Assembly: GCA_027576995.1 (NCBI GenBank)
Contig: JANBQC010000023.1
Location: forward strand, 41,353-105,352
Direction: 5' to 3'
DNA: 64,000 bases
Origin: Dimargaris cristalligena
Taxonomy: Eukaryota; Kickxellomycota; Dimargaritomycetes; Dimargaritales; Dimargaritaceae
Below, in pieces: positions 1 to 64,000 of this stretch. Numbering within the stretch: position 1 is the first letter of the stretch; every line of letters begins with the position of its first letter. The notes beneath the pieces were generated by a model, which saw only the letters and a list, made by a program, of their open reading frames with translations, made no database searches and was not told where the DNA came from. Made by a program: the position numbers and the translations under genes.

Positions 1-123
1 GTTAAATTATCACTATTTTCCAGTATACTCCATTGTCCAGCTTTACTTGGTATATTTGGGAATCTACTACGAAACTAACCACCAATAGCGGACATTTGTC
101 TTCTAAATCCATCGATTCATTAG

Positions 124-1714
124 GAACCAATTTGTTCGGTCGTTCTACCGGTCCCCGTTTGGTGATATCTTTACCGGCATCTGCTACGCATTAGGGTTCT
201 ACACATTTGCCCTCTGTCTATTGGGAATGGTCGGCTCCTTCCAATTCGATGGATCGGATGCGCTCAACGAATTCACCGCCATGGCCTGCTCGTGTTCGTT
301 GCCGGTGGTATTTTTGATCAAGTCAACGACTATGTTTATTTATGGTATGTTTTATTGAGTATCCATGCCTAGCCTCGAGCTACCCCAACCATCTCGCTAT
401 ATCTTGTCGGTGATAAGAATCTAATACCCCTGCTGAACCTGTTGTCTTTCTCTATTGGTATTACTTTGCCAACCCCGGTCCATCCTACCTATAGCCAAGC
501 GGTGTGTCCAGTGTATCCCGCGGGACATCAAGCCCCATAGTCTCTTCCAGGCTATCATCAAACTAACCGCCGTTATTATCGTGGTCCAAGTGGGCTGGTG
601 CTTCCTTCCGGTGGCTGCTGCCCTGTTCATCGTGCGTATGTTCGTGGATAACGCATCCCTTTACTTGGCGTTTCTTATCATGTACAACCTGACGATCGTG
701 TTGACGTTTTCGGTCATCTTCTGGTTCCTCACGGTTCATGATAGTATTCCCTCCCTCCTGGCCTTCCTCACCGAGGGGGCCGCCCAACGCAATTCCAGCA
801 TCTACCTCTACAGTGACCAAAATACGGTCGTTAGTCCGCATTTCAAAAATTCGCCCCTCCTCTCGGCGCTACCCGTCCGATTCAGCCAATTAATCACCCT
901 GGGTAAAACCACCACCCCGGCCCCCGGTACGGCCCTAGGGGATACCGCCAAGCTGCCGGTTGATTCCGAGGCCGCTAAACGGCGCACCGTCGAGCTCCAG
1001 AAACTAATCCGTAAGATGTCCAAACACTCCCTCTTCCGTCCCGCCGACCTCAGGGACGCGGATGTTTCGATGGTGCGTAGTCCCTCGCTTAAAGACGGGG
1101 ATGAACGCCCGTACCGAATCGGCCGGTTCCAATGGGAGCGGGAGTCGGGTCGGTTTCAGCAACTGTATCAGTATTTTACTAGCTGGGGTGGATACAGCGG
1201 TGGTGGAGGTAATGGAGGGAAGCATAATGGCCGGTCGGATCGACCCGGGTCTCGAGGATCCTCCTTGGCCGCTGCCGGAGCCCCCGCCAGCCGTCGCTCA
1301 CGTAGTCAAAACCGCCGGCAGAAGTCATTGCTTCAAATGCGACCGCAGCCACCCGTCCCAGCCCCAGCCCCAGCCCCGGCTCCGATTCCAGTTCTAGCTC
1401 TAGCTTCAGCTCCGACCCGGGGTCCGTCTACTTCATCTCGGGCAAGCACCCAGTCAGCGGCAGTGACGACTTCCCTTCCCCCGTCTAGACACAGTTCCCA
1501 AGTATCACTCAACCCCCTCCTGAATTCAGGAACCCCTTATTCGTTGGCCGCCAATGATAGTGTTCACTATTTTCCGGTGACTTTGACCATCACACCGTCC
1601 AATGCGTCATCTTCCTCCGGTTCCGTTGTGCGGAATATTCATAACCTCACCATTGAAGTTCCACCCATCCCGTACATTCCTGGCCTTGAACCTCGCAAAC
1701 CCGGCCCCCGCTAG
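124..1714 (+). CDS. Multi-pass membrane protein with long Ser/Pro-rich tail (5' end missing)
   Basis: The gene enters from the left edge, so its start is not in the window. Two exons are supported: 124-344 and 495-1714. They join in phase 1 (TAT-G | CC-AAG) across a 150-bp intron with a GTATGT donor and a CTATAG acceptor. A further short exon ending at 49 is possible. The protein shows four hydrophobic segments: two in the first exon and two at about 565-645 and 655-735. After these comes a cytosol-like tail of about 300 residues rich in Ser, Pro, Arg and Ala, with a Pro-Ala repeat near 1350-1400. The tail resembles the long disordered tails of the two 7TM proteins downstream, but the membrane core is not visibly the same. 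I do not recognise the family. It may be the C-terminal half of a receptor or channel-like protein. The reading frame is certain; the function is unknown. Confidence 0.6.
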
Positions 1715-4700
1715 AACCTTTATTTCAGAGGGGGCTTCCTTTTTTTCTTTTTCTAAAAACAGAAATATAATTCATCAACAACCCTTACAGTATTTTGTTA
1801 TTTATTTAAAAGCAATTCACTGTGAGGGGACCCACGAAGAATTAAGATTATGTAAATTTATGAATAACTTAGGTATCGCCCCCCCCCCTCATACATATGT
1901 CCATGGCTGGCCGAATGAATCCAACTGTCGCATAGCTTTGTCCTACTTTAATTTCGAACATTCGGCCGAACCTCATTCATCTCCTTTATCCAGACTCATG
2001 GTGTCAGCCATTTATTACTCTATGACTGGCCCCATTCTATCCATCAACTGCACTGTTTTTGTCCAACTCTATCCACCCATTGCTCTACTGTGAATAAACC
2101 GCCTGCCTTGATTTTACGCCTCTCTACCACCTAATCTTGGATTATATAAATGGTTAGGCCTAGAGTGACATTGCTGTTGTGCTAGTTATAAAGAAACAAG
2201 ACTTTCAATTGAAATTTGCTGGCCCGCATCAGCCAACTATCACAGTCTGACCGTAATAGGGGCCGTGATCCTTATTTAGATTCAATTGCGTAGGACCTTG
2301 TGTTGAGTCTGGCAGGTCTTATTTTATGGATTTCTAGAACACCATTTGGTGTAGCCGTCATATAAATGTATGTAACCGGTCCTGGGATATCATATTAAAG
2401 CCGACTTTAGGGTGATAGAATTCAAAGTAGGACGGTTGGGGTTAGCAGAGAGTCCCTCCACCTCTTTCAATAGGGGGTGAGAAAAACTAAACAACATGTC
2501 AGACATTATTTTGCTCTGCTAGATATCCCGTGCATTGGTATTGCATAGTCCTCGAACCATTTTGAAAATTATATCGTTACATGGGAATACAAACCAGCGA
2601 AAATGCAATAATAACGACTCCCCTCGCCCATCCCAGTGTTTTGGTATCTAGCTTCTTTATAACATATTTCGGGTTGAGGAGTTGAGTGGGTATGCAGTTG
2701 CCGCTGACCTTTCGAACCAATAGGGTTGGTAATAGAGCTCCCAGTCAGTTGGGTTAGGGATGGCTTGTTAAATGGATATACAGTGACAGTCTCCCTCCAA
2801 ATAATTAAATTTGGTGGGTCTCCCACCCCATTGGCCACATGCGCTTTTAAAATTTTACTGATCTTAGATACTTCACACTACTAGGCCATTGTTATATAAT
2901 TGAAATTCCCTTATAGAATGAACCGGTGCGGGCGTTTTATTTTTGCGATGAGCGTACTTAGAGTCAAAGTCATCCCGGCTTCAGATTTTCAAAATATTCT
3001 AAGTAACCTCCTCGCTTGGATATCGCCTTAAAATAATAAAAAAATGGTTTGGCCCTATAATTGGTTACTGTATTTCGGTTTTCATTATTCAGCATGGTTG
3101 AATGGCTGTGTGTCCCATGGTAATTCAAGCGACTAGACTAATGATTTAAGTAACCCATTAGATAATAACCCATGGTTGTTCTTTGAGTACCCTAGCCATT
3201 TCCCGGCACGTCTCCTAATTGATGAGCAAAGGTATTATAAAGTAGCACGGACGTATTACACCCAAGTGGAAGCAATCCTGGCTAGTAGGGTATTGGACTT
3301 TGAGGGGGGAGTGTTTCCTAAGTTGGGGTCGTCATGGTTGTTTATCCTTTTTTGGTACGATGGAAATCGGTTCACTTCCAAAAAGAATGACCTGCTGATG
3401 AGTTCGAAATGACGGGGTAACTAATAATACACTCCTAATTTATCACCGTTCCATCTTCGGGATTTTATAGCGTTTGGTTTAGCGATAATTAAGCCACCGT
3501 CTCCAGCCAATTATACGCCAAATAGCTGTCGCACATTATCTAAATCAGACTATACTACAGCAGCTGGGCCCTCGGCAGCTGCTATATAGGCTAAATGAGT
3601 TTGCCAATTAGGGGATCCTATGTGGGCCAACTGTCAACGGGATAGGTGTAGTTTAGTTAGTTTTCCCATCGTTACACCGACCTTAACGTACGTAGTAGTT
3701 TACGAGGGCTTCATTTTTCGGTCAAACTCTTTGAATCACAGCCGTTTAGGGTCTAAAACCCCAACCATGGGAGGGGGAGGTATTTGGTTACAGATTCGGC
3801 GGATTTTAGTATACGAGAGTCTGTCACTTATAGTATATGCCTAATTTATTTGACTTTTGCTGAGAGACTGGCATGGTGCAGTGGTGCCAAACTTCCCTCC
3901 ATTTCTTCAAGTTGAGTCACATCTAATTAATATTAAACTGGCCAGGGTTTAAAAGTCCGGGAACATTCACCAATATCATGCCAAGATGGGCGTGGTGTAG
4001 TAGTTTTGTTTATCCCCAAGACTTGCCACTACATGGCTTTACATTAAAGACCATACATCATTTGGCAATTTCCATTTTCGGCAATTGGGAGCTGGTCGTC
4101 CGAGCTGGCTTTAATGGCAGCTCTTTGTTCCCATGGCACACAGGCTCGCCTGTTTGGCTGCAGCGGTCAATTGAATACAATGATGTGTATCCAAAATCCG
4201 ATCACAATGTAGAAAATCAGCCAATAGGGTTCTTAGGCCCATTTTTTATATATTTATATACATACTTTGTAACATAATTTCTGAAATTGGCCATCTCCAC
4301 AATTGCCGTAGCTTCAGTAAAGGGTCTTCAAAGGGACAGTGGATGTACCGCAATTCCCATTTCTTCATCCATGGACCATGGTTCGGGAAATACTAAGTTT
4401 GCAGCCTTGGTCAATTTTACGATGCGCGCTTACTCCGAACCAAATATTTTGGTCCGTGGTTCGTTTATTCCCCCGAAGGCGCCTTTTCCATAATTGCATA
4501 CCACACCATACCGATGATGGGGGCGGGTGGTCGGGTGGGGGTATAGCCTTAGGCACTTTCTTGATAAAATCATGATTCTCCTCTGGATTGGGCCAAGGAA
4601 GTGCGGGATCACTCGCCACTCCCGAAACTGCCGCCAGCAACACTTCAGCAATATATGGACTCGGATAAAGGTGATTCACCCTCTCCTTCTACTTTTTTTT

Positions 4701-4840
4701 CCGGATCTCCATACATCTTGGAAAATAATCATAATAAACCAAGCCTCTAGATTCAAGGCAGAGAGGGTAAAGTATATGTGCCAAGCGCACGGTAAGGTCA
4801 CACCTACGGGTTGTACAAAAGGTCCAGCCCGACACTGATT
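1715..4840. other. Intergenic, no gene supported
   Basis: About 3.1 kb of AT-rich sequence with only short open frames on either strand and no recognisable domain or exon pair. A run of nine C occurs near 1881. I see nothing further that I can support. Confidence 0.5.
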
Positions 4841-4846
4841 GAGGGC

Positions 4847-4882
4847 AAGCGAACGGCCCGTCCTACCTACGGGCCGCCGCTT
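4847..4882. other. Strong hairpin (possible structured RNA element)
   Basis: The arms AAGCG (4847-4851) and CGCTT (4878-4882) enclose a perfect 8-bp stem, CGGCCCGT (4854-4861) with ACGGGCCG (4869-4876), around the loop CCTACCT. That makes 13 base pairs with one small internal loop, in otherwise AT-rich non-coding DNA. It lies just before pyrimidine-rich tracts (4907-4970). It could be part of a non-coding RNA or a 5' leader, or it may have no function. Confidence 0.4.
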
Positions 4883-5169
4883 AGTTGATGAGTCGTGATG
4901 GTTACACTTCCCTCCCTCCCTCTTCGCCCTTTCCCTATTGCTCGTCCACTGCTTCCGCTGCTATCCCCTGGACTCTAGGCCTTCTCTAGATTTTTTTTAG
5001 TATCCTCATTCCTTAATACAACTAGTTAATCCCCTCTTTCCCCCGTTGGACCGCCTCAGTAGCGTTGTGCCGCTTTGGAATCCGCCCTCCCCCCTCCTTT
5101 TACTCTATTTTTATTTTCTTTCGTCTTGCTGCTTAGTGACCACCGTTTCGTTACCCTTGTGTGTCCAGC

Positions 5170-5360
5170 CTGATAGTATCAGCTGCAAGTTCAGCGTTTG
5201 AGCATATCAGCCAATAGGTTCAAGGGTTTGGTCAGCGGAAAAGCTGACTGGTTAGCATCCGGCGGTTAAGGTAGGACCAAGCCAACGCTGGGACCTTTTA
5301 GTCGGGTTGATAAGACAGCACGGCGCTGAGTGCCTGCTTTCCCGTCCGGCCGCTTTTGAT
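5170..5360 (+). other. Candidate structured non-coding RNA region
   Basis: Nested complementary segments can be read by eye. CAGCGTT (5192-5198) pairs with AACGCTG (5284-5290). GGTTTG (5225-5230) pairs with CAAGCC (5278-5283). GTCAGC (5231-5236) pairs with GCTGAC (5243-5248) around the loop GGAAAA. Together these make a compact three-helix fold. The block is more GC-rich than its surroundings, has no useful open frame, and is followed by a polypyrimidine/CT tract (5395-5440). It does not match the consensus of tRNA, 5S, U1-U6, RNase P or SRP RNA that I know. Confidence 0.3.
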
Positions 5361-5394
5361 CATGTTTAGAATCAATCGGCCTAACGTCCCTCTC

Positions 5395-5440
5395 CCTCTC
5401 ACCTACTCTCTCTCTCTCTCTCTCTTTCTTTCCCGTTTAC
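5395..5440 (+). repeat. CT-rich microsatellite
   Basis: An alternating CT run (about 5406-5425) sits inside a wider pyrimidine tract. It lies about 800 bp upstream of the first 7TM gene and could be a promoter pyrimidine tract. Confidence 0.7.
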
Positions 5441-6197
5441 TTTCCCTTTAACCTATTGGTGTGGCGGCGGTCATCTTCTTCTCTTTCTTCTACTCCTACA
5501 ATATATTTTAAAGGATTCCATGATTTAGCGCCCTTTCTTCTTAGACGCATCATTGTTTTTCAATAACTATCCAGCTTTACTTACCTTACACTGACTCGAC
5601 CCTTCCCTTGTTCATTTCTATGTTATCTTTGATCTGCATCAAAATTGAAGCCCAGCTTCACTGTAATAATTAGCTATTTTGCGCGGTCTATACCTCGTCT
5701 GTGACTTTAAATTTCTTTTGTATATTCTATATTTCCCCTATTAGCTCAGCCAGTTGCCTGGTATATTATTGTCCAATGCTTCGCTAGAGATTTTCACTCG
5801 ATTTCTCTACCACCAGCTCCGTTCATCCAAGCATTTGTCAGTTGCAATCACCACCACCCAATTTATAATTTCCTTATTAGCCTATTCCAATATAACACAG
5901 TTTGGTTTCGTTACCGGAAAACAGCACCCCGTAGACTATCTAGATTTCACCATCATTTTATTGCGGCTTAAACTCCGTATACACTCAACTCCTTCCCAAT
6001 TCGCAATAGCTTAAAAAAAGGGGGCACTATTATAATAGTTTGTCGATAAGCTAGTTCATATCCTATATACCTTTTATTGTGTCCCAGCCTTAATATTTAC
6101 GCCCCAACTTGGCAAAATCCGATAAAACCACCGCTTGTTATTATCATTCCCCGTTCACTCTATATCCCTTTTGTGCCCTATTTATGTGCCAGCCCCG

Positions 6198-8355
6198 ATG
6201 CGTTTGTTTGGGTTGTCCCGAATATGGGCATTTTTTCTGTACGTCGGTTTGTTTTTCGCATGGTATCCCCCAGCCGGAGCCGACATCACGATACGGAAGG
6301 GCGACATCAAGCTTCATGGCAAGCTGTGGGACTTCTTCGGCGACATTCATGTCGAAAATTACCGCCTCACCGGCCTGGTGATTAAAGCCGCCGTGCGCCG
6401 CGGCTGTAAGCTCACCCCACCTACCAAAAAATACAAGGTCGGGCTGAACAAATTCGAAAGCACCATTATTTTTGTGTATTTCCGAACTGCCAAGTACACC
6501 GACTGTTTCTCATTTACCGACCTGATCAAACAAATGGAAGAGTACCGGTACGAACTCGTTCAGTTGGGCTACCCCACTCCGCAATTGGCCATTTTTAATT
6601 GTCGGCGGAGTTTTCCCGAACCCTTTGGCTCGCCGGACATGGAAAGTCCTGATGATTACTTTGATTACAAGCCCAAACAGTTTCATATCGCTTTGGTGGG
6701 ATCCGACACCGGCCAGGAACTTAATTCCCTACTCACCAGCAGTGGTCGGTTAGTAAGAGCGGAAGTTGTTCAAGGTAAGTCATACACACACACACATATA
6801 TATATATATATCCCCGGTATTTTTTTCATCTTTACTCAGGGAGAAGGGGGTCGACACCTTCAGCCCAAGCGACTCTGAGATCTTCGCGTGGGCTTCACCA
6901 AGTAGTCTCATTCTGGGGGTTGACCATCACCTACCCCGCTTCTTAATCCTTGGGCTCAAATGTCTGAATTGTTCTTGGGGGGGCGTTCTATTCTAGGGGG
7001 TTTTCTATTTAAAGCATTTGGTCACAGTGCCTAATTTATGTTATGTTTCCCCGCCCGCCATTTTATCAACGCTGCATGCTCTAGATCGGGGACCTTGGAA
7101 TACACTCCTCAAATCGCCCGGTTGGCTTATTTTGAAATCGGTTACCTACGCGGCCCATTCCTCCATCACCGCCTACGGTCTGTTCCAGCTCTATCTCTTG
7201 TACCAAATACAGGGATTTAAAATTAATATCCGGGTCGCAGTGATTTCCATTTCGTTATTCTACCTCCTGGTCAATGGCATTCTCCAGTACGGCGAGTTGC
7301 AGCGGAACGTGGGCTACATTACCATTTACATTTCGTGGGGTATCGGTAGTATTGCCTTTAACCTGGTCATCATTGTTTGGATCCGGGCTTTCCAAAAAAT
7401 CGAAAGGGGCAGCTTTACCCATATCATGTATGTTGTCATTGTCTGCAATGTCTCCTACATGGCCTTTATGTGTGTCGTGTTTATCACGTCCATGAAATCT
7501 CACGAATCGTGGATTATGTCAGCCACCCAAAATTGGTCATTTGTCCAACCGCTGCTGTGTGGTGTCGAGGGGATGTTCCTGCTATACTTTGGCGCAAGGG
7601 CGTACCTGGTCACCCGTGACATCCGGGACACCACCGGGACCTACAATGCTTTTCATCGCATGACCGTTCTGTGCTTTTTGGCGTTCATCGGGTATACCTT
7701 TCAAGCCGTGGCGTACATTTTGATGAATAACAACGGGCGGGATTATGTCAGCCATTATATACTCAAGTACATCTGCTACCGGCTGTCCACCATCATCTTG
7801 TACGGCAGTTTACTCTGGGTGTTGCGGCTCGACGGTTCCCTGAGTGAGATGCACTGGGATGGCGATGATTCCGAATATTACGACGGTAACGATACCCCTA
7901 ATACCCACTCCCCCCCCTTGTCTACCCGGCGCGACAGCGCCCTATACCACCCCCATACCGCCGTGGCCATGCCTCCTTCGTCAGGTCCCGCTACCGCGAC
8001 CGCCTCCCTGGAAGTGCGGGGCAACGGACTCGCTGGTTCGTGCCCTGATTCCCCGCTCGAACCCCCAATAGTACACTACCCTAAAACGCGCCCGGGGATT
8101 GTTGCCCATCTGGGGGATTGGCAGGCTCACCACCTTGACCCGGTCGAGTCCCTTCGGTTACCCCAATTCCCGCCCCCGACGAAACCCGCGGACCGGGACA
8201 GTCAACTCACCCACTGCCCCCCCGAACCCGTTTGTCATACGTGGCCTAATTCGCCCAAGGAACAGGCCCGCCACTTACCCATGTCGAGCGACCCCTATAT
8301 GGCCCCCTTGACCGATTTTTTCACTCCCACGCATCGAAACCATACTCTACATTGA
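6198..8355 (+). CDS. Seven-transmembrane receptor-like protein, paralogue 1 (two exons)
   Basis: Exons 6198-6774 and 7085-8355 join in phase 1 (CAA-G | AT-CGG) across a 310-bp intron with a GTAAGT donor and a CTCTAG acceptor. The product has about 615 residues. The ATG at 6198 is chosen because it places a signal peptide (about residues 1-29, ending near PPAGA) directly before the mature domain. Residues 30-190 form an ectodomain with WDFFGD, RRGC and DCFSF motifs; the two Cys (70 and 103) are conserved in the paralogue at 12514 and may form a disulfide. Seven hydrophobic helices follow, then a Pro/Ser-rich tail of about 170 residues. The topology is that of a GPCR-like or GPR180/TMEM145-like protein, an analogy from layout rather than a proven family match. 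Ligand and pathway are unknown. Its tandem paralogue 4 kb downstream lacks the intron. Confidence 0.8.
6780..6812 (+). repeat. CA/TA microsatellite inside an intron
   Basis: A run of CA units followed by TA units starts six bases after the intron donor at 6775. It lies wholly within the intron of the first 7TM gene and is likely length-variable. Confidence 0.8.
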
Positions 8356-8739
8356 CTTCATTCTTCGTTTCCGCCTCTGACCCCCCCCCACCCCGTGAAT
8401 ATAACCGGTTGACTTAGTCCTGCACTTTTAATGGGGCCCTATGAGTACTATGCTTATTATAACTATGCATATTTTTATTATTGGTTCCAAAAATCACAGC
8501 GACGCTTTTCTCTCTCTCCAAGGTCCATCATTGACCTAATTTTGTAGCACTAACCCTTGTATTATTCCCATTAATTCATTTATCTTTGAGTGATTATTAT
8601 TAAAACGGCCTAATGTATTTGTTGATTGAAATGGCTAGCATAATGGAGTGGAGTAGATTGGATTGGATTCATGGCATAACCGCATGTCCAGGGGACGCAT
8701 TAGTACCCCCCCCCTCCTTGGATAAGGGCCACTGTGCAT
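8356..8739. other. Convergent 3' intergenic region
   Basis: About 380 bp between the stop of the 7TM gene (+) and the stop of the thioredoxin gene (-). It must hold both polyadenylation regions. It is AT-rich with C/G homopolymer runs near 8386 and 8706; no other feature is seen. Confidence 0.5.
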
Positions 8740-9526
8740 TTAGGAAGACTGAGCCGTATGTTTGGCGATGAAGTCCTTAATAAAATTGTAGTTTTGGTTA
8801 CCGACAAAGCCGTCGATCTCTTTGCCGTTCTCAAATATCTTAACGGTAGGGAGAGCGGTGATCTAGGTATTTTAATAGATGGTACAAACCATAGGGGAGC
8901 GAAGGGATAAACAGGTTGCCAGCCAATATTAGTACCCCTTTTGGGAGATAAAACCCCAATTAGGTACCTCCTTAAGCTCATTATACACATAGCTAGGTAA
9001 ATTAATAAATAAAATGAACGGCCATGGGTTCACCAGCCAACGTAAGCATCAACTTACTTTGTATTTGGAAGCAACGTTCACAGCCGCATCGATGTCGAGA
9101 ACCACCAGATCAATATTGTCCTGCTCTTCGATGTGTTTTTTAAGAACCGGCTTAAGCGAACGGCAGGGACCGCACCATCTAGTAAATCATAGTCAATAGT
9201 GGTGTACCGGATGTCAATAAGGACCATTCACCAAGTCAAGTATGTACATTGTAGTTACAAATCATACATAATGAGTCATGGCAGTGAACCCCTCTAGCCT
9301 GGTCTATTACTTACTCGGCCGTGAAATCAACCATGACGCGTCCCTTGCGATTCTCCACCAGATCGGTAAATGAAGCCTCGGTGGCAGTAATAACCTTGCC
9401 CTTCCAAGCGGCTGCGGAGGTATGAATGCGGTGGGCTAGGCCCGGTTGGGCGGGAGCTAGAACCCGACCAAGCGAGCGAAGGCCAGTCAGGCGGGCGGTA
9501 GAGCAGGGGAGTTGGTTGAAGAGCAT
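8740..9526 (-). CDS. Mitochondrial thioredoxin (three exons)
   Basis: Exons on the minus strand are 9526-9315, 9178-9058 and 8862-8740, with GTAAGT donors and TAG acceptors. They join without a frame break into 151 residues. Residues 1-40 are basic and hydroxylated, with an RIHTSAAA-like end typical of a mitochondrial presequence. The thioredoxin fold follows: VMVDFTAE, then the WCGPC active site (residues 72-76, redox Cys73/Cys76), LDID, and the cis-proline loop ALPT (Pro116), followed by KIFENGKE and a C-terminal helix. The first intron falls inside the codon just before the active-site Trp. The protein should reduce disulfides in the matrix with a thioredoxin reductase, for example for peroxiredoxin. 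It lies inverted between the two 7TM paralogues, with no functional link evident. The identification is secure. Confidence 0.93.
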
Positions 9527-12513
9527 GGTGTATTTAAAGGTAGACGAAATGGCGGTATAGACAACAAATAGGTTGCACAGATGGGGGGTGACAGGTCAGC
9601 AATATAGAACAAAACTCAGTTGGAGGAATGTTGACTGGGGTTGGCGAATTCCGCTGCTAGTAGTAGTCAGGCCTATACTGCTTGTCAATTAAGCTGCGTC
9701 GTGGAGGGTCTCATTCAATGCTCTTGTCTGAGTCATCAGCTTCTCAGGACAGTTGGGCCAACAGGTATAACCGATAGCTATTTCCTCAATTTGGTGGGGA
9801 GGGGGGGGAGGAGTTCATCATGCCCCTTCGCCACCACCATCCTTGCTTAGTTTATCACAGACTCGTGAGCTCTCTATGTACGCTTGCCAGGTCACGTGGT
9901 GGGTGATATAATAGAGTCACCAGCGAACTCTCTCCCTTGGCAACTGGATAATGGTTATATTTTGGAGAACAATGCATTTTGGTAGATAAAATGGATCGGG
10001 CGGATTTTATAAGGTGTATTTGTATATCGTCCAGCCTTACCAGTGGCCGGGGAAAAAGTCATCAACTAATTGGGGACAATGTTAGCTCAACAGGGAAAAC
10101 TGGTCTTGTAATATCCAAGTGCATGGGCATCGGTCATAATACCCTCCCCCCATGGACGGAGTGCTAGCAACAAGCTCACAGAGCAATGGGTTTACGAGAC
10201 GATAGCCCTGTAGTATGGTGTGCCAACGGTAGTGCCAAGGTTACGCACAGCAAGGGTTTACGGTAGGGAGGAAACAGAGACAAGTACCGCCTTGTGCGGT
10301 GTTGGTCAGCCTCAATGGTCATGGCGGTGGGGTCAAGCAAAAAATCCGTTGGATTCAGAGTGGCCAGAATGCCATTAAAACGTACACATGCAGTGGCCAT
10401 CTCTTTAGCGAGCCTTCACCAACACGTTTATGTATTATATTGGAAATTAGCTAGGTTGGCTAATTAGATCATTTTCACTGTTTTTTTTTCTTTACAGACA
10501 TATGCAGCCAACCCATCCCAATATTGTGTAAAATAAAGCTAACCATAGCATTCGTAATATCCTAAATCCAGGCGGTTAAGATTCGTGCAAACATGTTTTT
10601 AAATTACATTGGCCATTGGCCTCTCGCTCCCTTCCAAACAACTGGCCCCCATTTTCGTACTTGGGAACGATTATCACCGTAAATACTCGAGACTACTCTA
10701 TTATGGTGTCTTGGTTTCCCCGTCTTTATCGCATGTCATGCTATATCAGGAATGACTGCTCTGGGGGGTGGAGAGGTATGGTGGGGGGGGCTCAGGGAAA
10801 GCCCGGCCTGTTACACGCTCCATCAGGCAAGATGTATTGGCCCAAATGCACCGACAGATTCGGTAATAATCATCTAGTTATTCTACTACCTATAACCCTA
10901 AGGAGTAAGCTAAATGTAATATTATGGAATTAAAATAATATATTGGAAAACAATACGCTAATACCACCAATCCATCAGCGAGAAGGGCTACCTAATCTCG
11001 AAGGCAGTGTCGCAGTCAGCTTGGACTATGAAATGGTATTGAACTAGGGCCACGATATTTCAATGTGAGGACTCAGAAGCACCCCATCGCCGTTCAGCCA
11101 GAACAAGGAGCAATTGGGTAGACACTAACTACCGGGAAGCCGAATTCTTACAGGGCTGCAGCTGTTAGTTGGGAAGGAGGAAACTTGCACCGTTAGCTCG
11201 GAAATATGTTTAATTCATTCGTGATTAACAAGTTGAGTGGGGGGGGCATCACGTTGATATCCGCTTGTTACCAACACTCATAACAGAGGACCAGCCTTTA
11301 ATTTTTAAAGGATAGTAGTTTGGCTTACCTATCTGTTCCACTAAGTTCTCACCTTCCCTTTTGGTTAGCCATTTCCTTTTGTTTTCTTACCATCGAGCCT
11401 TGTGCCTATGTTCGCTGGAATATATCCACACACGCACACACACACACACTCTCTCTCTCTCTCGTTTCTCGCACTCTACCCTCCGCCTCACCCCTCGTTA
11501 TTATATGAACACTCGTGGCTTGGCCACTTATAAGTCTGTGTACAAGTGAAATCACAATGCTCGGCGTAACCGTCTGTATAACCACTGGTATCGGCCCTAC
11601 TACTCTCTGTTTACCCTTTGGAGTCCGTTGAGCCATGTTAACTCCTAGTATCCCCCGTTTCCCCTTCCTCTCTCGCTCTCTCTCCGTTTCCACTTTGCCC
11701 CACCATTGCACTCCCTCACCCATGTATTTTACGCCTATTAGGCATCCTCCTCCTAGTAGCCAGCGATAAACCTCCATTTGGGCAGCTGTTTTCAAATATA
11801 CCCCCGATAACGTTAAACCCCAGTGGGTTAGGCTAGTTCCTGTCTCCCTCTCTCTTTCCTGTTAATATCATTTGATCGCATTGTCCATTTGCTCTTCTTA
11901 GCTATTATCCACTTTTTATATTTATATATTTCCAAATAACAATAATAGTCTCATTTTTATTGAGGGCGGGGTCATTGAACCGCTTTATTCGTTTAATAGC
12001 ATTTCGTTCATTAATTAGTTTTGACAAACGGCCGATTATATGTGAATCTTGGTACTGTTGGCCAGGACTTGTCGGGACAATATCTCGTCTATTCCGTTTT
12101 ACAGCGAGACTTGCCAACCCAACTGCCATATTTTAGAGTTAGTGCTCACTCGGTTGTTGAAACCTTTTCACTGGTTCGGGTGACTTTGGCGGTATTTTAT
12201 CCCGTTCACACTGGCCTGTAGGCTTAGTTGTTCAGTCGTCGACCCTTTAAAGATACGAGTTGTCCCACGAACGTACCTATCTTCAGTTTATCTCCTCCGT
12301 CCCAGTCGTCCACGCCACCTGCTATTAGTGTATTTCCGTTCTGGCCCAGAAACAGACTGCAGGCTGTTCCCCGTAACAACGGCGGTTTGGTATTTCTAAA
12401 CTGCGTACTTTTCGTACCCTAGCTTTGGGAGAATCGGTTTATTGAGTGAAATTCCTCTTTATATAACTACAACACGTTGGGTGACCAACATTCCCCATAT
12501 TAATCGGTAGACC
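9527..12513. other. Intergenic, one doubtful exon only
   Basis: About 3 kb containing G-runs (9795, 10783, 11239), a CA/CT microsatellite (11428-11463) and pyrimidine-rich stretches. A minus-strand ATG at 10400 opens about 36 plausible codons before the frame deteriorates, but I cannot build a convincing spliced gene from it. The last 300 bp should contain the promoter of the second 7TM gene. Confidence 0.4.
11428..11463 (+). repeat. CA then CT microsatellite
   Basis: An alternating CA run passes directly into a CT run in non-coding sequence. Confidence 0.75.
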
Positions 12514-14331
12514 ATGCAACTCAAACTGAATTTTCGGTTACTGCTGGGTCTCGTGGTAACCCTAGCCCTTCTCCAGTCCGGCCGGGGTGACATCGGCCTG
12601 GACTACGACGGAACTTTCAAGATGGCCAAAATGTGGGATTTCTTCGGTGATACCAACGTCAAATACTACGAGTACGAGGGCCCCGTATTTCGCCTCCAAT
12701 TTCGCCACGGCTGTAAAGTGATCATGCCCTCGGCCAAGTGGGAGCTGGACGAGGTCGGCACTTGGTTCTCCACGATTATTTTCGTCCATTTCCGGGAAGC
12801 GAAGCACTACGGCTGTATGTCCTTCACCCAACTGATTAAACAACTCCCTCCGGTGATGAGTGCCCTAGTCGAATTGGGGTATCCGCCGGTCAAGCTGGCC
12901 CTGTTTGGCAGTAGGGTGGACGAAATAAAGTCGTTTGGCCCACCGGAAGTGGAGTTACCCGACAATTACTTTTGGCACCGCCCCCCGGGGTTGAATCTCG
13001 CCCTGATTGGGCGGGACACTGCGATTTGGATTAACCACCGGTTCCTGAGCGGGGGTAATTCGACCATCTTGGGTAGAGCCACCCAAGATCCGGGTCCCTG
13101 GAACCGTATGATTCACCAACCCGCCTGGGAATTTTTGCGGGCCTTTACGTACATTACCCACGGTATCGCCGCCTCCTACGCTTGTTACCAGTTGGTCATA
13201 ACGCTGTATCGGTGCCGGGGCCGCCCCAACGTGACCGCCGCCATCTTTCTCCTGGCCATGTATTATCTCATCGTCAACGCCGTCTGCCAGTACGGGGACC
13301 TCCAGTCAAACGGCGGCTACACGGCCATCTTCATTTCGTGGTCCACCAACAGCATGGCGTTTAGTCTTATGGTATTCCTGTGGGTCAAAACCATGCACTA
13401 TTTGGAAATCAGTCGTTTCTTCAATTTCGTATACGTCATATCAGCCCTCAATGCGGTGAATTGGTCTATCCTGTCGATTCTCATGAGCGCGGCCATCATG
13501 ACCAGCGACCGCCACCATTACCGCAATGCCACCAAGTTACTCTTGTACGTCCAACCGGTCATCATTATCCTGCAGGGTGGTTACATTTTCTACTACGGGT
13601 TCCGGTTTCTGCGCCTCCTCAAGAACAAACCCCCCAAGGACCCGACCGTCCGGCGCATCCAGTGGTTCACATACATTAGTTATTTTGCCTTTGTGGGCTA
13701 CATGTTCCTCTCGTTGGCCTCCATTCTCATGTGCCAGTACCGCGAAGATGACATCAATACGTACATTGCCCGCAACGTTTGTTACAAAGTCGCCTCCCTG
13801 CTATGCTACGGAGGTATTTTCTGGATGCTCCGGGCCCACCAGGCCGTGGGCAATATTAAGGTATTCGCCACGAATATTCTGACCGACCTTTACAGTGGCT
13901 TAGGCAGGGGCGTAAGAGGAAGAGGTGGAGGGCTAGGCGGGGGTCGAAGGGGAGGGGGCGGTCGTGGCCCTCCCCGGGCGTATAAGCATCATCATCTAGA
14001 CTATACGCACCGGAATAGTTTGGGCCTGGAAACGATGGCCGGGTTTCCCGGGTCGTCCCCCACGGGCATGACCTCCGATTCCGGGGCCACGGCCACGGCC
14101 GTGGACGGTTCTTACCTGAATGCGTCCCGTACTTTCCCCGGTCCCAGTGGGATTAGTGGAATGGGCGGCGGCGGAGGGGGAGGGTACCACGTGGGATTCG
14201 GCGACTCCCCCGGGTTTATCCTCAACCCTTCGGCTGGCCCTATTCCACCAACTACCATTATTGGTGGTTTGTCAACTATTCCCGCCCATAAAACGACCTC
14301 CCCGTCGAACTTTCGAATGCAAATACCCTAG
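12514..14331 (+). CDS. Seven-transmembrane receptor-like protein, paralogue 2 (single exon)
   Basis: One open frame of 605 residues. The ATG at 12514 gives a clear signal peptide (residues 1-25, LLLGLVVTLALLQSGRG region). An ectodomain follows (26-205) with WDFFGD (41-46), Cys67 (RHGCK), the STIIFVHF stretch and Cys101 (YGCMSF), each matched in the paralogue at 6198. Hydrophobic helices lie at about 209-233, 241-262, 268-292, 302-328, 342-366, 384-408 and 418-440. The remaining 165 residues are a disordered tail that starts with an RGG/Gly-Arg stretch (about 465-490) and ends rich in Gly, Ser and Pro, unlike the Pro-rich tail of its sister. The role is probably a surface or endomembrane receptor; G-protein coupling is not shown. 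Compared with the sister gene, the intron is precisely absent after 13087. Confidence 0.82.
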   Translation: MQLKLNFRLLLGLVVTLALLQSGRGDIGLDYDGTFKMAKMWDFFGDTNVKYYEYEGPVFRLQFRHGCKVIMPSAKWELDEVGTWFSTIIFVHFREAKHYGCMSFTQLIKQLPPVMSALVELGYPPVKLALFGSRVDEIKSFGPPEVELPDNYFWHRPPGLNLALIGRDTAIWINHRFLSGGNSTILGRATQDPGPWNRMIHQPAWEFLRAFTYITHGIAASYACYQLVITLYRCRGRPNVTAAIFLLAMYYLIVNAVCQYGDLQSNGGYTAIFISWSTNSMAFSLMVFLWVKTMHYLEISRFFNFVYVISALNAVNWSILSILMSAAIMTSDRHHYRNATKLLLYVQPVIIILQGGYIFYYGFRFLRLLKNKPPKDPTVRRIQWFTYISYFAFVGYMFLSLASILMCQYREDDINTYIARNVCYKVASLLCYGGIFWMLRAHQAVGNIKVFATNILTDLYSGLGRGVRGRGGGLGGGRRGGGGRGPPRAYKHHHLDYTHRNSLGLETMAGFPGSSPTGMTSDSGATATAVDGSYLNASRTFPGPSGISGMGGGGGGGYHVGFGDSPGFILNPSAGPIPPTTIIGGLSTIPAHKTTSPSNFRMQIP

Positions 14332-17300
14332 CGTGGTTGGTCCTATCCTCAATGCTCTTTCTCGCCTATACACACGCACGCGCGTGCTGACCTGGATGTA
14401 TGCCCTCCCCCTACCCCTTAATTGGCTGGGGTTAGCATTTCTGTGATATCGAAGAAGGGCTAGTTGGTATTATAATTAGACATGCGAAGTTTTATGCCTC
14501 ACCAGTTCGGAACCTTTATCATGCACTCTAGCGGTCAGTTCCACCAGCATGTTATTTGAGACTGGGCTGATTAATGTGAATGCTTTAGTGAAAATAGGAG
14601 ACACTAGTTTGATTTATTTTTATGTATGCCATTTGCCCATTTGTAGCGAACCCAAAGAGTACTTCATAATCCCAATAACCCTCGTAGGGTCGATCTAATT
14701 ATCTGGTATTTTTTATTACTTTTATCTTCTGTTCATTAATATATTTAGTTATTCTTAGTCCCAACTATGGGTATCCAATGTTCTACAGGGACCTTAGGGG
14801 AAGAGGGTCTCGCGGGGACAGGCTTAAGCTTGGCAGATGTTTTTGAGAAAATGAATGAGGCAGTGGTTGAGCCTGCCATTATATACTTACCTGGCTACGA
14901 TATCTACCATGGCCTTTACCGAAATAACTTAAATGTAAAAAACAGACAGGGTATTGGCAAGCGTGGTCATTGGAAGGAAACATATAGACATACAAAAAAT
15001 AGATGAGGAATGCGGCATTGGAAGGGATAATATTGCAGCCAAAGCTATTCTAAAATCGATTTTGCCTATCAGACCAATTCTCACTTTTACCCATACATCA
15101 GTTGTATAGATTTCACCTATGTATGTCGAGACATATCCCCTACATATAATTAAAAACCAATGGCATTAAACGAAGCAACTCTGTTCCATTATTTCCATTT
15201 CCATTTGCGTCGATGAATAAAAATATCGTCCGAAAGGTCCTCTAAAGCCAGCACACAAACTCCTCGATATGCGTTGGCCAGTCAAGATTCTATATTATTT
15301 AAATCGCACTCTTCGAAGACGACCAACGAGGGGGATTTCTCAGGAGCCCATGCATCCATAGGAGTATAGTTTTCCACTATTACTTTAACCTTGGGCGGGG
15401 CCAATATTCGAGTTCGGTGGCTACCCCCCCCCCCTGCACCACCAGTCTACTTGGTTTACAACCCCGCCATTGCCACTACCATTCCACTATACTCGACAGA
15501 ATTTAAAATGTTCGTTTTATACTATAATCTCCTTGTTTCTAATACCTACCGAATACCCTTCAGCTGGGGTGTATACTAATGGAAACCCCCCAGCTGGGAT
15601 GGCTAAGCTAAAAGGGTAGCTTTCTAAAAAGAGTATTTGAAAGGGGTTTGATACTTTGAAATGGTCACCCCCCTACCAGTTTAACAGTATGCAACTATCA
15701 GTCTCCCCACCTGCACGCACACGTGGGTATAGCCAATCTCCCCACTTGGTAACTACGAATGAATGAGACCTATATCCCCGCATCGACAATAGGCCAGCAT
15801 GTCCAGATTTGAAGTATCTTTAATTATATACATGTTCTGCCACCCTGTCCACACCCTTTTCAAATGGGAAATAGAGCGACGAATTTACCCATGACGAGCT
15901 AGGCCCCGAATATAAATAAGTGTAGGGGTGGCTGACTGTAGGATATGCGCGCCCGTTCTTTAATTTGTGTTCACCCCAATCTCCGTCATTACACCATTCC
16001 ACAGTTTCAGCCCCTTTCATCCTCGCCATTTTGGAGGCGAGGGGGACTTTAGGCCACTATACTCTAATTTCCCGGCCTCCTATTATTGATAATATTGAAA
16101 TACAATATTAATATCAGGTACACGGTCTTGCACGTTTAAATCTTAGCCATATTAGAAGCCCCTATTTTACGCCACTCCCCTCCCCACAAAAACATATATA
16201 CCCCCTCACAATAAGAGAAAGAGCGAAAACAGTGCAGTGTGATTGTTGTAGCCATTTTCCATTCAATGTAAGTCCTACAGCCATCGATTATCCGCCGCTT
16301 AATATTTAATGTCATCATCGAAACCCCCCTAATTGTTGGTGGTCGGCAGCTCCCATAGCCGACGGGGATATATTTCAATCACCGCCTCCTCTCCAACGAA
16401 CACACCACCCTTCCCTCCTTCAACATCCAACTCGACCATCACGGTTTAGATTCTGTACCCCCCCAATCATTCACATTACGCTTTGGGCTAAACGTGAATA
16501 ATCGATAAAAATAGCTCTAATCAACCACGGCCTATCATGGTGGATCTGCAGCTTAATACTAACGACGGGGTGAAAGTTATACCGGCCATCTACGGCGATG
16601 AAGAGATAGATAGAGAGGGAGAGGGGGTGTAGCAAATTACAACCAGCATGCGGTCGGTTATTCTGAGCTTTTTGTGGCTGGCCTATTAACCCAGCGGTAA
16701 GCGAAACCTATTTTAGGAGGCGAGGTTTCGTAAGTATGCCGCAATGGCTCAACCACGTACATATGCCCCACCCATGGCGGGGATAGTACCGGCCATGTAT
16801 GCCGGCAAATAAAGCGGGGGGGGGTATGTTTTTATTATGGCGCGCTGTAGGCGTAGTTTTCTGATCTACACCATTTCTATTAATTATAAGGCGGAAAAAT
16901 TAAGAGATGGAGCAATTGGATGGCAAAAATGTAGATTTCGAATTTAATTAATTATATAATCCCTTCACCATTATTTCAAAATGGGAAAATGACCCTTTTT
17001 GCTGGGTGTTCGTAATGTATCCCTCAAGTAACTAATACGTTGGCTGGGCCTGGCTTTGGTTTTTTATGCTTGGGCGGTAGATTTGAACCGTCCAATGGAA
17101 ATGCGGAGTAGTTCGGTAGAAACGCCATATATGTTGAGGTGAAAATAGCAAGTGTATAATGGTTGACTGACAGTAATGTAAGCACAGGCCGACCCGATTG
17201 GATATCGGCATTTATTCCCAATTCCTATTTTCACTAGGCCTTTTTTTTCTCACCGGTACATAAGAGATACAGTCTATCAACTAACCCTATAGATGTATTG

Positions 17301-19680
17301 CCAAAGGTCGACTATAGACTCGTTTGGGCGCCCCCCTTCTTCCCACTATGCCATAAAGTGTCCTCGATTTTATGGTCATCTAGGGGATGAGTCCCCTTAG
17401 GAACCTATGCACAAAATAACGACATCTCCTTTTTCCAACCATCCCCGTGGAAGAAGCGTGGGGTATTAAGGTATCGCAAGAGAAAACCATGGTGGCCTAA
17501 AAATACCCAAGGTCCTGGGATACAGTATCCATGGCCTTCGGGCCTTACCCCAATTTACGCAAGCCGTGTGCATTTGGGATTGAATTGATTACGTGTTTGC
17601 CATTTTAATGTACATCTGGGCCCAAATCATTAACTAATTATTCACAGTTGGTGTATTCTTTTCGTAAAACTTTACAAGCCTCATTTATATCTGGGGATCA
17701 CCAAAACCTGCACATCCACACTCGAAATAATAACGGCGCACCAGTGGTGTCCGCGCCTAGCCATTATTGTTACAGGTAAAGAGTGCCAATCTGTAGGATT
17801 GCCTCTATTGCTTCTCCCCAATCCACCAGTTAGTGTTACTCATCTTTCCAAACATAGACCAGTACTCTAGCCTATACCAGCCCCATACTATACACCAAGG
17901 CGGAAGTACCAGCAGGACATATCTTTCAACAGAACTATCGATAAAATGAGGATAGGTGGAGGGGGGGAGTAGGCGAAAAAAATGTTTTTAAAGAAAAATG
18001 ATGAATGAGTAGGGGTGTCTAGTTGCGCCAAGCCAAAGAGTATACGGTCTTAATTTGAACGTAAGCAGCCGAAGGAAAGAATAGTCGCCAATGCAATTAT
18101 GCCGAGGAACATGGAAACTGGTCCCTACCTTTTGGGGTTTAATTAATGGGGCTCGTATTCCAGATTACCGGATATATTAAAGGGTAATGTGGGACTGGGA
18201 GGAGGACGGGGGAATATGATGACGCCCCCCCCCTTTGATTACATGGTTACTCCTAAATAGGACCCCTAGGTAGCCTGACCCCCCCCCCCCCATAAATGGA
18301 CATCGGCTATTTTGAGATTATCGCCATCGAATAGTTATGGGGCTGTACCTAGTGATAAAGCTGGGTCAAATAACCTCCTTATGCAATGCTAACGAAGGAT
18401 ATTTTTTTTTTGGAAGGAGAGACATAGGCAGGCAGGGGTCTTCTTTAGGATGTATGGCAGAGAAGGAAGTTCCGGTCATGAACAAGGCATACTATACCAG
18501 AGAATATGGGTAACCTTCCCAACTCATTGGGTTTACAGTTAATGCATGTGAATAGGCCAAAAAGGCTCAACCCGCCTACCTATTCACTCATTCGCGGGGT
18601 GCAGCTGACTATAGGCAGGGGCTGAGAGACCACAGTGTGTTAAGTGATCAGCTATGGGAGTGGTGTTATTTTAAAAATAATTGACTAGATAGCCCGGTGG
18701 AATGCCCCCGAGTCACCCCCACCACTTCCTTATATGGTCTATGTGCTCCCCCCTTTTACCCTCCGTCCGAACGGAGAAGTTTGGGTTATAATAGTTCCCG
18801 GCAAGCCCATCTTCATGGGCGGGCACCGGCTTGATGTCCAGTTAATTTACATTGGCCATCCCATCCACCCAACTATCAGGTAGAATAGAACGGCACTCAT
18901 TATACGATAATCCGCCAATTTATTTCAATAGCGACCCAATAAAACGCCCTCTTTGCGATGGACAAATTAATTGATTTAGTCCAATATGTATAGTTTATCT
19001 ACGGTACTACTAGACTACAGGGATATACTATGGCCCATAGGCATTCCTTGCTTGGTGCATTGACCTACCTTTATAGTTTCATTATATGCTATGCCACGCA
19101 TTCAACTACAGGGGCACGGGTTTACCGGTATTCAATCGAGAGCCTTTAAGCCCATCTGGCGGTGTAGTTGTCTAGTTCATTCATTAATCGGACCTATACG
19201 TGGTTTCGAAAAGGGATACTTTCTTTGACCAAAACCCCTTCGTCGTTAAACGAGGGGATGTTGATTACCATTAAAGGGGCCCTTTCCCAACTTAGGGAGT
19301 GGGCCACGGTTCGTATGGTACGGGTGGTCAATGGAACTGGCCTAATGAGGGCGGAACGGAAAAAGGGGAGGGAGAGAGGAGGGGGTCAGTGGATCCCGAA
19401 CAGGAATAAGAATCATAATAAGGTCCGCTGGTCCTTTATCTTGCGGTCAACGTCAGCCAACCGCATACCGGTTTATAGAGGGCCCTGCTGTGACCCATAC
19501 TATACTTATTGTTCCCTTAGCATATAGCTGTGTGTAGAGACAGTTGGATTGATAAGAGGACTGTATATGCTTAGGCCTCTTCCCTTACCTCAGCCGACAC
19601 CGCATGCACTATTTTTGGCCCAGGATAATATCCGACCCAATCCTGGGGAATTGCGAATGGGCTTGAATTCTTAATATCAT
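14332..19680. other. Long intergenic region, no gene supported
   Basis: About 5.3 kb of AT-rich sequence with many stops in all frames. Open stretches at 14767-15006 (+), 16136-16378 (-) and 19168-19527 (+) show no domain, signal peptide or splice partner that I can defend. Homopolymer C/G runs occur near 15425, 16817, 18224 and 18281. Confidence 0.45.

Positions 19681-19683
<3 letters not shown>

Positions 19684-19736
<53 letters not shown>
19684..19736 (+). repeat. Long CT microsatellite
   Basis: About 53 bp of uninterrupted alternating CT, the longest simple repeat in the window. It is non-coding, about 2 kb upstream of the LST2-like gene. Confidence 0.95.
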
Positions 19737-19738
<2 letters not shown>

Positions 19739-21744
19739 CCAAGGTTTTATTTTTATATCTGGTGGACGGACTGGTAGGTTAGCTCCACCCGCTTTGCCTT
19801 CGTGTTACTAGCACCCTCCCCTTTCCTTTTTTTCCCCTTTAGCTAAACAAATGTCTCCCAAAGAGAAATTCCTATTTTGCTGTGGCTAGTCTAGAACTCC
19901 GAAACGAATACAAGAATGGTGGATATAGCCAATGGGTGAGAGGCCAATCCCGCCAGCCCTAAACCCCATTATACACCGCCCATCATGGGAAAAGGCAGAG
20001 CATATAGTGACTGAATGCCATCACCTATAGAGATAGGCCTGTAATTCCATGGTATTCCCGCATTTACTCATCCCAGCTACATTTGGCTTGGTCCCTTTAT
20101 GCACTTCGCTACCCCACACTTTGTTCACCAGTCTCCTATTTAAACCCCCAGGCCCCCACCCCTCCTCCTAAACCTATATCCTGGCTCTTTCTCTTACCCT
20201 TATCCTTTTAACTAACTCCAATAAAATATCGACTGCCTTCTTCAGTCCATAACCGTGTCTACTCACTCTAAACAATCACACCAACTCTTCCTCCCTCATT
20301 TTCCCCCTCTAGGTTTCTCGACCACCTCTTATCGGTTGCTTTGCCTTCACCGCTTCCGCTTTAACCGAAAACCTCTTTTCCCTTCGTTGCCGTGGCTGTC
20401 GACACTGGGTATCCTCCCGAATTACTTGCGTGTCAACGGCCAGTTGTGAGTGTGATATTAACAACCCTTGTATTCCCGTTCGTTCTCTAATAATGCCATG
20501 ACCAACCTCACCCCTTTATAATAGCCTATCAATTTACTTTCCCACTCCCTGATATTTGTATAGTCTACTCTAATCTTTCCCACCACCTAATTCCCCCAAC
20601 TTTACCATTTCCGCTGTTATCTCACAACCTCGCTTTTCGATTGCACCCCTATTTTCATACAACCCCAGCTCTTCTCTCTTTTAATCTCTCCCCTCTAGTT
20701 ACCAACCTATTACCATTAGTTAGTTGAGGCTCGACCCTTGTGACTAGACCTTTCCCCTTTCTTCGCGCCCTTTGTAAAACCCGTATCCTAAAATTAGTTC
20801 ATTTTTATTTCTATAGACTATTATCAGTCCGTACCAAACTTAGATATCTAACCAGCGCTTCCCTTCTGGTTTTCCCCTATCCCGCATGGTAGATTTAATA
20901 ACCTGACTTGCCTTCAGATAAATCCTCAATTTTTTAGAGAAGCTTCGCGTGTGAATCCACTGCAGCCTCGAAGTGTGTTGACTGTGTGCTGACGACCCTA
21001 CTATTTTGGTTTCGCGTCGATCCCATACCCCCACTGGTTTTACTATTTTTGTTTCACACATTCTTATCTGGGTGATTTTAAAACCCCGCCAAATCCACCA
21101 CACTTAGCCAACCCTTTCTCCTAAAATTGGGCGATATAACCCGACCTTGGTATTTTACACCCACCACGTCACTCTTCATTCCAAAGCTCGCCTGTGACGA
21201 CTTCATCGGGCCTATATTATCACCCCTGACTTTCACTCCCCGCAGTTGGGACCTTACCTTAACTGATTCTATTCTTTACCTATTAATCACATCTACTTTG
21301 AGGTGTTTATAAGCAAAGGGTTACGTATCTGGACTTGCCAAGTTTGACCTCTCCCGCATCTTTTCCCTCAGCTTAGCCTGCCAATCTTTTTCACCCGGAC
21401 TTATTTGGAATTACGTCAGGTTATTTCTCAATCCACTCAGCGCCAACCCCCCGAAGATATCTTCTTGGGGTCCACTACTTTGCCTCTCTCTCTATCTCTC
21501 CCTCCTTCGCTTCAATTACTATATCAGGCTACTGCCCCGTGCAACTCCACATAATTCTTCAAACAGTGATTGGGTGAAATAATCGCCGCCCCTCGGTTCT
21601 CCCCATCCCCCTCTAACGACCCCTTTTCCAATATAATAATAGCCTAGCTGACTCCAGTCGACTTGCCGGGGTTATATAAAGTTACCGGTTCGTGCTCCCC
21701 ATCCCTTAATCATCACCTCCTCTCAGTCCTTGCTTTTAACCAAT
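19737..21744. other. Pyrimidine-rich upstream region of the LST2-like gene
   Basis: About 2 kb strongly biased to C and T on the plus strand, especially 20100-21700, which fits an extended promoter or 5' leader of the gene starting at 21745. No open frame here is convincing. Confidence 0.4.
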
Positions 21745-23253
21745 ATGGAACATTCATTATTGTCCAATCAGGCCCCTCAGGCGGCTGCCACCGAGCCCTT
21801 GTCCGTCCAGCAGTCCCGTCGCCAAACTCCTTGGCTCACGGGTATCCAACCTCCCGTCGATTCCGACGCTTCCATCGAATCCGGTCAGCCGCCGTGCCCC
21901 CAGTCCGCCACTCCACCTGCGGCCACCATTGATGCCACGCCAGCTGCCCCTGGTGTACCCGTCATCACCCAGGTTTTCCAGCACGCCAAATGGAAGGCGG
22001 TCCAAATTCCCAAACTGCCCAACACTCGCCAGAATAAGCCCCTGGCTATGTATTTCCTAGCCGAGGAAAAACTGTCAACCGCTGTCCAGCAGCTGGAAAA
22101 GCAACGCGACTCCCACTCTGCGTCCTTTAAGGAGGCGGCCGACCGCGTGCACATGTGCCAGCGCATCCTCCTGAACACCATCTACCTCGTATACAGCGGT
22201 ATGGACACGAGCTGGCGGTCGTCTCGGAGTTATCGCCAGTATCTACCTGACGAGGACCAGCAGGAGCTCAACCGCACTTTCTCCGAGAGCATTTTGTTCG
22301 CGGCCCAGGCCCTAACCAGAGGCTTCCAGATCCGCGGTATTGAAAGTCGGTCCGAAGCCCTAGCCTTCCCGGCGACGGAACTGTGCGCCTCTTTGGATGC
22401 CCTGCGGTTTGTGTTTCGCCAGCGGGCTTCCGAGTGCAGTCAACCCCCCTACGAGCCACTCTACCCGGTGCTCTGCGACTTCGACCGCGCCTGGACTACC
22501 TTTGAACGTCAGCTATGCTTCGCTTACTTTGATGTGGGCAACTCGGAGCTGCGCAACAGTGGGAACACGGACGTGACGGCTGACGATGACCACCAGCTCG
22601 CTATGCTCACGGTGATTTTGTCCGAGACGGTCATGCGAAGTGTCAGCCACGGTATTGTCCAATCGGACTCCATTGAATGTTTCGAACCGGCCGTGATGAT
22701 GGGCATCCCCCGCCTAGCCATTGTCCACGCTCTACTCTACTCCCCCGGGTCGCTCAATCTTACCAACCCCGATAATGTATTCTGGTGGTTCCGACCCCAT
22801 GTGATTTCATTGGCCCAGATTCAGGTCGGTTTGGAGCAGCTGCCGGCCAGTGAAGTGACCCAGCTGGAGCGTATGCTCGCAAGTGGCGATGACCACAGTC
22901 ATCCCAGCCTTGCTTCGACCGCCATGTCCAAAGACGAAACCCTTACGCCTGACAATCATGTCGGCCTCTCTTATTCCACCGACCGCACTCGGATGCGCCG
23001 GGAAGGTACCCCTCTCCCCCCGCCCCTTTCTCCCGCCCACTCGGTGCAGTCCTCCGCCTCATCGACGGATGTGGAAGACAACGACGACGACGGCTCATTG
23101 GGCGTCGTCATTGATTCCATGCCCCTCAAGGAGCTTTTCCTTCGGATCTGCCAGGTGGCCGACGGTCTCCAGAGCGGGACTTTCGCCAAGCCATTCATCC
23201 ACGTCATGCAAAAAGTGTTTCAGATGCACGCCTCTGCCATTACTAACGAATAA
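21745..23253 (+). CDS. LST2-like protein (lateral signaling target 2 N-terminal domain, no FYVE)
   Basis: A single exon of 502 residues, taken from the first ATG in frame. Residues 1-75 are Ser/Pro/Ala-rich and probably disordered. Residues 80-365 are helical and match the N-terminal domain of lateral signaling target 2 (LST2/ZFYVE28) proteins: LAEEKLSTAVQQL near 105, the SESILFAAQAL helix near 180, CDFDRAWTTFE near 244, and above all LSETVMRSV (292-300) followed by FEPAVMMGIPRLAIVHAL (313-330), which is the signature of that domain. A Ser/Pro-rich acidic linker (about 370-460) with likely phosphosites leads to a short C-terminal amphipathic helix. Animal LST2 carries a C-terminal PI3P-binding FYVE finger and restrains receptor signalling at endosomes; here no Cys-rich finger exists, so membrane recruitment must differ. 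Family assignment is fairly sure; the role in this organism is inferred. Confidence 0.75.
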   Translation: MEHSLLSNQAPQAAATEPLSVQQSRRQTPWLTGIQPPVDSDASIESGQPPCPQSATPPAATIDATPAAPGVPVITQVFQHAKWKAVQIPKLPNTRQNKPLAMYFLAEEKLSTAVQQLEKQRDSHSASFKEAADRVHMCQRILLNTIYLVYSGMDTSWRSSRSYRQYLPDEDQQELNRTFSESILFAAQALTRGFQIRGIESRSEALAFPATELCASLDALRFVFRQRASECSQPPYEPLYPVLCDFDRAWTTFERQLCFAYFDVGNSELRNSGNTDVTADDDHQLAMLTVILSETVMRSVSHGIVQSDSIECFEPAVMMGIPRLAIVHALLYSPGSLNLTNPDNVFWWFRPHVISLAQIQVGLEQLPASEVTQLERMLASGDDHSHPSLASTAMSKDETLTPDNHVGLSYSTDRTRMRREGTPLPPPLSPAHSVQSSASSTDVEDNDDDGSLGVVIDSMPLKELFLRICQVADGLQSGTFAKPFIHVMQKVFQMHASAITNE

Positions 23254-23981
23254 TTCACAAAAAATAACCGCCGCCATCGTCCTTTTTTTGTTAATGCTTT
23301 TATCCTTTGTCCTCCTCGTTCACCCAGCCACCCCTGGACCATGATGGTCTAAATCTCGGAATAGATATCCCCGCCACCCACAGGTCCGCTGATGACAGGG
23401 AAAAAAGAGGATGGCTATATATTTGGCTGACTCTTTTTCTTTCTGCAGGGGAGGGGGGGCGACTTGGCTAGTGATAGACTGGGTGCTGGTCACGGGTGTG
23501 TTCTTCATCGCCCCTTGGCGTCAATTGTCACCCGAGACCTCCCTTAACCACCCCTCCTCAATTAGACGTGTTATATATATATATATACATCCTTTACTTT
23601 ATAATATATTTTTATTTACATATTTTTCATTTTCTGTGTAATTTAGCTCCCCTCCGGCCGTGGGTCGACAATCTCCCCCACCTTTCTCCGTATTCGTTAA
23701 TGTACATATACCTCCCTCTCACTCTCCCCACCTCCTTTTTCTCTCAGCATTTTGCTACACCCAGATAAACTTAATCACTTCGGTTGGACTCCCCCTACCA
23801 AAAGTGCTGGTTTAGAGAGAGTACTCCACTGATATCTAATCTCACTATTCTATTTCACCACACCCCTCAAAAACCAATTACGTATCTACCTAAAATCCCT
23901 CCTCCATTGTAATGACCCCCTTGATGATGAGTATTGTCTGTACTATTTCACCAACCCTTTCCCTAATAATAAACCCACTGT
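23254..23981. other. 3' flank and intergenic region
   Basis: About 730 bp, pyrimidine-rich, with a TA repeat (23570-23588). It holds the terminator region of the LST2-like gene. Nothing else is recognised. Confidence 0.45.
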
Positions 23982-24274
23982 TCACTCCAGTATTACATAA
24001 TAGTTTGATTTTATTATTCGAACGACCAATATAATAATGCCCTGTTAAGCAGGGGTACGGAGTAATAATTGATTGGGCTGTCAACGGTTAATATTACAAT
24101 CCCCATTACCTGCACCTGGGTCCCTCTTTCCAAAGTACCCAGCTGTACACGGCCACTTGCGGGATAGGCGGGGTTCTCTGCCTTTCCACCAGCCTTTAAA
24201 ATTTGTGACTTGGCTAATTCCCGATATTCCCGCCCATGGAGCGCGGAAGGGAGGAAAGGCCACCAGTGAGCCAT
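23982..24274 (-). CDS. Possible small two-exon gene, function unknown
   Basis: A minus-strand ATG at 24274 in good context (GACCATGGC) opens 55 codons that end exactly at a CAG|GTAATG donor (last exon base 24110). A 68-bp intron ending CTTAACAG leads in phase 0 to an exon 24041-23982 that adds 19 hydrophobic residues and a TGA, for a total of about 74 residues. The first exon begins MAHWWPF and is rich in Lys, Arg and Gly, somewhat like a small mitochondrial inner-membrane subunit, but I cannot name it. It is divergent from the dioxygenase gene, with about 200 bp between starts, so a shared promoter is possible. Evidence is limited to frame plus splice sites. Confidence 0.3.
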
Positions 24275-24478
24275 GGTCAGCTCAGGCGGATTCCTTACTC
24301 CGCTTGGTCCCTATATCTTTTCTTTTCTTCTTTTATTTTTCCACTTTGCCCTTCATTGGACTACCTCCGGTTAAGTCGAACTAGTGTCTAATTCCCGACT
24401 CTTACATTCCTTACCATACACACACTCATACATAGAATCGTGCTTTTGCTTTGACTCTTATTCGTAATACTCATTGCC

Positions 24479-26503
24479 ATGGCCAATCCCGCCCAGGTTG
24501 TCCATTTCCATCGCCATGGCTACGCAATCCTCCCTGGTGTTTTAAATTCAGCCGAAATCGGATTTCTAAAGGACGACTGCGACCAGTTGTTTAACCACTG
24601 TTCGCTAGAAAAGGATATAGTGACCGATATGGGGTGTATTATTGGTAGGTGTTTATTGTAGCCCTCCTATATATATATATATTTCCTTGAAGGGGCGGGG
24701 GAGGGGCTCTTATGGAGTCAATAGAGGAACAGGAAAAATGAAGAGGTTGGTAGGGTGTAGAGACGAGGAAAATGGGAAGATGCATTCCATCCACCATCTC
24801 CCACAGAATGCACGCTCTTTGGTGCATTTTTTTTCCTTGACGTAATCCGTATAAATAGATTTGTGAGGTTCATTAATCAAAATTATGATTTAATTTAATT
24901 TAATTTATATTTATATTTATATTTATATTTATATATTGGCCATTTCCTAATTACCTATAGAGCCATTCAGCTCTGGCTTAGTAGATATCGAACCGCACGA
25001 TTGGGAATTGCTCAAAGAAAACAGCGATATTTTTCGCCGGATTCGAGCTGACATGGGAAGCGAGTGTGTTCCCGATATTCTGCTGGATAAAATGGCGAAA
25101 TTGGCGGCGGACTTCCTACCCATTTCTTCGGAGATTTACTTGGTAAGACCGGATAATTAATATACGGGAGACATATCCACCTCTCCTTCTCCTCTCTCAT
25201 CCCCTCCTTTATTATGTTTCGGAATAAAGAGCTGGAAGAGATGATGGTGATATAAACATCTATGAGGGCCCAGTGGGCTCGCTGGCCGATTAGCGAAATA
25301 TTTTAATGGTGCTACCATTTATTTATATAGCTATAAACGAGAGCTGTGGGCCCTAATGTCCCCCCTATTTTTACCCCTTGACCATCCCATTTATTAGTTA
25401 AATGAACAGTATATTATTAAGCCTCCCTACAAAGGTCCGGGTACTCAGTTCGCTTGGCATAAGGTAATCCTCCAGTTATTTTGGTTCTAATGATATTCGC
25501 CATAGTATTCGTCTTCTCCTTCTTCCCCCCCTCGCTTCGTTCACATATGCCCTTAAGCATACTATGGCAATAGGGTCTTACCATACTCTTATAGCTCAAA
25601 GTGTCTAAATGGGATGGCTAAGTGCCGTTATTCTTGTTTTTTTATTATAATATATATATATAAATTAGGACTCTGAATATCTGCCTTCGGAACTATGGTC
25701 GGAGCCAACCGTCTCTTGCTGGGTAGCCTTGGACGATGTGCATAAGGTAAGGTGCGTGGTTATACTCAAATTTTTTAAGTCATCGAACAGCTTCATTTGA
25801 CAATGCACCGACCAAAGCAAAACAGTAATACTCGCATATATATATATATATTACTTATAATTATCGAAATCCCACATTGGTTCTCTGCAAAAACAGGACA
25901 ACGGTACCCTCATTTTGGACCCTTATCCGGTAAGTTGAGCATACTGATATGTTAATGGTTATTATTTGCAACCGTATCCACTTGGATTTCTTTTCGACCG
26001 AAAATGCTCGATCTTTAGATTGCTTGTTACCAAATATTCTTACCACAGAATATGTGTGTATTATACATATTGTTACTTGATAGACGTCGACGGATCACTC
26101 TGGGACTTCACTGTCACTGGACGAGTATATTGAACACCACACTCGGGCGGACAGCAGCTACCCCCCGAGCCAAGTGGGCAGCTCACTCCTGACCGAACCC
26201 ACCCGAAAGCCTATAGTATCGATACCTGCCGGAAGTGTGGTTATCATGTCGGGATGGGTGAGGCACTGCTCCCTAGCCAACCGTAGTAGTCATCTGCGGC
26301 GATGCTGGATGCCCCAATACGCCAGTCGGCGCTTGACCCACAAGCGGCCGCCAAACGAAAAAGGGTGGGTGGCCCCAAAGCCGGTTGGAGAGATGCTACC
26401 GAGCATCGACAAGACTCCGGGCTACCGGCCTCATACGGAATCGCCTATGGTTTCCGAACCATTAGTTGCTTGGGCCATACTATGTCCCCTCCCGAAAAAA
26501 TAG
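24479..26503 (+). CDS. Phytanoyl-CoA dioxygenase (PhyH) family Fe(II)/2-oxoglutarate oxygenase, six exons
   Basis: Exons 24479-24644, 24961-25142, 25398-25463, 25669-25746, 25897-25929 and 26084-26503 splice without a break into 314 residues; every intron has a GT donor and an AG acceptor. The start region (FHRHGYAILPGVL) is the typical PhyH N-terminus. The iron-binding HxD motif is His137-Lys138-Asp139 in FAWHK|DSEYLP. The distal His is His236 (WVRHCSLANRS), followed by the Arg247/248 region expected to hold 2-oxoglutarate. DNGTLILDPYP matches the conserved DNG(C/T)L strand. All cofactor ligands are present, so the enzyme should be active. Substrates of this family include fatty acyl-CoAs, ectoine and secondary metabolites; none can be chosen from the sequence. 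The last exon continues about 65 residues beyond the core. It is convergent with the gene ending at 27087. Confidence 0.85.
24889..24937 (+). repeat. TTTAA/TTTATA repeat in first intron of the dioxygenase gene
   Basis: Tandem TTTAA units pass into TTTATA units about 25 bp before the branch/acceptor region of intron 1 (24645-24960). Confidence 0.75.
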
Positions 26504-27086
26504 AATACAGCAACCCGTTTAGTGTGACCAAGTTTTTGCGCACAAGTGATACGGAAGAACCACTAGGGGGTCGCGGTTCTACTAAACCTACCCTGTTTGA
26601 AGAGTCATTTCACCTTAATTAGAACCTTCCAAAAGGAAATTGGCAGGGAGAGTGGCCAAGCGCACTGCTTTATCTTGAACTCCGTTATCTTCTTGACGGA
26701 CGGCCTTGAACGGCCAATTTGACAGGAGCGGTACTATTATATACCCGTGCTGAATCGTTAAACTTAAGGGGTCAGACGTGGTGAAGTATAGTGACCAGCT
26801 CTAGACAACCTCGCATACTGTTTCTCTGTAATTACTTGCGGGTGGTGCTCTGGTGTCTTATTATTTGTCACTAGATTGTATTTAATTTGCATGTCAATAA
26901 ATAATATCACTGTTCGCGGGAAATTTCGTTGCAAAATTCACATCGTAAAACCACTCAATGCATGGAGTTCTGCCTCATGAGTCTCGACAATTGCTAAGCC
27001 GAGGAAAAATAACAAGTGAAATAGAAAATGAGAAATAAATAATATTATCATTCACGAGAACGCGCATATTGATAATGGTTGACAAC
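26504..27086. other. Convergent 3' intergenic region
   Basis: About 580 bp between the stop of the dioxygenase gene (+) and the stop of the next gene (-). AATAAATAATA appears twice (about 26896 and 27035) and could serve polyadenylation. No gene is seen. Confidence 0.5.
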
Positions 27087-28860
27087 TTAGGGGTGGGGGT
27101 AGGGTGGGAGATCTTCGCCATCGTCGAGAAAGTCTGCCGAGTCTTCGGCCATGTCGGCGTACGATCCCGCTCCTGGCGATTCTAAGTAGGCCTTAACTTC
27201 GGGTACCGCGGGCCAGTAAACGCGTACCTTGAAGTCGTGGCTCATTTGGTAATGGAAGAAGTCATTTTGGTAGTACAGTTGGAATTGGGCAATCAATTGC
27301 GTTCGGTCGCCCTCCATGAAGTACGTCTGGTATACTTCCGTGAAGAAGGGGTCGTTGAGCCGATGGACCATGGCACCCACATCGAATTTGCTTTGGTCTA
27401 ACAGGACCAGGGTGGCCAAAACGAGGGGAGCCGGGCGTTTAGCTTGCCGGCGGGACCAGCTGGACCGGGCCAAGAAGGAGGGTCCTTCCGTGACCGTCAG
27501 TACTTTGGCGTACCGGAAGGTCGATGCTAAGGTCCGTAGAGCCTCCACCAGCGGCGCAAACCGCCGTCGCGACGCGCAGTAGGCCAGGACTAACATAAGG
27601 TGGGATTCCACCAGGACGCTTAGGGTTCCCGAGCTAATATCCGCTAGCCATGATAATGGCCGCAGGGTTCCGTTAACCACTTCGGCCAAGGGTCCACTAG
27701 TTGTTTTTAGTTGCGCATAAAGGGCGATGGGGAAACACCCGCTGGTCCACAGGGTCACAATATACCTACTTAATAGTAGATCGGTGCCTTGCTTCACGAT
27801 GAAGAGGGGCACAAAGGAGTGAATTAGTAAATCGGTCGGTAGGACGTTGATGTCCACTAGATCGGTGTCGGCCTGGACTACGGTGTCGATTTTACGCCAG
27901 GCGGCCGCTTGTTTGGGGGAGATTGACGCTGGGGGTAAATGGGTCACCAGGGACACAAGCCGGGCTTGCGGTCGACGGGAATCATGCATAACGTGGTTGC
28001 GGGCCGCTATCACAAACAGGGAGGGATGGAGGGCACTGAAGCTACGCTCGTAATAGTTAACGACCATTCGGAGAGCCAGCGTACATTCCCTTTCCAAGTT
28101 AATCACACTAGATAGCTCATTGAATGCCTAATATTGAATTCAATAGGGCGCAGTTTAAGGCAGGGTGGTGTAGGTCCATACCCGATGAAAAATTAGCATT
28201 CAAAATCGAGTTTAATCTACCGTTAGTTGGTCATATTAGGGATATTGTTATATGGTATTCGTAGACCATCGCTGACTTGTCGAGTTCACAAGAGTCTAGT
28301 CTTCATACCTGCTGAATTTTATATGAGGAGTATTGAATGGCAGTGATGATGTGCCGGGTGAGTAGTTCAGTGCTTACTAAAGTGGCAATAGAACCGAGCG
28401 TGCAATTACTTACTTCATTTTTCAGTTCTTCCAAACTAAAGCTTCGCTGAGCACTTGTAATTGAACCTGCAGTGTCAGTTATCAATGTTGCTGCTGGCGG
28501 GGCCCTCGATGTTGCCGAATGGGGTTCCCTCGGTGACGTTGGTGTAGAAGGGGTCCGGGATCTAACTTGTAGAAAACCACCCAGGGAGTTGAGTTTTAAC
28601 CGAGAAAAGCGGTTGCGAGGCTGGAGTCCATGGGCTGCTGAGTCGCTGTAGGACGCGTCGGGTTGGTTAGGTGGGGCTCTTCTGTCCACTTGGCCGTTTC
28701 TGGACCATCTGGACAGCGTATATAGAGGCATACTACTAATATCATGGGTAGGGGTTTGGTGGGCATAGGCTGGATTCCTATAATAAAGACTCGAATGAAA
28801 AAATGCGCAAACGGGGCCAATGCCCCCCAGAATAGTCAAATATAAACTTAGACACCCCAT
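27087..28860 (-). CDS. Orphan family protein A with N-terminal signal sequence and C-terminal LPPY motif (two exons)
   Basis: Exon 1 28860-28309 and exon 2 28127-27087 join in phase 0 (GTATGA donor, ATTAG acceptor) to give about 530 residues. Residues 1-20 form a hydrophobic signal sequence (GCLSLYLTILGGIGPVCAF). Residues 25-140 are low complexity, rich in Ser, Pro, Thr and Arg. The second exon carries a helical domain of about 300 residues. It shares strong motifs with the protein at 31155-32832: PAPLVLATLVLLDQSKFD, YYQN, DFKVRVYWPAVP and YLE. The C-terminus is acidic and ends EDLPPYPHP, a WW-domain-ligand-like (L/P)PxY motif. I do not recognise the domain. The two copies are a tandem pair separated by about 2.3 kb. 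The open frame and splice sites are convincing; the function is unknown. Confidence 0.72.
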
Positions 28861-31154
28861 TGTATGAGCGTCGGGGCAATATTTTTGAAATTTGACGCTA
28901 TAAAGAAACGGGAGCAGAACAATGAGTTATTGACCGTTCTTAGAGCTGATTATTAATCAGCAGGAAGTCAAGAAGTTGAGCGGTGCCAGTGCGAATGGGT
29001 AGATTAGACCAGGGCGTATGGCTGTAAGGGCCAGGGCGGAAGCATCCGTTTATAAATCGATATAGCACTGTAGTTGAGGGAGAGGATACCCGCTTACTGG
29101 GTCCCCCTTAATGTCGGGGAAGGGTTGATTTTGTGACTTTACGGCCAAAGCTCAGTGATTGTCAATATTGTGTAACCGCCTCTAAGAATTATTACCACCG
29201 CCCCTATAGTAATAGACTCCCCTCGCACATACCCCCCTCCCTCTATCTTCTTTCCGGGACCGGATTCCAGATGCGGCGACACTGTTGCTACAACCCCAGA
29301 ATGGACTATACCAACGGAGCATCGCCGAGCTCAAAATAGTTGAGTATACAACCACTATTGAATCGCAGCATTTTGGGCAGTTGTGGTACCTGAAAGATGG
29401 TTTCGGATATGTACCACTTTCCCACATCTATTGGCACTGGTCGACTTTTATGGTTCACCCAATAGCCACCGAACCTCCTCCGCCTCATTACAGGAAGCAT
29501 AGGGACAGCTGGGCTATTTTAATCAGTTACAAATGCAATATAAGCGACGGAGACAGAGACAGTGGGATATTTTAAAATAATGAAACCATCCACCTGCCCT
29601 AACGGTCTTTGGAGAATGGTAAATAGAACGACGCGTCTGTAAAAAGGGCCTCCCTCCCTGTACTTCCCTTAAATATATTCAAATGTGAATATACGAATAC
29701 TAGACTTTTACCCCTCTTTGGGACACTTAAGGCATGTGCTAATAGCAGATGATTATAACGCTCTAGAGTAATAATTGGCCCTATTACAATGGCGGTCGGC
29801 TAAACAATATATGCCAGAGGGAACTCAACCCCGCCGGTGTGGTCAGGCAATTGGTAGGGACGATCGGAACACCTAGGATGCCGGTGGTTCAAGTGGGGCA
29901 TTCAACGAAATATTTTTACGGAAGTAAAGGGTGGTGGTAACCCACCACAGGTATAGAGGAGGGCAGTTCCTTTCCCGCCACCCTGAACTTTCAACTGGTT
30001 GGCTATACCAAACCAAAGAATCGCACGAGTGGTAGAAAAAGGGAGAGTGCCGTATGCGAGCGGAAATAAGGAAGTGGAAGACAGACTTAAGCTAAAGGCA
30101 TTCTGTACCCGCGGCCGTTTCATCGGAGGAGAGATTTAGATTGTGTAGCAGCGACATTGATGCTTAGCGATTTTGGTGAGCGAACTATAGCTATAGTGTT
30201 TTAAGTAAAATAGATTTATTATACGAAAGAAATGAGAAGTGATGAAAGAGGATACTAGCGATTGAATATAATTAATGAGCGAATGGGGTTGTTTTCAACT
30301 AGAGGTAATTCCACCCTCACTGTATGCTCGTCACCTCGTACTCCTTGGTCAATTACCAGTGCCGCAGCCAGTTCGGCATTAACAACATCATCCATATGGG
30401 TGAAATTCAAGCCAGCTATCTATAGTTTTACATGATTTGTGTATGGGATAGTATGCGGGAGTAACCATTTTAACCAGTAATGTTGGCTCCATCTAATGGA
30501 TTTTTCGTTATATAGCTTGGATGAACTTCTCCCATATGTACTGTAGCGTAGTACTGGACTTCATAGCCTCCTTATACTGACCGATGGGCCATTGGAGTGA
30601 GCCCCAGGAAGGTCAGCTAATAAAAGAAAATTCGGCCTATCATTAGTTTATCGGGTCAGTTTGGTTTGGTTTGGTTTGGTTCCATGGGCTATGCCCAAGT
30701 GCCCATTGAATACGCTCCTTCAACTGGGTGAACCATTGGTATAAGCGGTATAATATCAGTGAGAAAAAGGCTGTAAACCGAAAAATTGGAGCCGAGGTCC
30801 CTTCGTTTCGGGGCCTTATTTAAAAACACTTCAAAGACACAAGATATTACTAAAAGACGCCGTATAATATAAGGCGACTGGAGTGGCTCGTAGGATGTCT
30901 GGTTTCACCGACCCTATTGTCGTATAAATTGGTCTATCAAACCATAACCACCGGCGTCGTATCTTGATTAGGGAGCCTTCCCAGTCCCTCGCGTAGCCAA
31001 CTGCATGAAAAAAAACCCCCGCAAATTGATATCCAGTAACAGTTATATCTGGATCACTACGACCAGCATAACAAAGACAGATTATATGTTTAAACTTAAT
31101 ATTCTACTGACTATACTGCCCCAAGCGCATATCAACTGAAAAAAAAATATACTA
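28861..31154. other. Intergenic region between the two orphan-family genes
   Basis: About 2.3 kb. It holds the promoter of gene A near 28861-29100 and a TTGGT tandem repeat at 30659-30682. Short frames at 29285-29575 (+) and 29902-30123 (-) lack any recognisable feature. Confidence 0.45.
30659..30682 (+). repeat. TTGGT pentanucleotide repeat
   Basis: Four to five tandem TTTGG/TTGGT units in non-coding sequence. Confidence 0.8.
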
Positions 31155-32832
31155 CTACGGTGTGATGGATGGTTGCTCCAGCATAGCTTCGTCATAGGCT
31201 GGCGGAGGAATTGTATCGTCTTTCGGAAGGAGGGAATAGCTTGGAAGGGGCTCCCCTTCGCCTGATCTCACTCCTTCGTTCACATCGCTTATTCTGAACG
31301 CCGATTCCCGTTCCTCTAGATATTTTTGGATCTTGGGTACCGCGGGCCAGTACATGCGAAGTTTGAAATCCTCGGACAATTGATAATAGAACACATTATT
31401 CTGGTAATACGGTCGGTACATAGCGATTAAAGCCTTCTTGTCACCATCGGTAAAACACTCTTGGTAGACCTGGTTAAACCATGGATGATTCCAATCACGG
31501 ATCATGCTGGACAAATCGAATTTGGATTGGTCCAGCAACACCAGCGTGGCTAAAACGAGAGGGGTCGGTTTTTTGGCCTTTTTGCCATCATTATCTTTGA
31601 CCGTTTCGATTAGTGCGAACTCGGGTAGGTCATAGAGGGCCTCTGTTACGGGTCCAAAATTGCGGCGCGAGATACAATACGTGATGACGAGCATGATGAT
31701 ATTCTCTGTCATGGCAGCAATGTGTCTGTCGGCCACGAGCCTGTACCACGGCCGTATAGTGAGGTCAAGCATTCTACCTACTGGCCCTTCGATCAGGTTC
31801 AACCTGGAACCGACTGCCTTTCGGAGACTAGGATCCGACCACAAAATAGAAAGGAAGTCCTTTAAAGTGTCATGCGGGGCCTCATCCACGGCAAACAATA
31901 AAGGGTAGTACTGGGCACTATATTCGGAAGGTAGGGTGCGAAACATTACCATGGCGGTTTTGGTATCCATCACATTCTTTATCTTTTCCTTGACGTAGAC
32001 CAGGTTCTTAATCCCAGCCTTCTTGGGTAGATTGGTGAATGCAGTCGCTAAACGTACTCCTGCACGAAAACAATCGGTTTGTGCATGTTTACGAGCAGTG
32101 TCAATAGCCAAGGGGGGAATAAGAAACTCGATAAATATTCTATAAATGTCTACCGATTGCGCATTTCTAGTTGGGCTACTACTGTTTTTGAGGTTGATGA
32201 TTTTTTCAATGAGGCCCAAAATCTTTAGCAGGACGGTATGATGGTGTGGAGATAATATAAAAGGCAGGGAATATACAAGCAAATGTGATATTGATACTAG
32301 GTTTAGTTGGTGCACTATACCCTGGATGTAATTCAAAGCATAGAGGCAGAAGACTCATGGCATGGATGGTACTCGTGAGCCCAAACGAAGGCCGTTATTC
32401 TGGCCCAGTACATACAGAAGACCAAAGTGTGGAGATAGAAAGAGAGAGAGGGAGAGTGAAAGGGGGTGTACTCCACGTGAAGGAAAAATGTATTTTAAAT
32501 TATCTTACATGTTTCTTTGAGTCTGGACTGGCGGGTGTCCGGCGACGGTTGGCCGTATTTGACGGGACGCTCGATGGTGATGGTGCCTCTGTAGCCGGTG
32601 CTGGTGGCGCACCGTGACGACCACTATTACTACCACCCTGACCAGCGCGTCTGATTTCCTGGTCACTTATTTCCGTCTGGACATCGCTTTCTCCATTCGA
32701 TGGCGGGTTTGGATATAGGCCGCTGGTCAAGTGGCGGTTATCGGTACCGGATAGACTAGTAAGACCAGGCTGAGTGGCGTATGCCAGCCTAACCGTTCCC
32801 AAAACGGCGATAAATAGCCCTAAGTGTCTCAT
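31155..32832 (-). CDS. Orphan family protein B with N-terminal signal sequence and C-terminal PPAY motif (two exons)
   Basis: Exon 1 32832-32509 (signal sequence GLFIAVLGTVRLAYA, then a Ser/Pro/Gly-rich disordered stretch) ends at a CAT|GTAAGA donor. The best in-phase acceptor is CATCCAG, placing exon 2 at 32321-31155, for about 496 residues. The acceptor is less certain than in gene A, so up to about 15 residues may be wrong. The conserved domain matches gene A through PTPLVLATLVLLDQSKFD, the GD-x-LIA segment, YYQN, LSEDFKLRMYWPAVP and YLE. The tail has LPSY and PPPAY motifs, so (L/P)PxY motifs are shared by both paralogues although the tails otherwise differ. The first exon has no visible similarity to that of gene A outside the signal peptide. 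Function unknown. Confidence 0.68.
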
Positions 32833-33307
32833 GGTGTAGGAGAAAATAAGAGTAGGCGCTAAACTGCGAGCCTGAAATGTCTATTGCGATTACAATAATT
32901 CGGGTTGAAATAATTACAATAGAAACAAGATCCTAAACTTTATAATCTATAAGGACCTACATTAAAGAGAGGTTTGGGTACTCGCAAAGTGAAAAGAAAT
33001 ACATGAAGAAAATACTAAGGTTCAGAGCAGATGAGGAAGAGGGGTGTGGCCGTTTAGGCTTTTTTAAAGGTAAACGAGGACTAGGCCGTGGCTTGTCTGT
33101 GCACCGGCAGTCGATAATGTACACCTTTAAAGTCACTAGTGTAGGCCAACATTGAATTCGAGTAACCGATTCCTATTCACTGTAACCACTCGATGCCTCT
33201 TCTTTCATACTGGTGGGTAATTGGCCACTCATCCCAGTCCAAAATAGACCAGTAAAATATAATTCAGCTGAGAGGTCGTGGGTAGAGGGGGAGGGTTAAG
33301 GCAGAGA

Positions 33308-33330
33308 GGGAGGGAGGGAGGGAGGGGGGG
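33308..33330 (+). repeat. GGGA microsatellite
   Basis: Tandem GGGA units end in a run of G. Confidence 0.8.
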
Positions 33331-34854
33331 TATTTTCAACCTTTAGTATCAATCTGTACTAGCTGGCGCAGCGTGCTTAGGTTTAATTGGTCCCAATTAT
33401 TCCTGTTGTTTCCGCAAGGGCCAGTGATTCGCCCCCCCTTCCCCATTCACGCTGTAATTCCGATTCAAAGGCCCTAAACTAAGGGCCAGATTTTTGGAGG
33501 GCCTCGATAAAAATATGAACAGTGAATAGCAGTCTAAGCGGTATGCTTGGACCCCTCCCCACCCACATCCAAAGTAAAAGAACATCTAGTTACTAGCGAA
33601 TGTGCGTTTTTTTAAAAGTTCTGAGAGGATATTCGGGATTTTCTGAGCTAAAGCGGGGCGAACTGGCTTGATATGCATGACCCGTCTGCCTTAATAGGAG
33701 ATTGCCCTTTGCACTAGGGTGTCGATATTAGCGATACCCCTTTGGTTAATACCACGCCCCCCCCCAGAAATGACAATGCAACACAATCGATTAAGTCCAT
33801 AGGCATTAGCGATTTTTAATTCTGCGTGATTGGTCAACATAATGCTCAGGGAGATATCGGAGAGTTTAAATGAGATATTATATACTGTATCTAACAAACC
33901 ATTTAAGTTGGCTAGATAATGGCTGACTAGCAAAAAATTGGATGAGAGTAGAACATTTATGCCGAGTACTTTGGCCAACAACGGGTCCACTATTCCAATT
34001 AGCATTGTCCGCTAATACTCGAAGTGCACTATTTATCTGGATGGGAAGTATAGATGTCTATCGAATTGTTAATATAGGCATGGTAATAGGGATTTATCGG
34101 CATACCTTTTGTACGACTGGTTCCAAGGTTGTATTAAATGTGCCACTTTAGTGCATCGGTAGATAGTCAATAAATTGGTAAATGAGGAAATGAGGTATAC
34201 GAATAGTGGGTATTGACTATCCTGTAGATGGCGTGCCCATACTTTTAGGGCGGTTAGTTACTTGGGTTAGTAAATCGGCCGGGATTTTACCCTAAAGGAA
34301 GGCTGTGTAGGTCTCTGTGGAAAGTTCAACAGCTTTCCTCCACAATCGCATTTTGTGACTACCCGAAATCCCCTCCATTCATTAGCACCCAATTTACAGG
34401 GAGGTAATTTGTCACGTGATTGTATTACTGCCAGCCATTCAAGCTAACCACTGGGAAGATGGGCAAGAATTATGATTGGGATGAGTGCAGCAAAGGTGGG
34501 AGGGGGGATGAATGCGAGTGAATAGTCAATGAGATATTTGTACCACACCAGCCCCACCGTCCATCCACACATATCCTCCACTCACCAAGCCAAATTGTCG
34601 CTACTACTCAGGCGTGCCTATTCTCCCCATCCAGCTCCAAACTTGGGCCGTGGCGATAATGAGGGAGGCCACACATCCAAAAGGTCCACAGGCTGATTAA
34701 AGATATTGGTTCTGGGCGCCTTAACCGGGGTTCCTCCTTTCCCTATTTTCGCGCCTCGCAACCGATCCGTTCAACACCCGATAGTCTCTTATTGAGTGGT
34801 AGGTGTGCCGTCCGTTTCGTTGATACTGTACCAATAATTAGATGTATACCCTTC

Positions 34855-34882
34855 TGCCCGTCCGTCCGTCCGCCCGCCCGTC
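34855..34882 (+). repeat. CCGT/CCGC tetranucleotide repeat
   Basis: Tandem CCGT units change to CCGC units; non-coding. Confidence 0.75.
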
Positions 34883-35609
34883 AAGAGAGTCGATGGATGG
34901 ATACATGAAAAGATTCATCTGTCCCGGATATATCGATTGGATATAGCCCTTTCCACTGCGCATCATCCATCCGTCTATCCACCATGTCCGACCAATCCTC
35001 CTCTCCGAGCCTTCGCCACTCATCCCGATTCATATGTCGAACGAGGTTATCAGGGCCGTGGGAGCCCTGTCTGACTCGAGTATCGAAATAGGTCCATGTG
35101 AAGGCGGAAAAGGTGCACCAGGAGAGCCCATCAGGTAGATCGGGCCGAGTCGTAGAGTGTTGGAATCACTTCAGACGAATCGAAGCCTCACACTCCCCAT
35201 CAGCGATACTGGTCCTCGTAGACGTCGCGCCTGAAGTTTGGCCTACGGATGGCGAATTTCTGCACAGGCCGATTGTGTCGACCCGAGAATTCGGCATTGT
35301 GGGATAAATTGACCAGCCATCTGCTCTGGTCGCAACCCAGTCGCGTCGCATCGTCCTCAATTTAGCTTATTACTGGGACACGGTTCCCCCAGCCACTTGA
35401 ATCCGGGTCATTTTTTTCAGTATCGGGGCATCGATCGATCAACTGGAATGGCGGACAGGACATCGGGTTATATGTCGACTAAACCGGCTTACCCTCTCCT
35501 TTTTGAATTCAGTGATCCGCAACATCTAATAGTATTTTGTTTAAACCTGTGTACTTGTATATATTATCCTCATCTCGCTTGCCCCATTAGATCCCTAGTA
35601 CATTTCAAC

Positions 35610-36188
35610 ATGGCCGCCGAAAACACCGCCGCTCAGCAGTCCGCCCAGGTCGAGGAGGTCGCCGCCACCCAGGCCCCCATTGACCCCAAGGTCCCGGCCG
35701 GTAGCCGTACCGAGAAGAAGGCCCGCAAGGCCATGGCCAAGCAGGGTCTCAACCCCGTCGAAGGCATCAGCCGTGTCACCCTTCTCCGTCCCCGCGGTAT
35801 CGTGATCGCCATTGCCCGCCCCGATGTGTACAAGAGCTCTTCCTCCGATACCTACATTGTCTTCGGTGAAGCCAAGGTCGAAGATATGGGCGCCCAGGCC
35901 CAGATGGCCGCCGCGGCTCGCATGCGCGCTGCCCAGCAGGCCCAGACCCAGCAGGAGGGTGGGGCCGCTGACGCTTCGTCCGCCGCCGCTATCACCAGCG
36001 AGGATGCTGCCGCCCCCGCTGCCGCCGAGGAGGAAGAAGATGATGAGGAAGTCGACGAGACCGGTGTCGAGGCTAAGGATGTCGATTTGGTCATGACCCA
36101 GGCCCACTGCTCCCGTTCCAAGGCCGTCAAGGCCCTGAAGTCCAACGATAACGATATCGTGAACGCCATTATGGAATTGACTCTGTAA
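35610..36188 (+). CDS. EGD2: Nascent polypeptide-associated complex subunit alpha
   Basis: A single exon of 192 residues from the ATG at 35610 (TTCAACATGG). The family core [13 protein letters not shown] (about 35-47) leads into the NAC domain (to about 100), with [16 protein letters not shown] and [13 protein letters not shown] all typical. An Ala/Gln/Glu-rich linker with an acidic run (about 135-150) follows, then a UBA domain (about 152-192) with [16 protein letters not shown] and [13 protein letters not shown]-alpha pairs with NAC-beta at the ribosome exit tunnel and shields nascent chains, helping sort proteins between ER and mitochondria. Codon use is strongly C-ending, unlike the neighbours, as expected for a highly expressed gene. 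Length is close to the usual fungal size (about 175-210). Certain. Confidence 0.97.
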
Positions 36189-36838
36189 AGTTGTTCAGCT
36201 CTCCCATATTAAAAACAAAGCATGGCTTCGTCCACCACCTTAACTCATTCGACCCCCCCCCGTCCAATTTACACACAAACGACTTCTCTTATTTTCTATT
36301 CACTCTCCTCCATGGTGTCGAAATGAAAGAAGCGAGGGTATCACAGGTATACCAATGAATGATGTTCCGTGTGTGTGAATGTTTTTTTTATCATACACGG
36401 CCATTATTTTTGTTCAACTGTTGAAAATATTAGTTTGTGTATGACCTACCCCAATTCCCTCACTCTATCCCTTCTACTCGTTTTTAAAACGAATCCTCTG
36501 TTTTATTTGATCAGTGAACCACTCGTTCCTTGTCACCATCCCTCCATAAATCTCTCTTTACAAATATGTATGAGTTCAATGAATCGGGGGAGGATTATTT
36601 GACCTTCATAATCCATTCTCTGGGAAGTGATTGTGGATGAGCTATATGTTCGAGTAATGAGCAAAACCTGGTACAGTAATTGGTGCTGTTGTGCCTTCGC
36701 TGAATGGGGCTAGGCGTGATCATCTGCGGCAATAGAAGCATGGTGCTGTACGTCATTTAATGGTAGATACAAGATATAGCTAAAGGGTGGATTTGGTGGT
36801 GATTATCCATAATATTTGAATTCGCTACCGATGCGTGT
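36189..36838. other. 3' flank of NAC-alpha and intergenic
   Basis: About 650 bp. ATTAAAAACAAA at 36209 may belong to the polyadenylation region. No gene is seen. Confidence 0.45.
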
Positions 36839-37531
36839 AGAGGCTTGGTTCAGCTCCATCGTATAGCGGAAAACCTGTATGATAAGATGTAATATATCAA
36901 ATATAATTCATTTTTCGATCTATATTTTATCCATCCACCTAAACCATCATGTCATTATCCAAACTTATTGAGTTCCTCAGTAAAAATTCCTATAATTACC
37001 GCATATCCTCTTAAGTATTAGACCAAGTTAGAAATCAACTTAGTCATATTTGATAACCCCGTCCATACTATTAATTGTGCTATAGAGTACTCTTTATTCC
37101 CGTGTTTTGAGTGTTTTTTAAGCGGGTTCTACCTCACTATTAGTTAACCAAGCATTTTTCAGGATTTTAACCTATGCCAGAGAGCATGTAGATGAAGAAT
37201 GGATTTCCTCTAAAGGCAAACCTCTCATATCGCCAATTCCTAAAGAGGGTAAGTATTTTTTTATATTACAACCCAATTTCTGAGACCACCTTCAGTACCA
37301 CTGCTCAAATGGCATTTCACTAGGCTTCGATATGATGGTATTCGTATTATCACAAGGACATAATGACGACCTAAGCAGTGTTGGCTTTATTGAGTACATC
37401 TATGTAAGTAACCCAGCGAGCGGCTCATCAGTAAATTTTTTGAAGGCTTCGATTTAAATTACTGCGATAAAATGTGGGGTTCGTAGAGGAAAGCAGTATG
37501 TGCAAACCAGATTGAAGGAGATAGCTTATAG
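36839..37531 (+). CDS. Fragmentary multi-exon gene, family unknown (5' end not found)
   Basis: Two exons are well supported by splice sites and phase: 37163-37248 (after TTTTTCAG, before GTAAGT) and 37324-37403 (after CACTAG, before GTAAGT). Joined in phase 1 they read through TYAREHVDEEWISSKGKP and FDMMVFVLSQGHNDDLSS without a stop. An upstream exon ending at 36876 (GTATGA donor, reading HRIAENL) and a last exon 37487-37531 ending in TAG fit the phases but are weaker. No start codon was found. I do not recognise the protein. It may be a short conserved eukaryotic gene with more exons upstream, or a decaying one. It ends about 230 bp from the 3' end of the NRPS gene, convergent with it. Confidence 0.35.
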
Positions 37532-37758
37532 CAGCTATAACTCATAAAGATTCCGTCACGTAAAGCGCTTTAGGAATCGACGAGGTCTAAGGAGCGTTGG
37601 CAGAAAGTGCGATGGAACAAATTCGCGCTCATGTAGCCCGTTGATTAGGTATAGCAGTCTTTGGTCATATTAGGCGATGACTAATAAATAGTTAATGGAA
37701 TCGGTCAAAATGCTATAGAAGTGCGACGTACTAAATAGGCATATTAAGCAAGGTGGGT

Positions 37759-40700
37759 TTAGAGGAGGGACAGTTCAAGAAGGCATTCTTTCCAATGGAA
37801 AGCGAAACCACGGATGGTATCGGTTCGGAACTGTTTCGTGTTAAAATTGGCAACGATCTCCAGTCCCTCGGAGGTGTTCCAGGCTCCAAAATCGAGCAAA
37901 AACGGGTACTTGTTTTGACTCTTCGAGGTACGCAAATTGTTAAGCAAGGCGGGTCGCTCAACCAAGAGAGTATCAGTGTCAGAGGATTCTTGGACAGCGA
38001 AATCGTCCAAATACGTGAAGCCAAACTGGGGCTGAATATTAAATTGGGGTTTAAACTGGATTTGATCCTCGGTGAAGGAGCGTAGATTTTTAACTACTGT
38101 ATATAGGAAACCATTATCTACGCCTGTGCTTAGCGTAGCTTGAACAGCACGCAGGGTGTTTGTCAAATCGCCATTGGGTGCGCCCTGTAAAACCAGTGGG
38201 AACTGGCAGGCAAAGAACCCGACAGTCCGAGAGACATCGCACTGGCCACGGGGGTCCTTGCGCCCATGGCCTATATACGCCAAATCCATCTGGGATAGTC
38301 TGAAGTGACGGTGGTAGGCACATACCAGGGTCGTCAAAATAAGTTCAACTGGGGTGGCCCCGAGTTGTTGAGCTACTGTGGCCATGAGGTGGTAGGTGGT
38401 TTTTTGGTCAATCAGGCTGGTCACACGTTCCCGGGTTTCATTGGTAATTGGTGAATTATCCGCAGGCAGCCCTATAGGCAGAGGAACAGCGGTTATGGGC
38501 AGGTCAACACTATTTGGGTCAATGGACTGGGCCAGGGACCAGAGATGATCAGCCCAATCCCTGTACGAAAAGGTCAGGGGCTCGAGGGGCTGTCCATTTA
38601 AGAAGGCCGAAAGGTCTTCCCGAACAATCTGGACGGACAGGTAGTCAAAGACCAGATGGTGGACGGAAATATAGACGTATTGGACACCAGTGACGTCAAA
38701 TACGCGAATCTGGGAGATTGGCCCAATCTCGAAATTAATTTGGTGATTAATGTCGTTGAGCTGGTCCAGTGCATCGCGGATATTCGACAATTGGTGGTAT
38801 TCAAAACAGGTCGACGAAGGGTCGTCCAAATCGGCAAACCTGACGACAGTCTCTCCGTCAATAGACTGGAAGCGGGCCCGGAGCATATCATGGCGTTGAA
38901 CCACCTTGGTCCAGGCGGCCTGCCACTGTTGAGCAGTGAATCGAGTGCGGGACTCAAATAGGGTGGGTAGGGGGAAGAAGTGGGGGTCCGCCAGTTGCAG
39001 AGCGAGTAGTTCTAGTTGGGGCGGGGTGAGTCGTACACTCCGAGCTTCCGAATCAATGGGGCCGTGGACATCCCCATTAAACACTTCGATAGAATCGGGC
39101 GGAGTCGAAGTTAATTGGGCGAGGTAGGAAATCGTGTTGGCCCGGTTGATATCTATCAAGGCCAGTTGCAAGTTCTGGCGACGACAGCGGGATACCAATT
39201 GGATGGCCGACAGGGAGTTACCACCGACTTGGAAAAAGGTAGCTGCTGGTGAGATACCATTTGGATCAATCCGAAGAGTCTCAGCAATCAAACCGATGAA
39301 CCGGGCTTCGGCTGGGCTAACCTGCTCGGTCTCGTGGTTACCACTACTAATGGCAAAGTTATGCTTGGGCAGGGCCTTGCGGTCAACTTTACCCACCCGA
39401 GTCAGTGGCAATTTGGTTAGTTCCACGAGGACAGATGGTATCATGTAATGGGGCAGTCGAGATCGCAGAGAGTCCAAAATAACATCGGTCTGACCAGAAG
39501 GGGGAACAATGTAGCCGACCAGGTGGTTGTCATCTTGGACAACAGTGCAGGCCTGGTCCACGGCGGGATGGAGTTCCAGGGCACTTTCGACCTCCCCTAG
39601 TTCAATCCGGAACCCCCGCAATTTGACTTGATTATCAATCCGGCCGAGGCATTCGATTTGGCCATTGGGTAGCCAGCGGGCCAAGTCCCCAGACTGGTAA
39701 ATGCGCTCACCAGTGAACGGACTCAAAATAAATTTGTCCTGGGTAAGTTCAGGACGATTGAGGTAGCCACGGGCCACACCGCGGCCGCCTAAGTAGAGCT
39801 GCCCTACGGCACCAACAGGGACTGGGCGCAAATGGGAATCGAGAATAATGCCAGTGGCATTGGGTAGCGGAGCACCGATGGGAATCGTTTCATGGTTGGC
39901 CTGGAGCCGAGTCCAGTGTGATCCACACGCCACTTCGGTGGGACCGTACCAGTTGAAGAGGTCAACGTAGTCGGCCCATTTGTTCACTATCCCCCGGTTA
40001 ACCGGCTCACCGGTGATAGTAACTTGGCGTAAGTTAGTGAAATTAGTCGGATCGAAGCTGGAGAGAAGGGAGGGGGTGCAGCAGGCTCGAGTGGCCTGCG
40101 CAAGGGCATCTTCGTATTCCCCTTGGGCTACCAAGAGGGTACCACCGAAGGACAAAGTGGACCATATCTCGGACAAAGATACGTCAAAAGTGGGCGTAAC
40201 AAGGGTGGGAGTAATGGTACCAGGGGCCATCTTAGTAATACTGCCCATACCCTGGCAGTGGTTGGCTAAAGCGTGGTGTTCGTGCATAACGCCCTTGGGG
40301 GTACCCGTTGAACCCGATGTGTAGATGATTGCTGCCAAATGGGAGGGGTCAATAGGTGGTGATATGTACGCGCTGGTGGGGCCATCAGCAAGTAGCGCAG
40401 TAATGTTAAACGGTATTGTAGGGATATTCGATTCAAGGCCTCCTAGAACGGAGAGACTGGAGGGTTTGCCCATAATGGCGATGGCTTGCGTGTCTTCCAA
40501 AATCAACCGGTGACGTTCAAGGGGGTAGTCGGGGGCCAGAATCGCAAACGCACAGCCGGTCTTCCAAATGGCCAGTTGTCCTATAATGAGTTCTGGGCAG
40601 TTGTCAGCGACCAGGGCTACTATCTGGTCGGAGCCACAGGGTGCTTTCAGGGCCAGCGAGTGGGCCAGCCGATTGGCAGCCGTATCCAGCTGAGCGTAAG

Positions 40701-42200
40701 TGTAGTGTTGGCCATTGTAGGTGAGGGCTGTAAGGCGAGGTGCATTCTCGCATTGTTGTTTGAATAGGTCGTGGGCCAGGACTCGGGGGGTATCGTGTGG
40801 GTTAGTGGCCCAACTTGACAGCAGTTGTTCGCGTTCAGCTAAAGTGAGAATCTGGATACTTGTAAGTGGGCTACTGGCATCCACTGACACTAGAGACGAT
40901 AAAGCGGCAATAAAGTGGTCAGCAAATGAGTTAATAAACTCAGGACTAAAATCCAATGTCCGATAGGATACTCGGAATTGAAGCCGATCCCCTTGGGCAT
41001 GGGCAATGAATGCCAGCGGGAAGTCCGTGGGGTCCCAATAGCTGTCCAGCTCCATTTGGAAAGGATGATTCGGATTGGCTGGTGTTTCAGGGTAGTTTTC
41101 CAGCACCAAAAGTGTATTAAATAATTGACGCTCTTGGTTAATGCCGCTCCAGCGATGAATGTCGGTCAGCCGACAGTGTTCGAAGCCGTGGGCCTGGGTG
41201 CTTGTCGCGTATACCGCCTGTAGAATATCCCGGACTGAGGGGTTGCTGCCCAGTGCCACCCGGCAGGGTATAGTATTGATACATGCTCCGATGATGGTCT
41301 CAACCCCTTCCACAGGGACATTCCGACCCGAGACGACCACACCAAAGATTGGGTCTGTAGATCCTATATGATGGTTAAGTACCACCGCCATTGCCACTCG
41401 TAGCAAGCTTGAGAGAGTAACCCCGTGGTCACTAATCAGCCTATTGATCTGTTTGAGAATAGGCATGGACTTTTCCACGGTTCCATAAAAAGCAGCGTCG
41501 CTAGGTTGCAGATTGGGGAAAGTTGGGTGATGGTGCGCCTGTACTAATAAGCTCGGTTCCTCAACTCCGGAGAACTGATTGGTCCAGAATTGCTCGGCCA
41601 CGCCATTGTCTTGGCACCCAACATGGTCGACGAAATCCCGGTAATGAATCGCTTTGGGTAATTCGTCACCGGTATAGTGACTGCAGACGCTATGGAGTAG
41701 TAGTCCAATGGACCAGCCGTCAATTAACGCGTGGTGAACCGAAACCAGTAATTTAAATGAATCAGAGGTCGTCCGGAATAGGCCAAACCGGATCCAGGGG
41801 CGGTGTGGGGTGAATCCAATAGTCCGCTCTTGTTGGAAGAATTGGTCACGCATAGTATCAACACAGGCCTTTTCCCAGCTTCGAATAATCCAATGGGCAT
41901 TGAAATTCTTTGCCACGACCTGTAGGTTCTTATTCGCGTCACATCCACTGGCAGTTAAGAAGCGGGTTCGAAGGATAGTGTGGTTCTGGGCAGTGTTCTC
42001 CCAGGCCTGATGGAAGCGGCCGACATTGAGCTGACCTTTAATAGTGAATCCCAGCTGGACCATGTAAGCGGCCGGGTCCTGCAGGGTGGCAAACAACAGA
42101 CCTTCCTGAACAGGTAGGCAAGGGTATATATCCTCAACATCAGTCATTACTAGGTCCAATGAAGGAAGATCATCATGAACTAATGTGGAAAAGTCGGAGT
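37759..42200 (-). other. NRPS module 6 and terminal domain: C6-A6-T6-E6*
   Basis: C6 (about 6452-6899) has HHALIDGWS. A6 (about 6927-7402) has IYTSGSTGTPKG, YGPTEVAC, YQSGD and VGKVDRK; by-eye code D-V-S-C-T-T-W-C-G. T6 has GGNSLS with Ser7447, unlike the GGDSIS of the other carriers. The last domain (about 7506-7931) is E-like (LTPPQLELLAL, HHLVFDYLSV, GHGRKD, RTVGFF), but Ile stands where the catalytic Glu of EGHGR should be and Val where the Trp of SW should be. Nothing follows it. Confidence 0.75.
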
Positions 42201-45200
42201 CGGTTAGTTTGGCGGAGGCAAAGTCGCTGGCTGTCACAATAGAGGGCACAGGATTTTTTTTGCACTCGAGAATGAGCTCCTCAAGAAAAGTGCGCCACAG
42301 ATCAGCTACTCGCTGGATGGTACTTGCACGGTGCAGTTCGTTGGAGTACATCACGCTGAGCACGAGGCCCTCGTTGACGCTGTAGTCGCAGGCCACACTG
42401 AGTGCTCGATTGAAGAGTTCATCTTTATTCAGGTCGTCAGTCCAGCCCATTTCGACGTGATGAGGGCGCCAAAACGCGTCCCGGGCCTCTAGCTGCTCGA
42501 ACCGACCCGAATAATTGAAGACAATCCGGTTCCAGTCAGCCGTGGGTATTCCCGCCGTATTCGGCGCAGTTCTATCGATTACAGGGGCGAATAACGGCGA
42601 AGTGTCCTTGAGGTAGCGCTGAAGACTATATGGGAAGCCATGATCGGGAATCGAGCGCATACGCTGCTTCGCCAGGGCCAAAGTGCGCAAGTTATTACTA
42701 TAAGTCAAGTTAGCATGTGTCTGGTTCAGGTCAAAAACAACTGGATAGATGGAGGTAAACCAGCCTACAGTGCGACTGATGTCAATGGCCGAGTCCCAGG
42801 CCCGACGACCATGGCCTTCCAGTTCTAACTCAATCACAGACATTCCAAGCGCTGCCTGTAGAGAGAGCAGAAGAGAAGCAATCAGGAATTCTTGAGGAGA
42901 GGCCCCTACAGCTGGGGCAACCTCGGAATATAGGGTATCGGACAATGCTCGGCCTAGTGATGCCCGCTGGACTTCAAAGGTATGGTAAGTCACTTCGGGT
43001 GGGGTGGATTGGCCACTTCCTTGAAAAAGTGGATAATCCAGCGGAATAGGGTCAGCCGGAGTGGGTGGCACTGGCCAGATGGAGTCGGATAATGACTGGG
43101 CATAGGCATGGACCTGCGTAGCCCACTCCCGGAACGGCGTAGTCTTGGTGGGCAGGTCTTGGTTTGTGAGTAGGGCCTCCAAGTCTTCGAGGATAATCCG
43201 CCACGAAATGAAATCGACAGTGAAGTGGTGGACAGCCATATAAACGAATTGTTCACCATCTAAGGTCAACAGACCACAGGCCACGGTGGGGCCGTGTTCA
43301 ATGGAAATGGTTTGCTGCATTTGACTGGCCCAAGCGGGGTATTCCTTGAGGGTAAGTGTGGCTTCTTCAATGACCAAGAAATGCTTCGACCAAGTGGTCG
43401 AGTCGGTGGGTACAGGCAATACCCGTTGTTTCCATTGTCCATTGGAGCGATCGAGGCGAGTCCGCAGAATATCGTGGTGGGCTATGAGGGCGGTGAGGGC
43501 TTGGCCCAGACTAGGGCGGGCCAACGTCTGGCGGCACTTGAGAAGCATGGACTGGTTAAATTGGTTAATAAATTGATATTCCTCCAGAGCGTACCTCTGC
43601 ACGGCGGTCAACGGGATCATACCAGCGGGATCCAAGAACTGGGTAGCTGGCAAATTATTGGAACCCACTAGGTGAACGCGTTGTTCCATAGCCGATAATT
43701 GGGTGTGTTTGAGGATATCAGCCACCGAGAGTTGGAGGCCTAGTCGTTTACAGCGGTTGGAAAACTGGATGGCGGAAATGGAGTCGCCGCCTAGTCGGAG
43801 GAACGAGACTGAGGGCGTGATCCGTTTAGGGTCAATTTTAAGCGTGTCAGCCAAGGCCTCTCTCATAAGTAAGAATGTCGAAGAACCGGATTCGATAATA
43901 ATGGCCTCGTCGATGGTATCTTCTGGCAGTGGCCATGCCTGAAGTACCTTACGATCAGCCTTGCCCACCGTGGTCATAGGGATACAATCCAATGTAATAA
44001 TGAAATTGGGAACCATGTACTGCGGGAGTTTGGCTACGAGCTGGGATCTGAGGCCCACTGTGTCAACCGAACCAGGGGTTATATAGAGAACGAGTTGTTG
44101 CTGGGTGACACAGGCTATGGCATTGGTTACGCCCTCCACTGACGAGGCGGTATTTTCGATTTCACCCAGTTCGATACGGTAACCGCGCAGTTTTACCTGG
44201 AAGTCCTTCCGCGAAATGTACTGGACTTTGCCGCTGGAAAGCCAGCAAACAAGATCACCCGACCGATACAGCAAACCGGGTCCGAATGGATTGGGAACAA
44301 ATGCTCTAGCAGTGAGGTCGGGCTGTTTCCAATAACCCGAACTGACACCAACACCTCCTATGCAGAGCTCCCCGGGGACGCCTACAGGTACGGGCCGGAG
44401 CTGGTCATCGAGAATATACCCTTGAGTATTAGCCAGTGATCGACCGATGGAAAGTGGTTCATTACTTTGGATGTGGTCGGTGTGACTCAGGATGGTGGCT
44501 TCGGTGGGCCCATAACCATTAATCAGCTGAACATATTCACACCAATGGTGGGCGACATTGAGCGGAGTTTGTTCGCCACCCACGATGACCAATTTTAGGT
44601 TGGGATAACTTTCGATATCAATGGCAGAGAGCATAGATGGGACAAGGAAACAGCTGTTGACTCGAGCCAGAGTGTCGAGGAGGCTACCATCCTGGAGTAC
44701 TAACGTACCACCACAATGGAAAGCACTAAATATTTCGATAAGGCACCCATCGAAGGTAACGTTTAGTAGTTGTAGGAAGCGGCAGTCAGAGTCAAGTTGA
44801 ATAGTTTCACAATTGGCAAGGGTGAAGTTGACTAGCGATTCATGCCGCACAGGAATGCCCTTAGGTCGGCCGGTAGTTCCGGACGTGAACACAATATAGG
44901 CCAAGTCCGAAGAAGAGCGAGAGTTATCGGGTCGAAACAGGTCGGTGTTTATCTTGCTATACTCTAAGGTATCGGCGAGGAGGCGCTGGTGGTCAGCCAC
45001 GGAAATATAATCCCGAATATGCTCAAAATGGGGAGCGGTGGATAGGAGCCAAGGGTCGTCTAACAACTCATAGGTGTATTGCAGACGGTCAATAGCATTA
45101 TTTGCATCCATTGGGACACACACGCCACCGGCCATAAGAACTCCTAAGTAGCTGAATATAAAATCAGCTGACTTGGTAAAAATCAAGGCAGCAAGGTTAC

Positions 45201-48200
45201 CGGGCTGGAATCCGCGTTGTTGAAGGGTCATGGCAATGCAGCACGATTGATGGTAAACCTCGTGGTAGGTGAATTGCCGGTTCGAGGTCTCGAGGGCGAT
45301 GGAGTCAGGCCGGGAGGAAACATGCTGACTGAACAGCTGATAGGCCAACCAATGCCGCTGAGGGAACTTGCGGACGGGTCCCTGGGCCCATTTCTCGACG
45401 AGCTGGGCTTCATCAGTTGGAAGGGACATGAGCTCACCCAGACTCAGGGATGGGTTATTTACCATCACGGATAAACAATGGTCGATAAAACGAATCAAGT
45501 GATAAGCATAGGAATCGTCACAGTGGGACTTATCGTAAACCATATGACAGTCCAGATTATCCCCGTTATCGAAAAAACTAATAGTGTAAGCGTATTCGGT
45601 AAAATTCTGCCCATCACGAAGTTCGAAGGTGATATTGGGGTTAGGGGCTTTGGACTTGGAAGGCGGGAAATAATCGTACGTCATCAGGGAATCAAAGAGC
45701 TTAGTGTCGGGGCTGATTTGGCCCCATTTGTAGATGTTATGAAGGCCACACTGCTCTGACGCCGTCAATTCGCCAGATTGGCGATGCAGCTGCTGGACGA
45801 AGTTGGTAACGGAGGTCGACAGGTCTAGAGGCACTCGGAATGGCAGGGTATTAATGCACATACCCACCATATCCTGGACACCTGATACGGGGACATTACG
45901 ACCGGAAGTGAGAACGCCAAAGGAAACCTCCTTGGACTCGCCCAGGTAGCGGGACAGGACAAGAGCCCAAACACCACGCAAGAGGGAATTGAGAGTAATG
46001 CTTTGCTGGCGACAGACCGCGTGCAAGCTTGCCAAATTGATCGACAGTGTGGTGTGGTGTATTCCATAATTGCACATTGGGGATTCGGTAGTGTAGACGG
46101 GAAAGTGAATGGGTGGGGTGGGTTGGACCTTCTCCAGAGTTGTCTGCCAGAACTGCTGGAGCTGGGATTGGTCGGTACTTTGGAGATGGGCAATGTAACT
46201 ACTATACTGGGCGGAGGGGGTAGGTGCAGTACCGTGGTATAAGTCCACCAGCTGGGCCAAAACGATGTTCTGGGACCAGGCGTCGAGCAGGGCATGGTGA
46301 AATGTAAAAAAACACAAGTGGCGGGAATTGCCAGTGCCAGGTGGAGTGAAGAGGGCCATTCGGAATAGTGGTCCGTCGAAAGTAAAACCCCGTTGGCGAT
46401 CGGTTTCAAAGTAAGTGTTTTCCAATGTAGACCAATCATAAACTACATCAGCATTGATTGACCATTCAATATCGCACTGCTTAGTGATAACCTGGAGGAA
46501 GGAGTGAACTGATAGCGACCCTGGCTGGAAGAATTTTGTTCGCAAGATGCCATGATGTTCAGCTAACTGCTCCCAGGCTTTCTGGAAACGATTCATGTCT
46601 AAATCCCCGGAAATGGCAAAAGACTGCTGCACCATATACGAGCTTGGGTCTTTAAGGGTGCTGACAAGGAACCCCAATTGAAGCCCAGAAACCGGCAAAA
46701 TATCGGTAATGTTGTCCAAATTCAAGTTTAACTGAGAAGCGGCCTTTTGTAAGAGAGATTCCAAGGCGGAGGAGGGATGATCTTTTTCATCCAGTAAGCT
46801 ATAGGGCTCGTAGTGGGTAGGACTGTGGGTTTCTAAGGGCCTGTCAGATGTGGAGTGATCAGAAGCACACTCGGCCAGCCCAATGATGTTGCAACACTTG
46901 AACACCTGGGCGATGGAGATATATAAACCACGGTCTCGGCAGAGAGAGGAAAACAGAATAGCCGAAATGGAGTCGCCACCAAGTTGGAAAAATGAATCAT
47001 AAATGTCAATCTCGTCACTGGGAATATTCAAGGTCTGACTGAGGGCCTCCACGACCCGGGCCTGGGCTAGATTCTGTGGGGCTGTAACGGTACGGCCGGC
47101 ATCCATTGAGGTTAAGTCGACGATTTGTGAGGCTAGGACATGTTTGTCGGTCTTACCGTTAGTGTTGCGGGGCAGCACGTCAATACTAAATATGGAGTTG
47201 GGGTTCATATAGGCTGGTAGAATGCGGCCTATATGCGATTTGACAGACCCAATGGAAACTGAGCCAGGACAGACGAAGGCATAGATGCTTCGGCTAACAA
47301 TGACCACAGCAGCACTCTGTATATCGGGATGACTGAGTAGCACAGATTCGATTTCTTGGGGCTCAATACGATGGCCGCGAATTTTTACCTGGTCATCATG
47401 TCGGGAAAAGTACTCAACGGTGCCATTGGGTAGCCAGCGGGCCGAGTCTCCTGTCCGGTACATATTGCCTGAGCCACTAAAAGAATTGTGGATTAATCTC
47501 ACTGTATTGAGGTCGGGCAAGTTGACATAACCCCGTGTGACTTGCACGCCACCCACGTAGATTTCACCACGAACCCCAATTGGAACGGGCCGCAAGTAGC
47601 GATCAAGGATATAGCCCTGAGTGTTGGGGATTGGGCGACCTATAGTCAAAGTATCACCAAGGCTGTACTCGACTGCATGCGAGACCAAAACTTCCGTGGG
47701 CCCATATATATTGAACAGTCGACAGTGACGGGCCCAGCGCTCGGCTACTTCACGAGGAAGGGCCTCTCCGCCGGAGATGATCGTTTGGAGTCTGGGGTAT
47801 TTGGCCGGGTCAAGGGAGGCCAGTACAGTAGGGGTAGCAAATATGGCCTCCACGTTGGGTAGCGTGTCCAAGAGGTCTGTTCGAAGAACAAGGGTGGCCC
47901 CCTTGCATAGACCAGTAAAAATCTCGAGCAGGGCGGCGTCAAAAGTCAATGCCATATTCTGCATTAGACGTTGACCGGTGTATATGCCATAGGTCGATTC
48001 CAACTGTTGGACAAAGTTACCCATCAGGCGATGTTCGATTTGAACGCCCTTGGGCCGACCCGTGGTTCCCGATGTGTACACTATATAGGATAGGTCAGAG
48101 GTGCGAATGTGCGGGAGGGCGGGTAACTTGTCTTGAGGCAGTTGGAGGGGCATAAGCCAAGGGTCGATTGGTTGGATTTCGACTTGGGCGAGGGCTAGGC

Positions 48201-51200
48201 GAATGGCAGAGAGCTTGGACTGGTCCGTCATATTGGTAAGAACCCGGCTTATGCCGCAGTCTTCTATGATATACTGGATACGCTCGATAGGGAAGGCGGG
48301 GTCCAGGGGAACTAAAACCGCCCCCGACAACTGTAAGCCCATAAAGGCTGCAATTGTGCTGGGTACCCGTTCAATGAGCAGGCCAATGGGTGTTTCACGC
48401 GGGACGCCCTGGTCTAGTAGTCGCTGAGCTAGATTGAGTGACTGGCTATGTAAATACGCATAGGTCCACTGAGTATCCTCGTGCTCCACGGCAATAACGT
48501 CCGGTCTGATCTGAGCCGATTGAGTAAACAAGTCCGGCACACAAGCACTATGATCAATGGCCAGACGGGGGCATGCAAATTGCTCAGCTACTACAGCCTG
48601 CTCGTTTGGCGAAAGCATGATTAGGTCTTGTACGCGGGGTTGACCATCAGAGTCGGACAAAGCGGAGACCAGCCCTTTGAATAGGGTACAGAAGTGCTGG
48701 GCCAGGGTGTCGATATAGGTAGAGTCAAATTGGAAAGAATTCCAGCTCAAACTAGCGTGAAGTTCGCCATGCTTCATTTGGACCACCAGTGATAGGGGAT
48801 AGTCTGTAGACTCAAGACATTCGGTATCTGTAAAAGTAACCGGGTGATCCCGGTTTTTTGACCCTGTATCAGGGTAACTCTCGTACACAACCAGCGTATT
48901 AAACAGGTCGCTTGGCTGAATATCCCCTTCGACCCATGCGTTAATCTCGGATATATGGTGGTGTTCATATGAAACAACTTGTTGAGAGCTATGATGAATA
49001 GCAGCGACCCATTGAGCCACGGACATGGTCTCATCAGCTTGAACCCGAAATGGGACGGTGTTGATAAGACATCCCAGGTGGGACTCGATGTCGGCGAGGG
49101 GCAGTGCTCGGCCGGATACGGTGTTGCCGAAAATGACGTCGAGCTGACCAGTGTAACGGCTCAAGAGAAGGGCCCAGGCGGCCTTGATAATGACGTAAGG
49201 AGTAAAGCCCATACGGTGGGCGAGTTGAGTGATAGTGTCGGCATTCTTGAATAATACCATTTGCAATTCGGCCCTAGGGGAGTTTGGCTTGCGGCTGGGC
49301 TTGGGGAGTTCCAATTCGGTGGGCTGTTCGACCCCTCGCAGGTACTCCGACCAGAACGATTTCGCACTTTGTTTGTCCGAGCTTCGTAGATGAGCCACAT
49401 AATTACGGAATACAGGGGGTTGGGCAAGCAAGGTTTCAGCGTCATTTTGAAGATGGGCCCGAAGCCGGCCAATTAGGATGCCAATAGACCACCCATCAAT
49501 AAGTGCATGATGGATGGCTAGTAGGTAGCGGAATGAGTTTGATGATAGTTGTTTAACATGGACTCGGAGAAGAGGTTCGCTGGGGCCGAAACCACGCTGC
49601 TTGTTCGACTGCATGAAATCAGACTCACTAATTGAGTCCACGTCGGACCACCCGTTAAGAACTTGCCAGCCGAATCGTGGTTCTTGGGTCACCACTTGGA
49701 CACCCTGGCACCGGGAGTTACTCCAAGTAGTTACAAATACAGTACGTAAAATGGTGTAGTCACTCACAACTGCTTGGGTGGATGTTTGGAGCTGGTCGAT
49801 GCTCGAAATACCAGTTACCGTAAAGGCCAGTTGGACCAGGTATTCGGAAGGGTCCTTGGCCGTGGCTGTCCACATGCCCTGCTGCATGGGCAGCATGGGG
49901 TAGAGGTCTTCGACATCATTCGCGGAAAGACCTACGGTGACCAGCTCAGCCTCGAGTTTAGCCAGTTCAGGTAAAGTGGTGTGTAGGCCAGTAAAGTCCG
50001 ATGGGGTCCAAACACTGGGGGTAGGGGACACGTCCAGAAGTTGCACCATATTTGAAAGCGAGACACGGAAGTAGTCCAGCAGAGTCTCAACCACATCTGT
50101 TGCAATGACTTGTGGGCAGTACATAATCATGAATTTAAGTCCACCCGGAGTTGGCAATCCGATAACCTCCAACACCTGTGTACGAAGTTCACCGGGGTCA
50201 CAGACGGGAAGTTCCGAAACCAGTTCCGGGCGAACTACCCAAGGGGCTCGGCCGTGCATAGACAAGGCCCCGTCATTTGTCGTGTGACCCAGGTGGTTAA
50301 AACAGACCTCCATCGGTGAGAATGACTGTCCATTAGAGGACCCACCTTGGGGACGGCGAAGAACCTGTTGAAGACCATGCTGTAAACCGTAAGTCCCAGT
50401 TAAAGATCGGAGGGCCTGTTTGGCCTGCTTGAGGAAATCTAGTGTGTTCGTTTCACTACTCACCTGGGCTTGGCAGGGAGTCATAGAAGTGAACCAGCCG
50501 ACGGTGCGACCGGGATCGAGACTGGGTTGCCACGGATGACGACCGTGGGATTCATTGAAAATGGTGATGGTCGGGGCCTGAGAGATATAGTTCAGGGCCT
50601 GGAATAGACCAGCGAGCATCAGCTCCAGAGGTTGAATATGTGTAGTATCAGGTTGCAAAAGGGCACCCGACAGGACGGGATCCAATGTGATTGATTGGCA
50701 CTGGGTGTTAGCCTGGGTGTTCAATCTCAGGCAGTCCGGTCCGGTGAGGGGTAAAAACGATACCGGTGGAGTATTTGTCTCGGGGTCACTTTCAGTCTCA
50801 GGCATGGTCTGCTTGGCCCAGTTGGCCAACTCCGTGGCCCAGGTGGCAAACGAAAGGGGCTGGGGCACGGGTGATTGGCCGTCTAGGAGTCTAGCCAAAT
50901 CCTCGAGTAAAATCGACCAGGAAACTAAATCCACTACCAGATGGTGGATGGTCAGGAATAGCAATTGACTCTTAAATGGCTGAGAAGTATTGACAGAGCA
51001 AGATACCTTAGATGTCCGTGTGTTACTACCGTCGTCCGAAAAAGTGATCAGACCTGCTGCCAAGTGATGCCCTTTAGTGATATCAAGCGATGCCTGAATT
51101 TCTAGAAGTTGTTTGGACAGATCAGAGGCTGACGTGCTAAGCTCCACAATCGGAATAGGCAATTCAACGAAAGGTGAAACTATTTGTTGGGACCATTGGC

Positions 51201-54200
51201 CTGGATGGCCAGTCGGTGCCCGGGTGAATTGACAGCGCAACATGTTGTGGACGTTAATTAGTCGGAGCAAGGCTGGGGTGAGTTCAGTAGCCGTCAATGG
51301 CCGGGTCAGTTCGAGGGCAAATGACTGGTTAAAATGATTTGGGTTGGACCAAGGGTGGTCAAAGAACCACTGCTGAATCGGGGTAAGTGGGAATTTCATG
51401 TGGTATTCCACGGGCTGAAATTGGTTGGCTATGGCACTTGCCGACGAAATTAGGGACATTTTCTTAATGACATCGCGTAAGGGTCCGGATCCCAGTAGAG
51501 CGGAGGTGGGCAAAGTAAACCCGAGTTGGCGACACTTGGACGAGACCTGGATGGCCGAAATGGAGTCACCCCCAATCTTCACAAACGTCAGATCCGGATT
51601 AACTTGATTGAGTGGAAGACCGAGCACCTCTCCCAGGGACTGCATCAATATGCTTAGTGGCCGATCCCCTTCAGATGACCTGTCTAATAGCGAGGCTTGC
51701 TGTCGATGGGTGGCTAAATGGTCAGCAAAGTGATTCTGGAGGAAATGGGTATCACATTTGCCATTGTTGGTAAGAGGGACGTTAGGAAGACCAATGATAT
51801 AACTGGGTACCATATAGGATGGCAGCTGGTCGGCAACAGAAGCACGCAATATATCCTCACTGGCAGTAGAATCCGGGAACACGTAGCCGACCAAGAACTG
51901 GTCATGGACAAAAACAGCGCAGTCCTGGACCCCAGATTGGCGCATCAAGACATTGCGAATCTCATCCAGCTCGATACGGAACCCCCGCAGTTTCACCTGG
52001 CTGTCCATGCGCCCCAAGCACACTACTTGGCCATCGGGTAGCCAGCGGCCCAGATCACCAGTCCGGTAGATTTTGCCTTGCCCTGTGAATGAATTATCGA
52101 CAAATTTAATTGGATTGAGGTCCGGTCGATTGATGTAACCGAGGGCGACTCCGACACCTCCAATGCATATCTCACCGACGGCACCAATCGGAACCAAATG
52201 TAGGTTTTCATCCAAAATGTAACACTCGTAGTTGGCCATTGGTCGGCCGATTGGAACACTTCCAGAAGGCGGAACCTCAGTCATAAGGCAGGCGATGGTG
52301 GCTTCGGTCGGTCCGTAGACATTGTAAAACGTGGTCGCTGCTGACCATTGATTTGCCAATTCCCGGGGTAAATGCTCGCCGCCAACCAGCAAGCCGTTCA
52401 GGTTGGTATAGTCCTGGGGATTCAGGGTAGAGATGATGGACGGAAGCAGAATGGCCTGCTGCACTGTTTTCAATGTGCCCGGAAGATCATCGCTGTAGAA
52501 TACCAGAGTAGAGCCGTAGCATAAGGGAAGCAAGGTGTTCAGGAAAAATACATCGAACCCAGCTGCCATGCCGTTCATGGTTCGGGTGCCTGGCTGTTGC
52601 AGCATCTCGAGGGTAGGACTGGTGAGCATATTCAAAAGGCTGCGATGTTCGACCATGACACCCTTGGGGTGACCGGTGGAGCCCGAGGTGAATACAATGT
52701 AGGCCAGGTCTGTTGGTGGAATTGGGTGGAGGGAGGATACTGTGGTGGTAGACTCGACACTTTTGGCAAGGTCGTCAATGTTGATTACTTCGCACCACTC
52801 TGCATCCGCTCCTGATGCATTCACCACACATGTGCACCCCGCCGTGTCGACAATGTACTTTTGCCGGGCAGTCGGGAGCTTGTGATCCACCGGTACATAG
52901 ACGGCCCCGATACCCCAAACGGCCAGCATGCACATAACCGCATCTGGGTGATTGGCCACGATAACACCCACCTTGTCGCGTGGTTGTACAGTAGCACATT
53001 GGAGCCGCTCGACCAGCCCAAAAACTCGCTGAGATAGTTGAGTGTAGGTGTAGATAACATTGGAAATTTCAGTGGCTACTCGATTGGGGTATTTTTGAAC
53101 CATATCCAAGAATAAGTCTAGAACACTTAGGTGGGGGTTTTCCCGTGTAACCGAATTAGGAGGCCCGAGTGCGAACTTGTCCCGGATGATGCTGGTCTCA
53201 GTTGGACACACCAGTGATGCCGTGGACCACGGCTGGTGGGTGACCACTACCGATTGAGCATATGATAGGAAATTGTGAATTAAGCGGTTCGCCGTGTCAA
53301 CGTTGAAGAGACTCTGGTTAAATCTCAGCTGACACATAGGTGCATGGTCATGGTAGTCAATAACCAGCAGTAAGTCGTAAGGGAACATCGTCCGGGGCAA
53401 TCGGGACCTGGTACAATAAGCTGCAGTAGAATTGTCCCCGGGTCTGAGCGGATAGTGGAATGCAACTGATATACGAGATAGGGCGGAAATTCTGTACTGG
53501 CCTTCGAGAGACAAGTGGGAGATAAGAACATCCATCGAAGGTAAAACGTGAAGCCGGGAGTCTCTGATCTGGTCAGTTAGTTGTCCGACTATTTCGGGGA
53601 AATCTAACGACAGGTCCCCCTTTACTCGAAGAGGTTGTTCCAGTGCCGACAGGGCTTTCATACCCGTCGAAGTATCGCCATTCTCAACAGTGGGACCACT
53701 TAAGTTCATAATCAAATCAGTTTGCCCCGTCAGGCGCAACAAGAATGTCGCAAATAGAGACGACCAGATCGCGTATTCCTTAACCGACTCATTCGCAGCC
53801 TGTACCTGAATCGTTTCGAACAATTGCTCCTCAACTCCAGTTTCGGCCAAGCTGCAAAAGAAGGAGGGCAAAAGGGGGCGAGGTTGGTCAGTTGGAAGAG
53901 CCAGTTCAGCCGGTGGGTTCTGAAGAAGAGTGGCCCAATAGTTGAGGTCTACTTTAGTAGGCTCGCTAGTATTACAAGTTCTCGTGAATCTGATATCGGT
54001 TAGACTGGGTGAATGTCCAGCCAATTGATTGGTGAGAGCATGTACGATTTCATCAAATTCACTAGTGGACCCGAAGATTTCGTGGACCCGAATTACAATC
54101 GCCGAAGAACTACTGTAAGCTGTAACAGCCGGTAGCTGATACAAGTCAAGTTGGGCCAGTACACCTTGATTCAAATCAAATTGAGGCGCATCCTCGTCGA

Positions 54201-57200
54201 ACTGGCCGTTATCGAATGCTTGAGAACCGGTAAGTTTGTGCTCAATCACTCCAATTGACACTCGTGGTAAAATGTGGCAGGTGAGAGTACCTCGAACCGA
54301 TAAAAACCGACAGCGAAGGGATTCAAATACGGTAATTAGGTGGTCGATTGCCCGGTGGACCTCCTCCAGTTGAAGTGAGGCCTTAGAAGTGACCGTACAA
54401 TGGTGATAGAAGACGGATGGCGGACTGTCCAATTGACTGAGGCACCAGACTCGCTGTTGATGGCAAGTGACTGACTTTGTGCGGGTATACAAAGGCGATA
54501 TCCCCAGAGAGGCGATACCGGTACCTTCGATGGTGAAATCGGGGGACTCCTCATCCACGCCTTGTTTGATAATTCCCTTGATGGTGGAGGCCAAAATACG
54601 AATCTCGGTGTGTTTGACCAATTCGCCCAAACCGATGGCAATGCCAAATTTCTGGTGAATGTGATACTGAAGAAGGCCCAGTTGGGCCAAAGGAATCCTT
54701 GATGTGGACATAAGCAGTGTGGTATTACTACTACTGGCTGAAGAATGATTAGTGGATATATACAGCTCATTCACCACTACCATCAACCACCATTCATATT
54801 CTGATAGGGACTGGGCTGAATGAGCTGGACGTGTGGCTAAATATGCTTGGGCAAAGTGCGGGAGAAGTTGGTCATCGAGTTCAGCTACATGTGGGAATGT
54901 ACTGGTCGAGATTATTTCATCGGGCACGAGAGCGGCTGGAATGGCGGGTGGAACCATGGTAGACTTTAGCCTTATTAAGTCCGCTTCAGTAGAATTGGAA
55001 ACCAGGGCCGCTAGCTGGCCATCAGATAAGACTAGGCAACGTGGTGATTGGGCACCGGCCTCTACTAGAGCCTGCACTAGAGTGCCGAGGTGGACCTGTC
55101 GGTGCTTAATGGTCACTCGCTGGCTGGCCGGGCCCAGAACATGGACAAAGTCGGCGCTATCGCGATAGCCAAGTACGGATTGCTTAGGAGAAGTCTTGAA
55201 ATCTGGAAACGAAGAGCCCAAGAAAGCCAGCCGACCAACCACTCCAGGAGGACAGGGTTGGCCAAGTCTACCCAACACATCCAAGAGGTAGCCACCATTG
55301 GGTGGTTTGTCAATAGCAGGTAGAGAGCGGGAAACTAGTTGCTCAGATGTAACATGGCGGTGGCCATGGAAGATGGATTCGATAAAAGCCAGGCAGGTGT
55401 CGGTTTCTTTGACTAAACTTTCGACACAAGGCCAGGTGTCCTCGTTTAAGTCCCAGAGAATAAGGCGGCCACCCACAGCCGCATCACGCGTTGGTGAATC
55501 GATGGCCACTACATGACAAGGTGGAGACTTGCAATTCTCATACATTGGCAAATCAGGTGTCGTAATAGTTACCTGAGAGGTTAGACATGACAGACTAAGC
55601 CAGATGGTCTGCGGGCTGTCCAGGACCAAGGAATCATCCAAAATATACTGCCCCTTACTATCGATGAAGGACCGGGTTGAAGCAAGAATGTGCTGGATGT
55701 CCGGACTATCAATACTCAATACCACCGGATCAGCCAAATTACTGCGGGATGCAAACACCAAGGAGGGATCATGTAAGTCAACCAGCTGCTTAAATCGATG
55801 AGTGGCTCGAGTTTCGGTAATTTTCTGATTAATCGAATCCGGTATACCAACCATTGCAATATCACAATCCAGATAAGGGCGTACATGCTCAATACCAGTG
55901 GATGGTAGCCACACTATTTGCACACCAATGGTTTTAGAACACGTTGATAATTGTTCAGTGGTATAGGGTGATGCTAGAGGTAGGAGTCGAGCCCCCAGTT
56001 TGATCGCACTCACGAGACAGACCAGCAAATGTTCGATCCTATCTACTACAGCCAGGACTGTTGGGTGGGGGGCTAAACCAGACTGACTGGATTGAACAGC
56101 GAGGGAATCAGCCAATTGGTCAAGCTGACTGTATGATAGGCTATGCGTGGTTGAAATATAGACTAGGTGATCCGAGTTGTCCCGCAAAGAGCCGGTCCAG
56201 ATGTCATTTAGTAGCGGTGGTGCGGGATCAACCATAGAGCCTCTCGTCTCTTGGTCAAAGTGAAGGAGGCGGCTCGACGGAGGATTTGCAAGTGCAAGTT
56301 GGTCCATGGGTGAGTTCATATCCACCGCTAGGATCTGCATGAGAACAAACTGGACCATATCGATTAACTGACCGATGGATCCTTCGGAGTAGATGGATGT
56401 ATCGTAGAATACCTTTGCCTTGATACCATTAGAACTATCGATAAAGTCAATAGCCAACGGGTATTCCGTAAATTCATCCGCGCGTAGGTCAGATAAAACC
56501 AGGCTGTGTGCCGGATCGGCCACAAGTTCCGGGAAATTTTCGAACCCCATAATGGTTTGGAATAGTGGTCCGGAATGGTCGGTGGAAGCCCACTTAGTAA
56601 TGTCAGTTAGGACTGAGTGTTCAAACGGGATCATGGCTATCTGGCCTTGGTGGAGGGTCTGCAACCAGTCCACAATTAAATGATGGTCCAGGCGCACCCG
56701 GGAGGGTAAGGTATTCGTACAAGGTCCAATCGTCCGGTCGATTCCGGGTAGGCTCAGGTTGCGTCCAGACAGAGTCACACCGAACACCACTTCGTCTTGA
56801 TCGAGCAGATAACCCAGCACCAGGGCATAGGCGGCCCGGAATAAAGTGGCCAAAGTGACCCCAAATCTCTGCGAACATTGGGTTAACTGGGCCTTGGAAA
56901 GGTCGACACTGGCTAGATAAGAGACCCAACCCGATGACCCAGTGTAGTCGGGGGAGAGTAGAGGGGCAGGGGTCTTTGGTGCATCGGTCAGATAGTCGCT
57001 CCAGAAGGTTTGAGCTGACTCCGGATTGAGCTGAATGACGTACTGAATAACGGACGAAAAGGGGGCCAATGGAGAGCTCACCTCCAGGCTGGGATGGTGA
57101 TAGGCTGCCATCCACGCCTGGAATAAAAGAGGCAACGACCACCCATCGCACAGTGAATGGTGGAAGGTAATAACGACATCATACACCTGGCTGTCAACGG

Positions 57201-60200
57201 TAGGGAACACAAAATTACGAATCATATGTTCCTGCATTGTAAAACCCCGCTGGCGGTTCTGGATTAGGAATTCGTCAAGGGATTTTAAGGGTTGGTCGGA
57301 GACAGTCCAGGCGGTGGGGCACGACCGAAGAACGGCCTGAATATACCCTTGAGACTGTTTCGATGACGACGCGAGAAATACAGTGCGCAGGGCGGTGTGC
57401 TGCTGGGCAACCGCCTGCCAGGCCTGGAGCAGCCGATTAGTATTAAGCGGTCCGCTGAATTTGACGGCGAGCTGCACTAGATAAGCGGTAGCGTCAGTGG
57501 ATAGTCCTGTCAATAGACCACCCTGGAGAGCAATACAGGGAAACAGGTCCTCCACCTGATCCAATGGAATACGACGATGGCGAAATTCGTCAATAATATC
57601 CTGGAATTCGGAAGCGGAAAGTTGGAGGTGGGTAAAGTCATATCGCGTGAGGAGCGGCTCCACACCAATGGATCCCGACTGGTCCATGCAATTGGCGAGC
57701 TGGGCAAGACTCTGGCGCCACTGGCCCATTATTTCATCGACGATGCTTCGTCGATAAACCAACGGATTGTACTCCATGATCAGGCGCAGGCAGTCACCGA
57801 CCACCGTGGGCATGGGATTGATATCATAAATAACCTTGTCCTGAGGGGCAAAGTCATGTAGACCAAAGTAGTCCGACCATTCAATGGATAATATATCATC
57901 GCTTTGGTCACCGCCGGTATTGTTGAAACGACCAAAGTAGTTAAACTGTACATCTAGGCGAGTCGGGGTCTGGGCCTCCAACTTGGCCCGCTCTTCCATG
58001 GAAACCCCTGGCATGTAATTCAACAGGGAATAGGGAAACCCCTTCATTGGAATTTGCTGCAGTGTTTCCTTGGTGTGGCGTAACAGGTCCAGTATGGACT
58101 GACCAGACCGAACCCGAAGAACGAGGGGGTAGAGGGCGGTAAACCAGCCCACGGTTCGGGTAATGTCTTGATCAGATAACCACGGCTCACGGCCGTGTCC
58201 CTCCATGCAAAAAGTAACCTGGTCGAGCCCAATGGCAGTGGCAAAGGCCTGGGTGAAAGTAGCCAGAAGCAAGTCGCGTGGAGTGACGCGTAGCTGTGGG
58301 GCCAATTGAAACAATAGTGAGTGCGTGGATTCAGAGTCGAATTCGAAAGACGTGGAGAGACGGGCAGCCTGAGTACAAGTAGCACCCAATTCAGGCTGTG
58401 GAAGGAGGGCCCGGATATCGGGAGTGAGCCGGCCAGAGTCTACTTGGGTGGGCCATATATCCGCCGACAGAGCTGCTGCATAATTATCGAGCTGGGAAGC
58501 CCAGACTTGGAAAGGCAATGTCTTCGGCGGAAGTGAGGCACCTCGGAGCAGGGTATTCAAATCCTCAATCAGAATTCGCCAGGCAACCAGGTCCACCAAG
58601 ATGTGGTGGATGGTGATGAATAAGCGGGGCGGGGAGGTACTGTCCGGGTCGTGGATCAGGGCAACTGCCAACACAGGTCCCGTAGTAAGATTAAGGCTGG
58701 ATTGGACCCGCAGGATAAAGTCGGCATAGTTTTCGGACGAAACCATCTCTTCCAAAACCAGAAAGTCAGTGGGGACGGCTCTAGTTGTAGGTATCGTCTG
58801 GACCCATGACTGACTGTCCTCATTGGGACAAAATCGGGCCCGGAGAATATCGTGATGGTTGGCCAGGGCCACTAAGGCGTCATAAATGGCCGTCAATGAC
58901 AAATTGGCCTTGTAATTGACCTTCAGGGTAAAGGACTGGTTAAAGTGGTGGGGGTTACAAAGACCAATTTCACTAAACCAACATTGGATAGGCGTCAAAG
59001 CCACCTCGCCTTGGACTTGTTCCTGGTAGGCGGCGTTCACATTAGCTTGCCGGCTAGTAGTCTTTTCAGTGTGCTGGGCCAACTGTCGGAGCTCGGGGTA
59101 CTGGTAGATTAATGGCACGGTTAGTTGATATCCCAACTGTTGGCCTTTGGACACCAGCAGAATCGCCGAAATAGAGTCACCGCCGATTCGAAAAAAGTGG
59201 TCAGTGGTGCTGATGCGATCGGGGTCCAACTGTAGAATCTGACCCCAGACCCGGCGAAGTTCTTCTTCTATATCAGTTTGAGGGGCGTTAATTTCAGATC
59301 TAGTAGTGGACGACAGTGCATGGCTGGCCAATAAGTGATCAACGGAGGGCAGCGACCTACGGTCCAGTTTGCCCGAAGCAGTGTAGATAAAGTCCGCTAC
59401 CGGCACCACGAACTCGGGTATCATTTGTTTAGGGAGCCGATCCCTTAGACAGCTCAATAAGCCGGCCGAATCAATGTTTGCGGGACTGGCATAAATGACC
59501 AAGGTTTCCTGAACCACGGCCACTGCGCATTGTTTAAGTCCGGGGAATTGAATCGCCACATTCTCAACCTCCTCAACCTCGATCCGGTACCCTCGTAACT
59601 TGACTTGGTTGTCGATACGACCGATATACTCGACCGTTCCATTCGGGAGCCAGCGAACGTAATCACCGGTGCGGTATACGCGACCCGGTCCATGGGGGTT
59701 CGGAATAAACCTAGCTGCAGTCAGCTCCGGTAGGTTTTGGTAGCCCCGACTCACTCCCGCCCCGCCAATGAGTATCTCACCGGGAGCCCCGACGGGCACT
59801 AGTTGAAGATCCTCGTCCACGATGAGATTGAAAACGTTGCGGGTAGGCTTACCAACATTGATATCATCATCTGGGCCAATCAAGGCTAGGTTGGAGTAGA
59901 CGGTGGTTTCTGTCGGCCCATAATGGTTGGCTATGTAGCAGTGAGGGGTCCAGCGGGTGTGGTGTTCCGGTAGCAGGGATTCTCCACCGACCCCAAATAC
60001 CTTCATTTCCGGAGCGTCGTGGGGATGCAAGCGAGACAGGAATGACGTCATGAGATACCCCGTATGAGCATGCTTCAGGTCCTCCAGCAGATTGTCCGAT
60101 GAGACCACGATAGTACCGCCGGTGCAAAGGGACCGGAGGGTATTCACAAGCACGCCGTCAAAGGCAATCGACCCAGTTTGAAGGGCGCGGCGGCCCAGGC

Positions 60201-61554
60201 CATAGGTATCCCCTAAACATGGATCAGAGGCTATGTTGGCTATGCCGCGGTGTTCGAGCAAGACGCCCTTGGGGCGGCCCGTCGTACCCGAGGTATAGAT
60301 GACGTTGGCCAAATCGCTGGGGGATGATTGGAAGGACTGGAAGTCGGATGGATCCGTAAATACCGGCTTCTGGGCGAACGGGTCAATGATCACAGTAGGT
60401 AGCGTAGTCTGACCGGTCAGTTTTCCGAGTACTGATTCAGCCACGATTAACATTGCTGCGTCACTGTCCGTCAGGATATACTGAATTCGGTCGATTGGGT
60501 AGTCGGGGTCGAGGGGTACGTAGGCGGCCCCCGATTTGAGGACAGCCACAATGGCCACATTATAGGCAATCGACTTAGGGACGAGTAGGGCGACTCGGAC
60601 CTCGGGACAGGACCCGTATTGATCAACTAGAATGCGGGCCAGCTCCGAACTGGCGTAGTCCAGTTGGGCATAGGTCCACTCTTCGCCGCCGCGGACTAAG
60701 GCAATATGGCCAGGAAAGCGTTGGGCACAGTCGCTGAATTGGCATTGGAAAGGCCGGTAGTCCCCTTGGGTTGGTTTGGCCATTTGGGAGAACTCCAACA
60801 GGCGGGCATGTTCCCGGTCGCTAACCCACGAAATATCGCGCACAAGGTTAGACTGACCACTTGCCAATGTTTGGGCAACGGCTGAAAAGACAGTTACGAA
60901 CTGACTGGTGAACTCTGCTACGGCTGAATTACGATACTGAGCCCGGGCGTAGGTAATCGTGACCTGGACATGCACCTGGTTATGGGTGCAACTAACCGCC
61001 AAATGGGCGTTACTTCGGGCTAGTAGATGGACGATCTTCGGGTCTGCCTCGGCCTCCTTGGGCTGACTGTGACTATCGTCGATTTCGGACCAAGGAGTGG
61101 TCACGCTGGTGCTATCCTCGTCAGTGTGGAGCACAACTTCGACCATTGGGCCCAACGAGTCAGGAATACCACCGGGGGCGGGCTTTTGCAGGAGGGCAGC
61201 GGAACAAAGGGCATCGGGGCTCACCTGCGCCAGAACCAATTCAGGCTTTTCCAGAGGTTGGTCCATGATATCACCTGGTCCGAACTGGCCCGACCAGTGG
61301 GCAAAAGCGACTGCAGGCTGGCGGTAGTACCGACTTAGGATAATGGCAGTGGTCAACTGAACCCCTTGTTTGAACTGGTCTTGACGCAGTAGTTCCTTTA
61401 AATAGGGGCAGGAAACACCATAGCACCAGGAAGCATTGCCCGATAGGTTGGAGCGGGGCTTGCCGAGGGGTAGGCTGAAGGTCGGTTGGTAGTCTGCGGG
61501 GACTACGGGCAAGTGAATGCGGGGGGAATTGGGGGTAAAAGTAGAGCCGAACAT
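37759..61554 (-). CDS. Giant multimodular non-ribosomal peptide synthetase (7931 residues, one exon)
   Basis: One uninterrupted 23.8-kb frame from the ATG at 61554 to the stop at 37759. Order, by motifs: half C (1-250), A1, T1, E1, C2, degenerate A2*-T2*-C3*, A3, T3, E3, C4, A4, T4, C5, A5, T5, E5, C6, A6, T6, E6*. Five A domains have intact YTSGT/STG-x-PKG, YGPTE, YR/YQ-x-GD and GK-x-D/DR motifs. Five carriers have the phosphopantetheine Ser (Ser794, 3331, 4862, 5925, 7447). C2, C4 and C6 carry HHxxxDGWS; C5 has HHALLDAWS. The enzyme should activate five amino acids in the cytosol and join them, needing a phosphopantetheinyl transferase. There is no thioesterase, reductase or terminal C domain of usual kind. 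No intron in nearly 24 kb, while neighbours are intron-rich, and the repeated E-C (D-to-L) couplings hint at a bacterial origin; this is inference. Upstream stops at 61555-61640 support the chosen start. Confidence 0.95.
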   Translation of the reverse strand: MFGSTFTPNSPRIHLPVVPADYQPTFSLPLGKPRSNLSGNASWCYGVSCPYLKELLRQDQFKQGVQLTTAIILSRYYRQPAVAFAHWSGQFGPGDIMDQPLEKPELVLAQVSPDALCSAALLQKPAPGGIPDSLGPMVEVVLHTDEDSTSVTTPWSEIDDSHSQPKEAEADPKIVHLLARSNAHLAVSCTHNQVHVQVTITYARAQYRNSAVAEFTSQFVTVFSAVAQTLASGQSNLVRDISWVSDREHARLLEFSQMAKPTQGDYRPFQCQFSDCAQRFPGHIALVRGGEEWTYAQLDYASSELARILVDQYGSCPEVRVALLVPKSIAYNVAIVAVLKSGAAYVPLDPDYPIDRIQYILTDSDAAMLIVAESVLGKLTGQTTLPTVIIDPFAQKPVFTDPSDFQSFQSSPSDLANVIYTSGTTGRPKGVLLEHRGIANIASDPCLGDTYGLGRRALQTGSIAFDGVLVNTLRSLCTGGTIVVSSDNLLEDLKHAHTGYLMTSFLSRLHPHDAPEMKVFGVGGESLLPEHHTRWTPHCYIANHYGPTETTVYSNLALIGPDDDINVGKPTRNVFNLIVDEDLQLVPVGAPGEILIGGAGVSRGYQNLPELTAARFIPNPHGPGRVYRTGDYVRWLPNGTVEYIGRIDNQVKLRGYRIEVEEVENVAIQFPGLKQCAVAVVQETLVIYASPANIDSAGLLSCLRDRLPKQMIPEFVVPVADFIYTASGKLDRRSLPSVDHLLASHALSSTTRSEINAPQTDIEEELRRVWGQILQLDPDRISTTDHFFRIGGDSISAILLVSKGQQLGYQLTVPLIYQYPELRQLAQHTEKTTSRQANVNAAYQEQVQGEVALTPIQCWFSEIGLCNPHHFNQSFTLKVNYKANLSLTAIYDALVALANHHDILRARFCPNEDSQSWVQTIPTTRAVPTDFLVLEEMVSSENYADFILRVQSSLNLTTGPVLAVALIHDPDSTSPPRLFITIHHILVDLVAWRILIEDLNTLLRGASLPPKTLPFQVWASQLDNYAAALSADIWPTQVDSGRLTPDIRALLPQPELGATCTQAARLSTSFEFDSESTHSLLFQLAPQLRVTPRDLLLATFTQAFATAIGLDQVTFCMEGHGREPWLSDQDITRTVGWFTALYPLVLRVRSGQSILDLLRHTKETLQQIPMKGFPYSLLNYMPGVSMEERAKLEAQTPTRLDVQFNYFGRFNNTGGDQSDDILSIEWSDYFGLHDFAPQDKVIYDINPMPTVVGDCLRLIMEYNPLVYRRSIVDEIMGQWRQSLAQLANCMDQSGSIGVEPLLTRYDFTHLQLSASEFQDIIDEFRHRRIPLDQVEDLFPCIALQGGLLTGLSTDATAYLVQLAVKFSGPLNTNRLLQAWQAVAQQHTALRTVFLASSSKQSQGYIQAVLRSCPTAWTVSDQPLKSLDEFLIQNRQRGFTMQEHMIRNFVFPTVDSQVYDVVITFHHSLCDGWSLPLLFQAWMAAYHHPSLEVSSPLAPFSSVIQYVIQLNPESAQTFWSDYLTDAPKTPAPLLSPDYTGSSGWVSYLASVDLSKAQLTQCSQRFGVTLATLFRAAYALVLGYLLDQDEVVFGVTLSGRNLSLPGIDRTIGPCTNTLPSRVRLDHHLIVDWLQTLHQGQIAMIPFEHSVLTDITKWASTDHSGPLFQTIMGFENFPELVADPAHSLVLSDLRADEFTEYPLAIDFIDSSNGIKAKVFYDTSIYSEGSIGQLIDMVQFVLMQILAVDMNSPMDQLALANPPSSRLLHFDQETRGSMVDPAPPLLNDIWTGSLRDNSDHLVYISTTHSLSYSQLDQLADSLAVQSSQSGLAPHPTVLAVVDRIEHLLVCLVSAIKLGARLLPLASPYTTEQLSTCSKTIGVQIVWLPSTGIEHVRPYLDCDIAMVGIPDSINQKITETRATHRFKQLVDLHDPSLVFASRSNLADPVVLSIDSPDIQHILASTRSFIDSKGQYILDDSLVLDSPQTIWLSLSCLTSQVTITTPDLPMYENCKSPPCHVVAIDSPTRDAAVGGRLILWDLNEDTWPCVESLVKETDTCLAFIESIFHGHRHVTSEQLVSRSLPAIDKPPNGGYLLDVLGRLGQPCPPGVVGRLAFLGSSFPDFKTSPKQSVLGYRDSADFVHVLGPASQRVTIKHRQVHLGTLVQALVEAGAQSPRCLVLSDGQLAALVSNSTEADLIRLKSTMVPPAIPAALVPDEIISTSTFPHVAELDDQLLPHFAQAYLATRPAHSAQSLSEYEWWLMVVVNELYISTNHSSASSSNTTLLMSTSRIPLAQLGLLQYHIHQKFGIAIGLGELVKHTEIRILASTIKGIIKQGVDEESPDFTIEGTGIASLGISPLYTRTKSVTCHQQRVWCLSQLDSPPSVFYHHCTVTSKASLQLEEVHRAIDHLITVFESLRCRFLSVRGTLTCHILPRVSIGVIEHKLTGSQAFDNGQFDEDAPQFDLNQGVLAQLDLYQLPAVTAYSSSSAIVIRVHEIFGSTSEFDEIVHALTNQLAGHSPSLTDIRFTRTCNTSEPTKVDLNYWATLLQNPPAELALPTDQPRPLLPSFFCSLAETGVEEQLFETIQVQAANESVKEYAIWSSLFATFLLRLTGQTDLIMNLSGPTVENGDTSTGMKALSALEQPLRVKGDLSLDFPEIVGQLTDQIRDSRLHVLPSMDVLISHLSLEGQYRISALSRISVAFHYPLRPGDNSTAAYCTRSRLPRTMFPYDLLLVIDYHDHAPMCQLRFNQSLFNVDTANRLIHNFLSYAQSVVVTHQPWSTASLVCPTETSIIRDKFALGPPNSVTRENPHLSVLDLFLDMVQKYPNRVATEISNVIYTYTQLSQRVFGLVERLQCATVQPRDKVGVIVANHPDAVMCMLAVWGIGAVYVPVDHKLPTARQKYIVDTAGCTCVVNASGADAEWCEVINIDDLAKSVESTTTVSSLHPIPPTDLAYIVFTSGSTGHPKGVMVEHRSLLNMLTSPTLEMLQQPGTRTMNGMAAGFDVFFLNTLLPLCYGSTLVFYSDDLPGTLKTVQQAILLPSIISTLNPQDYTNLNGLLVGGEHLPRELANQWSAATTFYNVYGPTEATIACLMTEVPPSGSVPIGRPMANYECYILDENLHLVPIGAVGEICIGGVGVALGYINRPDLNPIKFVDNSFTGQGKIYRTGDLGRWLPDGQVVCLGRMDSQVKLRGFRIELDEIRNVLMRQSGVQDCAVFVHDQFLVGYVFPDSTASEDILRASVADQLPSYMVPSYIIGLPNVPLTNNGKCDTHFLQNHFADHLATHRQQASLLDRSSEGDRPLSILMQSLGEVLGLPLNQVNPDLTFVKIGGDSISAIQVSSKCRQLGFTLPTSALLGSGPLRDVIKKMSLISSASAIANQFQPVEYHMKFPLTPIQQWFFDHPWSNPNHFNQSFALELTRPLTATELTPALLRLINVHNMLRCQFTRAPTGHPGQWSQQIVSPFVELPIPIVELSTSASDLSKQLLEIQASLDITKGHHLAAGLITFSDDGSNTRTSKVSCSVNTSQPFKSQLLFLTIHHLVVDLVSWSILLEDLARLLDGQSPVPQPLSFATWATELANWAKQTMPETESDPETNTPPVSFLPLTGPDCLRLNTQANTQCQSITLDPVLSGALLQPDTTHIQPLELMLAGLFQALNYISQAPTITIFNESHGRHPWQPSLDPGRTVGWFTSMTPCQAQVSSETNTLDFLKQAKQALRSLTGTYGLQHGLQQVLRRPQGGSSNGQSFSPMEVCFNHLGHTTNDGALSMHGRAPWVVRPELVSELPVCDPGELRTQVLEVIGLPTPGGLKFMIMYCPQVIATDVVETLLDYFRVSLSNMVQLLDVSPTPSVWTPSDFTGLHTTLPELAKLEAELVTVGLSANDVEDLYPMLPMQQGMWTATAKDPSEYLVQLAFTVTGISSIDQLQTSTQAVVSDYTILRTVFVTTWSNSRCQGVQVVTQEPRFGWQVLNGWSDVDSISESDFMQSNKQRGFGPSEPLLRVHVKQLSSNSFRYLLAIHHALIDGWSIGILIGRLRAHLQNDAETLLAQPPVFRNYVAHLRSSDKQSAKSFWSEYLRGVEQPTELELPKPSRKPNSPRAELQMVLFKNADTITQLAHRMGFTPYVIIKAAWALLLSRYTGQLDVIFGNTVSGRALPLADIESHLGCLINTVPFRVQADETMSVAQWVAAIHHSSQQVVSYEHHHISEINAWVEGDIQPSDLFNTLVVYESYPDTGSKNRDHPVTFTDTECLESTDYPLSLVVQMKHGELHASLSWNSFQFDSTYIDTLAQHFCTLFKGLVSALSDSDGQPRVQDLIMLSPNEQAVVAEQFACPRLAIDHSACVPDLFTQSAQIRPDVIAVEHEDTQWTYAYLHSQSLNLAQRLLDQGVPRETPIGLLIERVPSTIAAFMGLQLSGAVLVPLDPAFPIERIQYIIEDCGISRVLTNMTDQSKLSAIRLALAQVEIQPIDPWLMPLQLPQDKLPALPHIRTSDLSYIVYTSGTTGRPKGVQIEHRLMGNFVQQLESTYGIYTGQRLMQNMALTFDAALLEIFTGLCKGATLVLRTDLLDTLPNVEAIFATPTVLASLDPAKYPRLQTIISGGEALPREVAERWARHCRLFNIYGPTEVLVSHAVEYSLGDTLTIGRPIPNTQGYILDRYLRPVPIGVRGEIYVGGVQVTRGYVNLPDLNTVRLIHNSFSGSGNMYRTGDSARWLPNGTVEYFSRHDDQVKIRGHRIEPQEIESVLLSHPDIQSAAVVIVSRSIYAFVCPGSVSIGSVKSHIGRILPAYMNPNSIFSIDVLPRNTNGKTDKHVLASQIVDLTSMDAGRTVTAPQNLAQARVVEALSQTLNIPSDEIDIYDSFFQLGGDSISAILFSSLCRDRGLYISIAQVFKCCNIIGLAECASDHSTSDRPLETHSPTHYEPYSLLDEKDHPSSALESLLQKAASQLNLNLDNITDILPVSGLQLGFLVSTLKDPSSYMVQQSFAISGDLDMNRFQKAWEQLAEHHGILRTKFFQPGSLSVHSFLQVITKQCDIEWSINADVVYDWSTLENTYFETDRQRGFTFDGPLFRMALFTPPGTGNSRHLCFFTFHHALLDAWSQNIVLAQLVDLYHGTAPTPSAQYSSYIAHLQSTDQSQLQQFWQTTLEKVQPTPPIHFPVYTTESPMCNYGIHHTTLSINLASLHAVCRQQSITLNSLLRGVWALVLSRYLGESKEVSFGVLTSGRNVPVSGVQDMVGMCINTLPFRVPLDLSTSVTNFVQQLHRQSGELTASEQCGLHNIYKWGQISPDTKLFDSLMTYDYFPPSKSKAPNPNITFELRDGQNFTEYAYTISFFDNGDNLDCHMVYDKSHCDDSYAYHLIRFIDHCLSVMVNNPSLSLGELMSLPTDEAQLVEKWAQGPVRKFPQRHWLAYQLFSQHVSSRPDSIALETSNRQFTYHEVYHQSCCIAMTLQQRGFQPGNLAALIFTKSADFIFSYLGVLMAGGVCVPMDANNAIDRLQYTYELLDDPWLLSTAPHFEHIRDYISVADHQRLLADTLEYSKINTDLFRPDNSRSSSDLAYIVFTSGTTGRPKGIPVRHESLVNFTLANCETIQLDSDCRFLQLLNVTFDGCLIEIFSAFHCGGTLVLQDGSLLDTLARVNSCFLVPSMLSAIDIESYPNLKLVIVGGEQTPLNVAHHWCEYVQLINGYGPTEATILSHTDHIQSNEPLSIGRSLANTQGYILDDQLRPVPVGVPGELCIGGVGVSSGYWKQPDLTARAFVPNPFGPGLLYRSGDLVCWLSSGKVQYISRKDFQVKLRGYRIELGEIENTASSVEGVTNAIACVTQQQLVLYITPGSVDTVGLRSQLVAKLPQYMVPNFIITLDCIPMTTVGKADRKVLQAWPLPEDTIDEAIIIESGSSTFLLMREALADTLKIDPKRITPSVSFLRLGGDSISAIQFSNRCKRLGLQLSVADILKHTQLSAMEQRVHLVGSNNLPATQFLDPAGMIPLTAVQRYALEEYQFINQFNQSMLLKCRQTLARPSLGQALTALIAHHDILRTRLDRSNGQWKQRVLPVPTDSTTWSKHFLVIEEATLTLKEYPAWASQMQQTISIEHGPTVACGLLTLDGEQFVYMAVHHFTVDFISWRIILEDLEALLTNQDLPTKTTPFREWATQVHAYAQSLSDSIWPVPPTPADPIPLDYPLFQGSGQSTPPEVTYHTFEVQRASLGRALSDTLYSEVAPAVGASPQEFLIASLLLSLQAALGMSVIELELEGHGRRAWDSAIDISRTVGWFTSIYPVVFDLNQTHANLTYSNNLRTLALAKQRMRSIPDHGFPYSLQRYLKDTSPLFAPVIDRTAPNTAGIPTADWNRIVFNYSGRFEQLEARDAFWRPHHVEMGWTDDLNKDELFNRALSVACDYSVNEGLVLSVMYSNELHRASTIQRVADLWRTFLEELILECKKNPVPSIVTASDFASAKLTDSDFSTLVHDDLPSLDLVMTDVEDIYPCLPVQEGLLFATLQDPAAYMVQLGFTIKGQLNVGRFHQAWENTAQNHTILRTRFLTASGCDANKNLQVVAKNFNAHWIIRSWEKACVDTMRDQFFQQERTIGFTPHRPWIRFGLFRTTSDSFKLLVSVHHALIDGWSIGLLLHSVCSHYTGDELPKAIHYRDFVDHVGCQDNGVAEQFWTNQFSGVEEPSLLVQAHHHPTFPNLQPSDAAFYGTVEKSMPILKQINRLISDHGVTLSSLLRVAMAVVLNHHIGSTDPIFGVVVSGRNVPVEGVETIIGACINTIPCRVALGSNPSVRDILQAVYATSTQAHGFEHCRLTDIHRWSGINQERQLFNTLLVLENYPETPANPNHPFQMELDSYWDPTDFPLAFIAHAQGDRLQFRVSYRTLDFSPEFINSFADHFIAALSSLVSVDASSPLTSIQILTLAEREQLLSSWATNPHDTPRVLAHDLFKQQCENAPRLTALTYNGQHYTYAQLDTAANRLAHSLALKAPCGSDQIVALVADNCPELIIGQLAIWKTGCAFAILAPDYPLERHRLILEDTQAIAIMGKPSSLSVLGGLESNIPTIPFNITALLADGPTSAYISPPIDPSHLAAIIYTSGSTGTPKGVMHEHHALANHCQGMGSITKMAPGTITPTLVTPTFDVSLSEIWSTLSFGGTLLVAQGEYEDALAQATRACCTPSLLSSFDPTNFTNLRQVTITGEPVNRGIVNKWADYVDLFNWYGPTEVACGSHWTRLQANHETIPIGAPLPNATGIILDSHLRPVPVGAVGQLYLGGRGVARGYLNRPELTQDKFILSPFTGERIYQSGDLARWLPNGQIECLGRIDNQVKLRGFRIELGEVESALELHPAVDQACTVVQDDNHLVGYIVPPSGQTDVILDSLRSRLPHYMIPSVLVELTKLPLTRVGKVDRKALPKHNFAISSGNHETEQVSPAEARFIGLIAETLRIDPNGISPAATFFQVGGNSLSAIQLVSRCRRQNLQLALIDINRANTISYLAQLTSTPPDSIEVFNGDVHGPIDSEARSVRLTPPQLELLALQLADPHFFPLPTLFESRTRFTAQQWQAAWTKVVQRHDMLRARFQSIDGETVVRFADLDDPSSTCFEYHQLSNIRDALDQLNDINHQINFEIGPISQIRVFDVTGVQYVYISVHHLVFDYLSVQIVREDLSAFLNGQPLEPLTFSYRDWADHLWSLAQSIDPNSVDLPITAVPLPIGLPADNSPITNETRERVTSLIDQKTTYHLMATVAQQLGATPVELILTTLVCAYHRHFRLSQMDLAYIGHGRKDPRGQCDVSRTVGFFACQFPLVLQGAPNGDLTNTLRAVQATLSTGVDNGFLYTVVKNLRSFTEDQIQFKPQFNIQPQFGFTYLDDFAVQESSDTDTLLVERPALLNNLRTSKSQNKYPFLLDFGAWNTSEGLEIVANFNTKQFRTDTIRGFAFHWKECLLELSLL
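42260..46770 (-). other. NRPS module 5: C5-A5-T5-E5
   Basis: C5 (about 4929-5372) has HHALLDAWS, with Ala in place of Gly after the Asp, and follows a module with no E domain. A5 (about 5402-5876) has VFTSGTTGRPKG, YGPTEATI, YRSGD and VGKADRK; by-eye code D-G-I-F-I-G-G-I-L. T5 has Ser5925. E5 (about 5976-6432) has HHFTVDFISW, EGHGRRAW and RTVGWFT. A D residue is expected. Confidence 0.8.
46860..49945 (-). other. NRPS module 4: C4-A4-T4
   Basis: C4 (about 3871-4306) has HHALIDGWS. A4 (about 4339-4816) has VYTSGTTGRPKG, YGPTEVLV, YRTGD and NGKTD; by-eye code D-A-L-F-I-G-I-V-S. T4 has Ser4862 in LGGDSIS. This is the only complete module without an E domain, so its residue should stay L. Confidence 0.8.
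50030..53130 (-). other. NRPS module 3: A3-T3-E3
   Basis: A3 (about 2809-3279) has VFTSGSTGHPKG, YGPTEATI, YRTGD and NGKCD. By-eye code: D-V-L-I-L-G-V-I-A, which looks hydrophobic. T3 has Ser3331. E3 (about 3386-3839) has HHLVVDLVSW and RTVGWFT. The Glu motif reads ESHGR rather than EGHGR, keeping the catalytic Glu. A D residue is expected. Confidence 0.8.
53240..56270 (-). other. NRPS fossil block: degenerate A2*-T2*-C3*
   Basis: About residues 1764-2772. Alignment by eye still shows the A-domain outline (LSYSQLDQLADSLA, SAIKLGARLLPL, YRDSAD in place of YRTGD), but the YTSG-x-TG-PKG loop, YGPTE and the GKxDR lysine are gone. T2* (about 2266-2327) reads IPLAQLGLLQ where LGG-x-S should stand, so it has no attachment Ser. 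C3* (about 2346-2772) starts like a C domain (SVTCHQQRVWCLSQLD), but HHxxxDG is replaced by RVHEIFGSTSEF. All three lack catalysis, yet the frame is open over 3 kb. Confidence 0.82.
56290..57650 (-). other. NRPS condensation domain C2
   Basis: About residues 1302-1755. The catalytic motif is HHSLCDGWS (57138-57166) and the domain directly follows E1, as in D-to-L type C domains. Its natural partner in order, A2*-T2*, is degenerate, so it probably serves A3-T3. Confidence 0.8.
57680..60770 (-). other. NRPS module 1: A1-T1-E1
   Basis: A1 spans about residues 266-739, with the phosphate loop YTSGTTGRPKG near 60260-60300 and SGKLDRR at its end. By-eye specificity residues (GrsA positions 235, 236, 239, 278, 299, 301, 322, 330, 331) are D-G-V-Y-G-G-H-V-Y; I do not assign a substrate. 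T1 has GGDSIS with Ser794. E1 (about 849-1289) has HHILVDLVAW, EGHGREPW and RTVGWFT, so it should be an active epimerase and the first residue should be D. Confidence 0.8.
60780..61554 (-). other. NRPS N-terminal half condensation domain
   Basis: Residues 1 to about 255. The segment around LTTAIILSRYYRQ matches the C-terminal lobe of C domains (the place of the usual AWALLLSRYTGQ-like helix), and the end matches the region before an A domain. The N-terminal lobe with HHxxxDG is absent, so this is a truncated starter C domain, unlikely to be catalytic. Confidence 0.6.
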
Positions 61555-64000
61555 GGTGGATAAATCGAGACCGGGGTAACAGTAACTAAATGAATTGGGT
61601 GGTGGTGAATACTAGCGATGGACAAAAATGTAAGATACTACTTAAGCATTAGAGACTCTGAGGGCAGAGAATAGGGGGTTGATTTACGGATCTTGCCTAT
61701 GCCGATGGTTCTATTGCCACTATTTATACCCAACTAGGAACACGATGAGGTTGTCGTTTGGGAAACTACCTGAGTCCAATTCCCTTGGATCCTCGTGGCC
61801 GGGTTAACTGGAACATTCATGGTCCGGCGGACCGATATACCTATTCTCTTACAACGGTTGACACGATGCCCTGGTCGCAAGGCTAATTAGCCACGTATTT
61901 TGCTTATGCATCGGGACAGCTCATCCTGCAATTATTACTTTGCATGCCTAACAGTTATGCTGTCCAGTACTCTCCTGCATATGCTGTGGATATTAAATAC
62001 CTACCCCCCTGTTCTGAATCTGACTCGGAGGTAAGCCATTGTTAGACTAGTCAGGATGAGGCATCTGCTTGGCAACCAGTTGCTAGAGATGGTAGCCTCA
62101 GATGACATAGTTGGAAGAGTTGGCGACAGCACGTTCCGAATAATGAGGTGCATATTTTCACGCTAGTACCGGTATTTGAGGGCCATTCCTACAATAGCAG
62201 TCGAATATCAAGTAATCTATGAGTCACTGAGATTCTAGAAATACTCGTTTTGAATACCCATGTCTGCCTATCCCAATCATCACAGAAGAAGCATGGCTCT
62301 CCTTAACATCTTATCAACAGACCTTTATTGGTATACTACTTGCATGGCTGCTATGCATTACAGGCATAGTAATACAGTAGGTGGAAAAAAGGCTGATTAC
62401 AATAAAGCAACAAAGGAAAATGACATCAAAGTATTGATAGAATGGGGTATACCGCGTAGGCGGATGGCTTAGTGGAACAGCTAAGTATGGGGAACACCCG
62501 TGAAACCGAACAGGCCACGCGACCCATCATCCCAGGACATCCCGTCAAGCACCGAACGAACAGGTTTACCGACCCGCTCGAACACGAAAACGAACCGGGG
62601 GTATAAAACCGAGCCTATTACTCGGAAACCCGGGTTCCCCATGTTTTAATAAAAAATAATATTTTAAACTGATACATATATCACCTTTGGGGTGGTGGGG
62701 GTATGGGGTTGTTGTGGGGAGTTCGCGAGGGACAGGATACTGAGGGCAGAAGGGTTTCCTGTCATCAATGATGTTGGGATATACTAATAAATACCCGGTA
62801 ATAAATATGCTCGGAAAACACTGATACTCAGACAATACTCGTAAGACACTAAATAATACTCGGGATGACACTTAAACACTAAAAGACTACGCAAAGCAGG
62901 AACTCGTTTTCCTGGAAATGCTGACATCAAATGGTCTGCTTTATTAGGAGAATGGAAAATATGGCGGTATTTATACAGCGCCAGCGAGTGCAAGACTAAT
63001 GGCAAATCGTAGCGAGTAAGCGATAGAGACCGAAAGGTTAAATATGGCAAATTCAATTACGAATTGCCGCAGCGCTAGGAGTCGGTGAATGGACGAAACC
63101 ACCGGGGTTTTGCCGTCAGTTGGAAAGCGAGTAAACAAACAAAGTGGTATCAACCAGGTTGGGCCAATGTTTAATCTGGTGGCGAATGTACGTCACGGAC
63201 AGCGATAAATCTCCCCTGCCAAAAACGGGAACTGATATCGTAAATACGGTTCATAGACTATTAACTAATCGTGTAAACCTATAAAAAAAATCCTCCCTCT
63301 GATCCAGATATACAGCAATCGTCGACCATACGTTATACTAGGATCCCCCATGAAAAATATATATATATGAAAAGGCACGAAAGAAAAAAAGGTAACTGGA
63401 CCTTAAGGGAGCTGCAAATCTTTCAATTTAGGAAATTAAAGAGGCTACCAGAGGGCATACTTCATGGTTATGCCTATAGTCTCCCCAGTGAAGTGGGCGG
63501 CACTGACAATGGAACGGCGGACAGAATATAATAGGGCGTCAGTATCCCAACAAGGGTCGGATCATGTAGGGTATTCCAGTCATTTCCGGGATTTTCCCCT
63601 GTCTAGACATAGTATACTTACTGAGTCCCAATATAAGGGAGGGAGGAGCTCTAAATAAGATGGCAAAAACAGGTTTACTGATATCTATTAAGCAATGGGT
63701 TAACAAGGAACGGGCAAATTGAAGTAAACGACTGATTAATTAAGGAGTCAGGGAGAACTGTATGCTCGACTATATATGGCGAAGTGGACTAGTAGCTTTG
63801 GGGTGTAGGTCACCAAGTGGATTTTAAGGGGCACTCCTAGATTACAGGCCATATAGCTATTAAATTTTAGATATGAGAGAAGTTCAATCAGGCTGTATAA
63901 CGAAAAATCCATTGGATGAGACCAAGTGTCGTAGGCTAAATTCCACAATATGCTAAATGGCTACGCTTCGGACAAGTTTACAAGAGCTAACACACAGGCA
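61555..64000. other. NRPS upstream region and right-edge intergenic DNA
   Basis: About 2.4 kb with no supported gene. 61555-61800 must carry the NRPS promoter and leader. Around 62520-62620 is a GC-richer patch with TATAAAA at 62602. On the minus strand TATAAATA (about 62968-62975) is followed by AATAAAG about 30 bp later, and an imperfect repeat of about 25 bp (consensus like ATACTCGNNAGACACTAA) lies at 62807-62880. A TA repeat is at 63357-63368. Confidence 0.4.

Follow-up and report, generated by a model that had tools for sequence, protein, structure and literature searches.

A degenerate A-T-C module kept in frame under purifying selection inside an NRPS of Dimargaris cristalligena

Within the window, the 64,000-nucleotide stretch of Dimargaris cristalligena DNA analyzed here, a large NRPS carries a module that has lost its catalytic motifs (A2*-T2*-C3*, residues 1762–2771; hereafter the block). 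We confirmed that these residues form a degenerate A-T-C module devoid of the catalytic motifs sought, and the conservation of the block in 14 other reading frames excludes chance. The motifs are lost, the dead C domains form a single clade, the frames are open, and in Dimargaris the block is under purifying selection. That a dead module is conserved in related enzymes and under selection suggests a structural job. The block is probably an ancient pseudo-module that formed once. Peptide assembly would bypass it, and it would persist as a folded scaffold without catalytic function, most likely because its dead C domain is the structural partner of A3.

Domain organization of the synthetase and motif loss in the block

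The NRPS is encoded on the minus strand, as are all features below, in an open frame at 37759..61554 that runs for 7931 codons without interruption. The 7931-aa protein contains a live YGPTE motif at five places and a live carrier motif at five places, and no thioesterase match was found in its C-terminal 2597 aa. Residues 1–250 (60805..61554) are half-C-like (profile match 92.9%, 208 columns) and, by profile match, homologous to the N-terminus of the Tieghemiomyces proteins. Upstream of the block lie the live adenylation domain A1 (59335..60735; Pfam 225 bits, YGPTE at residue 545), the live carrier T1 (59071..59265; GGDSISAI at residue 791), the epimerisation-type C-fold domain E1 (57682..59016), which groups with other E domains in our tree, and the live condensation domain C2 (56290..57522; HHSLCDG at 57142–57162). 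Downstream are the live adenylation domain A3 (51745..53187), which adjoins C3*, the live carrier T3 (51505..51702; GGDSISAI), and the epimerisation-type domain E3 (50185..51477; HHLVVDL). The block (53242..56271) thus has an intact C2 on one side and an intact A3-T3 on the other, and the domains flanking it have normal Pfam scores.

The block follows the order A, T, C, with A* and C* identified by Pfam and profile comparison, and T* weakly. A2* (54865..56217) gave an AMP-binding match over the 92 residues at its start only (32.9 bits, cut-off 29.9) and a profile match to live A domains over 423 columns. C3* (53242..54507) is covered for the most part by a Condensation match, scoring 69.0 bits with the 1010-residue block as query and 73 bits with the C part alone (cut-off 30.6); it is also placed by a profile match (97.6% over 381 columns) and by the tree. 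No PP-binding match was found in the block at a limit of E 10, although the filters discard most matches with E above roughly 0.1. T2* (54520..54807) is the least certain domain call, matching live T domains over 26 columns at 60% probability; it is assigned from its position between A* and C* and from a stretch in the paralogue C10 that has GGQA in place of the GGDS of live T domains. The initial annotation had proposed domain searches at relaxed thresholds; these recovered condensation and, in part, AMP-binding matches and no carrier match.

Motifs were counted in 16 genes, comprising the window gene, 14 full-length paralogues and C10. None of the 16 blocks contains TSG[ST]TG, YGPTE or Y[RQ][ST]GD, whereas the P-loop pattern is present in A3 of all 16 genes. 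In the profile alignment the former P-loop position reads approximately ASRSNLADP (within FASRSNLADP, 55726..55755) and the former YGPTE position approximately CLAFI (within CLAFIESIF, 55369..55395), the exact register of both being our reading. The former A10 lysine region, its register likewise our reading, is FPHVAELDD (54871..54897), in which at least 13 of the 15 family members share each of F, P, H and V; NGK strings occur in two blocks (C584 and C305), both away from the A10 position. T2* contains a conserved EWWL.VVVNE stretch (54763–54795) and STSRIPLAQL (54679–54708) without GGxS. Alignment by eye places a GGxS carrier serine in T* of none of the 15 family members, and the sole GGNS string, in the C205 block, sits in C* and not in T*.

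At the former HHxxxDG site C3* now reads VHEIFGST (54064..54087), with the second histidine replaced by glutamate. The aligned site is H-[E/D] rather than H-H in all 16 blocks, the first histidine thus being universal; the aspartate is retained in eight and gone from the window gene and its close relatives, and the only HHxxxD string, which occurs in the block of C8, is located in A*. Neither H nor E is present at the site, aligned by eye, in C* of Tieghemiomyces. By comparison, HHxxxDG of C2 is intact in 13 of 13 genes with C2 coverage. The A7 motif of A3 is off-consensus in 4 of the 16 genes, so that some copies may also be losing A3. The earlier proposal of a whole A-T-C module lacking its catalytic motifs within an uninterrupted frame is thereby borne out.

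Predicting the fold of the entire block gave a poor model (mean pLDDT 45.6, pTM 0.27). The 50 PDB matches listed for this model were mostly fragments of NRPSs or adenylate-forming enzymes, the best being a cross-module fragment of DhbF (E 6.5e-24), and their TM was 0.11–0.16 of the query. With low confidence and such TM values, the arrangement of the domains is not interpretable. A model of T*-C* was better (pLDDT 58.2, pTM 0.60), its alignment holding the live C domains of the window, which favors a C fold. The 50 fold matches listed for it include the X-domain structures 4tx3 and 4tx2 along with many ordinary C domains.

Conservation of the block and selection acting on it

In the same D. 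cristalligena genome, 14 further NRPS genes carry the block in an open frame, at 33–73% identity. Stops are absent from all 15 full-length copies, and the block measures 1008–1032 residues across the 15 family members (positions 1762–2775). NRPS remnants with stops are present elsewhere in the genome (C39 and C731). Shortened versions occur in C10, in which most of A2* is gone and T*-C* is retained ahead of A3, and in two proteins of Tieghemiomyces parasiticus, P0160 and P0242. The latter lack module 1 (A1-T1-E1-C2) and the N-terminal part of A2*, so that a dead A_C*-T*-C* immediately precedes A3; they are partial gene models from one genome, in which missing domains could be annotation gaps. 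Among the matches listed in protein searches (120 of 439, 120 of 538 and 3 of 3), close relatives of the block came from D. cristalligena alone, with more distant ones from T. parasiticus; the remaining matches listed were approximately 19–33% identical, mostly over parts of the block.

In the tree, all 18 C* sequences form a single clade against 22 live C and E sequences (support 100/100), and the loss therefore looks single and older than the split between Dimargaris and Tieghemiomyces. What had been described as the decay of one gene is indeed a dead module, but the loss appears ancestral and is common to 15 full-length genes, to C10 and to another genus. The presence of the block in 14 other frames and in proteins of a second assembly that bear the label BJ085DRAFT, one of which (P0004) is 99.9% identical to C8 across 1010 residues, rules out an assembly artefact. 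Every sliding window through the block gave a dN/dS of 0.24–0.40, so the whole block behaves as coding sequence, which speaks against a spurious frame or hidden introns. Some deposited gene models skip pieces of the block (P0003 compared with C333, P0005 compared with C363), which are probably mis-called introns.

Four gene pairs with dS of 0.48–0.60 were used to estimate selection. The block dN/dS was 0.30 for C23/C569 (95% interval 0.25–0.37), 0.35 for C23/C333 and C23/C584 (0.29–0.42), and 0.30 for C65/C8 (0.25–0.35); it ranged from 0.24 to 0.41 in the 14 usable of 15 pairs. Neutral simulations in which stops were forbidden gave 0.57–1.07 (240 runs, 6 settings of 40 each), and neutral decay is thereby ruled out. 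The features of a pseudogene region, namely dN/dS near 1, stops and frameshifts, were not found. In an IQ-TREE codon model, the run intended to hold omega at 1 was worse for the block (2dlnL 241.4 with 6 genes, 296.4 with 4 genes), and as no omega was printed with which to check the constraint, we rely on counting and simulation. By segment, dN/dS was lowest in the C*-end/linker adjoining A3 (0.24) and in T* (0.28), with intervals that overlap those of other segments. The first A2* stretch (residues 1795–1894), absent from C10 and Tieghemiomyces, is among the more constrained windows in full-length copies (0.25), which indicates that the N-terminal part of A* is not dispensable in every lineage. 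dS varies between domains of one gene pair, so paralogues appear to exchange segments and are to that extent less independent. The dN/dS test proposed at the outset thus separates a block that is kept from one that is merely tolerated, in favor of the former.

A structural role and its alternatives

Under our preferred reading, adenylation, carrier and condensation chemistry would have been lost before the Dimargaris/Tieghemiomyces split, and from then on the dead block would have been duplicated along with its gene in a large expansion of the NRPS genes, with purifying selection acting on it. C2 would condense the D-aminoacyl unit carried by T1/E1 with the one on T3, module 2 contributing no residue, and the product would comprise five residues rather than six. 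C3* would make up the N-terminal half of a C-A platform that supports the folding of A3 and the movement of T3, and the most likely single reason for its retention would be that removing the dead C domain destabilises A3. The structural unit would be completed by T2* and the C-terminal portion of A2*, while the large N-terminal part of A2* may be dispensable in some lineages. The Tieghemiomyces models, which put a dead T*-C* directly before A3 and have no A1-T1-E1-C2, link the block with A3 and not with C2. In SidC, a construct lacking the N-terminal C domain proved highly unstable, from which the authors inferred a structural role for C (PMC10192304). We consider it most likely that C3* is the structural C partner of A3. 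The suggestion that C2 must reach past the block is plausible for Dimargaris, but it cannot be the whole reason, given the Tieghemiomyces proteins; support for the idea of a structural spacer is indirect, the whole-block model being poor. A broader version, which we put forward tentatively, is that of a module-scale pseudoenzyme: an entire module may have turned once into a non-catalytic part (platform, ruler or docking unit) needed by the whole synthetase lineage, with T*-C* as its indispensable core, acting immediately before A3.

The block evolves faster than its live neighbors, with a dN/dS about two times that of C2 (0.16–0.18) and three times that of A3 (0.10–0.13; E3, 0.22–0.28), and part of the constraint may simply be to fold quietly and not to poison the megaenzyme. 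Taken further, the block might be a passive remnant with no job of its own, kept since misfolding, a stop or a frameshift would kill the downstream modules. The lower GC3 of the block (0.485 vs. 0.541–0.619 in the nine live domains measured) is in line with this, as are the A2* losses in C10 and the two Tieghemiomyces proteins, from which at least that part of A2* can go. Nevertheless, we find this explanation rather unlikely: drift with stops forbidden does not reach the observed values, a useless insert of 1000 residues should be deletable in frame and yet the family members have kept its length, and the constraint on T* and on the C*-A3 end is at least as strong as elsewhere in the block.

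The glutamate or aspartate at the second histidine position, together with the two X-domain structures among the fold matches, would also fit a dead C3* that brings another synthetase or a tailoring enzyme to the growing peptide, as do the X domains of glycopeptide NRPSs, which are inactive C folds with a mutated HHxxxDG that recruit P450s (PMC6565677, PMC8949500). This is improbable, since the X-domain site is HRxxxDE and not H[E/D], the block is a whole module and not a lone C domain, and C* of Tieghemiomyces, aligned by eye, lacks both site residues; P450 recruitment in particular is unsupported, with none of the 13 genomic P450 matches on the 18 contigs, all short, that bear the block in full, in part or in another version. 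It is more improbable still, indeed very hard to credit, that the block is not dead, with C3* condensing through glutamate and T2* or A2* served in trans. The universal first histidine, the aspartate kept in half of the blocks, a serine in C305 that is alignable by eye with the carrier serine but has no preceding GGx, and the loading of dead-A modules from another A in fungal siderophore NRPSs (PMC10192304) could be read in this way. Against it stand the missing carrier serine in all family members, the loss of the aspartate in the window gene and of the C* site in Tieghemiomyces, and a C2 that is intact and under stronger constraint.

If the block is a selected dead module, it breaks the domain-counting rule of one residue per module in a predictable manner, and product prediction would go astray for an expanded gene family of an early-diverging fungus. 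For NRPS engineering it also offers a natural experiment on a question still open, namely the shares of catalysis and architecture in a module, as fifteen full-length and three shortened natural variants reveal which residues survive without catalytic selection and which parts can be lost.

Comparison with known systems

The single-cell genome of Dimargaris cristalligena was described with 27 NRPS genes and modular synteny (PMC6784888); the main text of that article contains none of the words degenerate, inactive, condensation and pseudogene. Our literature search, which covered few subscription papers, found no earlier report of a whole conserved dead NRPS module. Degenerate A domains (dA) are known from the fungal siderophore NRPSs S. 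pombe Sib1 and SidD/Nps6 (PMC2644324, PMC10192304) and, like the block, are A domains without core motifs within a working fungal synthetase. The dA of SidD/Nps6 lacks approximately 290 N-terminal residues, much like the blocks of C10 and Tieghemiomyces (PMC2644324, PMC10192304). However, T2 of SidD is described as loaded by another A domain, whereas A, T and C of the block are all without catalytic motifs, so that no module is left to serve. The X domain of glycopeptide NRPSs resembles C3* in combining a C fold and a mutated HHxxxDG with a role other than condensation (PMC6565677, PMC8949500), the C fold of C3* being drawn in part from a T*-C* model that leans on live C domains; neither an HRxxxDE-type site in the block nor a P450 gene on the block-bearing contigs was found. 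As described there, the X domain is just one domain within the final module, while the Dimargaris block is a full internal module with another site. Skipped domains in bacterial NRPSs are similar in that assembly passes over them (PMC8949500), but these are domains of one pathway, whereas the block is a whole module whose loss appears ancestral and which extends over a gene family and two genera.

A dead A-T-C module in the NRPS frame

The assembly that holds the window comprises 27.09 Mb in 779 contigs. The NRPS frame of the window (37759–61554, minus strand) is unbroken over 7931 residues. The YGPTE motif of live adenylation (A) domains is found at residues 545, 3080, 4617, 5681, and 7203, and live carrier (T) motifs at residues 791, 3328, 4859, 5922, and 7444; the enzyme therefore contains five live A-T pairs. 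The block analyzed here (residues 1762–2771; 53242–56271, minus strand) is located between C2, whose motif HHSLCDG lies upstream at residue 1465, and A3, which starts downstream at about residue 2790. The enzyme has a second non-canonical part, the half-C-like N-terminal region (60805–61554, minus strand), which is unrecognized by Pfam and common to the Tieghemiomyces proteins. At the C-terminus (37759–39342, minus strand) an E-like domain (HHLVFDY) follows the last carrier, and no Pfam match to a thioesterase or reductase was obtained there. Outside the NRPS, the open frame at 35397–36185 (plus strand) encodes NAC and HYPK-type UBA domains; seven other frames that were scanned had no hit in Pfam at E 0.001.

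The block is a dead A-T-C module, as the initial annotation had proposed (A2*-T2*-C3*, the asterisk denoting a degenerate domain). C3* scores well over the Pfam cut-off, the Pfam match of A2* is confined to 92 N-terminal residues, and no carrier domain in the block was matched. When the block was compared by profile with live domains from the same family, A2* aligned with live A over 423 columns (97.8%), C3* with live C over 381 columns (97.6%), and T2* with live T over 26 columns only (60%). The T2* assignment is supported by the paralogue C10 (paralogues are named by contig), as its shortened block keeps a recognizable carrier stretch, with GGQA in place of the live GGDS. Across 16 genes (the window gene, 14 paralogues with a full-length block, and C10), TSG[ST]TG, YGPTE, and Y[RQ][ST]GD are absent from every block. 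At the C* site the first His is always present (16/16), the second is replaced by Glu (12 genes) or Asp (4 genes), and the motif Asp is present in half (8/16). Stray motif strings are located elsewhere: a single HHxxxD in A* (C8), a single GGNS in C* (C205), and NGK strings in two of the 16 blocks (C584 and C305), not at the A10 position.

As a control, A3 and T3 of the same genes were inspected. The P-loop string (16/16) and, where covered, the A10 lysine (15/15) are present throughout; YGPTE is found in 14 of 16 genes, with a one-letter variant in C304 and C305. The A7 string is found in only 12 of 16, being off-consensus in C184, C304, C305, and C18 (loci L027, L034, L035, and L038), and T3 carries GGDS in 14 of 15 covered genes, with GGHS in C18. 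Given these variants, a few copies are possibly losing A3; in C184, C304, C305, and C18 further modules may be in the course of being lost, A3 among them.

Structural modeling of the full block was poor. The T*-C* model reached a pTM of 0.60, with C* more confident than T*, and the best 50 of its 877 PDB matches were C-fold, PCP-C, or larger NRPS structures (TM 0.53–0.64 of the query). As live window domains formed its alignment, this indicates compatibility with the C fold rather than independent proof.

Distribution of the block

A genome search with the block yielded 17 matches: the window gene, 14 genes with a nearly whole, stop-free block (33–73% identity), and pieces in C731 (210 residues) and C39 (217 residues, two stops). 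For C184 the search matched block positions 19–848 only, yet the multiple alignment covers the whole block. Thirteen of 17 fetched stretches (7.7–9.2 kb) are open throughout, those of C731, C131, and C39 are not, and C18 has 2607 codons open within 8.7 kb; the 5.1-kb locus of C684 is open over all 1715 codons. No block was seen in C131, a small synthetase. C731 (L037) and C39 (L042) contain stops inside NRPS domains and are NRPS remnants, apparently pseudogenes, so decayed NRPS genes exist in this genome and look unlike the block family. The deposited gene models P0003 and P0005 skip pieces of the block when compared with C333 and C363, respectively, probably through mis-called introns. The block is a feature of a gene family.

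C10 was absent from the search matches; it aligns through T* and C*, and its dead block (most of A* lost, GGQA, HELVGD at the C* site) is an intermediate form. C10 (L031) is a divergent NRPS of 8176 codons with a higher GC3 (0.55–0.70 by domain).

Dimargaris and Tieghemiomyces are two genera within the family Dimargaritaceae, and protein searches identified two Tieghemiomyces parasiticus proteins with a shortened block, P0160 and P0242, both labeled partial. Their N-terminus corresponds to the Dimargaris half-C region (profile match 92.9%, versus 6.7% for live C domains), followed directly by an A-C-terminal remnant, T*, C*, and a live A3; these models are without module 1 and without the N-terminal part of A*. 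In P0160, printed whole, T3 and further modules follow A3. In a tree of 40 C-fold domains, the 18 C* domains (15 family members, C10, and the two Tieghemiomyces proteins) form one clade with support 100/100, separate from 22 live C and E domains. The tree program warned of long branches, including C10, C184, and the branches that connect them to Tieghemiomyces and to the live domains, and the order inside the clade is therefore unsure; the C* group is additionally defined by position and common motif loss.

Selection on the block and its possible role

The block is under selection. Its dN/dS is 0.30 for the window gene (C23) and C569, 0.35 for C23/C333, 0.35 for C23/C584, and 0.30 for C65/C8, with bootstrap 95% ranges within 0.25–0.42, whereas neutral simulation of the block codons with stops forbidden gave 0.57–1.07 (240 runs). 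In a wider set of 15 pairs, 14 gave usable block values (0.24–0.41), the highest being that of C731, over 192 codons only; the C304/C305 comparison was saturated. Live domains gave 0.16–0.18 (C2), 0.10–0.13 (A3), and 0.22–0.28 (E3), such that the constraint on the block is nearly that of a live E domain and weaker than that of C2 or A3. When seven pairs were pooled, the C*-end/linker (0.24) and T* (0.28) were lowest and the C-lobe of C* highest (0.36), with overlapping ranges; a sliding window over residues 1795–1894, the first stretch of A*, was also low (0.25). GC3 is 0.485 for the block of the window gene versus 0.541–0.619 in nine live domains. Between C23 and C584 (L032), dS varies strongly from domain to domain (C2 1.12, block 0.49, A3 0.40, E3 0.92), which points to segment exchange among paralogues.

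A module 2 in which T2* and C3* are dead could neither accept nor pass on a residue, so assembly would have to run from T1/E1 through C2 to T3; the HHxxxDG motif of C2 is kept in all 13 covered genes. The domain orders of the Tieghemiomyces proteins and C10 suggest that neither the upstream module nor the N-terminal part of A* is indispensable, whereas T*-C* is retained directly before A3. In NRPSs, C and A domains make a joint platform. For SidC, an A-T construct lacking the N-terminal C domain was highly unstable (PMC10192304). On these grounds we propose, as the most likely reading, that C3* is kept as the structural partner of A3. The main rival is that the block is a passive remnant, held by folding constraint. 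It is also possible that it serves as a docking platform in the manner of an X domain; no supporting partner was found for this, as none of the 13 P450 matches in the genome lies on any of the 18 contigs with the block, a piece of it or a shortened version.

The available portions of the literature searched contained no account of an entire dead module that is conserved throughout a gene family. Degenerate A domains, X domains, and the NRPS expansion in D. cristalligena are already known, two reports giving 27 genes with modular synteny (PMC6784888) and a prediction of 21 NRPS and 7 NRPS-like genes (PMC7466969).
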